Shown here one piece after another: positions 1 to 64,000 of a stretch of 64,000 bases of DNA. Numbering within the stretch: position 1 is the first letter of the stretch; the number at the start of each line of letters is the position of its first letter. The DNA comes from Selaginella tamariscina (lineage: Eukaryota > Streptophyta > Lycopodiopsida > Selaginellales > Selaginellaceae): positions 52,348 to 116,347 of the forward strand of contig PUQB01000154.1 of assembly GCA_003024785.1 (NCBI GenBank), in the 5' to 3' direction. The notes under the pieces were generated by a model that worked only from the letters and a program-made list of their open reading frames with translations, made no database searches and was not told the origin of the DNA. The translations under genes were made by a program, and so were the position numbers.

Positions 1-1134
1 CACCGTTCATGAGTTTGCCTCCATTGAGACTCTCCAGGCACTCCTTGGTAAGAGGGTTTATGTACATGTATACATACATTGTCATATATATATAAAATGG
101 TTTGTATTGTGGCAGCTCTATTAGAGAAGGACCTATGGTCAAGGCAAACAGTACAAGAAGAGATAGTTAAATCGATAAACACAATTTTAAATCTGTTCCC
201 ACAGTATAGAATGACCGAAGTAGCCACCGCAAGCATTCCCTTGTTGATTGGTGCGATGAAGAGTGAATCAGAGATTGCACAAGAAGCAGCACTTGACACA
301 TTGTTTATCTTCACACAAACATGGCCTGCATGCACCGTAGAAGATGGTAATCTCGTTCTCTCTCTCCTCTCTAAAACCAATCTTTCCACAGGTAAAGCAC
401 ATGCAATGCAATGGCAGATGCAATACCTGTTCTTCAGATGCTAATGAGAACAGGTCCGCAGAGGTTCCACGAGCGTATAGAGCTTGTACTACAGTGTTTA
501 CCTGGTAACCTTCTGGTTAACATTAACGGGCAATAACCTGAGGCAATCTATGGGTGGCACCAATGCATTCTGTAAGATTACATTAGGAAACGGTCCCCTC
601 GGCAAACCAGAGTAAGTTTATGTATATACACCGCGTGCGTGTATGTACGTGTCTGTGTTTGGTGTGTGAATATAACACACCGTTTATTCCAGGTTGTATC
701 AACAATAGTGCCCCACAGTGGGAACAGGGTTTGCTGACACGCCTCCTAAGGGTCAGAAGCTGCGTATTTATGCAAAAACAAAGGTGCCTTTGGAAAGGTA
801 TGTATGTGTGCGTGCGTGCGGATGTGTGTTGTGTGTGTGAGAGAGAGAGAGACGCAGTGCTTAAACCCTAAACCCACTATATACATATAAATATATATAT
901 ATATCTATTTATTAAATAAAAATGTACGTGTTTTATATTTAAAATAATAGATAGTAATAAATAAATAAATAACATGTATTTATTACCAGGCTAGTCTCGG
1001 GAAGGTTACTATACAGATTGATCGGGTGGTAATGCTGGGTACACTAAGTGGAGAATATCAGTTAAAAACCCGAGCATAATCTGGACGGAACGCCACGGAC
1101 GTTGGAGATTGAGTTTCAATGGTCAAACCGGTAA
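1..1134 (+). pseudogene. 3' end of a CSI-like (cellulose synthase interactive) ARM/C2 gene, frame-broken
   Basis: This is the end of a gene running in from the left. CSI proteins link cellulose synthase complexes to cortical microtubules; they have many armadillo repeats and a C-terminal C2 domain. I see five exons: 1-47, 116-346, 392-611, 693-797 and 990-1134, with GT donors and AG acceptors. Exons 1-3 encode the last ARM repeats (ALLEKDLWSRQTV, then [19 protein letters not shown] and [13 protein letters not shown]). The C2 domain follows (NAFCKITLGNGP, TPPKGQKL, GKVTIQIDRVVMLG) and ends EIEFQWSNR-stop at 1132-1134, the expected CSI C-terminus. The frame shifts by single bases near 400, 600, 735 and 1070, and there is an in-frame stop near 530. 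It is either a pseudogene or a gene with assembly indels. Family assignment is firm; function is doubtful. Confidence 0.8.
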
Positions 1135-1556
1135 TAATCGATGGCTGTGAACGTTTTGTAAACATTACATCCCAAGCTTGTTGTGTTCATATGCTTTGTA
1201 AGTTTGTAGATGTTTACTAAATATCTAATAAATATATGTTCTTCGCATAATGTGTAAATAATTAAGTTATTAAAGTGTTAATAATGACTAATTTTAATTA
1301 AATAAATATTTATTATAGTGTTGCTTTTAGAGCATCAGACAATATTAAAATTTTAAAGTTATGTGAATTTTAAGTGCAAAATAACTGTTTAAATTAAAGA
1401 AACTTTAGTATTTTTTAAATTACACAATTAATTTAGAATCAATTTGTGACTGGTTGTTAATGATTTTTAAGAGATTAGAATGTGTGCGTGTATGAGCAAA
1501 AATTGTTGGTTAAAAAAGCCGCGTATAGTATATAGAATACATTTTTTAGATCAACA
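1135..1556. other. AT-rich spacer
   Basis: The stretch between the CSI-like stop codon and the gypsy LTR is AT-rich. I see no coding potential and no clear polyadenylation signal that stands out from the background. Confidence 0.6.
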
Positions 1557-1748
1557 TGAAAGAGCAAATATATAAAATGAAATGTCAGATACTATTCAAT
1601 TACAAAACCCTGCTTATATACAGGAGACCTCCTGTCATGTGGCACACATGCGACATGTGGCACTGACACATGGGGGCCAGATCACCACCCATGTGTCACT
1701 ACGCATGTGTGTATATACGGTATATTAACTAATATACAGTATCTTACA
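1557..1748 (-). repeat. 3' LTR of gypsy copy 1 (192 bp)
   Basis: It begins TGAAAGAGCAAATATATAAA and ends AGTATCTTACA on the plus strand. It matches the right LTR at 6203-6449 but is 55 bp shorter, because it lacks a duplicated block present in the right copy. Confidence 0.85.
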
Positions 1749-4700
1749 CTATCCTCCCCTTGCGGCTGTGTGAGCTGGGCCATCTAAGGTATGACCAAAT
1801 GTACTCAACGAGTCTCGAACGACAAACCGTTTCATTCGAACCACGTGAACTATCTCAACCTCATGAGATCCCACCAACTGTACTTGATATACCTGAGGAC
1901 CAACCTTTCGGAGTACTCGGTAGGGACCAAGCCACTTTGTAATAAACCAGTTGCAAGCCCAGGTGCAGTCAGCTTGGGAAAACGTACCAGGACTAAGTCA
2001 CCGTCAGCAAAATCTGGTGGAATTTGATGTCGTGCATTGTAAGAAGATTGCTGCCGCATTTGAGCTCGACCAAGATGTTCAGCAGACTCTGCACGCAGAA
2101 GAGGCAAAACAGCATCCAAATGTCGAGCCCACATCTTTGCATCCTCGGCACGTGGCAGATTCGATGATAACCCCAATTCACTAGGCAACTTAGGATCATA
2201 TCCATACAATGCCTTGAATGGAGAGATACCAATCGAACTCTGAATGCCTGTTACATAAGCAAATCTCAAACATCGCAAATACCAATCCCAGTCCGTGTGA
2301 TTGAAGTTCACATACTTCGAGATCATACCCTTGAAGGTCCGATTCAATCGCTCCACCAAACCATCAGTTTGTGGATGATACGGAGAGGCAAATGAATGTT
2401 TTACCCCTAACCTCTCACACAACACTCGGAATACCTCTGCAATGAAAGCGGGGCCATTGTCTGATAACATCCGCTCTGGACAAGAATGCTGCAAAACCAC
2501 ATTATCGAACAGAAACAAAGCTGTTGACATGGCAGTTGCATCCGGAAGAGCACCAACCTCCACCCATCGAGTTAAATAATCGGATACAACAATGATGTAC
2601 TGGTTACCTTGAGAAGAACGTGGAAAAGGTCCCATTAAATCCACTGCAATTAACTCAAAAGGGCGAGAGACATTGATGGATTCCAACATCCCATGGCCCG
2701 AGTCGTAGAGGAATTCCGAGTTTGACAAGTGGGACAGCTTTGAATATACCTGATCACATCACCACGCATGCTGGCCAATAAAATGATCGGCGCAGCTTCT
2801 CCAACACTCGTTGGTGACCAAGATGACCTCCAACAATAGGTGAATCATGATATGCTCGAAGAAGGTGTGGAACATATGTAGAGGGTACAGCCAAACGCCA
2901 TCTGTCCTCTGGATTTGTCCCAATAAAATACAATAAACCATCCTGAAGTCGAAACTGAGCATGATATTGTCGAAACCGAGGTTCGGAAGACGGATTTGCA
3001 AACGCATCGCGTAATTGCCTCGTCCATGGTTCATGTTTTTGAGCATCCTGCCACTGTTCCAAGGATGGTAAGTCGGCATCGAATACCTGAGGGGCTTGTA
3101 TCAAACCGAAGCTGCAACTACTGCATGAGCAGGCAAAGTGGAATCGGAGAGGGGTGCTCGAGAAAGTGCATCCGCATCCACCATTGTTCGCCCAGGCCTG
3201 TGCACCACCTTAAAGTTATATACCTGGAGACGTAATGCCCATCTGGCTACGCGACCCACTAAATTCTTCCGTTTTAATAAGGAAGTGACAGCAGCATGAT
3301 CACACTCCAAAAGTGTTTCACTCCCATGTAAGTAGGCATGAAGTCGTTCAAAACCCCAAACAGCAGCAAGGCATTCTTTTTCAGTAGTGGAATAATTCCG
3401 CTCAGCCGGCGTGAGTACTCGACTAATGTAAGCCACCGGGTGTCGAATTGAAGAATCCACAGCATCAGTTTGCATCAATACACCACCAATACCAACATCT
3501 GAGGCATCTACTCGTAAAATGAACGGACGAGTAAAATCTGGGTATTGAAGCAATGGTGGAGTTGTCAGGAACTCTTTTAACTGGTCAAATGCCTGCTGAC
3601 ACCTGCGAGTCCACCTGAAAGATACCTGTGGACGAACTAACTCCCGAAGAGGGGCAGTTCGATCAGTGAGATGATCGATGAATCGACCCAAGTACTGCAC
3701 CGTGCCCAAGAAACGTGGACTTCCTGTACTGTACGGGGACGAGGACTCTCGAACAGCTCGCAACTTCATTGGATCCACCTGTAAACCCTCTCGAGATATA
3801 CGGTAACCCAAGTAAGTGGTGTCGGTCGAACCAAACACACACTTTTCAAGTTTCAACTTCAGGCCAACTTCTCGAAATCGATCAAGAACGCGCCGTACAT
3901 CACGAATGTGATCCTCCCAAGAACCAGACCCATGAATGAGCACATCGTCGATAAAATCGGCAGTGATATCAGGCATATCGGAAAGAAGCTCATCCATCAT
4001 GCGTTGAAAGGTGGCAGGAGCTGAAGTCAATCCAAAAGGCATGACCAAAAACTCGTAAAGACCAAATGGTGTCCGGAAGGCCGTTTTTGGAATATCCTTC
4101 CTCAGCCATAGGAACCTGCCAATATCCTGATGCCAAATCCAACTTAGTAAACCATCGACTCTGACCCAAACGATCTAATAGATCGGCAGAGTTCGGAAGT
4201 GGATAGACATCTTTGATGGTAACATCGTTAAGAGGTCGGTAATCCACACAAAATCGGAGAGATCCATCAGGCTTGGGAACCAAATGAGGTTCACATGCCC
4301 ATGGACTCCGTGACGGACGACACACTCGTTTACCAATCATATCAGTAACAGCTGTTCGCATGGCTGATAACTCCTTTGGTGACCTGCGTCGAACCGGGAC
4401 TTTGAAAGGCTTTGCATTGCCGGTGGGTATACAGTGTCGAGTCTTCACACGTGCACCTTGGGACAGATCAAATTTGAACAAACTTGCATACTGTTTCTTA
4501 AGTTGTTCGATGCAGTGTGCTCGACACTCAGGTGACGGATCCGGCATTTGAACCTGTTGAGATGAACACCACCCCAAGACCGGAATCAAAGGAGCTGTAT
4601 GCGTGATACAAACAGCAACAAACTTCTCTGGACGTAAAGGAACAGACTGCAAAGACACAGACTCCAAGCGTAATACAGGAGGAGAGAGTGAAAAATCACA

Positions 4701-5098
4701 TGTACCTTTCGACTGCTTTAACCAATCACATCCCAGAATGATGTCAAAGACCTGGGAAGGGACAACCCTAAGAGACCCAGAGGGAAACTTACAGTTGGCA
4801 CCCATAACCAGTAGTCGAAGTGGTGTACTGTGATACTGCACGAGACTGCCCATTACCATATAAAATGTGCAAGACCTTATCTGCTCGTCTCAAGGGTAAT
4901 GAGCACCGATGCGCCAGAGAAGTAGTTATGGAAGACATACTAGATCCTGTATCCACAAGTACTGTGACTGAAACATCATTCACTCGTGCAGAAAATGTGA
5001 AAACTGGATGATTTGGTGGAACTTGCAACCCTTGATATGCATAGCGGAAAAAACATGGAGGTGGAGTTTCCATCGCACGGGATCCCTCCGTCGCCCGT
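1749..5098 (-). pseudogene. Gypsy copy 1 pol (protease, RT, RNase H, integrase), frame-broken
   Basis: Reading from 5098 downward, the protease has VLVDTGSS (near 4960). The reverse transcriptase has KLDLASGYWQVPM, MPFGLTSAPATF and FIDDVLI in place of the usual YIDD. RNase H carries VDASDVGIGGVL. The integrase has a GHLGHQRVLEKLRRSFYWP zinc region, then AVDLMGPFP, SDNGPAF and GLVERLNRTF of the DDE core. The reading frame changes near 4050, 3100 and 2740, where zinc-region and core segments are joined out of frame. The C-terminus (DGPAHTAARGG) stops at 1749-1751, directly against the LTR, so the polypurine tract lies inside the coding sequence. Identity as gypsy pol is certain; activity is not expected. 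Confidence 0.88.
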
Positions 5099-5102
5099 AC
5101 GA

Positions 5103-6000
5103 TTACTGGTTTTCCGCAACAGATCCACCCGCAAGAGAAGCGTCATCATCTGGAAGCTCATCATCAGACATAATGGCCGCCACAGGTACACCATCCGGAA
5201 CATATGGTCGCCAGCCTGGATGTGGTGGACGCCAATCAGGATACACATCGCATGCCCGCCAAGTATGTCCAGGTGCCCAACAGGCCCAACAATGAACTTG
5301 ATTGGGTTGACCTGCATTGTTCCGATTCCTCCTGTCACGAATCCGTGGATTTTGACCACCACGGGCAGGAACTGGAGCAGGTGCAGGACGATTTCGTGGA
5401 GGTGGTCCACGGGGTGGGCCCCGAGGTCGACCACGAAAGGCTTGTCGTGCGGGCACATATGCAGCAGCATCAACCTCCATTGGATCAGCACGCTAAAGAG
5501 GAGCAGGTAACCCAAGGGGAACACGGCCCTCACCAGGCACCAACTCAAAACGTTGAGCTAGTGCAAAAGCTTCCTCCAATGTGGTAGGACGAAGAGCCCG
5601 AACGAATCGAACAAGTTCGGGTCGCATAGTTGGCCATAACATACCGAGCTTAATGGCTCAGGCATGTTAGGATATGCACGCCGACTAAATCCCCGAACCT
5701 AATACTGAATGCATAAAGACTCACCAGATGTTGTCATATGCATGCAATTGTTGGAAAGCATCATCTGAATCTCAACTTTGCCAAACGTACGTTTGAGACA
5801 TTCCTTCAACCGATTACTATTGGCTTGAATCCTGCAGCCAATCCATTATACCACTTGAGCGCAGGGCCTTCCAAAATGTAGGGAATTCTCTAGAGCACGG
5901 GCTCATCCCAACCATGGTAACGAACAATAACTGGAAATGATCAAACCATGGTATACATCATCTCCCGGATCACCACAAAAAGATTGGGTCGAACCCTCGG
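5103..6000 (-). pseudogene. Gypsy copy 1 gag with CCHC zinc knuckle
   Basis: The region encodes the nucleocapsid part of gag. A CX2CX4HX4C knuckle (CWACWAPGHTWRAC) sits at about 5250-5291. It follows a basic Arg/Gly/Pro-rich stretch (FRGRPRGPPRGPPPRN), typical of nucleic-acid-binding gag tails, and precedes an acidic linker (DDELPDDD) toward the protease. The N-terminal capsid half (5480-6000) is homologous to gypsy copy 2 but is split among frames by small indels. Confidence 0.75.
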
Positions 6001-6202
6001 TTTGTGGCCTGTGAAGAAGACAAAGAAGCACTAGAAACAGATCCCCCGGCAAGAGGCTCAGGCGGGGAAGATAAGATGAACCCTCAACAAAACGCTCCAA
6101 CATCAATAGCAGTAGCAATAATGCTAAAAGCCGTCTCCATTTATTATCATGGAAACAAGAAAAGGAAGAGGCAGAAGAAAAGAATACCCAACTTTCCACC
6201 AA

Positions 6203-6449
6203 TGAAAGAGCAAATATATAAATGAAATGTCAGATACTATTCAATTACAAAACCCTACTTATATACAGATACCTCAGATATCCTGCCATGTGGCACACAT
6301 GCAACATACAGGATACCTCCTGCCATGTGGCACACATGCAACACGTGGCGCTGACACATGAGGCCAGATCACCACCCATGTGTCACTACGCATGTGTATA
6401 TATACACATGCGTATGTACGATATGTTACCTAATATACAGTATCTTACA
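6203..6449 (-). repeat. 5' LTR of gypsy copy 1 (247 bp)
   Basis: It matches the left LTR but has an extra internal duplication: the CTGCCATGTGGCACACATGC block occurs twice at about 6279-6340. It also holds a perfect 28-bp palindrome at 6387-6414 centred on TATATA. Confidence 0.85.
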
Positions 6450-6489
6450 AACAGTTTAAAATGTAATTAATTTATAAACCCTGGGACAG

Positions 6490-8815
6490 TTAATTGATCT
6501 TATTGTTTCTCATCACCCTTGGCTTCCCACTGGCACCTTGTGCTGACAAGATCCAGTTGATGCAATCTCTCATGTTGTTTGGGATAGATCTCAACTTTAA
6601 CGCGCGCTGCAAAGCTGCTTGCCTCTCTAATCCATTATAAAGTCCCTCCACAAACAAAAAGGAAAGTGCGAGCGAGCACCAATCATCACGATACTGAAAC
6701 CCCTTCTCCTCCTCGAAGAATGGACACTCGAAGCAGGGAGTTCCAACACGTTGCCGGAGCACTTCCGTTGGCTCGTCAATGAAACAGGATGCATCGAAAT
6801 CGTTCAACTTCAGCTGCCCATCAAATATCAGAAGGTTAGCCGGCTTGACATCCCTGTGATATACACCTCTCGCGTGTATGCCATAAACAGCTTTCTCGCC
6901 ATTGTCCCAGAGTTGCTCATAGTTGCTCACCAAATCTCCACGGTGCATTGGACGTCCATAGCCACTCAGAGCCATCCACCTCAACCCCTCTCCTGCACCT
7001 ATCACGACCCCGCAGTAGTTCGGCTCCAACATGGACCTGATGTAAGGTAAACTGTCCACACTGAGGTGGATCTCACACTCCCTCGAATCCTCCTCTCCTC
7101 TGAAACTTTGACGACAGAAGGCTCTGTACCCCTCCGCAACACAATGGACTTGTAACCGTCTGAAATGACTGTCGCTCCAGTTAAGTCAAGTTCCACATTA
7201 TCATCATCTCGTATGAGCTGAATAGGAGCCAATGGGATGTTCAGCTTTGAGCAGAGAGTGTCCACAAACCTCACTAACAGCCGAAAGCCGGGTTCAGGTC
7301 GTGCAGGAACTACATCCTGCAACGTCGCCTCTGTGTCAACTTTGTCAAGCTGCGTTATGTCGAACAGCAGGTTCCTCCGGTCCCAAGATTTTGACACAGG
7401 GAACTCAGGTGCCACCTGAAGCGATTGAACCTGACCGTTCTCCCCATAAGTGAAAAGAGCAAACCACAGACGTTCAATCCTCTCTACAAACAAGCCAAAG
7501 TGCCAAGTTGAGCATCTTTCATGTTGCACTTAAGCATCTTGGCAAACCCGTCCTTATTGCTGTCTATCCACCAGTTGGATCGCCTGGTACAGTGCACCGG
7601 AAGGTGCTTTTAAGTTCGCTGGGCTGAGAAGTGTTGCGTGCCCGCAAACATATATCCTCCCCAGCAGATCCTTGATGAACGTCTTTAAAGAACTCGATGT
7701 CAGGCTGGCCTGACGAGGCTCCAAGGCAGAATTGAAGAAACAATGGATGGATGGTACCTCCAAATCGTTCTGATTCTTTGCCCGACTTCTCCTCATCTTC
7801 AAAACTTTCTCCAAAGAAGCGCTTTAGCTTCGAACAGCAAAAAGTGTAGATACCGGAATTCAGCAACCAGACCGCAACGGCTGCAAGAGTTCGTCAATGT
7901 CAACGGTGGTCCTTGGCACCTGCCTTTTGACAACTTGCTCTTCCCACAAAGTCAACAACTCAGGACATGCTTCAAAAGGTATGGTAGCCAAGGAAGAGTT
8001 TCCGTATGATAGTCTGCTGTCGTGAACTCTGTCCTGTTCTAAACCCTGAAGCCTTAACTCAAGATCGAACGAGGTAGTATCACCAGCCCTTCTGACATGC
8101 AAAACGAAGACTTGTGGCAATTCCCTGTGTACCAGTTCACTCAGCTTCCACCAAATGCCATCACTAACCTGCATTTCTTCAAAATTCTTACTTTTCAACC
8201 ACCTCCATAATTCAGTCGTGCTGTCGATGTTCGAGGAACTGCCTGAAAGACTTGGCCTGGGTGGATGCAAATCCTGCGCCCGTCTGGATTATATCCCAAG
8301 TATGCCTTCAGTTCAGCTGTACCCTGTTCAGTCATATCGTTCTGAAACAGAATGTCAGTTCCGGGAGAGAGCAATTAATAGTCACTTACTCGAGGCAGCT
8401 CCTCGAGGTTGGACGGTTCCGCTTGAGCCCTGCTGAATAAGAAACTTGTTGCTCAGGAATCAAGAGAGAAGTCTGCTGAGGAATCTCTGACTGTCCAGTA
8501 TTTGTTGTGAAATCTGCCCCGCTCCATTTCCAAAGCAGACTGTACGGCCCTGCTTGGCCAAATTGAGAGTGTTGTCGAGCCATCGCCGGCAAGGTCTGTT
8601 GCTGAGAGAAGCTATGCTGTACCGGGGGATATTGGGGAGTCCAATACAGCAGTGGAGAGCATACTGCGGATGTGAAGCCAAACCATACCGTATCCAGCCT
8701 GCGGTTGCAATCTCGTTTCCGAGGGATATCCTCCATACCCATCTGGGGTAAGCATACCCAGCCTGCGGATGTCCTATAGCATCCGGCCATTGTCTATTCC
8801 GATCCTGCGCCATTC
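6490..8815 (-). pseudogene. Kinase-like gene, copy A (DFD-type kinase domain, Gln/Pro-rich N-terminus)
   Basis: On the minus strand the protein would start with a Gln/Asn/Pro-rich segment (QYPPVQHSFSQQQ). A domain of unknown type follows (ELWRWLKSKNFEEMQV), then a middle region with QPDIEFF and SELKSTF. Last comes a protein-kinase domain with a likely ATP lysine in SVVKVSEE, the catalytic loop HRDVKPAN (about 6858-6835) and NDFDAS at the magnesium site (about 6800), where DFG is usual. GTPCFECP resembles the activation-segment end. An intron of about 50 bp (GTAAGT...TTTCAG) falls near 8342-8395, matching copy B. Frames change near 8270, 7840, 7540 and 7050, with stops between, so it looks decayed. 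The layout resembles Crinkler/RHS-type nuclease-kinase effectors, but that is inference. Confidence 0.6.
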
Positions 8816-11042
8816 TACCGAAACCCTAGCCTGTGGAGCTGAATCAAGAGGTTGTTTTGTATTCTTTTAATTTAATTCTATTAATTATTATTCGTATATA
8901 ACTGTAATGCTGTGTGTTAAATTCTAATATGACGCTTATTTGTATTTATAAATTAATATGTAAGGTAACTTACGTATTTACCGTATTACCTTACAGATAT
9001 TATAATAATTTTTCCTTCTATTTTAATTTTATATTATATCCCCATATATGAATGCCCCATCCAAACGGTCGATATCCATCCGACGTTCATAAACTCACAT
9101 ATGACAGTTGTGTTATCTTAAATTCATCAGATTAATAATAATAATTAGTTAAGGGTTCAACTTAGAATAAATTATTAAATTAAAAATAATAATTATGTTA
9201 AGAGTCATTAAATAGTTATAGGTAAATTTAAAATCTTAAAAATAAATTTATTAAGTTAAAGATAACAATTGAGTTAAGGTTAATGTAGGGGTCATTAAAT
9301 AATTAAGCACTGGATAAATCTAAAAGATTAAGGATAAATTTAATAGGTTAAGGGTCTAACTTAAAATTAGATTAAAAATAATAATTAAGTTAAGGGTCGT
9401 GTTAGGAATAACAATTGAGGTAAGGTTGATTAAATAATAAATTATTAAAATAGTTAATCCCACATTAATTGTGTACACTTCAAATATATTCTAATTTTAT
9501 TTTCTCTCGCAAATTTCATAAATTATATAAAATTTTATATTCAATTTTAAAATTATGTAAAGTAATATGCATATCTATGTAAAAAGACTATAGAAATTTA
9601 AAAAGTAATACTATGATAGCCAGCAAATTAGAACTTTACTATTAGTACTAAATTATTAATTATTTTAAAAGTATTAACATTAAATATTTATTCCTATATG
9701 TGTTTAGTAATGATTAATGTAATTAGTTTAGCTATTACTAAATAATTACTAATAATTACGATACTCTGTTTTTATATCAAGGTTTTAAAATGTTATTATC
9801 TTTTATTGCGATAACATTGTCTTCATTATACTAAATGTTTATTACACATTATAAAATTATTTGATTTAAATTTACTTAAAAAGATATATTATATATAGAA
9901 AGTTTAATATTGTAGTTGCTAAATTCCATATTCCAGATATTTGTTAAATAATGAATTGATATTTATATATACTGTATATATATTATCTGTTACTACTATT
10001 TTTAATAATACATAGTACTAATATTAGTAAAACAGTAATTTACTAGTAATTACTATATTTATATTCTATCAAGAAAGTTGAAAACCCTTATTATACATTA
10101 AATGCTTACTTATAATATAAAATAATATAATTTGATTTATTTAAATTTTATTTAAAATATGGTTTTATTATTTTTGTATCAAAAATACTTAATATTGTAA
10201 TATATATAATTACCACATCTGACTCTTATTGATAATAAATAATTTATTTATATATCAAATAATAATATTTTTTACTACTATAAACATTGAAATAAATAAT
10301 TTATACTATATAAATTCAATTTAATATAAGCATGCTATATTTAGTAATGTTATAATATATTCATAATTTATAGCTATAGCTATTTACTAAAACTTATTAA
10401 GTATTTTAAAACTACTAAAACTATCAATAGTGAATTCATATTTATATTCAGTAATATAATTATTACTGTGACATATTTAGTTATGACAAGTTCACATTTC
10501 CATATAAAATGCACTTAATTTAATTTGCAGTTTTACATCTTTAGTCAATTAATTAATCTTTAACTCCCAATAACTTCTGCATTACCAAAGTTCTCATCTG
10601 CAGTTTACCTGGATCAATGTTGTGTGTGTGTATGTGTAGGCAAACCATTGGTACAGCTTTTTAGATAATAAATTGAAAGCCATGTCTAAATTTTAATTAT
10701 ATAACATACATATTATATATTGACTTAATTTTCATATGTCTAAAAGAAAATAAATTTAAAAGTCAACACCTACAAACTACACTGGAGCAAGATTGATATA
10801 TATCTATCACACAAGCCAGATACTGATCACATTGTCACTGATTTTGTGACAAAAAAGACAAATAGTATATCTAATCAATATATCAATATGTAGTTTTTTT
10901 AGCAAATAAATATATTTTTAATAATAAGTAATTAAACACTTCAGGTTAAATATTAAAGTTAATATTAAAAGTTTTAAAATGAATATCATATTTTAATTAA
11001 TGATATTAATTAAATATGCGGACAAATTAGTGCTCTTCTTTT
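8816..11042. other. AT-rich spacer between the two kinase-like copies
   Basis: About 2.2 kb of AT-rich DNA without convincing coding sequence. It includes a tract of degenerate short repeats at 9110-9460 and a small (TG)n run near 10620. Nothing else is recognisable. Confidence 0.6.
9110..9460. repeat. Degenerate short tandem repeat tract (AATAATTAAGTTAAGGGT-like)
   Basis: The words AATAATAATTAAGTTAAGG and AAATTTATTAAGTTAA recur with variation about every 40-60 bp. A similar tract is present at 46850-47090, so this is a dispersed low-complexity family. Confidence 0.55.
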
Positions 11043-13335
11043 TTAATCCTGATGTTTCTCATCACCCTTGCCTTCCCACCGGCACCTTCTGTCAGACAGT
11101 ATCCAGTTGATGTGCTTCTCTACTCCATTATAAAGTCCCTCCACGAACAAAAAGGAGAGTGCGAGCGAGCACCAATCATCACGATATTGAAACCCCTGCT
11201 CCTCCTCAAAGAATGGAGACTCGAAGCAGGGAGTTCCAACACGTTGCCGGAGCACTTCGGATGGCTCGTCAATGAAACATGATGCATCGAAATCGTTCAA
11301 CTTCAGCTGCCCATCAAATATCAGAAAGTTAGCCGGCTTGACATCCCTGTGATAAACACCTCTCGCATGCATGCCATAAACAGCTTTCTCGCCATTGTCC
11401 CAGAGTTGCTCATAGTTGCTCAGCAAATCTCCACGGTGCATTGGACGTCCATAGCCAGTGAGAGCCATCCACCTTAACCGTCTCCTGCTCCTGTCACAAC
11501 CCCGCAGTAGTTTGACTCCAGCGACCTGATGTAAGGTAAACTATCCACGCTAAGGTGGATCTCATGCTCCCTCGAAATCTCCTCTCCTCTGAAACTTTGA
11601 TAACACAAGGTTCTGTACCCCTCCGCAACACAATCGACTTGTAACCCTCTGCAATGACTACCGCTCCAGTCAAGTCAAGTTCCACATTATCATCATCTCG
11701 TATGAGCTGAATGGGAGACAATGGGATGCCAGCTTTGAGCAAAGAGTGTCCACAAACCTCACTAACAGCCTAAAGCCGGGCTCAGGTCGGGTAGGAACTA
11801 CATCCTGCAAGGTCGCCTCTGTGTTCGCTTTGTCAACCTGCGTTATGTCGAACAGCAGGTTCCTCCGGTCCAAGATTTCAAGACAGGGAACTCAGGTGCC
11901 ACCTGAAGGGATTGAAGCTGACCATCCTCTCCATAAGTGAAAAGAGCAAACCAGAGACGTTCAATCCTCTCTCCAAAGAAGCCCAAGTGCCAAGGTTGAA
12001 CATCTTTCATATTGCACTTAAGCATCTTGGCAAACCCATCCTTATTACTGTCTATCCCGCCAGTTGGATCGCCTGGTACAGCACACCGGAAGGTGCTTTT
12101 AAGTTCACTGGGCTGAGAAGTGTTACGTGCCTGCAGACATATATCTTCGCGTGCAGATCCTTGATGAACCTCTTTAAAGAACACAATGTCCGGCTGGCCT
12201 GACGAGGCTGCAAGGCAGAACTGAAGAAACAATGGATGGTATGGTACCTCCAAATCGTTCTGATTCTTTGCCCGACTTCTCCTCATCTTCAAAACTTTCT
12301 CCAAAGAAGCGGCTTTAGCTTCGAACAGCAAAAAGTGTAGATACCGGAATTCAGCAACCGAGGCGCAACGGTTGCAAGAGTTCGTCAATGTCAACGGTGG
12401 TCCTTGGCACCTGCCTGCTCTTCCCACAAAACCAACTCAGGACATGCTTCAAAAGGTATGGTAACCAAGGAAGACTTCCGTATGATGGTCTGCTGTCGTG
12501 AACTCTGTCTCTGTTCTAAACCCTGAAGCCTTAACTCAAGATCGAACGAGGTAGTATCACCAGCCCCTCTGACATGCAAGGCGAAGGCTTCTGGCAATTC
12601 CCGGTGTATGGGTTCACTCAGCTTCCACCAAATGCCATCACTAACCTGCATTTCTTCAAAATTCTTATTTTTCAGCCACCTCCATAATTCAGTCGTGCTG
12701 TCGATGTGTCGAGGAACTGCCTGAAAGACTTCGCCTGGGTGAATGCAAATCCTGCGCCCGTCTGGATTATATCCCAAGTATGCCTTCAGTTCAGCTGTAC
12801 CCAGTTCAGCTATCTGAAACAGAAACGTCAGTTCCGAGAGAGAGAGCAAGTAATAGTCACTTACCCGAGGCAGCTCCTCAAGCTCGGACCGCTTCCGTTT
12901 AGGCCCTAATGATTGCTCAGGAATCAAGAGATGAGAAACCTCTGTCTGTCCAGTTATTTGATGCGAAATCTGCCTCACTCCATGCTCCCAAGCAGGTATT
13001 ATGGGCCCTGCTTCATGCTGCCATGCGCCCGGCAAGGTTTGTTGCTGAGGGATCGTTGGGGAGAAGGGTTGTTGAGCCATTGCCGGAGGGATCGCTGGGG
13101 AGAAGCCATGCTGTACCGGGGGATGTTGGGGAGTCCATTGTGGAGGCGCATACTGTGGATGTGAAGCCGCAAACTGCGAACCATATCCAGCCTGCGGTTG
13201 CAGCTTTTGCGAGGACCAATCTGCGTGTAAGAATCCGCATACCCAACCTGCGGATGTCCTATAGCATTCGGCCATTGATTATTCCGATTCTGGAAGCCCT
13301 GGCCTCCATGAGCATACCTTGGACGATCCGCCATT
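11043..13335 (-). pseudogene. Kinase-like gene, copy B (tandem duplicate of copy A)
   Basis: Same organisation and strand as copy A, 4.5 kb away. The N-terminus at about 13334 (MADRPRYAHGGQGFQNRNNQ) is Gln/Asn/Pro-rich, with repeats of FSP.IPQQ type. A basic KRKRSELEELPR segment ends exon 1. A canonical 51-bp intron (GTAAGT...TTTCAG) lies at 12814-12864; read-through of it stays open, so it is easily missed. Exon 2 has the conserved block (KAYLGYNPDGRRICIHPGEVFQ cut short here to its first residues, KAYLGYNPDG), then QPDIVFF...SELKSTF. The kinase domain has HRDVKPAN (about 11351) and NDFDAS (about 11294). Compared with copy A it lacks a block before KHINWIL and differs by many single bases. 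Frames shift near 12400, 11860, 11740 and 11480. It may be a pseudogene or may carry assembly indels. Confidence 0.6.
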
Positions 13336-13639
13336 CAGCTGAACATATGCCCTAATCTAGTCTATATATACATATATAGTGTGTGTGTGTGGGATGATCA
13401 AGGTCGTTGCCTGTGTGACGGATGAGATCAAACGGATCCTGACTCTGTTGGTGCCTTGTGGTTATCTGTGATCAGATGGATTCAGATTCAATCGCAGCCC
13501 TTGAAATGTACCGTAGTAAATTAGTGTGTGTGTGTGTGTGTGAGATAGAGAGAGAGATTAATATATAACGTAATCGGTTACAGGCTCCTAGTTGGGCTGG
13601 CGCTGGGGGACGAGAAACAGAAAGGAAAGAAGAGCATGC
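13336..13639. other. Spacer with (TG)n/(AG)n microsatellite
   Basis: The spacer holds (TG)n runs at about 13379-13390 and 13523-13541, the second running into an AG tract. No gene is seen. It separates the minus-strand kinase copy from the plus-strand CSI-like fragment. Confidence 0.6.
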
Positions 13640-15009
13640 TATATAAAGGCACTAGCCGGCTCCCTCACTGGAACACGCCGAGGCAAAGAAGATGCTTGTT
13701 GGTGTAGCTACGCTTGCCGATCCATGGGTTCGTGTTTGAGCTTGTCAAGTCACTAGAAAAAACTTTGCAGTGAGAAACACGGTCTGTGGGAGTCTATCCG
13801 TGGCCGAGACGGTGTGCAGTTCATGATCTCCTTACTCGGAGTCTCATCTGAACAGCAGCAGGAATATGCAGTTGCTTTCTAGACAGATTGAGGACTCCAA
13901 CTGGGCTATCACTGCACCTGGCGGTATACCGCCATTGGTGCAGCTCTTGGAGACCGGCTCTCAGAAAGCAAGACAAGACTCCGCCATTGTCTTGGCCAAC
14001 CTCTGCTCTCACAGCGTCGACATCCGTGCTTGTGTACAGACTGCTCAAGCAGAGGCTGCATTACTGTGGCTACTAAAGAATGCAGGTGACGAGGGACAAG
14101 AGATAGCCGCCCGTGCCATTGTGAAGCTCGTGGTAGTGCCTGACTCCAACAGGATGAGTCAGCTCACTGCTATTGTAGTGGGAGAGCTACCTTCTTCAAA
14201 AAAGTATGTACTCGATGTGATGAGCTCACTGTTGCTCCTTGTTCCTGAGTCGGAGATGTCAAAGCAGGAGAGCTCAGCACACGAGGCGGTAAACACACTC
14301 GTAAGCCTCTTAGAAACCTCGACTCCACCTGACACACTCGAGAAGTCGGTTTCTGTACTTGCGGACATTGTTCAACACGCCCTGACGTACACGAGAGTGA
14401 GCTAGTTAGGAAGGCTGTTGGACCTCTCAGTAAGTTGCTTGTGCCTGTGTCCGAGTCCGAGATGGGTGTACAGATAGCCGGACAGGCTGCTCGTGCACTT
14501 GGCGGCTTGTTTTCATCAATTCTTCGGTTGTCACATGTGAAAGAGGCTGCCCGTGATGCCATCCTGCCCCTCGTGGAGCTTACCGAGGTTCCTCTTCTGG
14601 CTGCTGCTGAGTCCCTGGTGTTAGCAATTGCAAACCTGTTGCTCAACCCGGATGGTAATCTCTCTCTCTCTCTCTCGCTCTCTCTCTCTCACAGACACAC
14701 ACACACACACTAATGGTACTACTATTACCAGTTGGATTGGATGTGCCTCTTGGGGAGATGATAGAGCCACTGATGAGAATATTACAAGAAGGAAACAGTG
14801 ATGCACAGGATAATGCGGCAGTTGCACTTGCACGTATGTTTGATATTCATTTGATTGATGAAGAGCTTCTTGAACACGTCCGGTCTTCTGGGACCATGCT
14901 TGTGCTTGCTCGACTTCTTCAAGCCGTCCGGTTTGAGCATGCTCAATCATCTCGACCACTTGAAGCTCTCTCTTCGGTATGTGTTCGTGTGCCTGTGTGC
15001 CTGTGTGAC

Positions 15010-15040
<31 letters not shown>

Positions 15041-15337
15041 CTTATTTGTCTTTATAGGTGGAGCCCCAAGATACTTGGAATACTCCTCTTGTTGAGTGTA
15101 CCGCTGTTGGAGGTATATATACGTCACTTACGCACATATATGTATATATGTATGGTATCATATGTGTTTGTAACGGGTTCGAGGCTGTGTGAGCACGCTA
15201 TCCATGTACTCTCGAAGCTCTGTGGTGAGGACCAGGAGCAGCATTTTTTACTCGCTAGGTTGATCTCCACGACTCCTGGATGTATCTCAGCCTTAGCAGA
15301 GGATAGTCAACTCCGACAACATACAGGTGAACAGCGT

Positions 15338-15396
<59 letters not shown>

Positions 15397-16560
15397 CGAT
15401 ATATATTATGTACATACAGATACATTATATACTTACATTCAAAAACATAAACAGGTCAAGATAGGTGGTGCTGACCTCATTATATGTGCGGCAAGGAAGC
15501 ACGGTCAGCAAGCAATTGACTCTATAAGGGAGCTGGTCAACGGGTCAGAGATGCTGATACATTCCCTTGTCGGGATGCTGGGGAGCAGTGATGTCGTGCT
15601 GCACCACACAGAGGACAGTGCTGCCGCTACTGCTGCACTTTGGCTTCTGCCTGTGATTGCAGCTGATGTGACTGAGAGTAAAGTTGCTGTTATGGAGGCC
15701 GGTGCTATTGATGTCTTGGCTGACAAACTCGCTATCTCGCTCCAAACGCTCGTCAGGTGTGTGTGTGTGTGTGTGTGTGATTATTATCATATTATACATT
15801 ATATATTTATGATATATACATATTAATCATTATTTGGATTAAATGCAGGCTAAAGTAGAGGAACCAGGAAGCAACTGGATAAGTGCATTGTTACTAGCAA
15901 TCCTCTTCCAAGACCGGAACCTGTCACGCTCTCCAGCTACCTTGCGTGCAATGCCACCCCTCTCCATAGTATACGTATTGACACCATTATGGAAAAAAAA
16001 GGTACTTTTCAGCAGTAGCACTGGCAAGTTTAGTTTGCCATGGGCAAACTCTGGAGCTGTTTCTGGTTTGATATCTCTCCTTGGAAGCTCTGATGTCGAG
16101 GCCGCTCTCAACTTATCAAGCTTATCTCAAGAGTTTTCATTGGCTCCTAGTCCTGAACAAGTTGTCCTGGAGAGGGAATCCATATGCATATATACATACA
16201 TGTATTTATGTATTTATCTGTATTTGTACATAGATATATATTTATACATTCTTCACTTGATGTAACCTTCAATATTAAACCTTAAACCTTAAACCCTGAA
16301 GCACATACTAAGTATATGTTTTACAGCTGTTTAGAGTAGATGATATACGGTTTGGAGCAACAGCAAGAAAGGCAATCCCAGCACTTGTAGAGCTCCTTAA
16401 ACCAATACCTGGACTCCCCAACGCAGCACCACTTACTCACACAAGTAGCAGAAGCCAACAATGTAAACAGGCTCAGCATGGGAGAGTCCTCGACTCTAAC
16501 TAAGTCCAGCCTCAGGTCAACCAGATCCAGAGACTCGTGAAAGCCAACCATCTGCCATCT
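13640..16560 (+). pseudogene. Internal ARM-repeat exons of a second CSI-like gene, decayed
   Basis: The encoded residues match the middle third of CSI proteins in order. Blocks include [120 protein letters not shown] and [18 protein letters not shown]. Exons are about 13640-14655, 14715-14978, 15058-15112, 15180-15326, 15454-15757, 15849-16170 and 16327-16560. The introns are filled with (TG)n, (AG)n or (AT)n. Frame breaks occur near 13875, 14400, 15990 and 16430, and the donor after 16170 is not GT. Homology ends about 16560, in the middle of the ARM array, so the C2 domain is absent. It is not joined to the fragment at 1-1134, which lies upstream rather than downstream. Confidence 0.78.
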
Positions 16561-16639
16561 GCTATAAGCTGGAATGTCATGAGTCAAGGAACTATATATG
16601 TGTTAAGAGCCAAGTGGGCTCTATGCGTTCATGACACAT

Positions 16640-16790
16640 AAACCAAGGCAACTAGCTCAGTGGTAGAGCACTTGGCACCGGCGTGAAACTTGTCCAACCT
16701 CAATTTTTCAACATGGTATTAGAGCCTAGGGGACGTGGAGCCTCAGTTTTTCAACATGGTACCAGAGCCTAGGGGACGTGGGGCTAGAGT
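16640..16790 (+). other. tRNA A-box-like sequence followed by two initiator-tRNA PBS-like motifs
   Basis: AACTAGCTCAGTGGTAGAGC (16649-16668) is a good tRNA/SINE A-box context. Downstream, TGGTATTAGAGCC and TGGTACCAGAGCC resemble the TGGTATCAGAGC primer-binding site of plant LTR retrotransposons; each is followed by TAGGGGACGTGG, making a tandem duplication of about 40 bp. There is no B box in good form and no cloverleaf. It is best read as a SINE or LTR-element remnant. Confidence 0.4.
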
Positions 16791-17014
16791 TGGATTGGCT
16801 GGACAGGTTAACAAGAAAACTGTTCATTATCTTGTTCATCCTCATCATTCTCATAATCCTCGTTATCTTGTTCATCCTCCTGGTCATCTCGTAATCTTCA
16901 TTATCTTGTTCACCCTCTTGGTCATTTGCTTCATTGTTGTCCTCGTTCACTTCAGAATACATTACATTCCCAACACTCCCACTCAGGAATACATAATATT
17001 CCCAATACTCTCAC

Positions 17015-17775
17015 TCAAGCTGAGTTGGACTTCTGCACGCCAAGAGCTTGTGCATGTCGCATAAACACTGCTGGTGGAAGTGCCTTCGTGAATATGTCCA
17101 CCACCATCTCCACAATGTCATAGTAGATGAGTTCCACTTTCTACATTGCAACCTGTTCTTTTGTCGTACAATGAAATCTTGGATTCTTCGTTAGAGCAAT
17201 GGCTCTCTAATTGTTGCAATGCAAGACCATTGCTTCTCCTTGCTCATAGCTCAAACCGTTGAGCAAAGTCCTGAGCCAAAAAATTTCCTTGGCTGCTTGT
17301 GCCATCCCAATATACTCGGCCTCGATGCTCAAGAGTGCCACGATCGGCTGCCACTAGCTACTCCACATGATTGCTGCACTATCTAGGTTGAAGATGTAGC
17401 CAGAAGTTGATTTATGCTGATCAACTTCCCTTGCCTAGTCCACATCCAAGAATCCTTATAGCTTGAGTTGAGGCTACTTTTGTTTTGTGTAACACAAACA
17501 TGATCGGTTGTCCCCTTCAAGTAATGAAACACTCTCTTAACTGCTTGCCAATGCTGGAAGCCAAGATTTGCCAAAAACTGCAACACCACTCCCGCAATGT
17601 CCAGCTTGGTACAAACCATGAGGTAGACCAAATTGCTAACCATCTGCTAGAACAGAATCCTCTGCATCACATCTTTTTTTGCTTCCGTTTGGGGTGCCAT
17701 GTCCTTGCTGAGATGCAAGCCAACTTCCATTGGCATTGATGTAGAGTTGACATCGCTAAGCTTGAACTTTTGGAG
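17015..17775 (-). pseudogene. Copia pol 3' part (RT end and RNase H)
   Basis: Recognisable copia blocks are YLMVCTKLDIAGVV and HWQAVKRVFHYLKGTTDH (17643-17470), then the C-terminal DIFTKALPPAVF...HAQALGVQKSNSA before a TGA at 17015-17017. The frame is broken in several places, with stops between 17100 and 17380. Confidence 0.8.
17767..17775. repeat. Left 9-bp target-site duplication (CTTTTGGAG)
   Basis: This copy of CTTTTGGAG directly precedes the MULE terminus. The identical 9-mer directly follows the right terminus at 25972-25980. Nine bp is the usual Mutator-superfamily duplication length. Confidence 0.88.
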
Positions 17776-17812
17776 GGGTCTCGACGAAAAGGAGGCTCGG
17801 CTCAGGAGGCTC
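17776..17812. repeat. MULE left terminal inverted repeat
   Basis: The terminal about 35 bp pair with the reverse complement of 25935-25971. Shared blocks are TCG at bases 6-8, GGAGGCT at 16-22 and CAGGAGGC near base 30. Confidence 0.8.
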
Positions 17813-17936
17813 ATATTATTCTAGTATATTATGGATATTCCAGAATATTCTAGATATATCAGAATATTCTAGAATATATAATATGCCGACTGGCTTAAAT
17901 ATGCCGACTGGCTTAATAAAGCATTTTATAAACCAT

Positions 17937-20900
17937 TTATCCTTGTAGCACCGGTGGGTCATGAACTCTGCTGCAATTCACCAGCAAACGGTGGACCTCC
18001 ATCTCACTGAGCGATCGCCTTTGTAGAAAATATGTGACGTCCGGGTTCAAGCCAAGCACACGGCTATAGACGAAGTACATGTGTACACATGGGCTCCAAC
18101 TTTTGCTCTTCTGAAAGGTAGAACAACTGCATATAGGATAAGTATTAATAGTCACCTTTGCAGAGTCATTTCCTGCCGACACAACGAAAGCCTCCTTCCG
18201 TCCTCTACTGTCACTTCAACATTTCTCACACGACCTAAAAACGTCTTGGCCTTGGAAATTCTTCTCTTGTTCCTTAGACATTTTTGTTGGAGTCCGGACC
18301 ATACGTCCTTCGAAAGGTGGAATTGTTGTAGATCCAGCTCCACGTGGTGGCGATGGTGTTTTGTCCTTCTGACCCTCATCTACTCTTCCTGCCATCCCCT
18401 GTAAACCTTCCAGAACAAAGCCTGCATCCTGTAGTTCTCTGACCTCCTCACTTGTCAGCTTCGTTTCCTTGAGCACAGGCCAAACCGTTGGTGGTGTTGG
18501 AATTCGTGACGAAGAATTTTGCCGTTTGGCCGCGTGAAACACCCTGAATCTTTTGGGCAGAACCACATCATCTGTTGTACATACTCCTCATTCCCCAAGG
18601 CATCAATGTACATTCGTTTTCCATAGAATCCTGGTGCTGGCACTCTGCTTGGATAACCGATTGGTTTTCCACACAGAGCAGTTCCTTCCTGATTCATCCC
18701 CAAACACTTAACCTTACTGGATGCTCCGATTCGTCTGATGGCCCACTCTGTTTGAGCAATCTCTCTCTCCAAAACCTCTTCGAACCTTAACCTCTTTCTC
18801 CTGTTGTTTTGGACCACCCGCTCTGTGTACTCTACATCATGTCTGTGTGAACGTCGAGCATCAGACTGTTCTGTTCCTGTGACTGTTCTCCTAACAGTTT
18901 GCACTCGAACGTTAGTGGTACTCGTGAACTCCGGGCTGGTCAAGTGTTCCTCGCCTTCCACCAGATTGATAATTGTTGATGGAGATACACTTTTCCCCTC
19001 AGAGAGTTTGCGTTGCACTCGTTTCAACAGAGTTTCCTTCGAAGGCCCTGACCCTGTATACCTCCCTTCTATTGCCGCTTTCACCTTCGCACTCTGCATA
19101 ACTGCATCGGTGAGGTCTAACATTGTCGCCTCCAGCAGTGGTACTCTTTTGGCCAATCTTGCTCTTCTTGCTCTCGCATGAATCACTTCAGCATTGTTTG
19201 TAGTTGGAACGCTCGCGAGTCCTTCTTCTGTCATGTCTCCCAGTTCCGCCATGGAGATGTGGTCCTCATGCCTGATCCACCAAGACAGCCATGTCTTCAA
19301 AGCTCGAATGTTTGACGCTCGTCCTTCCCAAAAAGACTCGAGAATTGCCAGTTGTTCTTTCTTAGATTGTTCATTCAGTGCTGCAGGCCAGGCACGAGCA
19401 AGCTTCATGTGTTCTTCGCGATGTTCTTCTGCGATCCATTTCTTTGTCACCTGACGCACGGATTGCATAAAGTGAAACAGACAGCTTCTTTCCCTCCCTT
19501 TCATCTTTGCTCCGTTGTTGAATACTTGGCGCAAGGCTATCCATATCGCTCCAGCCTCATCCGACATGAAACCAGCAAAGTTGACATTCTCCAAACCCTG
19601 CTTCTTACAAACCTCTAGCATTGTGTTCAAGAACTTCAGCACTGCAACATTATCTTCGCGGCACATATCTGCGTAAGCTATAGTCACCATGGATCTGACA
19701 CTGCAAGAGAGCGTTAGATAACGAAGATTAGAAAGTGTTATGAAGAGTTTTACAACTTACAATGGGTCATAAAGGTGTATTCCAATTGTCGCCCAGTCTG
19801 GTATGCGGTGCGTGTGGTCCAGAACAACCCATTGATCATGAAGGTCTCCTCACTTTGACACCTTTGATGTAGTCAACTCCTGAACCCGGTCCCTCAACTG
19901 TCATTTTGAAGATCAGAGGCTGCTCCTCAGCACCATACAGTTCCATCCCTGAAACATGTATGACGTGAATGAAAGGTATTGGCAACTTTGTCTTCAGCTC
20001 CAGAAGACCCTCGTAACCCTCTCTAAAGTGTGTCTCCTTCTGTCTTGATTGTGTAATCCAGTCCCGAGTCCTAAAGAAAGGTCACGTCAGTGTGTAGAGA
20101 TCTAAAGAAAAATACCTTCGATGGTTTGTTAGAGGTTCAAGTTTTGAGAGTAAACCAGTGTACGAGACTTCTCCTTCTTCCTTGAAAAGTTCTTCAAAGA
20201 TGAGCTCACGCAGCTTGAAACTCAATCACTCGTTGATTGGTTCGCGGACTGCTCTTTACCACGTTGCTGACACTAGATCTGGCTCGCTGAACGTTTGAAG
20301 CTGACACTGAGGGGCTGACTGGATGCTGATGAACACCTCTGTGAATGAACAACCTTGTAAAAGAAATGTCGTCTGGCAGAATGTAGTACACATAAGCCGG
20401 ACAAGTGTGCACTAGCAATGGCTCCTCTCCACAATGCTTACATTTCATGCCTATTACTTTGCCTGTCTCAGTTGTCTTTGCCTTCTCCACAGCACCCTTG
20501 AAGTGACATTCATTTGCTTTCTTCTCAAAAGCCAAGTAGGGGCAGGTAGGATTGATGCATTTGAGATGTCCGACACATGAACTTCGACTGACTCGCGCCG
20601 GAACATGCCAGTGTGTTGTGCTCGGGTGTGTCCAATGGTAGCAGCCATCCTTGCGATTCATCCCCAAGTACTTCTCTGTGCTTTCTTTCTTTGGGGAAGT
20701 TCGTAAATGACATTTCCATTGTATATCTGCGGTAGTTCAGAGACTCGTTTAACTTCAGACGAACCAATGAGATCCTTCCCTATCCTACATTTGTCTGCTC
20801 TTAGAAGACACACCAGCATGGATTCCTCACGCTCCTTTGTCCGCAACCTGAACAACGGGCCCTTTGGGCACAATGTGTAAAAGACAAACTGGTTTGATGC

Positions 20901-21089
20901 ATTGCCTTCTGGTAACAACTCCACATCTTCTCCAGAACTCGCAGAAACTGACATCAATTGAACCACATGTATACTGAACCAACAAGGAATGTTGAAAGCA
21001 AAGTGAAGATCATGTTCAAACACAAAAGCATTTCCATCTTCATCGACTGGGAAATCTTTGTCAATGCCTTCATAGGTAACTCTGGCCAT
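17937..21089 (-). pseudogene. MULE transposase (zinc-binding N-terminus, DDE core, SWIM finger), lightly frame-broken
   Basis: The product would cut and join the transposon ends. The start at 21089 (MARVTYEGIDKDFPVDEDG) opens exon 1 (20116-21089). Exon 1 holds a Cys/His region (GHLKCINPTCPYL, CKHCGEEPLLVHTC, HRGVHQHP), perhaps a WRKY/GCM-type finger. A 45-bp intron (20071-20115) and a 60-bp intron (19701-19760) follow. The DDE core shows VVLDHTHRIPDW for the first Asp, FAGFMSDEAGAIW for the second Asp with CLFHFMQSVRQ after it, and TNNAEVIHA for the Glu. The C-terminus has CSCSTFQKSKSWSPCVH (about 18120), a CXC...CXH SWIM motif, ending at 17937. Single-base frame breaks fall near 20665, 19850, 18460 and 18200. 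All catalytic residues remain visible, so decay is recent or partly assembly error. Confidence 0.82.
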
Positions 21090-21515
21090 GACAACGCAAG
21101 GAGAAAGCTCGGTGGTTTAGGAAAGCAAAGCAAAAGATTAAACACACTCTCGTTCGCCAAAAAAAATTATAATCGTTGATAATAAACGTGAATACACTTT
21201 TGTATATAATTAATTCTACGCTGCCCAGCTCACAGTGTTCTTAATGCTGTCCTCTCTAGTATCACCGATTTAATTTAATTACCTTTTATGATTTGAAATA
21301 TCTTCACTTTACCAATTATTCACATATTTTAATAAACCCTAAATATTAATGTCACATTTATTCCGTAGGTTCACTTTTTCATTGCGGCTAGGGTTTTTGG
21401 TTAGGGTTTACTTTTCCACTGCGGCTAGGGTTTTTTGGTAGATGGTTTACTGTTTCCACTGCGGCTAGAGGTTTTTTCAATCTCAGATCTGAGTTCTGTC
21501 TTCCACTTGAGGCGG

Positions 21516-22500
21516 CGCCATCCATTTCGAGTCAATTCGTTGTAGCGCCCAAGTAATCATCGAGATTTCTGTGCCGATTTAGATTGTCGGCACCATCCTT
21601 CAGTCGGCGGCCACAAGGTATGTGCAATTTCTTATTTTTAATTTGTGGCTCAAATAATTTTTTTTCAGAGATAAAGGGTCTTCCCATTTGTGCCGACTGA
21701 GAGCGGCACCATCCTTGGTTCAGTCGGCAGCCACAAGGTATTTTCGATTTGTTATTTTTTTTTCTTTGCGGCTCAAGTATCCGTATCACAATGTTTTTTT
21801 TTTCAGAGTTAATGTGTCTTCCCATGTGTGTCGGAATCCTAGAGATAAAGGGTCTTCATTTGTGCCGAAGAGTGACGGCACCATCCTGGTTCAGTCGGCA
21901 GCCACAAGGTATTTTCGATTTGTTTATTTTTTCTTTGCGGCTCAAGTATCCGTATCACAATTTTTTTTTGTCAGAGTTAATGTGTCTTCCCATGTGTGTC
22001 GGAATCCTAGAGATAAAGGGTCTTCTCATTTGTGCCGACTAAGAGTGACGGCACCATCCTGGTTCAGCCGGCAGCCACAAGGTATTTTCGATTTGTTTAT
22101 TTTTTTCTTTGCGGCTCAAGTATCCGTATCACAATGTTTTTTTTGTCAGAGTTAATGTGTCTTCCCATTTGTGTCGGAATCCCAGAGATAAAGGGTCTTC
22201 CCATTTGTGCCGACTGAGAGTGACGGCACCATCCTGGTTCAGTTGGCAACCACAAGGTATTTTGAATTTGTTTATTTTTTGCTTTGCAGCTCAAGTATTT
22301 CTTTTTTCAGAGTTAATGGGTCTTCCCATTTGTGCCGTCTGAGAGGGACAGCACCATCCTAGCTCAGCCAGCACCATTATCTCTTCAGTGCCGTCTGAGA
22401 GGGTCGGCACCAACTATCTCAGTCGGCAGGATTTTGTTCTTCTACATCTCTGTGCCGACTGAGAGGGTCGGCACCATCTAGCTTGAGTCGGCAGCCACAA
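21516..22500. repeat. Tandem array of 173-175-bp units between the divergent MULE genes
   Basis: The word CGGCACCATCC recurs at 21703, 21876, 22049 and 22224, giving a period of 173-175 bp; shorter partial units lie before (about 21587) and after (about 22350, 22400, 22465). Each full unit has GTCGGCAGCCACAAG|GTATTTTCG, then a T-rich run, then TTTCAG|AG, so each looks like a donor, a roughly 80-bp intron and an acceptor. GTGCCGACTGAGAG...GTCGGCAC forms an 8-bp stem hairpin. The position suggests a repeated 5'-leader or promoter region for one or both genes. Confidence 0.85.
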
Positions 22501-22579
22501 GGTTAGTCATCTTTGCTTTTTATTTTCATTTTGTCTCCTAATCAATTGACTTGTGTGTTTGCTTTCCAAAGTTTACAAA

Positions 22580-25500
22580 ATGGTGAGAGCTTCAAAAACG
22601 TCTACTAGAGACTGTGCCTGATGAAGAGCCACGGGAAGAGGAGGATATCGAAGCACAAGCGAGGAAAGAGAGGAGAACCATCTAATGTAGCAAAGGAGGA
22701 TCCTCCAATGACTCAGTCTAAAGTAGTACCAGTTGAGCAGGAGCAGCCTCCATCAACCATCACAGATTTCCCAGAGAGCTCGTCGCATTGCCTCCTTCAT
22801 CCGCTGAGGTTGCAGTCCTGAACGAGCAAGTGCAGATGACAGAGGCAGTTGAAGCTAGCGAGGACGACTTGGAGGAGGCAGTCAGCAAAAAGAGAGGCCG
22901 CGGGAAAGCTGATCCAAAAGGCAAGAAGGCGAAGAGCGATAAGGAGCCGAAGGAGTTATACAGCATACCGGCTAGCCTGCATTTGGAGAGCTCAGCGAAC
23001 CTGCTCGACAAAATTACTATCAAGGGACTTGGTGATCCTCCTGATGTGCCCATCTGTAGAATGCATTCGAACGAGGTGGTTCGACGAGTGAACCCAGGGG
23101 ACTTGGACAGGCTGGTGTCATCGTTGAAGAAGGCTGGTTATCTACGCAACACGGCCTTGTTCATTCTGTCCATCGGAGATCGACTCACTGCTGAGGAGCT
23201 ATCGGAGCTGTCGAAGGACACATTCAGTACGAGCAGCACCGGTCTTTCGAGCAAGCTCTTACTCAGCCGGAGTACAAACAGTGGGCTTCAAGGCTCTCAA
23301 ACAGGAAGTTCAGCTGCTGGGACGGGAACCATAGGCTACAGGCTTTGCAGAAGCTGTACCGAGGAGGATGCAGAGGACAACCAGCGATGGGCTATTTGCG
23401 TTCGATCGAGTTTCATCTCCACGGAGAACCTCGACAATCTTCAACTGGTTTCGATGTTCCAATCGATTAACATGTGAGTATTTTCTTTTCTTTTTGTTAA
23501 GAGTCTAGACTTACAGTTTCATTGAACAGATCTTCAGCAACATCTGTGGAAACAACGCTACCACATATTCTCCTCGCTGTAAAGGCGGTCTGCACTAGTA
23601 CCGAAGGAACTCAGAAAATCCTCGAGTCACTCACGGAGGTTGATCGTCTTGAGGTGCGGAAGTGGAAGGAGAGTTCAACAGGAAAGACGGCTTGGCATCC
23701 TCTTCCGAACCTGATCTGCAAAGATCCTTTTCAAGGTAACCTCCGATTTGATTTATAGGAAAGAAGTTTTTAACTTATTCTATGTGCAGAACGAGATCGA
23801 CGATGATCTCGACAGAGCAGTCACCAGTGCTAAGGGCAATCCACAGTTGAGCTGAACCTGAAAGCAGCTAGTGTACAAGAAGCATGACAAGCGTATGCAC
23901 AAGTTCCTCTCCATCATAGACCCAGACTTGGGGGAGGAGTGGTTCCAGAAGGTGACGAAATCTCTCATAAGCAGTGTCGCTGGATGGGCATTGAGAAGCT
24001 GTATGCGATGTCAAAGGCGAAGATTCAAACATGCTGCGACTCCGATACTTGAACAAGCTCACCCGTCTCGAATCCAAGGCAGAACAACAGACACTTGGGC
24101 TACCAGGCATGCAGGACAAAGAGTGGATCAAGTGGTTCACCTTGGACTTATATTGGAAGGCTGTGCGCGAGGAAGCCATTCAGATCCTTAAGGGGTTGCG
24201 AGAGGATGGTGAAGAAGTTGGAACGGATGTCGACTTCATGAGCTGGTTTGACGAGATGGAACTCGGAGCAAGTGCCTGGTCTTTCAGCCCTTCCATGACT
24301 GCATACGGTTCACTTATTCGATGGAGCCGAATGAGTTTCTGGAGCGTGAGGAGTCTGCGCGTCGGATGATATGGAGGTAAGCTTTCATTCCAGCATTGCT
24401 ACTGTCTGACTTTGTGTTACAGGTTCATACTGGCGAAGAAAATGGCACACGTCTCAGACGATGAAGCTGTGGACAGATCATACAAGCGAGCCTCACATGT
24501 GGTCGAAGAGCAGAGGAGCTCTAACACCGTTCGAACGGGAGCATGTTCCATTCTGGCTCGACTGTCCGTCGCAACAGCCACCAGCTTGGGAGAGCTCACT
24601 ATTCGACGTGCACGGCAATGATCTACCAGCGATTGTTTGGGAGCCGGACGAAGTAGAGGCTATCAAGAAGAGCAAGATGAAGAAGACGGTGCGGAAGACA
24701 ACTACACCTGCAAAGGGATCGGGAGCGGGACCAAGCTCTTCTACAGCACCTCCGCCGGCAATCGACTTTACAATCAATGAGGTGCAGCCACTTGTAGCTG
24801 TTTGGACATCAAGGACGACCTGATGACCTTCATCCCGACCCTGGCTGCATCCCGTGGATCCTACGACCTAGCTGTGTGCGATATGGAGGAGATGAGCAGG
24901 TCTTTCTTCGAGCCGGTGCTTCCCAGACAGAGGTGTACACCAAGCTCCGACAACAGGTTGACAGACTACATACGGTGAGTCACAAACGGTGTTCCAGGAA
25001 GTGGTAGGTGAATACGGCTTCAACCTCATCATCCTCGACTTGCCCAATGAGCTTGTATATGGAGGTGCTAGCATCAACAAGGACATTGTGCAGCTAGATC
25101 CGGTGAAGTTTGAGGAGGCCTTGCAGTTCAGTGGAATGCACTTGGCAGCGAGTGGTTTCATGGTCGTCTTCGCGAGTTCTCCTTCTGTTTCGGCGGTGAT
25201 TCAGGCGGCTGCGTAATCAACTTGGAGGTTGCAGGACTTACAGCGTCTACCGTGCACGAGGCTGGGGATACCGTGACAAAATTAAGGTAAGCTAGCTATT
25301 CAAGTTCAAGTTTAACTTGGTCTATGTGGCAGGATAACTTGTTAGTTCTCTTGGTGCTGCAAAGCTCTGAGAAGAAAAGACCAAACCCTCTGGCGTTGAC
25401 GAACACGATCCTCGTCGACACTGCCGACCGTTTTCAGGAGGCTTGGTAAGGAAGTACTTTGCTTTGTTTATCCTAATGGAAGTTTGTGCAGGATGATGAT

Positions 25501-25738
25501 TCAACCGAAGAGTGTTCGACTCATGCAGCTTTTGATCGAGCGTCTCAGTAGACCTGGCGACCTAGTCTGGGATATTGGTTCCGGAACCGGATCATCATTG
25601 TTAGCTGCCGTCGAGCTCGGAAGGAATATTATAGGAACCGAGAAGAGTTTCGAACTCTCTAGGTTGGCAACAAACAAGCTCGCAGAGAACATTAGACCAG
25701 AGGAATTACCTACTCAAACACCTCCACGTCCAAGCTAG
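22580..25738 (+). pseudogene. Cargo gene: ParB-like domain plus beta-class DNA N4/N6 methyltransferase, intron-containing, frame-broken
   Basis: The ATG at 22580 has a good context (ACAAAATGG). A charged, Lys-rich leader (KKRGRGKADPKGKKAK) may be a nuclear signal. A ParB-like domain follows: DVPICRMHSNEVVRR and LDRLVSSLKKAGYL (23035-23150), then WDGNHRLQAL (23318-23347). After about 1.6 kb of unassigned sequence comes LIILDLPNELVYGG, the place of motif IV (25037-25048 DLPN; family DPPY or SPPY). Then QPKSVRLMQLLI (motif X) and VWDIGSGTGSSLLAAVELGRNIIGTE (shortened: DIGSGTGSS, 25571-25597), motif I. Order IV-X-I is beta-class. Five GT-AG introns fit: 23474-23530, 23736-23790, 24377-24422, 25287-25332 and 25446-25491. 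Frame breaks near 22620, 22700, 23225, 24010, 24820 and 24975 weaken it. It may be one fusion gene or two. Confidence 0.72.
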
Positions 25739-25934
25739 TGGTGGTTCGAGAACTGCAGCTTTACTTAAGATGAAGAAGAAACTTTAGCTAATGTATATTG
25801 AGTAATAAATTAAGCTAATATAAAAAAAAATAAGATAAAATACAACAGTTTTACTAGAATTCTTTTTTGCCGACTGAGGCCAATACTGCCGACCAGAAAA
25901 ATATTCTAAAATATTCTAGAATATTCGAGCCCAG

Positions 25935-25971
25935 GCCTCCTGGGCCCCAAGCCTCCAAAATGGCGACACTC
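25935..25971. repeat. MULE right terminal inverted repeat
   Basis: Reverse complement begins GAGTGTCGCCATTTTGGAGG and matches the left end with a few mismatches and one small gap. Confidence 0.8.
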
Positions 25972-25980
25972 CTTTTGGAG
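25972..25980. repeat. Right 9-bp target-site duplication (CTTTTGGAG)
   Basis: Identical to 17767-17775. The copia reading frame resumes directly after it on the minus strand. Confidence 0.88.
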
Positions 25981-28890
25981 GAGTTCTTTGATGTACTTAT
26001 TTTGAGACATTTCCAATGTTCCCTCCTCCTATCTATGAAGATCTGGATCCCAAGACAATACTTGATGCTCCCAAGGTTCACCATCTTAAATCTTGAACTA
26101 AGATCTTTCTTGAGTTGATGAATCAGCTTCTCATTTTTGCTAAGGAGCAAGTAATTGTCCACGTACAAAGCTAACAGCACCAGGAGAGTTCCACTCGCTT
26201 GATGTACACGTTAGTGCCCGTTAGTGTCTGCAGAGAGACTCTTGAAGCCAAGGGCAAGAAGAAATGAATTCATCTTTGCGTACCAGGCACAAGGCAATTG
26301 CTTCAGGCTATAGAGGGCCTGCACACCAAGTGCTCTCAACCTTTGGCAACAAATCCAGCTAGTTGCTCGATATAGACTTCCTCCTCCAAGTTGCCATTCA
26401 AGAACGCTATAGTCATGTCCATGTGCTTGACCTTCATGTCTTCTTGAGCTGCTAAGTTGTAGAGAAGTTGAATCAATGCGAGCTTCATCACTGTGGAGAA
26501 AGTCTCGTAGAAGTCAGACTCCTTCGACTTGTGAGAATCCTCTCGCAACGAATCTGACTTTGTAGTGCATGTCTCCATCAAGTCCCGTCTTGAGCTGCAA
26601 AGGAACTTGGTTTTTATCACCTTCCTCCCAGGTGGTAGCTCCACGAGGTCCCAAGTCTAATTTTCTATTAACGAGTTGTACTCAACTTGTCAAGCAACAC
26701 GTCACTAATCCACATTACCTCTAGCAAGAGCTTCTTCCATGGTCTTCGGGACAAGTGCATCTCGTCCATGATTGAAAAGGAATAGAAGCTTGTACTCGTC
26801 ATGCTCCCCTTCTCCCTCCATGCAGGAGTAGGCAAATAGAAAGCGGGGTTGTAGGAAGTCTCAGGAATTGGCACTATAACTTATCTTTCTCTAGTAGCTT
26901 GGCAAGAAGCCCATTTGGCTTCTTGCAAATCCAGTTGCTCCCTATATTGGCACCCAGCCTCTGTGAGCACTTGCTCATGGCTTGAACATTGTAAACCTCC
27001 CTCACTATTTTCAGACCTGGCCTTGCCACTAGCACGTTCACAACCTTGGTCTGCTGCTGTTACTGGGGTTTGCTGCCCTAGCACTCCCACTAGATCCAAC
27101 ACCTCTTGTGTCGAGTGGCAATCCTTCTGCTTCATGGGGCAAGTCCTCACTCCATCCAGCACCATCCTTGCTTACTGCATTGTCCTCATTGCTCTTGGAT
27201 CATCCTAGTTGCCACCTCCATTCTCATTGCCAGCTTCTCTAGCTCTACCTAGCGTGATTACACATGCCCTAACTAGAAATTCGTTGTCACTTTCTTCCCA
27301 GTCATCCTCAGCTACTTCCATTAAAGAAAACTATGGCAGTGGCTGGAGATCTCTTGTCATGTACGTCTTGGGCTCATCACAGATGACATCCCTGCTCACG
27401 ATCATTTTCTAAGTCTCGAAGTTAAAGAGCTTGTAGCCCTTCATGGTGTCTACATATCCAATATTAAGGACACACTTCTGACTAGTGCTAACGAGCTTAT
27501 CTATGTATTTTTTAAGCACATGCGCATAACAAATGCTCTCAAAAACATGTAGATGGTCACATCTGGTTTTACATCATACCACACTTCATATGGGGTCTTC
27601 CCTAGCACATCTGTTGTAATTTGGCAGTTAAGCAAGTAAGTTGTCGTGGCAATAACCTCACACCAAAAGGAATTTGGTAGGCCTGAGTCTTGTAAGAGAG
27701 TTCGTGCTGCCTCTTGGAGTGTGTGATTCATCGCTCTACTACACCGTTTTGCTGCTGTGTATCAAGAATTGAGAATTACCTTTGTATTCTAGAGGATTTA
27801 CAAAAACTAGCAAATTCATTGGATGTATACTCTGTGCCTGTATCACTTTTCATTGTATTTCTTGAATTTTTCGAAGGCTTCTGACTTGAGCTATAGGAAT
27901 TTCACTATGACGATTCATAAGAAATCATCAATGAAGATCACGAAGTATAGCTTCTTGTCTCTAAAAAGTGTGGCCATGTTTCTAAAACATCAAAATGAAT
28001 CAATGCTAAAGTTTCCTTAGCACAATTAGTGGCTATTTGTGGAAAAAAGAAGCTGGTGATGTTTACTAAGTGCACAAGACTCGCAAAATTTCATCACACT
28101 TCATGAGGTGATGCTTAGACCTTTACTATCGCTTTTGCCACTAGTTCTTTGACATCCTGCAAGTTTGTGTGGTTGAGTCTCCTATGCCATATTTGGGGTT
28201 CTACTACTTTCTTTGTCCCCGCAAAAAGAGCTTTTGCTAGCCGCATCACCTCAACATTAAGACCGGCATGTCTTCTCCCACAAACTATTCCATTTTTATT
28301 CGTGTTCATGATTGCACACATCCTCTTCATGAAGGTGATCTCCAAATCACTATCAGCTATCTTCCTATAGAGAAGAGCGTCTTGTTCACTCCAGGAACAT
28401 AATAAACATTCTTGACACTTGCAATTTATCTTGTTGGCAACTTAATGTCAATTGTGCCAACTCCTCCACCTTGTAGGAATAATCGTCATCGAGAAAAATT
28501 CTCCTATGTCCTAGAACCTTTTTCAACGTGGTGAAAATTCTCTGAGGTGTGTCATGTGTTTGGTCGCCCCAAAATCAAGGTACACAACTTCTGTTGTTGT
28601 GTCAAGAGTGTTCTTTGGGACCTGCTGGGTACACCAGGCCATGAACAAGCTGCCATGGTCATCCATGTCCTTATGGTCGTCATCTCTTCTACTTTCTACT
28701 ATGCTAGCAAGTTGGCCGACTTCTTCTTGCTTGCCGCCAATCTCTTTGCCTTAGTTTTTTTGCCTCCTTTGCTTTCTTGGCATCTCTGTCTGTGCAATCT
28801 CTTGCCCAGTGTCCTAGTTTCTTGCAGATGTTGTAGAGATCATTCTTCTTTTTCTGTAAATTCAAAAATTAAGACTAACTTAATTTACCT
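25981..28890 (-). pseudogene. Copia gag tail, integrase and RT 5' part
   Basis: The gag knuckle near 28860-28790 reads YNICKKLGHWARDC, so the first zinc-binding Cys is replaced by Tyr. The gag-pre-integrase domain has WHRRLNHTNLQDVKELV (about 28190). Integrase C-terminal blocks include NHTLQEAARTLL and PYEVWYDVKPDV (27730-27560). RT blocks are MDMTIAFLNGNLEEEVYIEQ (26430-26370, first residues MDMTIAFLNG) and YVDNYLLL (about 26165), where the catalytic YVDD has become YVDN. Stops and shifts lie between these islands. The element cannot be active. Confidence 0.8.
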
Positions 28891-29604
28891 TTATCTTAGG
28901 TACAATAAAATTAAATTATTGCTAATAAATTTTAGTTTTATATAAACTTTATTTTAGAATTTATATAAATATAACATATTTAAAATATAAATATGTAAAT
29001 ATGTTATATGCTTTAACATGTGGAGACTTCCTATCTGTTTTTATTCACATACATATAATAAAGACTGAAGAATTTAAATGATGAATATTTACTGCCCACA
29101 TAATTTAAATTAACTATGAAACATAGAGTTCTCAAGGACCTTGTGTACAATTTAATTATAATATAATTTATATTTAATTTAAGAGATATTGATGTCATTC
29201 ATAGATGGGTGATAATTAAATATGAATTTGTATTCAATCTTCAATAATTAAATAAGCACTTAATAATTTTTAAATCTTGTGATTTAATCATTCATAGATA
29301 CTTTATTTTATTATTTCGAAAAATGGATAATAAACCACTTATGAAAATTATTTTAAAATCCTTATATATTAGTTGCTGTCTTATATCGTTTTGGGGTGGA
29401 ATAAATAATTATAACACACACACACATATAGAGAGAGAGAGATGGATGGTATTATATAACAACCTAAATATAAATGGATCATATTATGGAACTATAATAA
29501 ATCTAAAGTCAAAAATATAATAATCAATACATAATTTAGAATATATAAATACACAAATCCAAACAAATATAATTTCATCTATTTTATTTATAAGCTTTAT
29601 TTTA

Positions 29605-30450
29605 TATATTTTAGTGTTCAAATGAAATGAAGAACATTAAATCATATTAATGTAGAATTTTTATGATTGAGAATATTAAATCAGGTACAATTTAAATAAA
29701 TTATATTGTTTCTTAAACTTCCTAAATAAAATTTCACTTAAATACATTATATATATATATGTAGAAACAAAATATATAACAATGAAATGAACTTAAAATT
29801 AATTTTTATAAAATTTGTATGTAATAGGTTTAGTTTTAAAATGAGAACATTTGTTCAAATAATTATAATAAAAACATAAATTTAAATGTTTGTGATTTTT
29901 AATGATAATAGTTAAAATGACAAATATGAGAATATATGATAGTTTTGAAATTTTTATATAAAAATTAAAAGAATAAAACAAAATCAAAATAAACAATATG
30001 AATATAGAATCTCATATTGAATACTACTATTAAATGTATTTAGTTAAATACATAATCATATATAGGATATTAATATTAAATATATATAGAATAAGAATAT
30101 TTAATTATTAGAGTAACTTATTAAAATTCTCATATTTGCCATTTTAACTATCAATATTAGAAATCATAAACATTTAAATTTACATTCTTTATTATAATTA
30201 TTTGGACAAATATTTCTCCTTTTAAAATTTAAATTTACTACATGAAAATTTTATATTAATTAATTTTAAGCTTATTTCCTTGTACTTACTTACATATATA
30301 TATGAAATTTTATTTATGTAAAATTTGTTTAAGAATTCTAAGAAATGATATAATTTTATTTAAATTGTACTTGATTTAATATTCTTAATCATTTAAATTC
30401 TTATATTAGTATGATTTAATATTCTTCACTTCATTGTTAAATTTATTTCT
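29605..30450. repeat. Long inverted repeat (about 340-bp arms, about 170-bp spacer)
   Basis: The left arm (about 29605-29950) pairs with the reverse complement of about 30120-30450. Paired blocks include CATTTTAACTAT, CATTTAAATTTA and ATTATAATTATTTG in the right arm, and GATTTAAT.TTCTTCA near the outer ends. Identity is imperfect, with small indels. It could be a fold-back element. Confidence 0.72.
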
Positions 30451-30734
30451 ATACATATACACACATATAATTGTATATAAGTAAAATTTTATTTAACAAA
30501 TGATTTAATATCTTATAAATTGTATTTCAAAATGATATAATTTATAATTCTAAGAATCTTAGAAAATTGTATTTAAGAAATGATATAAACTTATTTAAAT
30601 TATACCAAATTTAGTACTCTTAAATCATTTATATTTAAGAATCTTATAAAATTGTATTTAAGAAATAATTTAAGAATCTTTAACTAATTAAAAACTAAAT
30701 ACTTTAAGAATATTTAAGAAATAATTATTATTTA

Positions 30735-30970
30735 GTTAGCTAAACAATAGTGTACAATTAGAATAACTTCTAATTTTATTTTCTTTTCTTTTTAATATAT
30801 CATTAGTTTTTAGTATAATGTGTATTTAGGTTTAGATTATGAAATATGATATATATAAATTTAAACAAGTGTGTATATTAAATTTGATACATAAATTAAT
30901 TATGAACCTAATAATAAATCATTTAAAAAATATATTATTTAAATCATTAAGAAAATAATTTATTTATATT
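30735..30970. repeat. Direct repeat copy 1 (partner at 33770-34000)
   Basis: Both copies begin GCTAAACAATAG.GTACAAT and share GTGTGTATATTAAATTTGAT and AAATTAATTATGAAC. They run in the same orientation for about 235 bp with scattered differences. Confidence 0.75.
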
Positions 30971-32040
30971 TTCTGGGATTTGACTTCTCTTTCAAGATCA
31001 TCCTATGTTGATTAAAGTTGTTTTGGTTATAAAACATTTTAAATCATCATTAAAATCATAAATTTTTTTATGATTTCCGATCTTTAAATATACTGGTGTA
31101 GTTTCAAATCTCATTTTTTCTTCGATGATGAAATGAAATAAATTTGATTAATAAAAGATATTCAAATATATTCTTTTATTTGTCACGTGACTTATTCTAT
31201 AATATTTTATTTATTACGAACCTTTTGAAATTGTTAACAAAGGTCAATAAAACCATTTTATATACTCTAATAACGTTATGTAAAGAGTCTAATACGCATT
31301 TTAATTATATTATTAAGTGTTTTACATGTGCAAATTTTGTGATTGTGATTAATTGTTAATGTTGAATCACTTAAAAACAATTAAAAAAAAATTATAATCA
31401 ACTCTTATCAACACAAGGTTTATACCAAATATGGATTATGAATTGATTTTAATGAACCTAATTAAATTAATATGATATAAGTTCATTAGTTTGTTATAAT
31501 GTTATTCTTTTAAGTTTGTTTATTTTAAAACAAATTATTATAAACTTACATTAATAAGTTTTATTAAACTTCACAGCCATCTCCTTTATATTTAAAATGT
31601 AATTTTCTTTTGTTTTAACATTTGCTTTTATAATTTAAAAGACTTGTAGGATATAAAAGATATATTTTTCTTTTTTTTAATATTTTTTTCATAATTTAAA
31701 AAGGCTATTGTAGGATATAAAGATGTATTTTTTAATTTTCTTATATTTTCTTTTCATAATTTCAAAGGTTGTTGTAAAATAATAATTCAATTTAATTTTA
31801 ATTCCAACAAACTCTGTTATTAAAGAAAATGTATAAGTCTTGTGCCTTTAACTAATTATGTTAAAATTACACAAAATAATATTAAAAGTCATTGTTGTTT
31901 TAATAATAACATTTGTCACAACTAATTACAATGTTCAACTTATACAATATAATAAAAATAATATTCAAAGTAATAAGTTTTTTCACAGTCAATTAAAATT
32001 AAAATAATAAAAAACAGAATCTTTAACAATCATAATTTTA
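30960..32040. repeat. Diverged direct copy of the 46086-46680 segment
   Basis: Shared blocks in the same order include TTTTTATGATTTCCGAT, TATATTCTTTTATT, GTTAAAATTACACAAAATAAT and TAATTACAATGTTCAA. The 46-kb copy begins inside the minus-strand gene ending near 46212, so this copy contains a decayed trace of that gene's 5' exon at about 30970-31090. Confidence 0.65.
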
Positions 32041-32730
32041 CACCTGATTGGTCAATCATGTCATTATTTTTTTTATAATCTTAATTTTCTATTTATATAG
32101 TTTGATAAATAAAAATCTTCTAAACATAAAATATTCTAATTACTTTTAGAGAAAAAAAGAAAGATTTATTATTATTTTATTTTGAACAATAAGTTACATA
32201 ACATAATCCAAACAATAGTAATATATTGATAAAATCTAAAACTTTAAATGCTTTACAACTATTATAATATATATCCTATAATACCTAAATAAAGTATATT
32301 TATATTTATAAATTATCTCGGTTTTGATTTAACGGGAAATCTTTTTAAAGACTATCCAAAAAGAATATTTAGGAATCTCTCCTAACATTTTTAAGTTTTT
32401 TGAACCATAATGCACACCGTTGCTGGCCACATCAATATTATAATAATTATGGTTATTATTATTAATTATATATGATATATTGTCAGATCAGGGATTGAAC
32501 TTCTAAACATAAATTTTTCCAGTTAGTTCAAAAAGACAGAGATTTATAAAAGCTTCTGATAATTAAAACAATAATAAATATATTTATAAATCAACATTTT
32601 TAATTCCTTACAACTATTACAATTTATAAATTACATGTCTAGTACTTTAATAAAAGCTAATTATATATTTCTATTAGTACTGTTGTTGGGCTTAATTATT
32701 TGATATTAATTAATTAAAACCCTGAAATAT
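32040..32730. repeat. AT-rich dispersed repeat, inverted relative to 47090-47600 and 48250-48640
   Basis: Blocks such as ACTGTTGTTGGGCTTAATTA, AAGCTAATTATATATTTC and AACATAATCCAAACAATAGT occur here and, reverse-complemented, at 47 kb; GGAATCTCT and TTGGTCAATCAT pair with the 48-kb copy. No terminal inverted repeats or coding sequence are clear. Confidence 0.65.
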
Positions 32731-33029
32731 CCACTATCGTTACGATTATCGGGCCACAATGTCAAAGATAAACATATACATATGTCGGATATGAATAGAC
32801 ACGTCATTGAAAATACACAAGGATGATTAACGTGTAAGCTTACCGGAAACGCATCGTCTTCCACTCCAACTGCAATGAGATAATAATAACCATATCAAGA
32901 TCATTATAGTGTATAAATGTGTATATTCATCAAACGTGCATACACATACATACACATATGCACATGGATACATTCATTATAACTGTAATAGAAAAGAATT
33001 CTTGTATGCAAAAGGATACAAAAACATCA

Positions 33030-33540
33030 GAGTGATGTGATTATTGTGATTATGAGTTTCGTATGTATGCACCTTCGCACATATACATGTGGATACAACA
33101 TTTTGATAATCACTTGGTATAACTGGGATATAAATGGATTGTTACACCACAACACCATTTGATTAATGAACTTGTATAACAGTGGTAATAATGCGCATTT
33201 AATAACAACAAATAAATCATAACACACACACACACACACATATGTTTCGATTAATGACTTTGTACAACTGTATCTACAGAAACACGATAGACATAAAACA
33301 TCATATGTACATAGTGCATACATACGTACGTACGTACGTACACCCACACCATACAGTAACAAAGGTACGTCTGACTTTGATTAATATACATAGACATACA
33401 CCCCTATCCACATATATAACACACAACACATACACGTACATGATATAACAGATATATAAATAGATTATACAAGATATACATAAACATCATATTATCCGCA
33501 AGATGTGTTTCACACACGGACACACACGAATTATTGACTC
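33030..33540. repeat. Microsatellite-rich zone ((CA)n, (TACG)n)
   Basis: Includes a (CA)n run at 33223-33240 and a (TACG)n run at 33322-33341, among many TACATA/CACATA words. Open frames here are low-complexity artefacts. Confidence 0.7.
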
Positions 33541-33769
33541 GGAATGCAGAATGCCGTGTAGCCGTATATACCATGGATAATGAGAGATTAAAGCGGGATT
33601 ACGAGGATTAACACAAATTGTGTGGATTATAACAAGAAAAAGCATGAATTATGTCGATTCAAAGAAAGAATAGCATAGATTACGATAAAGAATACGAATC
33701 ATCAATCGAAAGAGTAGAACACAGCCATTCTTATCATACATGAAAAATGCAGAGATTGAAGCTAAACAA

Positions 33770-34000
33770 TAGCGTACAATTAAAATAACTTTTATGTTAT
33801 TTTATTTTCTTTTTAATATATATCATTAATTTTGGTATAATGTGTATTTAGATTTAAATTATAAATATGATATATATAAATTTAAATAAGTGTGTATATT
33901 AAATTTGATACAATAAATTAATTATGAACCAATAATAGATCATTTAAAAAACATATATCCAATCACTAAAGAAATAATTTTTATATTTTTTTGCATGAAT
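33770..34000. repeat. Direct repeat copy 2 (partner at 30735-30970)
   Basis: About 230 bp in the same orientation as the first copy, with scattered substitutions and small indels. Confidence 0.75.
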
Positions 34001-36689
34001 CATTAAATTTATCTCAGAAATGTGATAATATAAAAGTAATTTCAAGTTCATTTACGTATAATATTCATTTAATAAGTTATTCATTACAATGAATATAACA
34101 CTTAAAAAATGTATTTTTAATAAACTTAATAAAACATTAAATTGTTAATTACTTATCTTTACAATAAGTTTTCTAGAAATAATACTTTAGTCTAATGTTA
34201 TTATGAAGTTTTGAATTAGTTTTATATAATTTTTTTTTATTTACTACTTTAAAATTAATAATGCTTCATTTAAAATAATTTTCAGATATACAATCTATGT
34301 TAAAAAAAATCAACTTAAAAAACAAAAGGCATAAATATAAACTATCACTTTAATACTTACAAATTTTATTTAAACCCATTTTCTTTTAAAACACGTTATG
34401 ATAAACTTTTAAATATTTATTTATTTGCACTGATTTATAATACATTTACAAAAACATTACGATTTGTTATTATACTTTGCGGTTTTTAAAACATAATATT
34501 AACTTAGATTCTTCATTTCAATTAAATCTAAAAATTTTGTTATCTTGAAACTAAAAAAATAATTTTTTATTATATAACAAGTTAATTTAAATTCATTTAT
34601 TATAAACGTTATTTTCATTTTACAAAATATAAAACAATAATTAATAACACTTTTTAAACATTTATAAGATAACCTTTTATTTATCATTAAAACATATAAT
34701 ATCTTGGAGTTGAATATTAAAAAATAACATATTAACATTATTCATATTAAATTTTAAAGTGCAATTACTATAATCATTCATTATTTATTATTATTTATTT
34801 ATAAACATCTATATGCTTTTTATTTATATAATTCATTTGTTTTTTTATTTTACAAAAAAAAATTATGCCACAACATTTTGGCAGTTTGAACGGATTAGTT
34901 TTAATGCTGTGCAATTTTAATTATTTAAATAATATTAAATTTATTAACAATATATTCTTCATTTCATGAATTTTAAATATGTATGTAAAATAAAAATTAT
35001 TATAAATTTAAAATATATTAGTACTATTTTAATGTCAATGTCTAATATAAAACTACTTATGAAAACTACATATATTTGACTGACTTTATTGTAACAAATT
35101 TATTTTAAAAAATTTAAATTGTATATGTTTTAGTTTAAACTTATTTTAGAAGATAAAATTCTAAAAAACTAGAAACAAAGTCAACGGCGTTGATTATTTT
35201 TCTTTTTAAATATAATCAAATCCATTACAAAATATAGGCCATAACATAAAAATAGTATATTTAGAATCTAAAATATTTTTAAAATAATATTTTAGAATTT
35301 AAATACTTTTAGAATCCTCACAAATAGTATTAGAAATAGATTATATATTTAATTATGTTTTTTATACACACACATATATATGTATGTATATATGTGTTTC
35401 ATTCATGTATATTGTTAGAGTAGTATTTAGATCACATAAGAGTTGTAAGTTTCATGTATTTTTTGAAGAAATATATTGGGGAAAATACAAAAACAAGATA
35501 CATGGTGAATCGATGAAAAAAAATATAATTATGAGTAAAACCGTAGTATGGTGCATGTGGTGGAATATGCATGTGAACATGTAAGTGGAATTCATCAAAG
35601 GAGTAGTTATCATGGAGAGCGCATCATTCTTAATACAAATGGTGGATCAATAGAAAGTATGACTAGTTGGCATAATTAAAGCAGTGTGCATTAACATTGT
35701 GCAAATTAAATATAAGGTGTTCTTAGTTGTATTACTATGGATTGGCCACAAAAATCAACCTTATTGAATCTTGTTAAGTGGGCGTGGTTGCAAGATGTGA
35801 ATGTACGACATAATTAAGAATAATGATGAAATGACACTGTATAAGAACAGGTAAGAAACTATTATGAAGACACAACAGAAATTATAGATTGAGCAACCAA
35901 TGCAACCCTTAGGAATAAAGGATTATGACTGACATTACAATTTAAATATGGAAGAAAAATAAATATTAATCGATATTAATCTGGATTTGTCAGAGATTGC
36001 ACAAGCTGATTTATATCAAATGACACAAAAAAATGAGTAACAGCAAGATGTGAAAAGATAAAAATGAGATCATGTATATGATTGACGAACTATAATAGCA
36101 ACACATAAAAGCCCTTGGATTAAACATACAAGTTCAAACAACCATACGAGCAATAAATTAAAGTATGACAAAGAGACAAAACAACTAATACGAACTAAAC
36201 ACTATTGGAGATTATGAGTAACAAAAAGACAGAAGAAATAAAAATTAAAAAAAAAAACAAAGTCCACGTAAAATTGGAATTATAATGGACCAGAACTAGA
36301 GTACCAAACAAAAGTATAACGATGAAATGCAAATGTATTTGCATAAGTTATGAAGATTTGAAATGAGTTCTAGCAACAATTTGCTCTCACCAAATAGAAT
36401 TGTTACCTCAAGCAACAATAAGCATATAGAATGAATCCTACATTCCTAGCGAAGGTGAAGGAAGAAGTGGATTGGTATATTCAATCGAGAAACATAATGG
36501 TTATCACCAATAATTATTATTCCAAAAAAATGGAACAACTAGTGCTACGTTTGAACTATATTACATAATTGCTGAAATATTGTACAAACAAGGAAGTAAC
36601 AAAGTATTAAGAATATGCATATTGGAAAAAGAAGTAAAAATGATATTACAATGAGTACATTTGACACTTTGTAGGTACATTATAGCATG

Positions 36690-37140
36690 CAAAGTATTAC
36701 AATTTAGATTATGATGACCAACATTATTCAAGGATGGTATAGAATATTATAAGAAGTGTCTGAAATGCAACAACACCAACTAGTGCCACATCATCAAGTG
36801 CAACCGTTACATCCTAAGATGTCATTTGGGTCATTCATGAAATGGGAATGGATTTTATGGGGCCAATCAACCCTAAGAATAGTAAGAAAATCAGTACATG
36901 CTACAAATGGGCAGAGGTAATTGCGAGCAACACAAGTTGCTAAGTTATTTGTGAAAACATTGTGGTATGGTTTGGAGCACCAATGAAACAACCAAGGAAT
37001 GCATTTTGTTAACAACATTATCAAAATATTATGTTCTAAATATTTGGTCAAACATTATGTCTTTACAGTTTATAATCCACAAGGCAATGGGCAAGCAGAA
37101 TTTACTAACAAGATACAAAGGCTCTTAGAACAAGCTTGGT
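36690..37140 (+). pseudogene. Decayed gypsy integrase fragment
   Basis: Frame-broken traces in order: PTLFKDGIEYYKKCLKCN (integrase zinc region), EMDFMGPINP, VVWFGAPM, then KYLVKHYVFTVYNPQGNGQA and EFTNKI of the DDE core. Upstream DNA to about 35600 is more GC-rich than the spacer and may be older pol sequence, but I cannot align it with confidence. It ends near 37140, where Harbinger sequence starts. Confidence 0.65.
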
Positions 37141-37149
37141 GGGGCTATA

Positions 37150-37610
37150 GGGTGCCGGCCTGATCCAACAAACAACCCCAACCGCGTGTATGCTAGGGTT
37201 CAATAATGACAGAAATGTTTAGGAACAATCGTAATATTCAATAAGCTCGTTGAGAGGAAGCCCGAAGTCAATTACATGATAATGGATAAAGATAATGCTA
37301 AAGGCGTTAACATTTTGTAAATATGCAAAAAGGTGCTCATAAAAATGTAGAGTGGAGTATTCTACAAGCACGTTTCAAATTGTTACAAGACCTACACATT
37401 TTTAAAAATTGAAGGACTTCAAATTCATAATGACAGCTTGTGTTGTATTACACAATATGATTATACACATGGTGAAGACAATAGGATTCGATACATTGTG
37501 TCACCCCAAGGCTGCAAAAGAGGTGATAGAGACTTGCAAGTTTTCATCCAACACATTAAAGCTTCGCAATGACCTTATTGAACATTTGTGGCAAGAAAAG
37601 GTGAACCATA
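37150..37610 (+). pseudogene. PIF/Harbinger transposase C-terminal part, decayed
   Basis: This resembles plant ALP1/Harbinger-type DDE nucleases (DDE_Tnp_4). Seen in order: GFNNDRNV, KNVEWSILQARFKLL (with the expected catalytic Glu), FIMTACVVLHNMIIHMV and RNDLIEHLWQEKV. The catalytic Asp regions are not recognisable. Frame breaks occur before 37400; the open frame after 37409 covers the C-terminal part. Confidence 0.72.
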
Positions 37611-37619
37611 CATTTTTCT

Positions 37620-37920
37620 TACCTTCTTTTATAGTTTTTTTTTTACCAATTCTCTTTCAATTTTGCCATCTGCTTCCTCAATATACTTTGTTTCTTCAAC
37701 TTAAAGTACTGCTTACTTGTCTCATCCCACCCCCAATGGCAATGCTATTATGGTCTGCTCACAAGTCTTTCTCAGCGTATTGTTCAACTACCATATGCAA
37801 ATGCAACATCTCATTTATTGCTTTTGTCCTATTGACTACATGTATAAACTATATGAAAGTCTCGAGCAGCAACATCCTCAAACTTGTTGAGCTTGGCCTT
37901 TTTTACGATGGATTGGTATA
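37620..37920 (-). pseudogene. Harbinger ORF1 (Myb/SANT-like) C-terminal remnant
   Basis: The minus strand has a basic helical block, YFKLKKQSILRKQMAKLKEN, that fits the C-terminal coiled coil of Harbinger ORF1 proteins. It lies opposite to the transposase gene, the usual Harbinger layout. The N-terminal part of the same ORF lies on the far side of the gypsy element, at 42040-42420. Decay is heavy. Confidence 0.45.
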
Positions 37921-38192
37921 ATGGCCTCAACAATCATCTTGTCTTCAAGTTCATTGGCTTTATTATCTTTAATAGCATTTTCGTCAATAACACATAAATT
38001 GAATAGACTATTTAAATAGTATGAAGCAGAAACATCTCTATGTATGTGTGCATGTGTGGGTATAAGGTGACACTAGTATGTTCTTTTTAATGAAAGATCT
38101 TATTGTTAGAGCATAATATCTTTTTTCTTTCTTTGTTTTTTTGTGCCTTTCTTGGCTTCTACCACAACTTGAATTTGGGTGCTTTATTATAT

Positions 38193-38395
38193 GTTACAAC
38201 CCGTATAACGAATCAAAGAATATTCCTAGAAAGGTATAAGCTAGAATATTCCTAAAGAGCTATACCTAGATCTAAGAGAATTAAGGGCACACAAGATGGA
38301 AGCCTTTTTAGAGAGCAGCGTGGAGACTAGAGACAGCTCGGGGGAGGTCGGGTGGTTTTGTGAGGGTCTCTAGTTTGTACGTAGTGGTGCTAACA
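38193..38395 (+). repeat. 5' LTR of gypsy copy 3
   Basis: 203 bp, TG...CA ends, followed two bases later by the initiator-tRNA-type primer-binding site. Confidence 0.87.
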
Positions 38396-38644
38396 ATTGG
38401 TATCGGAGCAAGGTTCGAGATGAGTGCCTGGTGGGAAGGAGGATAATACCACATGTGTGAGATTGGACACTAAAAGGCAAATTGTCCAAGGACAGGGTTT
38501 CAATGGTGGTAAGGACAAGTAGATGCCTAAGGAGATGGAGCGTGGAGAGGAGCACAAAGGAGACTTCTCTAAACCACAAGGTAAATTTCTATTTGTTCTT
38601 GCTCAATAGGTAAACTACATGGCACGGAGGAGCCCACACACGTG

Positions 38645-41600
38645 CTATTGTGGTGGAGGGACGACTTGGTGAGCGTCCAGTGCGAGTCCTTGTGGATAGC
38701 ATGAGTAGCGATAACTTTGTGTCAACAAAGTTAGTGGAGGAGTGCAGCTTGCCCACAATCAATATGAATTTGAAGGCTCAACTATCACACAGAGCTACAG
38801 TGCTTGTGTGGAGGAGTTACAGCTGGAGGTTGGCAAAACCCAGCTGGTGGAGCTGCGCGAAGAGCCTCAATACGAGATTGAGGGCTCAGCTATCACACAG
38901 AGCTACATGCTTGTGTGGAGGAGTTACAGCTAGGTTGGCAAAACCCAGCTGGTGGAGCTGCGAAGAGCCTCAATACGAGATTGAGGGCTCAGCTATCACA
39001 CAGAGCTACAGTGCTTGTGTGGAGGAGTTACAGCTGGAGGTTGGCAAAACCCAGCTGGTGGAGCTTACGAAGACTGTGCCTCAATACGAGATTGAGGGCT
39101 CAGCTATCACACAGAGCTACAGTGCTTGTGTGGAGTTACAGCTGTAGGTTGGCAAAACCCAGCTGGTGGAGCTGCAAGAAGACTGTGCCTCAATACGAGA
39201 TTGAGGGCTCAGCTATCACACAGAGCTACAGTGCTTGTGTGGAGGAGTTACAGTTAGGTTGGCAAAACCCAGCTGGTGGAGCTGAACGAAGACTGTGCCT
39301 CAATACGAGATTGAGGGCTTAGTTGTCACACAGAGCTAAATTGCTTGTGTGGAGGAGTTACAGAGAGGTTGGCAAAACCCAGCTGGTGGAGACTTTCTTT
39401 CTTGCGAAGCTAGTGCGTGTGGATCCTAAGATCTAGTGGAGCACCAAGCACATGAAGCTTGAGTATAGTGAAGTGAAAGACACTTGGTTTGGAACAAAGC
39501 TTGAGTCTCCAAACAAGTTCTTTTACTGTCACCTTGAGCAAAGCTGTTGTGCGAGGAGTTTGCTGACGTCTTCCCTCCTGAGCTACCTCATGGCTACCAC
39601 ATGCAAGAGGTGTGGAGCTGGAATAGGGTACGAAAGCCATTTACCGTAAGCCATTCCGACTGAGCCATGCTAAGGAGCAAGAGGTTAAGAGACAAGTGAT
39701 GGAGCTATTGGAATATGGCTTCATACAACTGAGCAAGTCTCCATTTGGTGCACCAGTATTGCTTGTCAGGAAGAAAATGGCACCATGAGGATGTGCATAG
39801 ACTACAGAGCTCTCAACAAGCAAACAGTGAAGGACAGGATGCCCATGCCATGTGTGGATACTATCATGGATCATCTCGGTGGAGCCAGAGTGTTCACCAA
39901 GATAGTTGGGCATTTCGAGTTCACTGTTATGCCATTCGGCTTAACAAATGCCCCAGTCACATTCACTCGGTTGACGACTGAGGTGTTTGGTGACTACTTG
40001 CACGACTTTGTGGAGATCTTCCTCAACGATATTCTTATTTACAGTAAGAATATGAAGGAGCATGTGCAGCATTTGCAAGAGTTCTTCAGTTGTTGAGGGA
40101 GAACAAGCTCTATGCAAAGAAGAGCAAATGTGCATTTGCTCAGTGCAAAGTGGAGTATTTGGGTCACATTGTGACGCCAAGTGGAGTGAAGACTGATCCA
40201 CAGAAGGTGGCAGTGGTGGAGCAATGGCCAGTTCCTAGCAATGCAAAGAGTTACGGAGTTTCTTGGGCATGGCTGGTTATTACGCGGTATGTCAAGGATT
40301 ATGCCAAGAAAGCTTCTCCGTTAACTAGGTTGCTGAGGAAGGACGTTCCCTTTGCATGAAGTGCTTCAGAGAAGAGCAGTTTCCAAGCTTTGAAACAAGC
40401 TTTGGTACGTGCACCAGTTTTATGTATTGCAGATCCCTCTAAGCCTTATGAGGTATCGTGTGATGCAAGTGGAGTGGCCATTGGAGTTGTACTTATGCAA
40501 GAGGGAAGGCCTATTGCTTATAAGAGTCGTACTTGAATCCTGCAGAGCAACAATACTCAACGTATGAGCAAGAACTACTGGCTATTGTTAATGCATTATG
40601 AGTTTGGAGGCACTATCTTTATGGTGCAAGTTTCAAAGTGTTTACAGATCACAAGACTTTGGTGTATCTGTTCAAACAGAAAGAGTTAAACTCTCAGCAA
40701 GCTCGCTGGATGGTTAAGCTCATGGAGTTTGGCAAATTTCCTATTGAGCATTGCGTGGGAAAGGCTAACGTGGTGGTATATGCTTTGTCACGCGTTAGGA
40801 GAGCCACAGTGGTTAGAGAATTCCAAACACGCTTATGTAATGCATTAACAAGGACGGTCAGTGAGTTTAGCCAGGTAGTTCAACATGCTCAAGCACAAGA
40901 CGCTGAGGTGCAGGAGCTCAAGGACAGCTAGAGCCACCATTCTCATTTTAGGATGGAGTTTTGTACTACAATGGCCGTGTGTATCTTCCTCGTGTGGACC
41001 ATTTGATCAACCAGTACTATATTTCCATCATGATCACCCGGAGGCTGGTCATTTTGGGGGGGAAACGTATGAGTTGATCAAGAGAAGGTTCTATTGGAGG
41101 AATATGAAAGCTAATATCATAGAGTACTGCAGGACTTGTGACAAGTGTCAGCAAGTAAAGGTGCCCAGGGAAAAACCAAGTGGGCTATTAGTACCATTGC
41201 CTATTCCAGACAGGCGATGGGGCAGTATCTCTATGGACTTTGTCACCCATTTGCCAAGGACACAGTGGCATTGGAATGAGTCCATATTATGCTATGTTTG
41301 GACGGCATTCCAAGACAGCTTTTGAGCTGGGTTTAGCAAGTAAGAAAGCTCAAGGCAACATGGATGAGGAAGCTAAAGATCTGAGTGTTGAGCTTAGAAA
41401 CATTCAGAGTTTGTGCAAGAAGAACTTACAAGTAGCTCAGAGCCGAGCTATCAAGTTTGTTAATGAGCACAGAAGCTTCCAAGAGTTCCAGGTGGGAGAT
41501 TATGTATATCTGAGTGGTATTTGCCACACATGTAAGGCGAACACTGTTGTGGCCTTACGGAAGGGACACAATGATAAGTTGTCTCCTAGGTACTCAGGTC

Positions 41601-41776
41601 CTTATGAGATTCTGGAGCGTATCGATAAGGTGGCATATCGACTACGGCTGCCAGAAGGAGTGAGGGTGCACCCAGTGTTTCATGTTAGCCAGTTAAAGAG
41701 AGTACTCACAAGGAACGAGTCCCGGGTAGATTCTTTGTGGATGTACAAGGCTAATGATACAGGACCAGTTGAGTAA
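38645..41776 (+). pseudogene. Gypsy copy 3 pol (protease, partial RT, RNase H, integrase remnants)
   Basis: The protease has RVLVDSMSSDNFVS, with Met where Gly of the DSG triad is expected. A tandem repeat then fills 38755-39395. RT keeps CIDYRALNKQT, VMPFGLTNAPVTF and LNDILIYS; the usual DD is ND, and about 20 residues are missing between FTKI and GHFEF. RNase H has CDASGVAIGVVL near 40460. The integrase zinc region is HHDHPEAGHFGG...CDKCQQ (about 41030-41150). The catalytic core after [11 protein letters not shown] is deleted, joining to [10 protein letters not shown]. The C-terminal [12 protein letters not shown] and [11 protein letters not shown] end at 41776. Confidence 0.85.
38755..39395 (+). 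repeat. Six tandem copies of a 103-111-bp unit inside gypsy copy 3
   Basis: CCTCAATACGAGATTGAGGG recurs at 38865, 38968, 39079, 39188 and 39298, with a diverged first copy near 38755. A full unit is 111 bp (37 codons). It lies between protease and RT and encodes a repeat with YEIEGSAITQSYSACVEELQ. Confidence 0.9.
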
Positions 41777-41821
41777 GTTATACTGCCCTTGAGGACAAGG
41801 ACTTGCTAATGGGGGGAGGAT

Positions 41822-42029
41822 TGTTACGACCCGTATAACGAATCAAAGAATATTCCCAGAAAGGTATAAGCTAGAATATTCCTAAAGAACTATACCTAGA
41901 TCTAAGAGAATTAAGGGCACACAAGATTGGAAGTCTTTTTAGAGAACAGCGTTTGGAAATTAGAGACAGCTCGGGGGAGGTCGGGTGGTTTTGTAAGGGT
42001 CTTTAATTTATACGTAGTGGTGCCTAACA
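41822..42029 (+). repeat. 3' LTR of gypsy copy 3
   Basis: 208 bp; differs from the 5' LTR at scattered bases and a few single-base indels. Confidence 0.87.
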
Positions 42030-42039
42030 ATATAGCACA

Positions 42040-42420
42040 TTCCAATCTGCAATACTTTCCAAAAGGGTTCCTTTTAGCTCGAAATACATGGACATCGTTG
42101 ATGCATGTCACTGTTGATATCTTGAGATGTGTTTTCGCTTTAATTGTGAGCAAGCACCTGCGTGTAGGCTCCATTGAACTTGTTAACGAGTTCGTTGCAA
42201 AATCTTTTAGCAGTTGACCAGCCCATCAACATCAAATCTGGTCTCAAGCAGTAAAGAATTTGACTTTGAACTTTCCGAAAACTTTATAGAAAACTTTGTT
42301 CTCTTTATCGGGTCCTCACTAATCTCCAACCAAGATTTTGTGAGAAGCTCATCCTCTGTATAAGACCAAGTTTTAGATTACTTTTCCCTTGGTTGTGCTT
42401 CTTGATTCTCAAGGGTGGCT
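42040..42420 (-). pseudogene. Harbinger ORF1 (Myb/SANT-like) N-terminal part, decayed
   Basis: The minus strand reads SWLEISEDPIKRTKF near 42330 and VNKFNGAYTQVLAHN near 42170. Both blocks fit plant Harbinger SANT/Myb-like proteins (family pattern WL.ISEDP..GT and K.NKF.G.Y.Q). DVHVFRAKRNPFGKYCRLEC follows near 42060 and runs into the gypsy insertion. This ORF faces the transposase at 37150-37610, so the two pieces and that gene are one Harbinger element. Confidence 0.58.
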
Positions 42421-44230
42421 GCTCGACGCTCACAACTAAGTAATAAGTAGGACACACGTCCTAACTCACAATGTGAGTATCATATGTGCATTGTCCTTTA
42501 GGACGCATGATGCTCAACTATATGTAACAGTGTGTCTGCAAGTAAGTACACGCGCGCGCGCGCGCACACACACACATATATATATATAATATGAAGATTT
42601 TAAACAGAATGTACATCGTTTTCATTGTTTCTGGATCTTATATAGTATATATATAGCATTCCTACGTGTGTAATTGCCTTTACACACACTTATACGTACC
42701 CGTATATATGAAGTGACATCTTCTTAGCAGAGATATTGGAGTACTTATTTATATTTCATCCAGAGGCACAACCAGGGCATGTTCTAGAGTTGCACCCTAA
42801 GCATGGTTAGGACATTAACGTCGCTTGAAGGTGTTTTCTAGCATGAGTTTTGACCATGTCAGGTGTGGAAGTGTGTGTTATATTAAATAGTTATTATATA
42901 AGTGTATTACTATATAGTTTAAAGTAATTACTTGAGTATGTAATAATGTATTAAATTAAATATTAGAATTTGATAAGCTATTTAAATTTACTAACTAGAT
43001 TAAACTTTTTGCAAGTTGGTATTTTTGGAATCTACTAGTATGATTTATATATATTCTCTATAAGTGTACATACACATTCATATACTCTTTGTGTTGCCAC
43101 CTAAGTGCCGTTCAGACCTTGACCCTCCTAACGGGTACTTACATAGCTAGTTTTTGGTCCTCTACATAAGGCAATTGCCTTACGTTAGACGTCTTTATCG
43201 AATAGTTTCTCACATGCCTCACCTTTGGTAACCTGTAAATCTTATCCACCACGTCTTGTATGCCAGCCTGTACCATCATCACACATAACCTCTAAGAACA
43301 TTGGTAACATGAATATGCCATTGATTATCTATCTCAAATAGTTACTTGGAGTAGTTGGTAGACACTCAACCGTCGATAGTATGTTAGCAACATCCTCATG
43401 CCATTGAAAACGTCCACCTAACATCGGTACAACTATGCCCAACTTAAACCTAGCAACATCCTTATCTCATGGTCTTGTTCACCACCCCGACCTATCCCAG
43501 ACCTTGTCGAACTTGCATTGCAAACTCTAAACTTGGCTTTGGCATTCTATGCCAAACCATCTATAAACCTTATATGCAAAAGACCCAGTGTATATACCTT
43601 ATATATATATAGGATTTATTAGGCTTCATTATCGTACTACAAGATGCGAATAAAGTACTTATACTCTGGACAAAGGCAGTAATAAAACCAAGGCATATTC
43701 TGCCACAGTTGAGAACTTGCTTTTCAATATATGTACACAAGCTTTGTAAACTTCATTAAGAATTACATAATTTTATTTACTGTAATAGTAACTTGGCTTT
43801 TTTATACAAACATTGGAATCCGTACACATTGACAGTTGCGTGCACGCACGTGCATGTGTGACACATGAAACTCGGTATTGACAGATAAAACACAGATTAA
43901 CATTAAATGCCTAGTTAAATGAGATTAAACGACCTAATCGTTACCTTACTTGACAGCATTTACCGATCGGTCTGACAAATCCGTATACACAAATGACACT
44001 GGAATTGTTGGTAATCCATTATGATGCATGCAATACAATATATATGTGTAATATTTATATAACGTATATAAATACATACGTTGAACATGGAATGGTATAC
44101 TCGGATATCCTGGCTGGAGCTTGTGTATATGTGTTTATGGAATATGTACACACTTTAAATATATATATTAATATATAATATATATATTATAATATATATA
44201 TAAAAAGAACCAGTTTGATATTATGTAAGC
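42421..44230. other. Spacer with microsatellites; no gene recognised
   Basis: Contains a (CG)n(CA)n(TA)n run at about 42551-42588 and an AT palindrome at about 44158-44205. The part at 43080-43560 is more GC-rich and might be an old element, but I see no motif that identifies it. Confidence 0.55.
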
Positions 44231-44234
44231 ACAT

Positions 44235-44939
44235 TTACACTAAATAGGAAATGGCCAAGCAACTAGCTTGGCGCTTGGCACCATTTCTCCCCTTGTCCTT
44301 GTTAGGGGAAACCTTTTTGCCCTTTCCTGTAAGAGAAACCTTTTCCCCATTGTGAAGAGCCCCTTTCCCCAGCCTTTTTGCCCTTGTCGGGAGAAACCTT
44401 ATCAGCCTTTTGCCCTTGTCGGCAAGCAACCTTCTCGGCAGGGCAAACCTTTTGGCTCTTGGCGAAGCCCTTCCGCTGGCAGAGGGCGACCTTATGTCCT
44501 CGGACTGGGCAATGCCGGTGAGGAAGGGAAATGAGGCCAAGCAGCTCCTGGTCAGTGTCCTCTGCGCCACGGTAGAAAGCCGAAATGGGCACGGCATTCT
44601 CCTGGTTGTACTTGTAAGTGCTGGGAGTGTCGTCTACAACCACGACCTTCTTCATGTCCTGCCCAGGTCTTGAGCAGCTTATGCTTCACGCGGCACGGGC
44701 GTCAGCACGACTCCCCAAACAGCCGGAATGAAATCCTACCCTTGTCGATGTTGTCCACTACTTGACTCACCAGCTCCCTCGGTGCCGCCGTGAACAGGAC
44801 AATCTCGTACAGTCCCGCCATTGTGTCCAGGAATTCATCCAGCCCCCCGCTTCACCTCGCCGTGCACCAGCGTGTGGTCCAGATCCAGCACCAGAGTCGG
44901 GCGCCCCATGTGCTGCGGCCGCTGCTGCTTGATCAACAT
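44235..44939 (-). pseudogene. FCP1/SCP-like (HAD family) CTD-type phosphatase, frame-broken, with Lys-rich tail
   Basis: The start is probably ATG at 44939 (MLIKQQRPQHMGRPTL) or 44909. LVLDLDHTLVHGEV carries the DXDXT catalytic motif of FCP1/SCP/Dullard phosphatases. LDEFLDTMAGLYEIVLFTAA and RELVSQVVDNIDKG follow, then SFRLFGESC, then KKVVVVDDTPSTYKYNQENA (second catalytic Asp pair) and LISFPFLTGIAQSEDIR. These are the family blocks in order and the core has normal length. Frame shifts lie at a GGGGGG run near 44850, near 44700 and near 44540. The tail (44235-44500) is Lys/Gly/Ser-rich in repeated short units. It may be a real gene with homopolymer errors. Confidence 0.68.
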
Positions 44940-45137
44940 CCTCGCACAAGAAGCCCTAAAACCTAATCCTCCCCTGTAGATTTGGCTTTTTCTAGGGCAA
45001 ATGCCCCTAATTATCCGACTGCAAAAGAGGCATATTCCCAAACAAAGGTTTGGTCTCGAGGTACGTGCCCTAAAGTATTTAACCGCAATCATTCTAGCTA
45101 CAACGAGGTTACCCCTAGTACGTGCCCTTGAAGGCAA

Positions 45138-45366
45138 TCATAAGAAGATCGTAACTATAATATTCTACAGATTATACATCCTGTCATCAGAAGTCTATTT
45201 TAGAAGACGGGGACACGTGCACATGTACGCTAGCGTAAATAGTTAACCGTGTACACATATATGCCTGCATTGTGTATAACCTTAGAGAACGATTTAAAGA
45301 ACCTAGTTTTAATGGTAAGAGACACATTTAAAATTAATTAATATAGGATTATAACTGCAGCAAACT
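45138..45366. other. Short spacer between two minus-strand genes
   Basis: No feature recognised. The upstream side (44940-45137) remains open in one frame but shows no family signal. Confidence 0.5.
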
Positions 45367-46212
45367 TCAAACGGTGCTCTTTACGTAGTCGCCGCATGGC
45401 TCAAACGAATTGAACCCAGAAACGTAATGAGCTTGTCGGAAGGAATTTCCGGCTTCGATCCCCTGCTGACCGAACTGACTCTCGAACTCTCTCCGCAGAA
45501 GAGACCCATCATTGATGGGCAGATATATCCTTGATATGTTGCAGATCCGATAAAATCCGCTTGATCGAGCCTCCATGCAATAGCTGTGACGCTCCTTGAG
45601 TAGATAGCATGATCCCATGTCGAGACAGTAGATGGATTCCCCCGAATAAACGAATTCAACATCACTAAAACCCATCCGCCTGTGAAATACCACGTTGCCC
45701 AGTAATTTGCCGATGTCACGGCATACTTCCCTGTCCGTCAGGCCCAGGACGCTGAGATCTTTCCCCAGGACGCAGGGATGCGTGTAGAACGTTCCAAAAT
45801 CCGGCAGCTTCTCATGTCCCATCCACAGATCCCAACACGACTTGGATGAATGCTCATCTGGATATCCTAGAGTGTATAGCCGCTCCAGATTGTCGCTAGT
45901 GATGTCAGGTATTTTACTTTGAATCATGCACGGTTGCTGGAACTCCTTGGCGCTAGCTATCGCCTTGTGGTACTCACTGGGCACAACTGCAGGGTGTGCT
46001 CGAGTGAGAATTCTCCCGCAGGTGGCAGTACAGACAATTTCCGGGACATTGATGCACAATCCGCTCTCCAGTGCAATGTCCTGAAGATTTTTCTGAGATT
46101 TTGCTTCCCTCTCCAGATCCTCCCATGTCTGATTGAATCCCCCTTCTTTATGGAATACTTTGAGAATGTTCCCAGCATTAAGATCATAAATTTTCCATGA
46201 TTTCCGATTTTA
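45367..46212 (-). CDS. Protein of uncertain family, possibly DUF3669-like
   Basis: One open frame from about 46209 to the stop at 45367 gives about 280 residues without breaks, the cleanest coding stretch in the window. It opens KSWKIYDLNAGNILKVFHKE and continues TWEDLEREAKSQKNLQDIAL. Later it has LGLTDREVCRDIGKLLGNVV, GFSDVEFVYSGESIYCLDMG and a C-terminal RREFESQFGQQG. A DVEFV...YCLDMG pattern after a helical stretch recalls DUF3669 proteins, where DVE(F/Y)V precedes a LWVLDFN-type strand. I hold this loosely. The first ATG in frame is not obvious, and a stop lies just above 46212, so a 5' exon may be missing. The first 120 bp are duplicated, decayed, at 30970-31090. Confidence 0.5.
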
Positions 46213-47089
46213 AGACATGCCGGTGCTCCTATAGGCTTCATTCTCTCTTCAAAAGTGACAAAATGAAACGAATTGAAATTGATTAATAAAATGGAATATT
46301 CCAGTATATTCTTTTATTACTTATTAAGAACCTTTTAAGATAGTTAATAAAGGCAAAAAAAACTCTAACAACATTATATAAAAAATCTAGCACGCATTTA
46401 ACTATATGATTACAATGTTTTACATGTTGATTAATTGATTATATTTTCTTTTCATAATTTAAAAAGCTATTGTAAAATTCAATTTAAACTAGTTATGTTA
46501 AAATTACACAAAATAATGTTAAAAATCACTGCTATTTTAATAATAACATTTGCCACAATTAATTACAATGTTCAAATTTATACAACATAATATTCAAAGT
46601 AATAACTTTTTCACAAACCAATTAAAATGGTAAAAACAGAATCTTCAACAATAGTAATTTTAAACCATGCTTCTTTTACTAATCTTTATACAGATAAAAT
46701 GTTGAAAATATATATATATATATATTTATTTATATAGGTTTATAAAAAAGGAACTAATTTAGTTTTTTTCATTTGTGCATAGCATTCCATTTATTATCCT
46801 CCACCGGGCGGATAATACGTATATTCATACTAAAGGTACGTAATCAAATAAATATAAGTTAAATAAAAATAATAATTAAATTAAGAATTTAATTTATGAT
46901 AATTAAAATATAACAGAGTTAAGATATAGAAGTTAAAGGTCCAGGTTAGAGATAATTTTATTAAGTTAGGAATAATTAAACCCGTGCATAAGAGTTGAAA
47001 TATAAACTTATCCGAGCTAAAGATAATAATTAAGTTAAAGATAAATTCACCATGTTAAAATTAATAATTAAGAGGTAAACTCACTAAGG

Positions 47090-47600
47090 CACATTAATTA
47101 ATTAATTAATAATAAATAATTAAGCCCAACAACAGTACTAATAGAAATATATATATATATATATATTAGCTTTTATTAAGGTACTAGACATGTAGCTTAT
47201 AAATTGTAATAGTTGTAAGGAATTAAAAATGTTGATTTTATGAATATATTTATTATTGTTTTAATCAGGAAATTTTCCATAGGCTTTTATAAATCTCTGT
47301 TTTTCTCTGAACTAACTGGAAAAATTTATGTTTAGAAGTTCAAGTGCTGACCAGGACAATATATCATATATAATTAATATAATTATTATAATATCAATGT
47401 TCTTTAATATTAATATAATTAATATAATACCATTTAAAGTTTTAGATTTTATCAATATTTTACTATTGTTTGATTATGTTATGTAACCTGTTGGTTCAAA
47501 ATAAAATAATAATAAATTTTATGTTTAGAAGATTGTTTTGTTTTTTTTATCAAACTATATAATTAGAAAATTAAGATTATAAAAAAATGTAATGTGTTCA
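47090..47600. repeat. AT-rich dispersed repeat, inverted copy of 32040-32730
   Basis: AATTAAGCCCAACAACAGTA, TTTTATTAAGGTACTAGACA and ATTGTTTGATTATGTTATGT are reverse complements of blocks at 32160-32710. Confidence 0.68.
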
Positions 47601-48249
47601 ATTTTTATTTGAAAAGTTAATTAAGGTCGATAATGTCATTTCATGTTATTGTCCTTTTTCTAGTCACACGCACACGCGCACGACAATACACCGCCTACAC
47701 ACCTAAGCGCGAGGCTGTTTAGGGTCAATGTCCACAAAACAGGACAAAGATACACGCTAGCTGGCTTTGTGTATGTTTGTACAAACAGAAAAAACAGTAA
47801 TCTCTGTACATTTTCTTAATGAAACTTTTCTAAGTACACGCACACGCACACACATACGTACGTTTGTGTTTAATTTTCTATTGAATTTTTTTATAGAAAA
47901 AAACATTAAACAATGATGAAATTATGGAGTGAACAGATATATACATATGTACCTGGAGTTCAAGCATGTGTATAACCCGTACCTCGTACAATATACACGT
48001 GGGATGGATATCTTCGCACTGCTTTTACTCCACACACATGTATGCAGTCGCATAAACTGACGTTTGTACCTAGGTATTTTAACGGATATTCGACGAGCAC
48101 ATATGCCTCGTCAACCTCCGTAATGCAAATAATATGCTAGGTATATATTTTATATACTATGCAGAGCCCTACATATGGTTGTGATTAAGAAATGCTTAGG
48201 TTCTAAGCGATTAAGGTCCTTTTAAATTTCATAGTCGAGATGCAAATTA

Positions 48250-48640
48250 TCGTGGGGCAAACTGTTATAATAATAACAATAAGTATTATTATAAATTAAA
48301 GAACACTGTGACGTGGCTCATTATCACTGTACGTCGTTTATACGAACCATTATAGCTATACTTGGTTGACCATGGTTAGGTTTGTAGTAAGAGATTCCTA
48401 AATATTCTTTTTGGATGAAGAAGATTTATAGAAATTTTATCAATATATTTATTATTGTTTGGATCATGTTTTAAAAACTCCCCATATCCTATGTAACCTG
48501 TCTATTCAAAATAAAATAATAGTAAATCTTTTCATAGGCTTTTATAAAATCTCTTATAGATAACTAGAAAAACTTATGTACAATACAAATAAGATTATAA
48601 AATCAATGAAAATGATTGACCAATGAGATGTAGGAGTATA
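48250..48640. repeat. Second partial inverted copy of the 32040-32730 repeat
   Basis: AGAGATTCCTAAATATTCTT, ATCAATATATTTATTATTGT and AATGATTGACCAATGAGATG match the 32-kb copy in reverse complement. Confidence 0.6.
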
Positions 48641-50219
48641 ATTGTTAAAAAACTATTTTTTATTTATTTTTTATCATTGTAATTATCTATGAAAACATGT
48701 TATTAAACCAACAGATTTCCTATAAAACCTATGAGAACCAAACTTCACAACCACCCCACTTCCCCTAACACCTATAGATGCACTTTTCTTCTCCTTTACA
48801 TCTTTCTGCCTGTGCATGTTTAAGGTTTACTTACATGTTATTAAACATGTGATTAAATTTTAAGGTAAGGTGAGTTGAGACAAGGAGTTTAAGTCACAAA
48901 GGTGAAAGCCAACTTCAAATAAGAATTTGTCATGATTTAATATAAACTAAAGATAGTTTGTGATAATCTTAACTGAGTTTGACATGAACTTATAAAGGTT
49001 TATAATGATTTATTTCATTTCATACACAATGAAATTATTTTGTAGCAAATCAATAAAGTTAGATTTAATTGGGTTCGTTTTCATATCATAATCAACTTAG
49101 GAGTACTTATAGTCATATATTGATAAAAGTTGATTAGAATTTATTTATATTAATTTTCAACGATTCAACATTAACAATTGATATATGTCACAATTTTAAT
49201 TGAAATATCTATTTGAGTTGCTTATTTTAAATAAGAATTGATCAAAATTGAATTGCATTAACTTTTAGAATTATTAATTATATTTATCATGAACTTAATT
49301 CAGTTAATTTTAAAAAAATTTAATCAACATTTTGTTTTGCCATAGCTCAACTTAAAAAGATAATTTTAAAAATAGTCAACTAACAAATTTTGTATATATT
49401 ACTTACAAATGTTAAAGTTTTGATTTGAAAAGTGAACAACATGACTAATAAGTATCATTTTACATTGTAATGTATAAACAATACTAAGTCTTTTAAAATA
49501 ACTTAAGATTAAACTTAGATACCCAAGTATGTAAAAGACTTAATGACATTCATTTGTCCCTTATCTTTATGATATTGTCTCAAGATACTTAAATAGACTA
49601 TAACATAACCGATGTGTGTTCTTATATACCCATAATATATTCTAATGCATTAACCTTTATAGTTACAAGAACAAAGTGTACAACCCTTATTAAACTATGA
49701 AGAGTAACTTAATAAAGCTAATGAGAGAATGCTATAATTAATTAAATATTTGAAAAACAATTTTATGTATAAGGAATTTGATACCAAGGTATGGTGTGCT
49801 AAGTGTAAAAATCATAAACATAATATTATTTTCTTAATTAAAATGTGGCATGCGTGGAAAGAAGAATGAGGAATGAAAGAAAAAAGAAAGGCTGATATGA
49901 CAAATTGTTTTATATAAAACAACCTCATGTTAACACATTTCCATCTCATAATAGGAAGCTTTATTATGGGGCAAATATTGAAAATTAAAAGAAATGTTCA
50001 ATAATATAAGTAATGCTCTTTATATAGAAAGAAATTATAATAACAAGCTAAAATGATCATATTTAAAAAAGAAACTTATAAAGATCAAAATGCAATATGT
50101 TTCTTTACTATATTCATAAAGTTTTAAGATATTCCACATCTTGGGAAATAATGTCACAAGAACATATTATATTATGTTAAATGACACACAATATAACACC
50201 TAAAGCACACTGTTTAGGA

Positions 50220-50720
50220 TTGTGTCATGAATTAATGCTAATGGGTTAAATAATTTAGCAAGTAAGCATGTTTGCATTCGTATTAGGGTGCTAAGCCTTA
50301 GGCATTTAATCAATGAAGGGTTAATTATGTAATTGAGTGTGCTAATTAGCACACTTGATTATAAGTGTTTTCCATAAGGGTGTGTGAACATCGAACAACA
50401 TAAGCTCATTAATATGAGCCTAAGCACTCGTTTAATCATATGTTTAGGGTTTTTCAAACATAACTTAAAGGTTTGTTTAGTACAACACTTGTGTTGCTTC
50501 AAGTGTGCACTTATGTTAACACTAAGTACTAACTCTAGGACTTGGTTTAGCCTCACAAACCTTAAAAGGTTAGCCATGATCAGGGTTTCTTTATCTCTAT
50601 AAAGGGGTTGTACTTCTAGATAAAGATGATTCCTCAAAAAGGTAAGTGGTGATCCTAAAGTCTATTCTTTGGGGTTTAGGATATAATTATTTTAGAGGAC
50701 TTAAGATAATACTATAAGTT
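50220..50720 (+). other. Possible solo LTR or LTR-like block with TATA box
   Basis: A block less AT-rich than its surroundings. It contains TCTCTATAAAGGGGTTGTA (TATAAAGG at about 50595-50602), the look of an LTR promoter, followed by a GGTAAGT donor-like site. The boundaries and any target duplication are unclear, so this stays tentative. Confidence 0.3.
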
Positions 50721-51355
50721 TCATGTCTATTTGATTTGAATTAAATTCTCATAGTTATATTAAAAAGTTATTGATTACACAAAGTATTAACGCTAAAAGG
50801 CTATTTGGCAATTAGATATTAGCCTTTGTTAAATTTATAACAACATATATTTTTGTACTTCATGCAAATAAGAAAAACTTTACATAACACTTCAAACATC
50901 ATTTACATAATACTCTTTATATAATCAACTCTATATGAATTAAATTAAAACCTTATTAATTTTCATTTTTATCGAGCGAAGTGCTTTTAAAATGTAATGA
51001 GTGATAGAAATATATTATTTTTTTGAGATAATCCTTGACACAATCAATATTGAATGATATCTTCTTAATTAAGACCTAACATAATATTTGTAAGATCTTT
51101 CCAATTGATAATATGAATTTATGTTAATGCAATATACAAATGTTCTAATAAAATAAATTTGATATCAATAAATCTCATTTGTTTTTTAATACCACATCAC
51201 CCTATATATGTATCGATCAAGTTGAGGATGTATAATTGTCTACAAAAAATATAGAAAGCTTTACATAACTTTCAAAATTCTAAGAACTCATTTTATTTTA
51301 TCCATAAATCTCAATAAGCTTATGAAAAGTAATAATTTTGTGATACTGACTTATA

Positions 51356-51640
51356 TATTGACTCATTTTTTTAATTCACCTCGTTTCAAAATTTAATTGC
51401 TCACTTCATGTTATTATAATTTTACTTTACTTCAACATTTTAAATATATATGCCTTATAAATTTTTAAAACTTGTATAACAATACTTGTGTATTTGGCTT
51501 TATCACATGTTTACATATATTTTCACATTTCAAGTTAAGTTTAAAGAGAAAAAATTTAATATTATGTTTAAATACAATGTTGTGATGACTCACTTTTTCA
51601 ATTCACCTCGTTTCAAAAATGAATTGTCACTTCATGTTAT
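51356..51640. repeat. Pair of about 85-bp direct repeats
   Basis: TTAATTCACCTCGTTTCAAA...CACTTCATGTTATTA occurs at about 51370-51420 and again, with few changes, at about 51598-51643. Confidence 0.7.
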
Positions 51641-51899
51641 TACGGTTTACTTTACTTCTACCTATTGAATATATTATCAGTGAGTAATTATATGAAACAG
51701 TCAGGTTAATTACACATAAGCAATATTTTTAAGATATGTTACTTAAAAGAAAATGATTTAATTTACAATTTCAAAACCTTAATACACTGACACATATTCT
51801 AGTTATTATTATAACTGAGGAATATTAATGATTTAACAAGTAAATAGTCATTTAGTGGGTAAATAGTGTGGTTTACCGGTGACTATATATTATATAATA

Positions 51900-51930
51900 A
51901 AAAACACATGCGTGCACGCACGCACACACA

Positions 51931-51990
<60 letters not shown>
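51900..51990. repeat. (CA)n-(TA)n microsatellite
   Basis: Short CACG/CACA runs at 51907-51931 lead into a (TA)n tract of about 50 bp. Confidence 0.85.
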
Positions 51991-51993
<3 letters not shown>

Positions 51994-52229
51994 TATTACT
52001 TATTTATGCAACTTCTAAATCCTTTAGTATACTTTATGATTTATCAATTCCCCATAGTGTATCGTTATGAAATCTTTTATCTCATAGATATAGTGTGTGT
52101 ATTTATATCTATATATCATACTACACTCACACAACACATTAGTTTTTATTATTTTTATTATTATTAGTAATAAAGCTAAAACGGCAATTAAAAGTAATAT
52201 ATTAATAGTAAATAAAATTATATCCAAGA

Positions 52230-52707
52230 TATTCTCAATATTCTCAGGTATCTTCCTCAGGTTGACCCGGAAATGCTTGTTGCCTAAATAAATATATAAT
52301 AGAATTTATAAATTTATAAATGATTTAATTTAAATTAAATAAAGTTAATAATATCCAGAACCCCAGTTGCAATTAATATAATATATATTAAGATTTATAT
52401 ATTTTTGAGTCGTATACCGAACTCCTAACATTTATACGTGTATCTATATAACTGCTGCAGTATATATATTTGTGTGGAGAGAGAGTTCTATATTTCTTTA
52501 TATATAGTGTATCAAGTCTTATGTATATGTATCATCACATATTAGCACTATATATTATTAGTAGTGAATATGCTCAATAATATCATACATAATGTATATA
52601 TAATATAACATAAGTCTAAGTGAGAAAAAATAATATTCCTGTTTAAATCCTCCTATAGATATTTCTATATATACTTACTCAGATATACAGTTATACAAAT
52701 ATAGCTA

Positions 52708-52749
<42 letters not shown>

Positions 52750-52861
52750 CACGCCAGCAAAGAATAACACGTCAGCAACTGGGCTTCTGAGTATGTATGC
52801 ATCAAGCCTTGTCCACTGCAACATAACTGTAGCATCCCGTAGGGTTTACCAAGAACTTCAC
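52230..52861 (-). pseudogene. Polyamine oxidase C-terminal exons, remnant copy 1
   Basis: Polyamine oxidases are FAD enzymes that oxidise spermine and spermidine. The exon at 52753-52861 on the minus strand encodes GCYSYVAVDKA and, after a one-base shift, DAYILRSPVADVLFFAG, matching the conserved SYSYxxVGKxxD...NLFFAGE end of plant enzymes. An AG acceptor (TTTGCAG) precedes it. The last exon begins at 52283 with ATS but has lost the GTVHGAF core and soon stops. The donor after FFAG is not a clean GT site. Confidence 0.6.
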
Positions 52862-52950
52862 CTGCAAATATATACACGTGTGTACGTGTGCGTGTGTTTG
52901 TATATATGTTATACGAGTATATTAGCAAAGTCTTACAAACTGGTGGTCAT

Positions 52951-52984
52951 ATTTCACATACTTGTGCAGCAAACATGGTTAGCA

Positions 52985-53015
<31 letters not shown>

Positions 53016-53117
53016 CTGATTATTTTTTTGTTAATATCATTAATTTTTAAACGGGTGTATTTACTGGTGATGTACATCTTTCTTGGCTGTTAACTACAAT
53101 GAGCACACACGCTGTAT

Positions 53118-53151
<34 letters not shown>

Positions 53152-55214
53152 TTGTGTGCGTGTGGGTGGTGGGGACGTGAGTGTGTTTATGCATATAGAT
53201 ATATCAATATGTACGGTAGCAACATTATTTTGTTATAATGAACATACATAAGGTTTATATCGACGATTACATAGGGTTTCATATAACTAATTATAGGCTT
53301 GTTATATTTTTTTAATTTTAGAACTTGTATAAGTTAATAGTGTCAAACTTAATTAATCTAATATTTATAAACATTAACTCAAACTTTGCTAATTGTACGT
53401 TCAGCAACCAAACTTATGCTACCCTTAATCCACTCTTTAACCCTTATTTTCTTGCCCTTAATGACCTTAACATACGCTTGCCCTTATACGCTTGAGTATG
53501 TTTACGTATAACGACATTGACCGGTATTAGAGTGTCAAGCATCGCATCCGTCCGATAGATTCCTTTGTAGATTTCGGTGTGGAATTTTGTTTAAGTATAT
53601 ACGTATCTTTTTTATATATGTAAAGATTACATATGTAATTGAGTTCTAAATAATTTGTTAAATATTAATACAATTTCTAACCTTAATAAAATTCTCTTTC
53701 ATTAAGGTTAATCCATTTTTCACCTTATTTAACTTTGTGTATATATGTGTATAGGTGTTTATGGATGTGTATTCCTGCTTGTGCATGACATGCATTCTTT
53801 GAGTTTTATAATGTAATTTAATGGAGTTTAATATTTTAATCTCGGGTTTTACAATTCTCCATGTGTCGGTGCAAGCGTGTGTTGGAGGTAAAAACGTATT
53901 TATATATATAAAAGCTTGCGTGTTAAGATGTGTGTGTCTATATATATATATATATACATTTCTGCAAGGAGAAAAGTTTAATTAAGTTTATATCAAATTG
54001 AGAGAAAAATACGTTTCTTTTAGTTTAGGGATGTAGATTAACTGACTCATATATGTACGTCTTATAATTAATTAATTTTTAAATATATATTTAGAAATTA
54101 TTAACCTTAATTTTATAAAATCAAGCATATTATATATTTTAAATAATGTTTAAAAGACATGCTTGAATGCATTATTATAATGATTCAAATCTTAAATGTA
54201 TTTTTATAACGATTCAAAAGGACAATGTCAATGTCACTCACGTAAACAAAGAGCATCTATATATAAAATAAAGATGGTTAGAATACAAAATGGTTAATTA
54301 AGCAAATATGCATAGGTTTTTTTTTTCCTTTTATTTATTAACTTAATTATAAACAAACTTAACTTATAATTACTTAACATCATGTTAGGATATGTATAGT
54401 AAGGACATTTATGATTATACATTAATTTATTTCATATCACCAGGAATATCAATATAATTCATTTTTAATTCTTAGTAGGTAAACATTTAAGTACATAAAA
54501 AATATTATTCGATCTTTATTCTTATATTTGTATACAACTAAATAATCATCATTAATTAAATCATATTTAATAGTTTTTATAGTATTTATGATTATGGTTA
54601 AAACTCCTTAATACGAATCTATGTCTTAACCTAGGCATGAATATTAATTACATTCAACACTTACATAATTGTGTAAGTCATTATATATTTTACACTTTTT
54701 ACATTATATCACACACGTATATGTACGTTGGTTATGTGCATCTATAAGTAATTTTAAAATATAATTTAATGATCATCGCTCAAATGTGTACAATCGTAAC
54801 AATAAACATCCTAACTTATAGATTGAATGTTATAATAATGATTAAACATTTATATCACCAGAAATATCAATTTATTTTGTTTCTTATTTCATAATGTATA
54901 CATGAATATATCTGTCCATAACATGTAAAGGTGTACATAATTATAAAAGTTGAACAAAGTAAAATAACTTCAAAAGTAAAAAAGAAAATATGAAAATTAT
55001 ATATGCTTGCTTTATTAATTATTTTGTATCTTACATTTATTTTCTATGTAGATCCTTTTTTATTTGTGTTATATATTATATATATACAACATTATAATGT
55101 AGAATGTATAGTATAGAGTGTATAACCACTCACCTTTTTAGCTTGATAAACATGTTAAATTTTAATCAGTGAAGAAAAATGGCTTTTTTAATCGATATAA
55201 TAAACATAAAGTAT
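52951..55214. other. AT-rich spacer with microsatellites
   Basis: Includes (TA)n at about 52988-53014, (TG)n at about 53118-53142 and (TA)n near 53940-53955. No gene is seen. Confidence 0.6.
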
Positions 55215-55384
55215 TGAAAAGAACAGATAAATACAAAATGTGATACTTTGTTTAGTTACAAAACCCTGATTATATACATGAGACCCTCTGCCATGTGGCA
55301 CACATGTATACATGACACTGACACATGGGGCCTGGATCACTACGCATGTGTGTATATACACATGCGTATATACAGTATCTTATA
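55215..55384 (-). repeat. 3' LTR of gypsy copy 2
   Basis: Shares ACAAAACCCTG, CCATGTGGCACACATG, CTGACACATGGGG and ACAGTATCTTA with the LTRs of copy 1. It keeps a near-palindrome, TACGCATGTGTGTATATACA, at the site of the perfect palindrome of copy 1. Confidence 0.75.
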
Positions 55385-55385
55385 T

Positions 55386-58300
55386 TATCTTGCCTTTTGT
55401 AGCTGTGTAGATGGTGATGGATCTGATGGTCCTGAATCCATGTGAGATGGCTCATCTAAGGTATGACCGAATGTACTCAACGAGTCTCAAACAATAAACC
55501 GTTTCATTTGAACTACGTGAACTATTTCAACCTCATGAGATCCCACTAACTGTACTTGATACACCTGAGGACAACCTTTCGGAGTACTCGGTAGGGACCA
55601 AGCCACTTTTGTAATAAACCAGTTGCAATTCCAAGTGTAGTTAGCTTGGGAAAACGTATCAGTACTAAGTCACCATCAGCATAATCTAGTGAAATTTGAT
55701 GTCGTACATTATAAGAAAATTGCTGCCGTATTTGAGCTCGACCAAGATGTTCAGCAAACTCTACACGCAAAAGAGGCAAGATAGCATCCAAATGTCGAGC
55801 CCACATCTTTGCATCTCAACACATGGCAGATTCAATAATAAATTCACTAGGCAACTTAGGATCATATCTATACAATGCCTTGAATGGAGAGATACCAATC
55901 GAATTCTGAATGCCTGTTACATAAGCAAATCTGAAGCATCGCAAATACCAATCCCAGTTAGTGTGATTGAAATTCACATACTTCGAGATTATACCCTTGA
56001 AGGTCCAATTCAATCGCTCCACCAATCCATCAATTTGTGGATGATATGAAGAGGCAAATGAGTGTTTTACCCCTAATCTTTTACACAACACGGAATACCT
56101 CTGTAATAAAGAAGGGCCATTATCTAATAACATCCACTCTGGACAAGAATGCTGCAAAACCATATTAAACAGAAATAAAGCTATTGACATAGCAGTTGCA
56201 TCTGGAAGAGACCCAAATGAGTTAAATAATAAGATACAACAATGATGTACTGGTTACCTTGAGAAGAACATGGAAAAGGTCTCATTAAATCCACTACAAT
56301 TACCTCAAAAGGGTGAGAGACATTGATGGATTCTAACACTCCCATGGCTTGAGTCGTAGAGGAATTCTGAGTTTGACAAATGGGACAGCTTTGAATATAC
56401 CTGATCACATCAACTATGCTGGGCCAATAAAAGGATCGGCGGAACTTTTCCAACACTCGTTGATGACTAAGATGACCTCCAACAATAGGCGAATCATGAT
56501 ATGCTCAAAGAAGGTGTGGAACATATGTAGAGGGTATACCCAAACACCATATGACTTTTGAATGTGTTAAAATATAATAAACCATCATGAAGTCGAAATT
56601 GATCATGATATTGTCGAAACCGAGGTTCGGGAAAAGGATTTGCAAACGCATCTTGTAATTGCCTCATCCACAGTTCATGTTTTGGGCATCCTACCACTGT
56701 TCCAAGGATGGTAGTCGGCATCAAATATTGAGGGGCTTGTATCAAACCAAACGCTGCAGCTACTGCATGAGCAGACAAAGTGGAATCGGAAAAGAGTGCT
56801 CGAGAAAGTACATCCACATCCATCATTGTTCACCCAGGCCTGTGCACCACCTTAAAGTTATATACCTGGAGACGTAATGCCCATTTGGCTACACGACCCA
56901 CTAAATTCTTTCGTTTTAATAAGAAAGTGACAGCAACATGATCACTCCAAAAGTGTTTCACTTCCATGTAAGTAGGCATGAAGTCGTTTAAAATCCCAAA
57001 TAGCAGCAAAGCATTCTTTTTCAGTAGTGGAATAATTTCGCTCAGCAGGCTCGAGTACTCGACTAATGTAAATCATCGGGTGTCAAATCAAAGAATCTGC
57101 AACATTGGTTTGCATTAACACACCACCAATACTTATATCGGATGCATCTACTCGTAAAATGAATGAACGAATAAAATATGGGTATTGAAGTAGTGGTGGA
57201 GTTGTCAAGAACTCTTTTAATTAGTTAAATGCATGCTGACATACGAGTCCACTTGAAAGGTACATATGGACGAACTAACTCCCGAAGAAGGGCAGTTTGA
57301 TTAACGAGATGATCGATAAATTGATCCAAGTACTGCACCGTTGGACTTCATGTACCATACGGGGATGAGGGAACTCTCAAACAGCTCGCAACTTCATTGG
57401 ATCCACTTGTAAACCTTTTCGAGATATACGGTAACCTAAGTAAGTGGTATCGATCAAACCAAACACACATTTTTCAAGTTTCAACTTCAAGCTAACTTCT
57501 CGAAATCGATCAAGAACTCGTTGTACATCATGAATGTGATCCTCCCAAGGACCAAACCCATGAATGAGCACATCATTGATGAAATCAACAGTGACATCAA
57601 GCATATCTGAAAGAAGCTCATCCATCATGCATTAAAAGGGGAGCTGAAGTCAATCCAAAGGGCATGACCAAAAACTTGTAAAGACCAAAAACTCGTAAAG
57701 ACGAAATGGCATTCAAAAAACCATTTTTGGAATATCCTCCTCAGCCATAGAAACCTACCAATATGCTGATGCCAAATTCAACTTAGTAAACCATCGACTT
57801 TAACCCAAACAATTTAATAGATCAGCAGAGTTCTGAAGTGGATAAACATCTTTGATGATAACATCGTCGAGAGGTCGGTAATCCACACAAAATCGTAGAG
57901 ATTCATCAGGCTTGGGAACCAAATGAGGTTCACATGCCCATGGACTCTATGATGGACGACACACATGCTTACCGATCATATCGGTAACAACTGTTCACAT
58001 GGCTGATAACTATTTTGGTGACCTGCGTCGAACTAGGACTTTGAAAGGCTTTGCATTGCCAATGGGTATACAGTGTCGAGTCTTCACACGTGCACCTTGG
58101 GACAGATCAAATTTGAACAAACTTGCATATTACTGCTTAAGTTATTCGATACAGTGTGCTCAATACTCAGGTGACGGATCCAGCATTTGAACTTGTTGAG
58201 ATGAACACCACCCCAAGACTAAAATCAAAGGAGCTGTATGCATGATACAAACAACAACAAGCTTCTCTATACGTAAAGGAACAGACTGTAAGACACAGAC

Positions 58301-58640
58301 TCCAAGCGTAATATAGGAGGAGAGACTGAAAAATTAACCAATCACATCCCAGAATAATGTCAAAGACCTGGGAAGGGACAACCCTAAGAGACCCAAAGGA
58401 AAACTTAAGGTTGTCACCCATAACTAGTGTAGTTGAAGTGGTGTATTGTGATACTACACGAGACTACCCATTACCATATAAAATGTGCAAGACCTTATCT
58501 ACACGTCTTAAGGGTAATGAGCAACCAATGTGCCAAAGAAGTAGTTATGGAAGACATATTGAATCTTGTATTGAAAAATCATTCACCCGTGCAGAAAATG
58601 TGAAAATTAGATGATCTGGTGGAAATTGTAATCCTTGATA
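55386..58640 (-). pseudogene. Gypsy copy 2 pol, decayed
   Basis: Traces include integrase KFRRSFYWPSIVDVIRYI (56456-56390), VVDLMRPFP, LVERLNWTFKGIIS and LVLIRFPKL, and RT FINDVLIHGFG (about 57580), where FIDD has become FIND. Frame breaks are frequent and more numerous than in copy 1. Confidence 0.78.
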
Positions 58641-58731
58641 TGCATAGCAGAAAAAACATGAAGGTGAAGTCTCTATTGCACGGGATCCCTTTGTCGCCCG
58701 TACGATTACTGGTTTTCCGCAACAGATTCAC

Positions 58732-59560
58732 CTACAAGAGAGCTTTGTCATCTGGAAACTCATCATCAGACATAATGGCCGCCACAGGCACACCATCCAA
58801 AACATATGGTGGACGCCAATCATGATACATATCACATGCCCGCCAAGTATGTCCAGGTGCCCAACATGCCCAACAATGAACTTGATTGGGTTGACCTACA
58901 TTATTTCGATTCCTCATGTCATGAATTTGTGGATTTTGACCACCACGGGTAGGAACTGGAGCAAGTGCAAGAGGATTTCGTAGAGGTGGTCCACGAGGTC
59001 GACCGCGAAGGACTTGTCGTGCAGGCACATATGCAGCAGCATCAACCTCCATTGATCAACACGCTGAAAAGGAGGAGCAGGTAACCCAAGAGGACCACAA
59101 CCCTCACCAGACACCAACTCAAATCGTTGAGCTAGTGCAAAAGCCTCCTCCAATGTGGTCGGACGAAGAACCTGAATGAATTAAATGAGTTCAAGTTGCA
59201 TAGTCGGCCATAACATACCAAGCTTAATGGCTCAAGCATGTTAGGATATGCATGCCAAGCTAAATCCCCGAACCTAATACTGAACCGCATAATAGGATGT
59301 TGTCGTATCTATCGCATTGTTGAAAAGCATCATCTGAGTCTTCAACTTTGTCAAACATACGTTTGAGGCATTCCATCAACCAATTACTATTGGCTTGAAT
59401 CTCCACAGCCAATCCATTATACCATTTGAGCTCGGGGCCTTCCAAACATGTAGGGAATTCTTTAAGAGCACGGGCCTTATCTCAACCATGGTAACGAACA
59501 ATCATTAAAAATGATCAAACCAGTGGTATACATCATCTTCTATATCACCACAAAAAAGAT
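58732..59560 (-). pseudogene. Gypsy copy 2 gag
   Basis: The zinc knuckle CWACWAPGHTWRAC is intact near 58870-58830, preceded by RGRPRGPPLRNP. The capsid half (59150-59445) has EEAFALAQRFELV and LKWYNGLAVEIQANSNW, the latter typical of retrotransposon gag. The N-terminus is lost by truncation. Confidence 0.72.
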
Positions 59561-60945
59561 TATAAAATACCAATATTCATATACACAACAAATACATATT
59601 TATATCAATAAAAAAATAATGTTTTATATAATATAATTTTGTGATTAAATAAATTGCATTGATATGGTTTATGTAAAGAACATATTAAAAAAAAACTTTA
59701 ATAATAACTAGAAAATCCTTCAAACATAACATATATTAAACCTTCATTTTTAATAAAAATATACATTATTAATAAGATAAAAATAATAAATAAATTGAAA
59801 AGGTAAAGCATATAAATTTAAATTTATACATTTTATTCAATTTAAAGTGATTGAAATTAATTAATTTAAAAATTAAAATTATATTATGATCTAGATCAAA
59901 CTATTAATCTTTGAATCAAATTAATTATACTTAAAAGGGAAAATGTGTAATATTTAAATAACTTATATATTATACTTAATGCAAACAAGAAAAACTTTAC
60001 ATAGACACTTTAATGCCACTTACATAGTGCTTTTCATATATAATTTTTTTTTTATTAATTTTAATTTTAACTCAACAAAATATATTTTAAATGCAATGTA
60101 TGACGGAAATACATTGATTTTTAATAAGTAATCTTTTATATGTTTAAATGAAATCTTCTTAATTAAAACTGCAACATAATATTTAAAAAACTTATCAAGT
60201 TAGTAACATGAATGCAATATATAAATGCTCTAAAAAAAATGACATTATTAAATGCCATTTGATTTTGAATATTACATCAGTAATTTTCTCGTATATGAAA
60301 TATATATGTATTAATCAAAACAAACATGTGTATGTGTTTGTGAATAATGTTAAAAGTTTTTATAAAACTCACTAAATTTTAAGAGCTCATGTTTATAAAT
60401 CTTAACATACTTACAAATATTTTTTAGTAAACAAGTGCAAATAATCCTTATTTATGGATATTTTATTTTATATCATACACATTTATTAAATGTTTAATAA
60501 TGCAAGGACTATATATAAATTATTAGAATATTAATTTATAAGTTATTGTACTTTATAATTTCTCAAAATATTTAATAACATCTTATTTTTCTTTATATAT
60601 TTATCCACTTTAATTTAATCCATCATTTTTTATGAAACATTTTTAAAAAGTACTTTATAAGGACATATTTTAAAGTCACAATAGTGTTCCACCTTATATG
60701 TATGGTAAAAAACACTCAAAGATATCCCACTTAGAACTCTTGAAAGCTGTTATTTTAACAATCTTTTAAAATATTATTAATATGTTAGTTCTGTCTTCAT
60801 GTTTGCTCATATTCATGTTTCAAAAATGTTGTTTATTATAAATAATTAATTTAAAATCATTTTGAATTCATGTTATATTTAGTGTCCCATTGTTCAAGTT
60901 TTAAACATTTTTATAATTATTTTATTTTTAAACATATATATATAT

Positions 60946-60978
<33 letters not shown>

Positions 60979-62276
60979 TGACTTCATCATTCTTATGTAA
61001 TTATTAAATTGTGGTTGCTTTACTTTTTCATTAATCTCACCACGTGGCTTATTCTATAAAAAAAAATATTTAAATCATTTTGCAAAAGATATTACACAAA
61101 TAATACCTTTTTATAATGAATTTTTTACTTAAAACTTACTTTCACACATTATCAAAATTAAATGAATATTTTATTAAAATTTATTTTTTAACAACGTTAA
61201 AGATACATATGCAAATTGTTTTCAAATTTGAATGAGTTAAGTTTTATTGAGTTATACTTTTTAAAATAAATAAATCAAGGAGCAATGATGATATGCAACA
61301 ACTTATATAATAGTTAATATTAATTAATTTTGATCAATCCAATAATATTTAAAATAAAGTTTTAACAATTAATACAAATATGTTACATACCGTGGCATTG
61401 TATTTAGCCTAAATTAAGAGTTAAGCTTCAATAATAATTATTACAAGTCTTCCACTAAAATAATAAATAAAATTAAATCTTGATTTATTTAATTAATTTA
61501 TTAATGATATTAAAAAAGTAAAATATTTATATATTAATAAATTAGGGTAAAAATATATATATTGAATATACATACATAAGATAAATAGAAAGGGAATGAA
61601 TATTTGGTTAGGATTTTTTATTCATGTAATTAATGAGATAAAATGATTTTAAAGAGCATTTTAACTATTTGTACCAACAGTCATATCTCTTTAATGAGAT
61701 ACATGGATTTATAATAGTGTTTTCAGTATGGAATATTAATAAGTTAATTTAATGATTAAATAGTTGTTTAGTGGGTTGACTATATATTATTTAATAACAA
61801 AAACACATGTATATATATGAAAGAATATATGTATATTAAATTTTACATGCATACACGTTTATAAAGAAATTAAATTATTTTATTAAGAATCTTTAAAAGC
61901 ATATTAAATGTAATTCTAAACATATTCTTTAGATTCTAAAGTATTCTTTTTTAAAAACTATTTAGTTTGACTTTTGTAACGATATAAAGCTAAAACACAA
62001 CACCATTGTCTTTATTTTTCACTTTTTAAAATTTTATCTTCTAACATAAGTTTAAACTAAAACTATACAATATATAAATTTAAATAAGTTGTTATGTTAA
62101 AGTGGGTTAAATATATATTAATTTGACCAGCCCAGTAATAAATCCTTCATTTATATAAAACATACATCCAAATCATTAAAAGAAATACTTATTTATGCTT
62201 TTATAATTTTTAAACTTAACATCAATCCCTCTAGAGTATATCTTTAATATATATATATAGATAAATCTATCTATCT

Positions 62277-62317
<41 letters not shown>

Positions 62318-62418
62318 AAAACACATTAGTTTTATTATTATTAGTAATATACATAATAATAAAGTTAAAATAACAATTAAAAAGTAAAATGTTAAATAAA
62401 ATTATATTCGGGATATTC
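59561..62418. other. AT-rich spacer
   Basis: The part from about 59960 is the second copy of the 50.8-52.95 kb duplication. A (TA)n tract lies at about 60938-60980. No coding sequence is supported. Confidence 0.6.
62278..62316. repeat. (TC)n-(TA)n microsatellite
   Basis: CTATCTATCT leads into (TC)n, then (TA)n. Confidence 0.85.
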
Positions 62419-63185
62419 TCAATAGTGGACTGGTGTCTTCCTCGGCCATTGCAGGTTGAAACAATTCAAGGTTTGTCCATATTTCCATATTTGTCCAATG
62501 CATTTTCTGCACTCGGCCGCCGCGAGAACCCCAGTTGCGAACGCACCATGTACTGTCCCCGGGAACTTCATGCTTGTTGCCTACATAATATATATATATA
62601 TTTAGAATTTATAAATTAAATAAGTTTAATAATATCAAGAACCCCAGTTGCAAATAATAAATATATATTAGGATTTATATATTTTTGCGTCATATGAGTC
62701 ATACATCTGTAACTAGCAAACTCCTAGCATTTATACTTGTATGTATATAAATACTGCAATATATGTATATGTATGTGTGTGTGGTGTGTGTGTGTATAGC
62801 ATATATATATGGTATAATATCTTATGTATATGAATCATCATATATTAGCATGTTTCCATGTTACACTATATATTATATGAGCATAGTGAAATATGTTAAA
62901 TAATATCATACATAATGCGTATAATTATACACTACCAAAATAAAGTGAGAAATAAAAAACTATTATTTCTGTTTAAAATTATCACACACACACACACACA
63001 CGTATATATATATATACATACTTATACTTACTCATAGACATAGCTATATAATCTTCTTTCTCTCTTTCACACAGACACACACATCTCACCAGCAAAGAAT
63101 AACATGTCACCAACCAGGCTTCTAAGTCTGTGTATGCATCATGAGACTTGCCCACTGCATCATAATTGTAGCATCATAACGTAAA
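62419..63185 (-). pseudogene. Polyamine oxidase C-terminal exons, remnant copy 2
   Basis: The last exon (62580 down to the stop at 62419-62421) follows a TAG acceptor. It encodes ATSMKFPGTVHGAFATGV and LAAAECRKCIGQIW, the FAD-binding end of polyamine oxidases (family pattern ATS..PG.VHGAF.SG). The preceding exon (63085 to about 63185) ends GDMLFFAGE, which joins in frame to ATS; the donor there is ATGTGT rather than GT. Upstream exons are not found, so this is a gene end only. It is better preserved than copy 1. Confidence 0.68.
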
Positions 63186-63190
63186 TGTGA

Positions 63191-64000
63191 ATATCTTATT
63201 AAGTTGAAAGGTTACCCGATATGTAAGTCAACATGAAAATTATTGAAGAATTTACAAAATGCGATGGAGTTAGTAAATGAGTCTAAGGTAAGGTCTCAAG
63301 CTGTTTGTTAAGTTATTAAGAAATAAAATGGACTTTATTTCTTAATAACCTAGGAGCTGACAAACAATATCAACTAAAGGCCTTTGATATAAATTCTAAT
63401 TAAAGTAAAGAAATGAACTAATTTGTTATCTATGTCGGGTTACAAACTCTACAGACATGCAAAGGTTTTCAAGTGATTTATGTCACAGGTGGTGCCTCTG
63501 GCAACTGAGTTTTAACTCAATGAATAACATTTCTGAAGTACTTGACTTTGCATAAAGCAAAGGGGGTAATACAACTTGTGAACTTTGCTAACTCTGTATA
63601 GAGTGATTAGCATTAGTTTTTAGTTGATTTAAATGTAAGGAGTGTGTCATAGTTTTTATTATGACTCAACCTTGAAGGTTTATTATTGTTACTTACTGGA
63701 TTATGTGATGAACCCTATATGTAATAAGAAACAATCCTACTTAATGCACTTAGGTGTTTAGGGGTAGGTCGGCTGGCTATCACTAGATATCTTAAGAAAC
63801 TCTAAGCAAAAGTAACACTTACCTTTTATAAAACTCTTTCCCTACTTTGTAAATCTAAAATAATTCGAGTTGATGTATCCATACATATCAATATGAAACA
63901 TATAATATTATGGAAATTATTAGTTTTGATGCCCCGTTTAGGTTTCCTAGTAGTCTAAGTGAGTTCGACATGTTGACTAGGGTTAGAAACATCCCCCCTA
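63191..64000. other. Unassigned sequence with a perfect hairpin
   Basis: Less AT-rich than the spacer on its left. I find no protein or RNA family. It contains a 16-bp-arm hairpin at 63312-63349. Confidence 0.5.
63312..63349. repeat. Perfect hairpin, 16-bp arms, 6-nt loop
   Basis: GTTATTAAGAAATAAA (63312-63327) and its exact reverse complement (63334-63349) flank ATGGAC. Confidence 0.9.

Follow-up and report, generated by a model that had tools for sequence, protein, structure and literature searches.

Proteins that join a ParB-like part to an N4/N6-methyltransferase have been published as accessories of algal transposons: one is carried by the Ectocarpus element Sola1-1_Ec32, and accessory proteins of the same sort from green and red algae are cited in the same account (PMC12477816). 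DNA methyltransferases are also known from retrotransposons, with DNMT3-type enzymes in dinoflagellates and Klebsormidium and Dam-like enzymes in DIRS elements (PMC5890265). MULEs are described as making target-site duplications of 8–11 bp (PMC6446971), and in one of them, VANDAL21, the protein VANC21 binds arrays of YAGTATTAY in the noncoding DNA of the element (PMC5735166). The locus analyzed here, in a window of 64 kb (the whole stretch of DNA under study), contains a MULE-like element with a gene of the ParB-like/methyltransferase kind. No report of a MULE-like carrier of such a gene was found in the open-access literature searched, in which PMC12477816 alone described the kind. The preliminary description of the locus knew of no such MULE; as far as searched the MULE-like carrier is new, whereas this kind of accessory protein had already been published for algal transposons (PMC12477816).

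A recently mobile MULE-like element

The element starts with GGGTCTCG and finishes with CGACACTC (Table 1). It contains two divergent genes, one for a transposase (minus strand) and one of the ParB-like/methyltransferase kind (plus strand), with a central repeat array between them. On the plus strand of the 64 kb, CTTTTGGAG occurs only as the two target-site duplications, while minus-strand copies lie at 3305 and 56945. The duplication measures 9 bp here and in most complete copies elsewhere, which is within the 8–11 bp expected of a MULE. The locus had been described as bounded by an exact 9-bp duplication and terminal inverted repeats. The duplication was confirmed, but the repeats proved to be only short and imperfect: a local match as good as the best between the 60-bp ends was reached by 19 of 1959 60-mer pairs drawn at random from the window and by 2 of 2000 shuffles.

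Table 1. Positions of the element, its genes and its repeated motifs in the window
Feature	Position	Strand	Remarks
Whole MULE-like element	17776..25971	.	8196 bp; ends from duplication and copies elsewhere in the genome
Left target-site duplication	17767..17775	.	CTTTTGGAG, exact 9 bp
Right target-site duplication	25972..25980	.	CTTTTGGAG, exact 9 bp
Left terminal inverted repeat	17776..17812	+	GGGTCTCG...GGAGGCT..GGCTCAGGAGGC; short, imperfect
Right terminal inverted repeat	25935..25971	-	inward GAGTGTCG...GGAGGCTTGGGGCCCAGGAGGC; short, imperfect
Transposase gene	17937..21089	-	ORFs; intact copy 1019 aa in three exons; frame breaks in window copy
Two exact CAGTCGGCA, left subterminal	17884..17910 (17884-17892, 17902-17910)	-
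Central tandem array	21666..22298	.	unit length about 175 bp, 3.7 units; separates the divergent genes
Six exact CAGTCGGCA, central region	21691..22461 (21691, 21721, 21892, 22208, 22420, 22453)	.	several inverted pairs TGCCGAC-n-GTCGGCA
Exact CAGTCGGCA, right subterminal	25868..25876	-
Second gene, exon 1	22580..23473	+	ParB-like boxes VRRVNPGDLDRLVSSLKKAGYL (about 23077) and WDGNHRLQAL (23318-23347)
Second gene, exon 2	23530..23735	+	gene model from copies
Second gene, exon 3	23790..24376	+	without known domain
Second gene, exon 4	24423..25286	+	motif-IV position FNLIILDLPNELVYGG near 25019-25066
Second gene, exon 5	25333..25445	+	gene model from copies
Second gene, exon 6	25492..25787	+	motif X (IQPKSVRLMQLLI), motif I (VWDIGSGTGSS), N6_N4_Mtase match

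A Copia element was the target of the insertion. After excision of the insert together with one duplication, the flanks gave a continuous reverse-transcriptase frame. Positions 158–209 of Pfam RVT_2 were matched in the right flank (E 2.3e-10) and positions 213–243 across the rejoined junction, the latter weakly (E 0.022, under the curated cut-off). The two parts of this degenerate Copia pol (RVT_2 match) lie at 25981–28750 and at about 16980–17766. Elsewhere in the window, 1769–5985 and 55441–59561 are 4.2-kb direct copies with 87% identity, the first of them with a Gypsy-type reverse transcriptase and an integrase. A 1.9-kb duplication (6620–8538 and 11113–12995, 90% identical) is accompanied by a protein-kinase piece (PF00069) near 6493–7185. 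An ARM-repeat gene piece (PF00514) at 13827–14402 presumably resembles a plant gene family, and at 38759–39395 a retroelement-like ORF contains tandem repeats of about 106 bp.

Judged by eye, we take the transposase to be MULE-like, with D...D accompanied by CLFH, a late E in TTNNAEVIH and a C-terminal SWIM-like CSC..SPCVH (DDE/CxxH pattern). Profile search gave no match of the transposase to Pfam MULE (PF10551), and the SWIM profile reached E 0.04, below its cut-off. Zinc-finger-like regions are present as well, and no transposase relatives were found in the viral contigs searched. Among the eight copies with frames listed, only L084 had the whole transposase frame; in this copy both genes are open.

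The genome (300.7 Mb, 1391 contigs) was searched with the last exon of the second gene, yielding 1304 first-look candidates. All 150 that were scored showed 90–100% identity, about 84 of them with one identical score. Twenty copies of about 10 kb each, picked by the methyltransferase gene, were fetched from the best-scoring part of the list. In blastn, 19 of them stopped on the right at window positions 25968–25974 (L074 at 25915), and five extended on the left to 17775/17776 in the raw alignments. When the end sequence of the element was used as probe, both ends were located in 13 of the 20 copies, 7.9–8.6 kb apart. Eight of these complete copies carry their own exact 9-bp target duplication, each a different one, and two carry an 8-bp duplication (L068, L076); in the remaining three (L072, L073, L085) the duplication is absent or unclear. 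The transposase region was present in 19 of the 20 copies and missing in L080, a count that is one-sided given the selection by the methyltransferase gene. Close to L074 (G000:C566:205950-215949) lies another fragment belonging to this gene family, which corresponds to window 25286–25926, as well as a further last-exon place at C566:198228; these are nested or neighbouring insertions.

Three insertions, L068, L069 and L084, share identical gene DNA over 3260 bp. The window element appears to be a decayed copy of a high-copy, recently mobile and autonomous MULE-like DNA transposon. Full copies elsewhere in the genome keep the second gene, as the preliminary description required: in this gene-picked sample, 13 of 20 were complete at both ends and 4 of 20 had the gene open.

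The second gene: structure, domains and selection

The gene is interrupted by five GT-AG introns of 46–56 bp in the window copy and in intact copies. It had been placed at 22580..25738; the start was retained, but the stop at 25736–25738 is peculiar to the window copy, and homology puts the stop at 25785–25787, giving a gene from 22580 to 25787. Of the window and the 20 copies taken together, 19 accommodate the same five introns, there about 46–57 bp long; the patterns used could not place them in L074 and L087. Four of the 20 copies (L068, L069, L082, L084) are open over 992 codons. Compared with the coding sequence of L084, the window copy shows 64 substitutions and 19 indels, 18 of which are frameshifts of 1–2 bp. 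Near-identical copies differ from L084 as well, L070 by no substitution and two frameshifting indels, L071 by one and four, respectively; part of the frameshifting indels in such copies looks technical, reflecting assembly error rather than decay, and those of the window copy may be of either origin. A frameshift-free reading of the window copy through extra introns, obtained from a codon-usage parse, was rejected because the intact copies show the real exons. This parse had dropped WDGNHRLQAL, which stands in frame in the intact copies.

Pfam N6_N4_Mtase (PF01555) matched the last exon with 39.1 bits and the 992-aa translation of an intact copy after splicing with 35.8 bits (cut-off 26.7), the match covering only the last 55 of 221 profile positions. 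The C terminus also matched DNA methyltransferase families of PHROGs (best 4.4e-11) and PADLOC type II methyltransferase models (best 1.6e-10); all of these matches, including that to N6_N4_Mtase, are confined to motifs X and I. A protein search returned seven proteins up to E 10, which are short bacterial-type methyltransferases (best E 4.2e-4, with 48% identity in the region of motifs X–I, 21% of the query), and the best match in the PDB had E 1.7e-4. Motifs X–I were matched by 199 phage records at E up to 0.1; no relatives of the methyltransferase half were found in the viral contigs searched. Full-length relatives were found neither with query residues 130–905, without the last 76 that hold motifs X–I (best 8000 candidates scored), nor with residues 780–981 (6143 candidates). 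The profile match, the five introns and the genomic copies together bear out the earlier claim that the transposon carries a prokaryote-type (N6_N4_Mtase) methyltransferase gene with introns.

The order of the motifs, with the motif-IV position followed by X and I at the C terminus, is that of the beta class. All 21 sequences of the first set, made up of the window plus 20 copies, retain motifs X and I. At the motif-IV position every one of them has DLPN, as do six of the seven copies that cover this position in a second set of greater divergence; the exception, L090, has NLPN. DLPN aligns exactly at DPPY of the bacterial relatives, with the D and the second P kept; a [DNS]PP[YFW]-type motif was not found anywhere on the plus strand of the gene. 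Thus, of the beta-class motifs IV, X and I reported previously, X, I and their order were recovered, whereas motif IV was represented by DLPN instead of DPPY. Since DLPN is found in all 21 sequences, recently moved intact copies included, it is a family trait and not a result of decay. Its constancy makes catalysis by the putative methyltransferase doubtful, while motif I (DIGSGTGSS) would still fit binding of S-adenosylmethionine.

The signature sought for a ParB/RepB/Spo0J N-terminal domain is a box G-x-[HR]-R-x-x-A that follows R..(F/N)..L..L..S(I/L)...G. As to the ParB-like part here, the pattern DG[NEHQ][HR]R..A occurs once in the six frames of the window, with 0.001 expected per gene length. 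None of the profile libraries searched gave a match to ParB (PF02195). The first box was equalled by 32 of 3000 shuffles, and both boxes against canonical ParB by 391 of 3000, with the transposase control scoring higher (8.1 vs 6.5). hhalign aligned the region with ParB in register, with a probability of only 2% and a score of 17.8 vs 17.1 for the best of 40 shuffles. A DGNHR-type profile yielded 20.8 bits, equalled by none of 300 full shuffles and by 24 of 300 motif-keeping shuffles; this profile is partly circular, as its 13 loci were kept by eye from 42 that had all been fetched by that pattern, and DGNHR also occurs in unrelated proteins among the fetched loci. Against phages, the ParB half gave one chance match. 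Key boxes deviate in two late copies, L089 (WDENHR) and L090 (the NLPN mentioned above). Taken together, the second ParB-like box appears far from chance and the first is suggestive; membership in ParB is unproven, the likeness being one at motif level. The two domain assignments fared differently in the profile searches, PF01555 being matched and PF02195 not: WDGNHRLQAL holds as a motif, in frame in the intact copies, but the profiles did not establish a ParB domain. A ParB–methyltransferase fusion of the bacterial type, as put forward earlier, was not supported either: about 500 residues without a Pfam match separate the ParB-like box from the methyltransferase domain in the 992-aa protein, and shuffles scored as well as the boxes at the rate given above.

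Selection was assessed as dN/dS from a simple site count with Jukes–Cantor correction. For the second gene, dN/dS ranged from 0.26 to 0.43 in 11 comparisons (at least 500 codons, dS > 0.03), which all share L084 and are thus not independent. Among these are seven of the eight further copies, with 0.26–0.43; the range leaves out copies with dS below 0.03 and L088, whose value of 0.77 comes from 114 codons, too short a stretch. Older copies add neutral decay, which raises dN/dS. For the four most diverged sequences of the first set, namely the window, L074, L076 and L077, comparison with L084 gave 0.32, 0.29, 0.32 and 0.30 for the second gene and 0.43, 0.38, 0.27 and 0.20 for the transposase, respectively. 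Assuming a lenient neutral share of 0.30, the synonymous excess had P values of 0.005, 0.0001, 0.014 and 0.002 for the second gene and of 0.16, 0.0004, 0.005 and 0.0005 for the transposase, in the same order. Intron divergence in L094 (13/247) and L095 (12/248) was close to their dS of 0.054 and 0.049. The second gene is under purifying selection; a dN/dS near 0.3 marks it as a selected component of the element and not as a passenger or a chance capture. From dN/dS and the synonymous excess we conclude that the element spread while both proteins were constrained.

An element-specific motif and the proposed role of the second protein

The sequence CAGTCGGCA occurs nine times in the noncoding DNA of the element and is absent from its genes and from the other 55.8 kb of the window; it is the only 9-mer common to the left, central and right noncoding parts. 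With one mismatch allowed, the window contains 24 sites, 18 of them in the element, compared with 5.3 expected, and none of 100 shuffles reached 24. A shared 9-mer that was also absent outside arose in 2 of 500 simulated runs. Looser nulls were less clear, any shared 9-mer being found in 16 of 500 simulated runs and for 173 of 2000 real flank pairs tested against the array. The 13 complete copies carry 10–18 exact CAGTCGGCA per element, whereas their genes and 21,556 bases of flanking DNA are free of it. Between 9 and 16 of these sites lie in the central region, where the two start codons are 1234–1814 bp apart. This distribution is as would be expected of a candidate self-recognition site. 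Each array unit also shows inverted pairs TGCCGAC-(7)-GTCGGCA and splice-like edges (AAG/GTATTTT ... TTTCAG/AG), as if the edges were those of repeated 5′ leader exons and introns.

We propose that the second protein is a self-directed accessory of the MULE-like transposon, changing the element's own modification or chromatin via the candidate CAGTCGGCA sites; we consider it likelier than its rivals, with the case for and against it about evenly balanced. The protein would bind DNA by recognizing the repeated CAGTCGGCA close to either end and in the promoter array between the divergent genes, where its methyltransferase domain would alter the modification or chromatin state at these sites. By such anti-silencing, transposase expression might be maintained, or the element ends might stay usable. 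A bolder and tentative version, which we hold to be possible rather than probable, is that of a land-plant MULE with a DNA-modifying address system of its own: the accessory protein would read CAGTCGGCA arrays at promoter and ends and write N6-methyladenine or N4-methylcytosine, a mark alien to plant silencing; the protein and the expanding array would co-evolve. Against the proposal of a self-directed accessory speak the DLPN motif IV, the missing ParB profile match, the less clear outcome of the looser nulls, the deviating boxes of L089 and L090 and the fact that CAGTCGGCA could be the binding site of the transposase.

Because of DLPN, a serious rival is a catalytically dead methyltransferase domain that serves for binding or as a scaffold; the protein would then block silencing by DNA binding, like VANC, and not by methylating. 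In favor of this reading, DLPN has replaced DPPY in 21 of 21 sequences and is kept by recently moved intact copies; a motif I still fit for S-adenosylmethionine binding, in a protein that dN/dS shows to be kept, also agrees with it. However, a pure scaffold would have no need of motifs X and I, which are kept in 21 of 21, and DLPN stands exactly at the bacterial DPPY with D and second P retained; we consider a dead enzyme rather improbable. If instead CAGTCGGCA were mainly a site for the transposase, the second gene might assist transposition in a mudrB-like way, by taking part in excision, insertion or the assembly of the complex. Helper genes are known from MULEs (PMC6446971), the motif lies near both ends as well as in the promoter array, selection is similar on both genes, and the transposase has zinc-finger-like regions. 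Yet most CAGTCGGCA sites (9–16 of 10–18) are in the central array and not at the ends, and a methyltransferase fold would be odd for a strand-transfer helper, which renders this role unlikely. A gene or fragment caught by chance in Pack-MULE style and useless to the element is very hard to reconcile with the data: the gene is indeed broken in the window copy and in 16 of the 20 fetched copies, but it evolves at dN/dS 0.26–0.43, is open in recently moved copies and accompanies the transposase in 19 of the 20 copies, a one-sided figure for a gene-picked sample.

Comparison with known systems

The closest counterpart of the proposed self-directed accessory is the protein of Sola1-1_Ec32, which is likewise long (1104 aa there, 992 here) and encoded by a DNA transposon, in opposite orientation to the transposase gene (PMC12477816). 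It is described as combining a ParB-like with a methyltransferase domain predicted for 4mC or 6mA, whereas ParB is seen here at motif level only (PMC12477816). The carriers differ: Sola1-1_Ec32 is a 21.5-kb Sola1 element of a brown alga (PMC12477816), the present one is MULE-like, 8 kb long, flanked by 9-bp duplications and located in a plant-like genome. Our element is further set apart by its high copy number and by DLPN as motif IV, and the two are likened by layout and length, not by sequence.

Bacterial and phage beta-class N6/N4 methyltransferases (PF01555; PDB 1g60, M.MboIIA) share with the protein described here a motif IV followed by X and I at the C terminus; here, in contrast, DLPN stands for DPPY, and the domain is part of a 992-aa eukaryotic protein encoded with introns. 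The retrotransposons with methyltransferases are similar in being mobile elements with a gene for a DNA-methylating enzyme, but they are retrotransposons, their enzymes belong to other families, and no ParB-like part is mentioned for them there (PMC5890265). Already in print are thus the kind of accessory protein and the idea of self-marking; as far as searched, the MULE-like carrier, the evidence of selection and the motif array are added here. Given a selected gene, a candidate motif and copies that are numerous, recent and partly intact, the old question of self-marking of transposons with 6mA or 4mC becomes directly testable.

If our reading is right, a class of accessory proteins so far described from algae enters a genome with plant features and the MULE superfamily, which offers a well-studied anti-silencing system, VANC, for comparison. 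Like the element described here, the VANDAL MULEs of Arabidopsis have a second gene and an element-specific short motif that is repeated in noncoding DNA, with turnover of tandem repeats (PMC5735166). VANC differs in that it causes loss of methylation and is not described as a methyltransferase in that account, and its motif is distinct from CAGTCGGCA (PMC5735166).

What the first reader, a model, noticed from the sequence alone, without database searches (positions are those of the whole stretch)
22580..25738. A MULE transposon carries a ParB-like plus DNA N4/N6 methyltransferase gene
Seen: the gene lies wholly inside an element bounded by terminal inverted repeats and an exact 9-bp target duplication. 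It encodes a ParB-like WDGNHRLQAL motif upstream and beta-class methyltransferase motifs IV, X and I downstream. Known: ParB-methyltransferase fusions are a bacterial and phage architecture. Inference: the transposon captured a prokaryote-derived modification gene, added introns, and may have used it to mark or protect its own DNA or to alter host chromatin. I know of no such MULE.
Basis: partly seen in the sequence, partly recalled or inferred. Interest (0 to 1): 0.92.

Follow-up and report, generated by a model that had tools for sequence, protein, structure and literature searches.

The report
Jumping gene carrying a methyltransferase-like protein
A jumping gene found in many near-identical copies in one 300-million-base genome carries, beside its likely transposase gene, a second gene whose protein ends in a domain related to bacterial DNA methyltransferases and begins with a predicted ParB-like DNA-binding part, so the element would be able to tag or shield its own DNA at a palindrome that it repeats several times.

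Summary
Confirmed: an 8,196-bp DNA transposon (window 17776-25971) sits in a Ty1/copia element, has imperfect inverted ends and an exact 9-bp target duplication, and its plus-strand gene ends in an N6_N4_Mtase domain (PF01555, E 1.1e-9). In the host genome (300.7 Mb, unnamed) all 40 scored places of the gene's last part, the window included, are 98-100% identical (530 candidates). Of 21 sequences (20 fetched copies, chosen by this gene, plus the window) 17 cover both genes. Not confirmed: no profile finds ParB; only the motif layout (DGNHRLQAL) supports it. Methylation is doubtful: motif IV reads DLPN, not [DNS]PP[YFW], in 21 of 21. New here: palindromes of the GTGCCGAC-N7-GTCGGCAC type repeat between the two divergent genes (2-9 per copy; chance 0-0.05), and the half-site TGCCGAC lies inside both ends (right 21 of 21, left 13 of 14). 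Already in print: ParB-methyltransferase genes in algal transposons (Ectocarpus Sola1-1). I found none in a MULE. Best reading: an accessory protein predicted to bind the element's own palindromes and mark or shield it, as VANC does for Arabidopsis VANDAL MULEs.

The parts
17767..17775 (.). left copy of the 9-bp target-site duplication CTTTTGGAG
   Evidence: offsets
25972..25980 (.). right copy of the 9-bp target-site duplication
17776..25971 (.). whole transposon, 8,196 bp
   Evidence: similar ends and own duplications in other copies
17776..17835 (+). left terminal inverted repeat, imperfect (GGGTCTCGACGAAAAGGAGGCTCGG...)
   Evidence: alignment score 50, best of 2,000 shuffles 43
25912..25971 (-). 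right terminal inverted repeat, imperfect (GAGTGTCGCCATTTTGGAGGCTTGG... on the minus strand)
17884..17908 (+). two TGCCGAC half-sites about 110-130 bp inside the left end
   Evidence: left end in 13 of 14 sequences whose left end was located
25868..25893 (+). two TGCCGAC half-sites about 85-104 bp inside the right end
   Evidence: right end in 21 of 21 sequences
17940..21116 (-). likely transposase gene (MULE-like): N-terminal zinc-binding-like region, D...D...CxxH...TTNNAE order, C-terminal SWIM-like CxC..CxH; about five frameshifts in this copy; two short introns can be read
   Evidence: relative P0001 E 8.8e-36; SWIM below cut-off; no Pfam MULE match
18458..19756 (-). longest open stretch of the transposase gene, 433 aa
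21366..22510 (.). region between the two divergent genes, built largely of tandem repeats (175-bp unit x 3.7 at 21666-22298)
21571..22474 (.). seven palindromes with arms GTGCCG and CGGCAC, commonest full form GTGCCGAC-N7-GTCGGCAC (starts 21571, 21690, 21862, 22032, 22207, 22388, 22452)
   Evidence: 2-9 per sequence in 21 of 21 against 0-0.05 in shuffles
22580..25738 (+). accessory gene: predicted ParB-like front, unknown middle, N4/N6-methyltransferase-related end; about ten frameshifts in this copy, five short GT-AG introns read
   Evidence: other copies hold open exons for the same parts
23046..23473 (+). predicted ParB-like region; motif DGNHRLQAL at 23321-23347
   Evidence: open in one frame in copy L038; WDGNHR codons in 19 of 21; pattern in 2 of 50,000 shuffles; no profile match
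25037..25048 (+). motif IV position, reads D-L-P-N in place of D-P-P-Y
   Evidence: alignment; same codons in 21 of 21 sequences
25505..25669 (+). PF01555 match: motifs X and I (IQPKSVRLMQLLIERLSRPGDLVWDIGSGTG)
   Evidence: E 1.1e-9; WDIGSGT codons in 21 of 21

Best explanation
A high-copy MULE-like transposon carries, opposite its likely transposase gene, an accessory gene whose protein ends in an N4/N6-methyltransferase-related domain and begins with a predicted ParB-like part, and this protein would likely bind palindromes repeated inside the element and mark or shield the element's own DNA. Shown: the element, its ends and target duplications, the methyltransferase-related domain, the near-identical copies, and the palindromes between the genes with half-sites inside both ends. 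Inferred: the family spread recently; the ParB-like part (or the transposase) reads the palindrome; the methyltransferase-related domain binds SAM through its kept motif I; it either methylates weakly or at another target, or has become a binding module, because motif IV is DLPN in every sequence seen; the outcome is that the element keeps its two promoters open or prepares its ends for transposition. The closest working model is VANC of the Arabidopsis VANDAL MULEs, a sequence-specific anti-silencing protein whose sites multiply as tandem repeats in the element's non-coding DNA.
For: PF01555 match E 1.1e-9, backed by PHROGs (best E 4.1e-11) and by tblastn to 86 phage records. Motifs IV, X and I line up in order with four phage ParB-methyltransferase fusions. 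Forty scored places, the window included, at 98-100% identity out of 530 candidates. Of 14 sequences with both ends located (13 copies and the window), 7 have an exact duplication of 9 bp or more, 3 have 9 bp with one mismatch and 1 has 8 bp exact. Palindromes in 21 of 21, chance 0-0.05. TGCCGAC 17 times in the window element against 0.62 expected. Half-sites inside the right end in 21 of 21 and the left end in 13 of 14. In six copies the region between the genes is longer with other filler, yet they hold 3-9 palindromes. Weak sign of coding constraint over four exons: pN/pS 0.46, p 0.015, 26 against 16 variants. A ParB plus N4/N6-methyltransferase gene opposite the transposase is described in Ectocarpus Sola1-1 (PMC12477816); VANC motif layout in PMC5735166.
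Against: No ParB profile match even in the open exon of copy L038; the phage ParB profile scored 0.6 bits while the best of 1,000 shuffles scored 6.9 and at least ten reached 2.5. Motif IV lacks the catalytic [DNS]PP[YFW] in 21 of 21. The ParB exon alone shows little constraint (6 nonsynonymous, 2 synonymous, pN/pS 0.85), and the middle exon holds 2 stop variants. No transcript, binding or modification data. The palindrome may be the transposase's site instead. I saw no fetched copy with the whole accessory gene open. The copies were picked by this gene, so its retention rate in the family is unknown.
Confidence: 0.5

Rival explanations
1. The palindromes and subterminal half-sites are binding sites of the transposase, and the methyltransferase-related gene is a passenger with no part in mobility.
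For: Half-sites lie about 83-173 bp inside the two ends, where transposases commonly bind (the general point is recalled). The frames are broken in the window copy.
Against: Most sites lie between the genes, not at the ends. The gene region is covered to at least 88% in 21 of 21 sequences, including L026, which keeps only 23% of the transposase region but has an exact 9-bp duplication; the choice by this gene biases that count.
Confidence: 0.3
2. Active DNA modification: the protein is a working 6mA or 4mC methyltransferase that marks the element.
For: PF01555 match with motif I kept in 21 of 21. A bacterial-type 4mC enzyme in bdelloid rotifers (PMC8885841, seen only in the listing and abstract start) and Dam-like enzymes in DIRS elements (PMC5890265, passages) show that such use exists.
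Against: DLPN in place of [DNS]PP[YFW] in 21 of 21.
Confidence: 0.15
3. A dead host gene fragment picked up by chance, as in Pack-MULEs.
For: Frameshifts in the window copy. Pack-MULEs are numerous in plant genomes (PMC6446971, passages).
Against: The same gene in 20 of 20 fetched copies, chosen by it, most of them with the transposase region too; open exons in other copies; pN/pS below 1 overall; a precedent for this protein type in algal transposons.
Confidence: 0.05

Closest known systems
Ectocarpus Sola1-1_Ec32 accessory protein (PMC12477816; section 5 read)
   Same: ParB-like plus N4/N6-methyltransferase protein, gene on the strand opposite the transposase of a DNA transposon; proposed there to bind and epigenetically modify its own transposon
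   Different: That element is a 21.5-kb Sola-1 in a brown alga and its protein has 1104 aa; here an 8.2-kb MULE-like element with 9-bp duplications. Sequence comparison was not possible (protein not held). No palindrome array is mentioned in section 5.
ParB-methyltransferase genes of green and red algal transposons (Iyer 2011; Petroll 2025)
   Same: Same protein type in transposons, as cited in PMC12477816
   Different: Neither paper is held, so details are unknown to me; host superfamilies may differ.
VANC proteins of Arabidopsis VANDAL MULEs (PMC5735166, passages)
   Same: MULE accessory protein; short motif massed in tandem repeats in intergenic and terminal non-coding DNA of the element
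   Different: In the passages seen VANC is not described as a ParB or methyltransferase protein; its motif YAGTATTAY is arrayed in one orientation, here the site is a palindrome.
Phage ParB-N6_N4 methyltransferase fusions (PMC12704722, passages; loci L001-L004)
   Same: Order ParB then beta-class methyltransferase; motifs IV, X and I align
   Different: The four phage ones have DPPY and about 90-aa ParB domains; here DLPN, a long middle region, introns, and about 45 extra residues inside the ParB-like part.
DNMT- and Dam-bearing retrotransposons (PMC5890265, passages)
   Same: Transposon with its own DNA methyltransferase
   Different: Cytosine-5 or Dam-like enzymes in retrotransposons, not an N4/N6 beta-class relative in a DNA transposon.

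Membership tests
Mutator-like elements (MULE/MuDR) | target duplication of 8-11 bp, often 9 (table in PMC6446971) | tested here: met
   of 14 sequences 7 exact at 9 bp or more, 3 more with one mismatch, 1 with 8 bp, 3 unclear
Mutator-like elements (MULE/MuDR) | terminal inverted repeats | tested here: met
   imperfect; above all of 2,000 shuffles
Mutator-like elements (MULE/MuDR) | transposase recognised by a MULE profile | tested here: not met
   no Pfam MULE match; hence called MULE-like, not filed as a firm member
Mutator-like elements (MULE/MuDR) | D-D-E order with CxxH and SWIM zinc finger | tested here: inconclusive
   residues read; second D, CxxH and E shared with P0001; motif order recalled; SWIM E 0.0029 to 0.01, below its cut-off; fold model unusable, pLDDT 35.7
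N6_N4 (beta-class) DNA methyltransferases | profile match over motifs X and I | tested here: met
   PF01555 E 1.1e-9, 39.1 bits against a cut-off of 26.7
N6_N4 (beta-class) DNA methyltransferases | motif IV [DNS]PP[YFW] (consensus recalled; DPPY in the four phage proteins) | tested here: not met
   DLPN, 21 of 21
N6_N4 (beta-class) DNA methyltransferases | methyl transfer to DNA | not testable with these tools
   needs protein or native long reads
ParB/sulfiredoxin domain | profile match | tested here: not met
   home-made profile
ParB/sulfiredoxin domain | G-x-H-R signature after an L..S(I/L)..xG helix (recalled) | tested here: inconclusive
   DGNHRLQAL present, 2 of 50,000 shuffles hold the pattern, pattern chosen after seeing the sequence; the helix PGDLDRLVSSLKKAGY aligns with P 0.018
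transposon-borne ParB-methyltransferase accessory proteins | both domains in one gene opposite the transposase, inside the transposon | tested here: inconclusive
   position and methyltransferase end met; ParB end only by motif

The most novel reading that the evidence does not exclude
A MULE has turned a phage-type ParB-methyltransferase into a self-recognition system: the ParB-like part clamps on parS-like palindromes repeated between its two promoters and on half-sites inside both ends, and the methyltransferase domain, no longer a catalyst of the normal kind, serves as a SAM-bound shield that keeps the element from being silenced. It would be a convergent counterpart of VANC.
Probability: 0.25. 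Interest if true: 0.85.

Novelty: new variant of a known kind. Interest (0 to 1): 0.6.

Why it matters
How transposons escape silencing is a long-standing question, and few element-encoded factors with a visible target site are known to me. This family offers a candidate protein together with a candidate site, in many near-identical copies of one genome, so binding and methylation can be tested directly. It also appears to extend the ParB-methyltransferase accessory type to a MULE-like superfamily, and suggests that the methyltransferase half may work without its usual catalytic motif.

Tried and rejected
Homologue searches with the conceptual protein gave none: the 7,991 candidates sharing most words (its last 34 residues were outside the scored region) and 3,871 candidates. 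Scans of viral contigs and of prokaryote contigs found no relative. A structure model of the transposase stretch was unusable (pLDDT 35.7). PDB searches gave nothing useful for the ParB-like part or for P0001 and 16 mostly weak matches, nearly all over motifs X and I, for the methyltransferase end (best MboIIA E 4.9e-4). Rfam: nothing in the window at gathering scores.

I first suspected base-calling noise as the cause of the frameshifts. Indels are many among 20 sequences (19 copies and the window, L026 left out): 170 private indel events in 3,386 columns (summed from its rows; events at the alignment's ragged ends included) against 42 substitution variants at 1,682 gap-free coding sites. But deleted columns are not enriched in homopolymers (43 of 372 against 340 of 3,283), so the cause stays open: assembly error or real decay.

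I could not count copies that have the transposase but lack this gene, nor look for other ParB or N6_N4 genes in the host genome: the whole-genome search answered once and was unreachable otherwise. Of the 39 other scored places I fetched 20; 19 were not fetched.

Full report
What is there. The finding lies inside a larger element. Window 17776-25971 (8,196 bp) is flanked by an exact 9-bp duplication, CTTTTGGAG. Its terminal 60 bp form imperfect inverted repeats that align better than all of 2,000 shuffles. It is inserted in a Ty1/copia reverse transcriptase gene (RVT_2 E 9.5e-10); when the element and one copy of the duplication are left out, a copia protein reads through the junction.

Two divergent genes. 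On the minus strand, 21116 down to about 17940, lies a likely transposase: a zinc-binding-like front, then D, D, CxxH and TTNNAE in that order, and a SWIM-like end (the motif order is recalled). No Pfam MULE profile matches. One relative scored among 5,320 candidates from 5.8 billion proteins: P0001, 27% identical over 91% (E 8.8e-36), which shares the second D, CxxH and the E and has a somewhat better but still sub-threshold SWIM match. I therefore call the element MULE-like. On the plus strand, 22580-25738, lies the gene of the finding, with five readable short GT-AG introns and about ten frameshifts in this copy.

The protein. Its end matches N6_N4_Mtase (PF01555, E 1.1e-9) over motifs X and I. 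PHROGs and phage tblastn agree, and motifs IV, X and I line up in order with four phage ParB-methyltransferase fusions. But motif IV reads DLPN where the family has [DNS]PP[YFW]; the codons are identical in 21 of 21 sequences, while motif I codons are kept in 21 of 21. SAM binding is therefore likely; ordinary N4/N6 catalysis is doubtful. The front shows a ParB-like layout (a helix LDRLVSSLKKAGY, later DGNHRLQAL), open in one frame in copy L038; WDGNHR codons are in 19 of 21. No profile supports it; a profile from 12 phage ParB domains scored 0.6 bits while the best of 1,000 shuffles scored 6.9. The DGNHR pattern occurs in 2 of 50,000 shuffles, but I chose it after seeing the sequence.

Copies. 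The window is part of an unnamed 300.7-Mb genome. Its last gene part has 530 candidate places, of which 40 were scored, the window among them, all at 98-100% identity. I fetched 20 of the 39 others, so all were chosen by this gene. Of 21 sequences with the window, 17 cover at least 80% of both gene regions. Both ends were located in 14: 7 have exact duplications of 9 bp or more, 3 have 9 bp with one mismatch, 1 has 8 bp exact, 3 are unclear (L023, L031, L035); L023 and L033 share their left flank and may be one locus. L026 keeps 23% of the transposase region and 88% of the accessory gene, with an exact 9-bp duplication. In 20 aligned sequences (L026 left out) mean substitution identity is 98.9% and indels are many, more often private than shared; different exons are open in different copies, but I saw no copy with the whole gene open. 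Over four exons variants are 26 nonsynonymous (2 of them stops) and 16 synonymous, pN/pS 0.46, p 0.015; by exon 0.85 (ParB-like), 0.49, 0.24 and 0. This is a weak sign of constraint, clearest in the methyltransferase part and not seen in the ParB-like exon.

Repeated palindromes. Between the genes lie tandem repeats that hold seven palindromes with arms GTGCCG and CGGCAC, commonest full form GTGCCGAC-N7-GTCGGCAC; TGCCGAC occurs 17 times in the element against 0.62 expected. All 21 sequences have 2-9 palindromes, chance 0-0.05. In six copies the region is longer and its filler different (that of L027 was read in full), yet they hold 3-9 palindromes. Half-sites lie inside the right end in 21 of 21 and the left end in 13 of 14. 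This is the layout expected of a binding site for an element-encoded protein.

How it likely works. The protein is predicted to bind the palindrome, through the ParB-like part, and so to mark or shield the element. VANC in Arabidopsis VANDAL MULEs is the nearest working parallel: it binds a 9-base motif massed in tandem repeats in intergenic and terminal non-coding DNA, and causes loss of DNA methylation there (PMC5735166, passages). The main rival is that the transposase binds these sites.

What is known. [quoted passage not shown] PMC12704722 (passages) lists phage ParB-N6_N4 fusions. MULE accessory genes in the passages seen of PMC6446971 include mudrB, mutB, vanB/vanC and SET; the word methyltransferase does not occur in its main text. 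Searches listed no MULE with this protein, as far as their capped listings (20 of 198, 20 of 69, 1 of 1, 10 of 11, 10 of 15, and none) show. So the kind is known; a MULE-like carrier, the palindrome layout and the DLPN motif appear to be new.

Noticed in passing
window 16700-17766 and 25981-27761, minus strand: A Ty1/copia element that received the insertion; near 16710-16760 there is a TGGTATTAGAGCC-like stretch that resembles a plant copia primer-binding site (resemblance recalled, not tested).
   Followed up: partly
window 6490-8288 and 11043-13278, minus strand: Two similar kinase-like gene copies with matching upstream parts, both broken by frameshifts (read by eye, no profile search).
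   Followed up: no
window 1850-4889 and 55816-56253, minus strand: Gypsy-like polyprotein cut into overlapping open frames (by eye); together with the other genes this suggests indel trouble throughout the assembly or general decay.
   Followed up: no
window 28001-36000: Very low G+C, 17-28% in 2-kb steps, next to gene-like stretches near 47%.
   Followed up: no
L024, L025, L027, L037, L038, L039: A structural subfamily: in the main matches listed it lacks element positions 2983-4323 (L025 and L037 also 1213-2246) and has a different, longer tandem-repeat filler between the genes.
   Followed up: partly
L026: A copy that lost most of the transposase region but keeps the accessory gene and has an exact 9-bp duplication; a candidate non-autonomous carrier.
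   Followed up: partly
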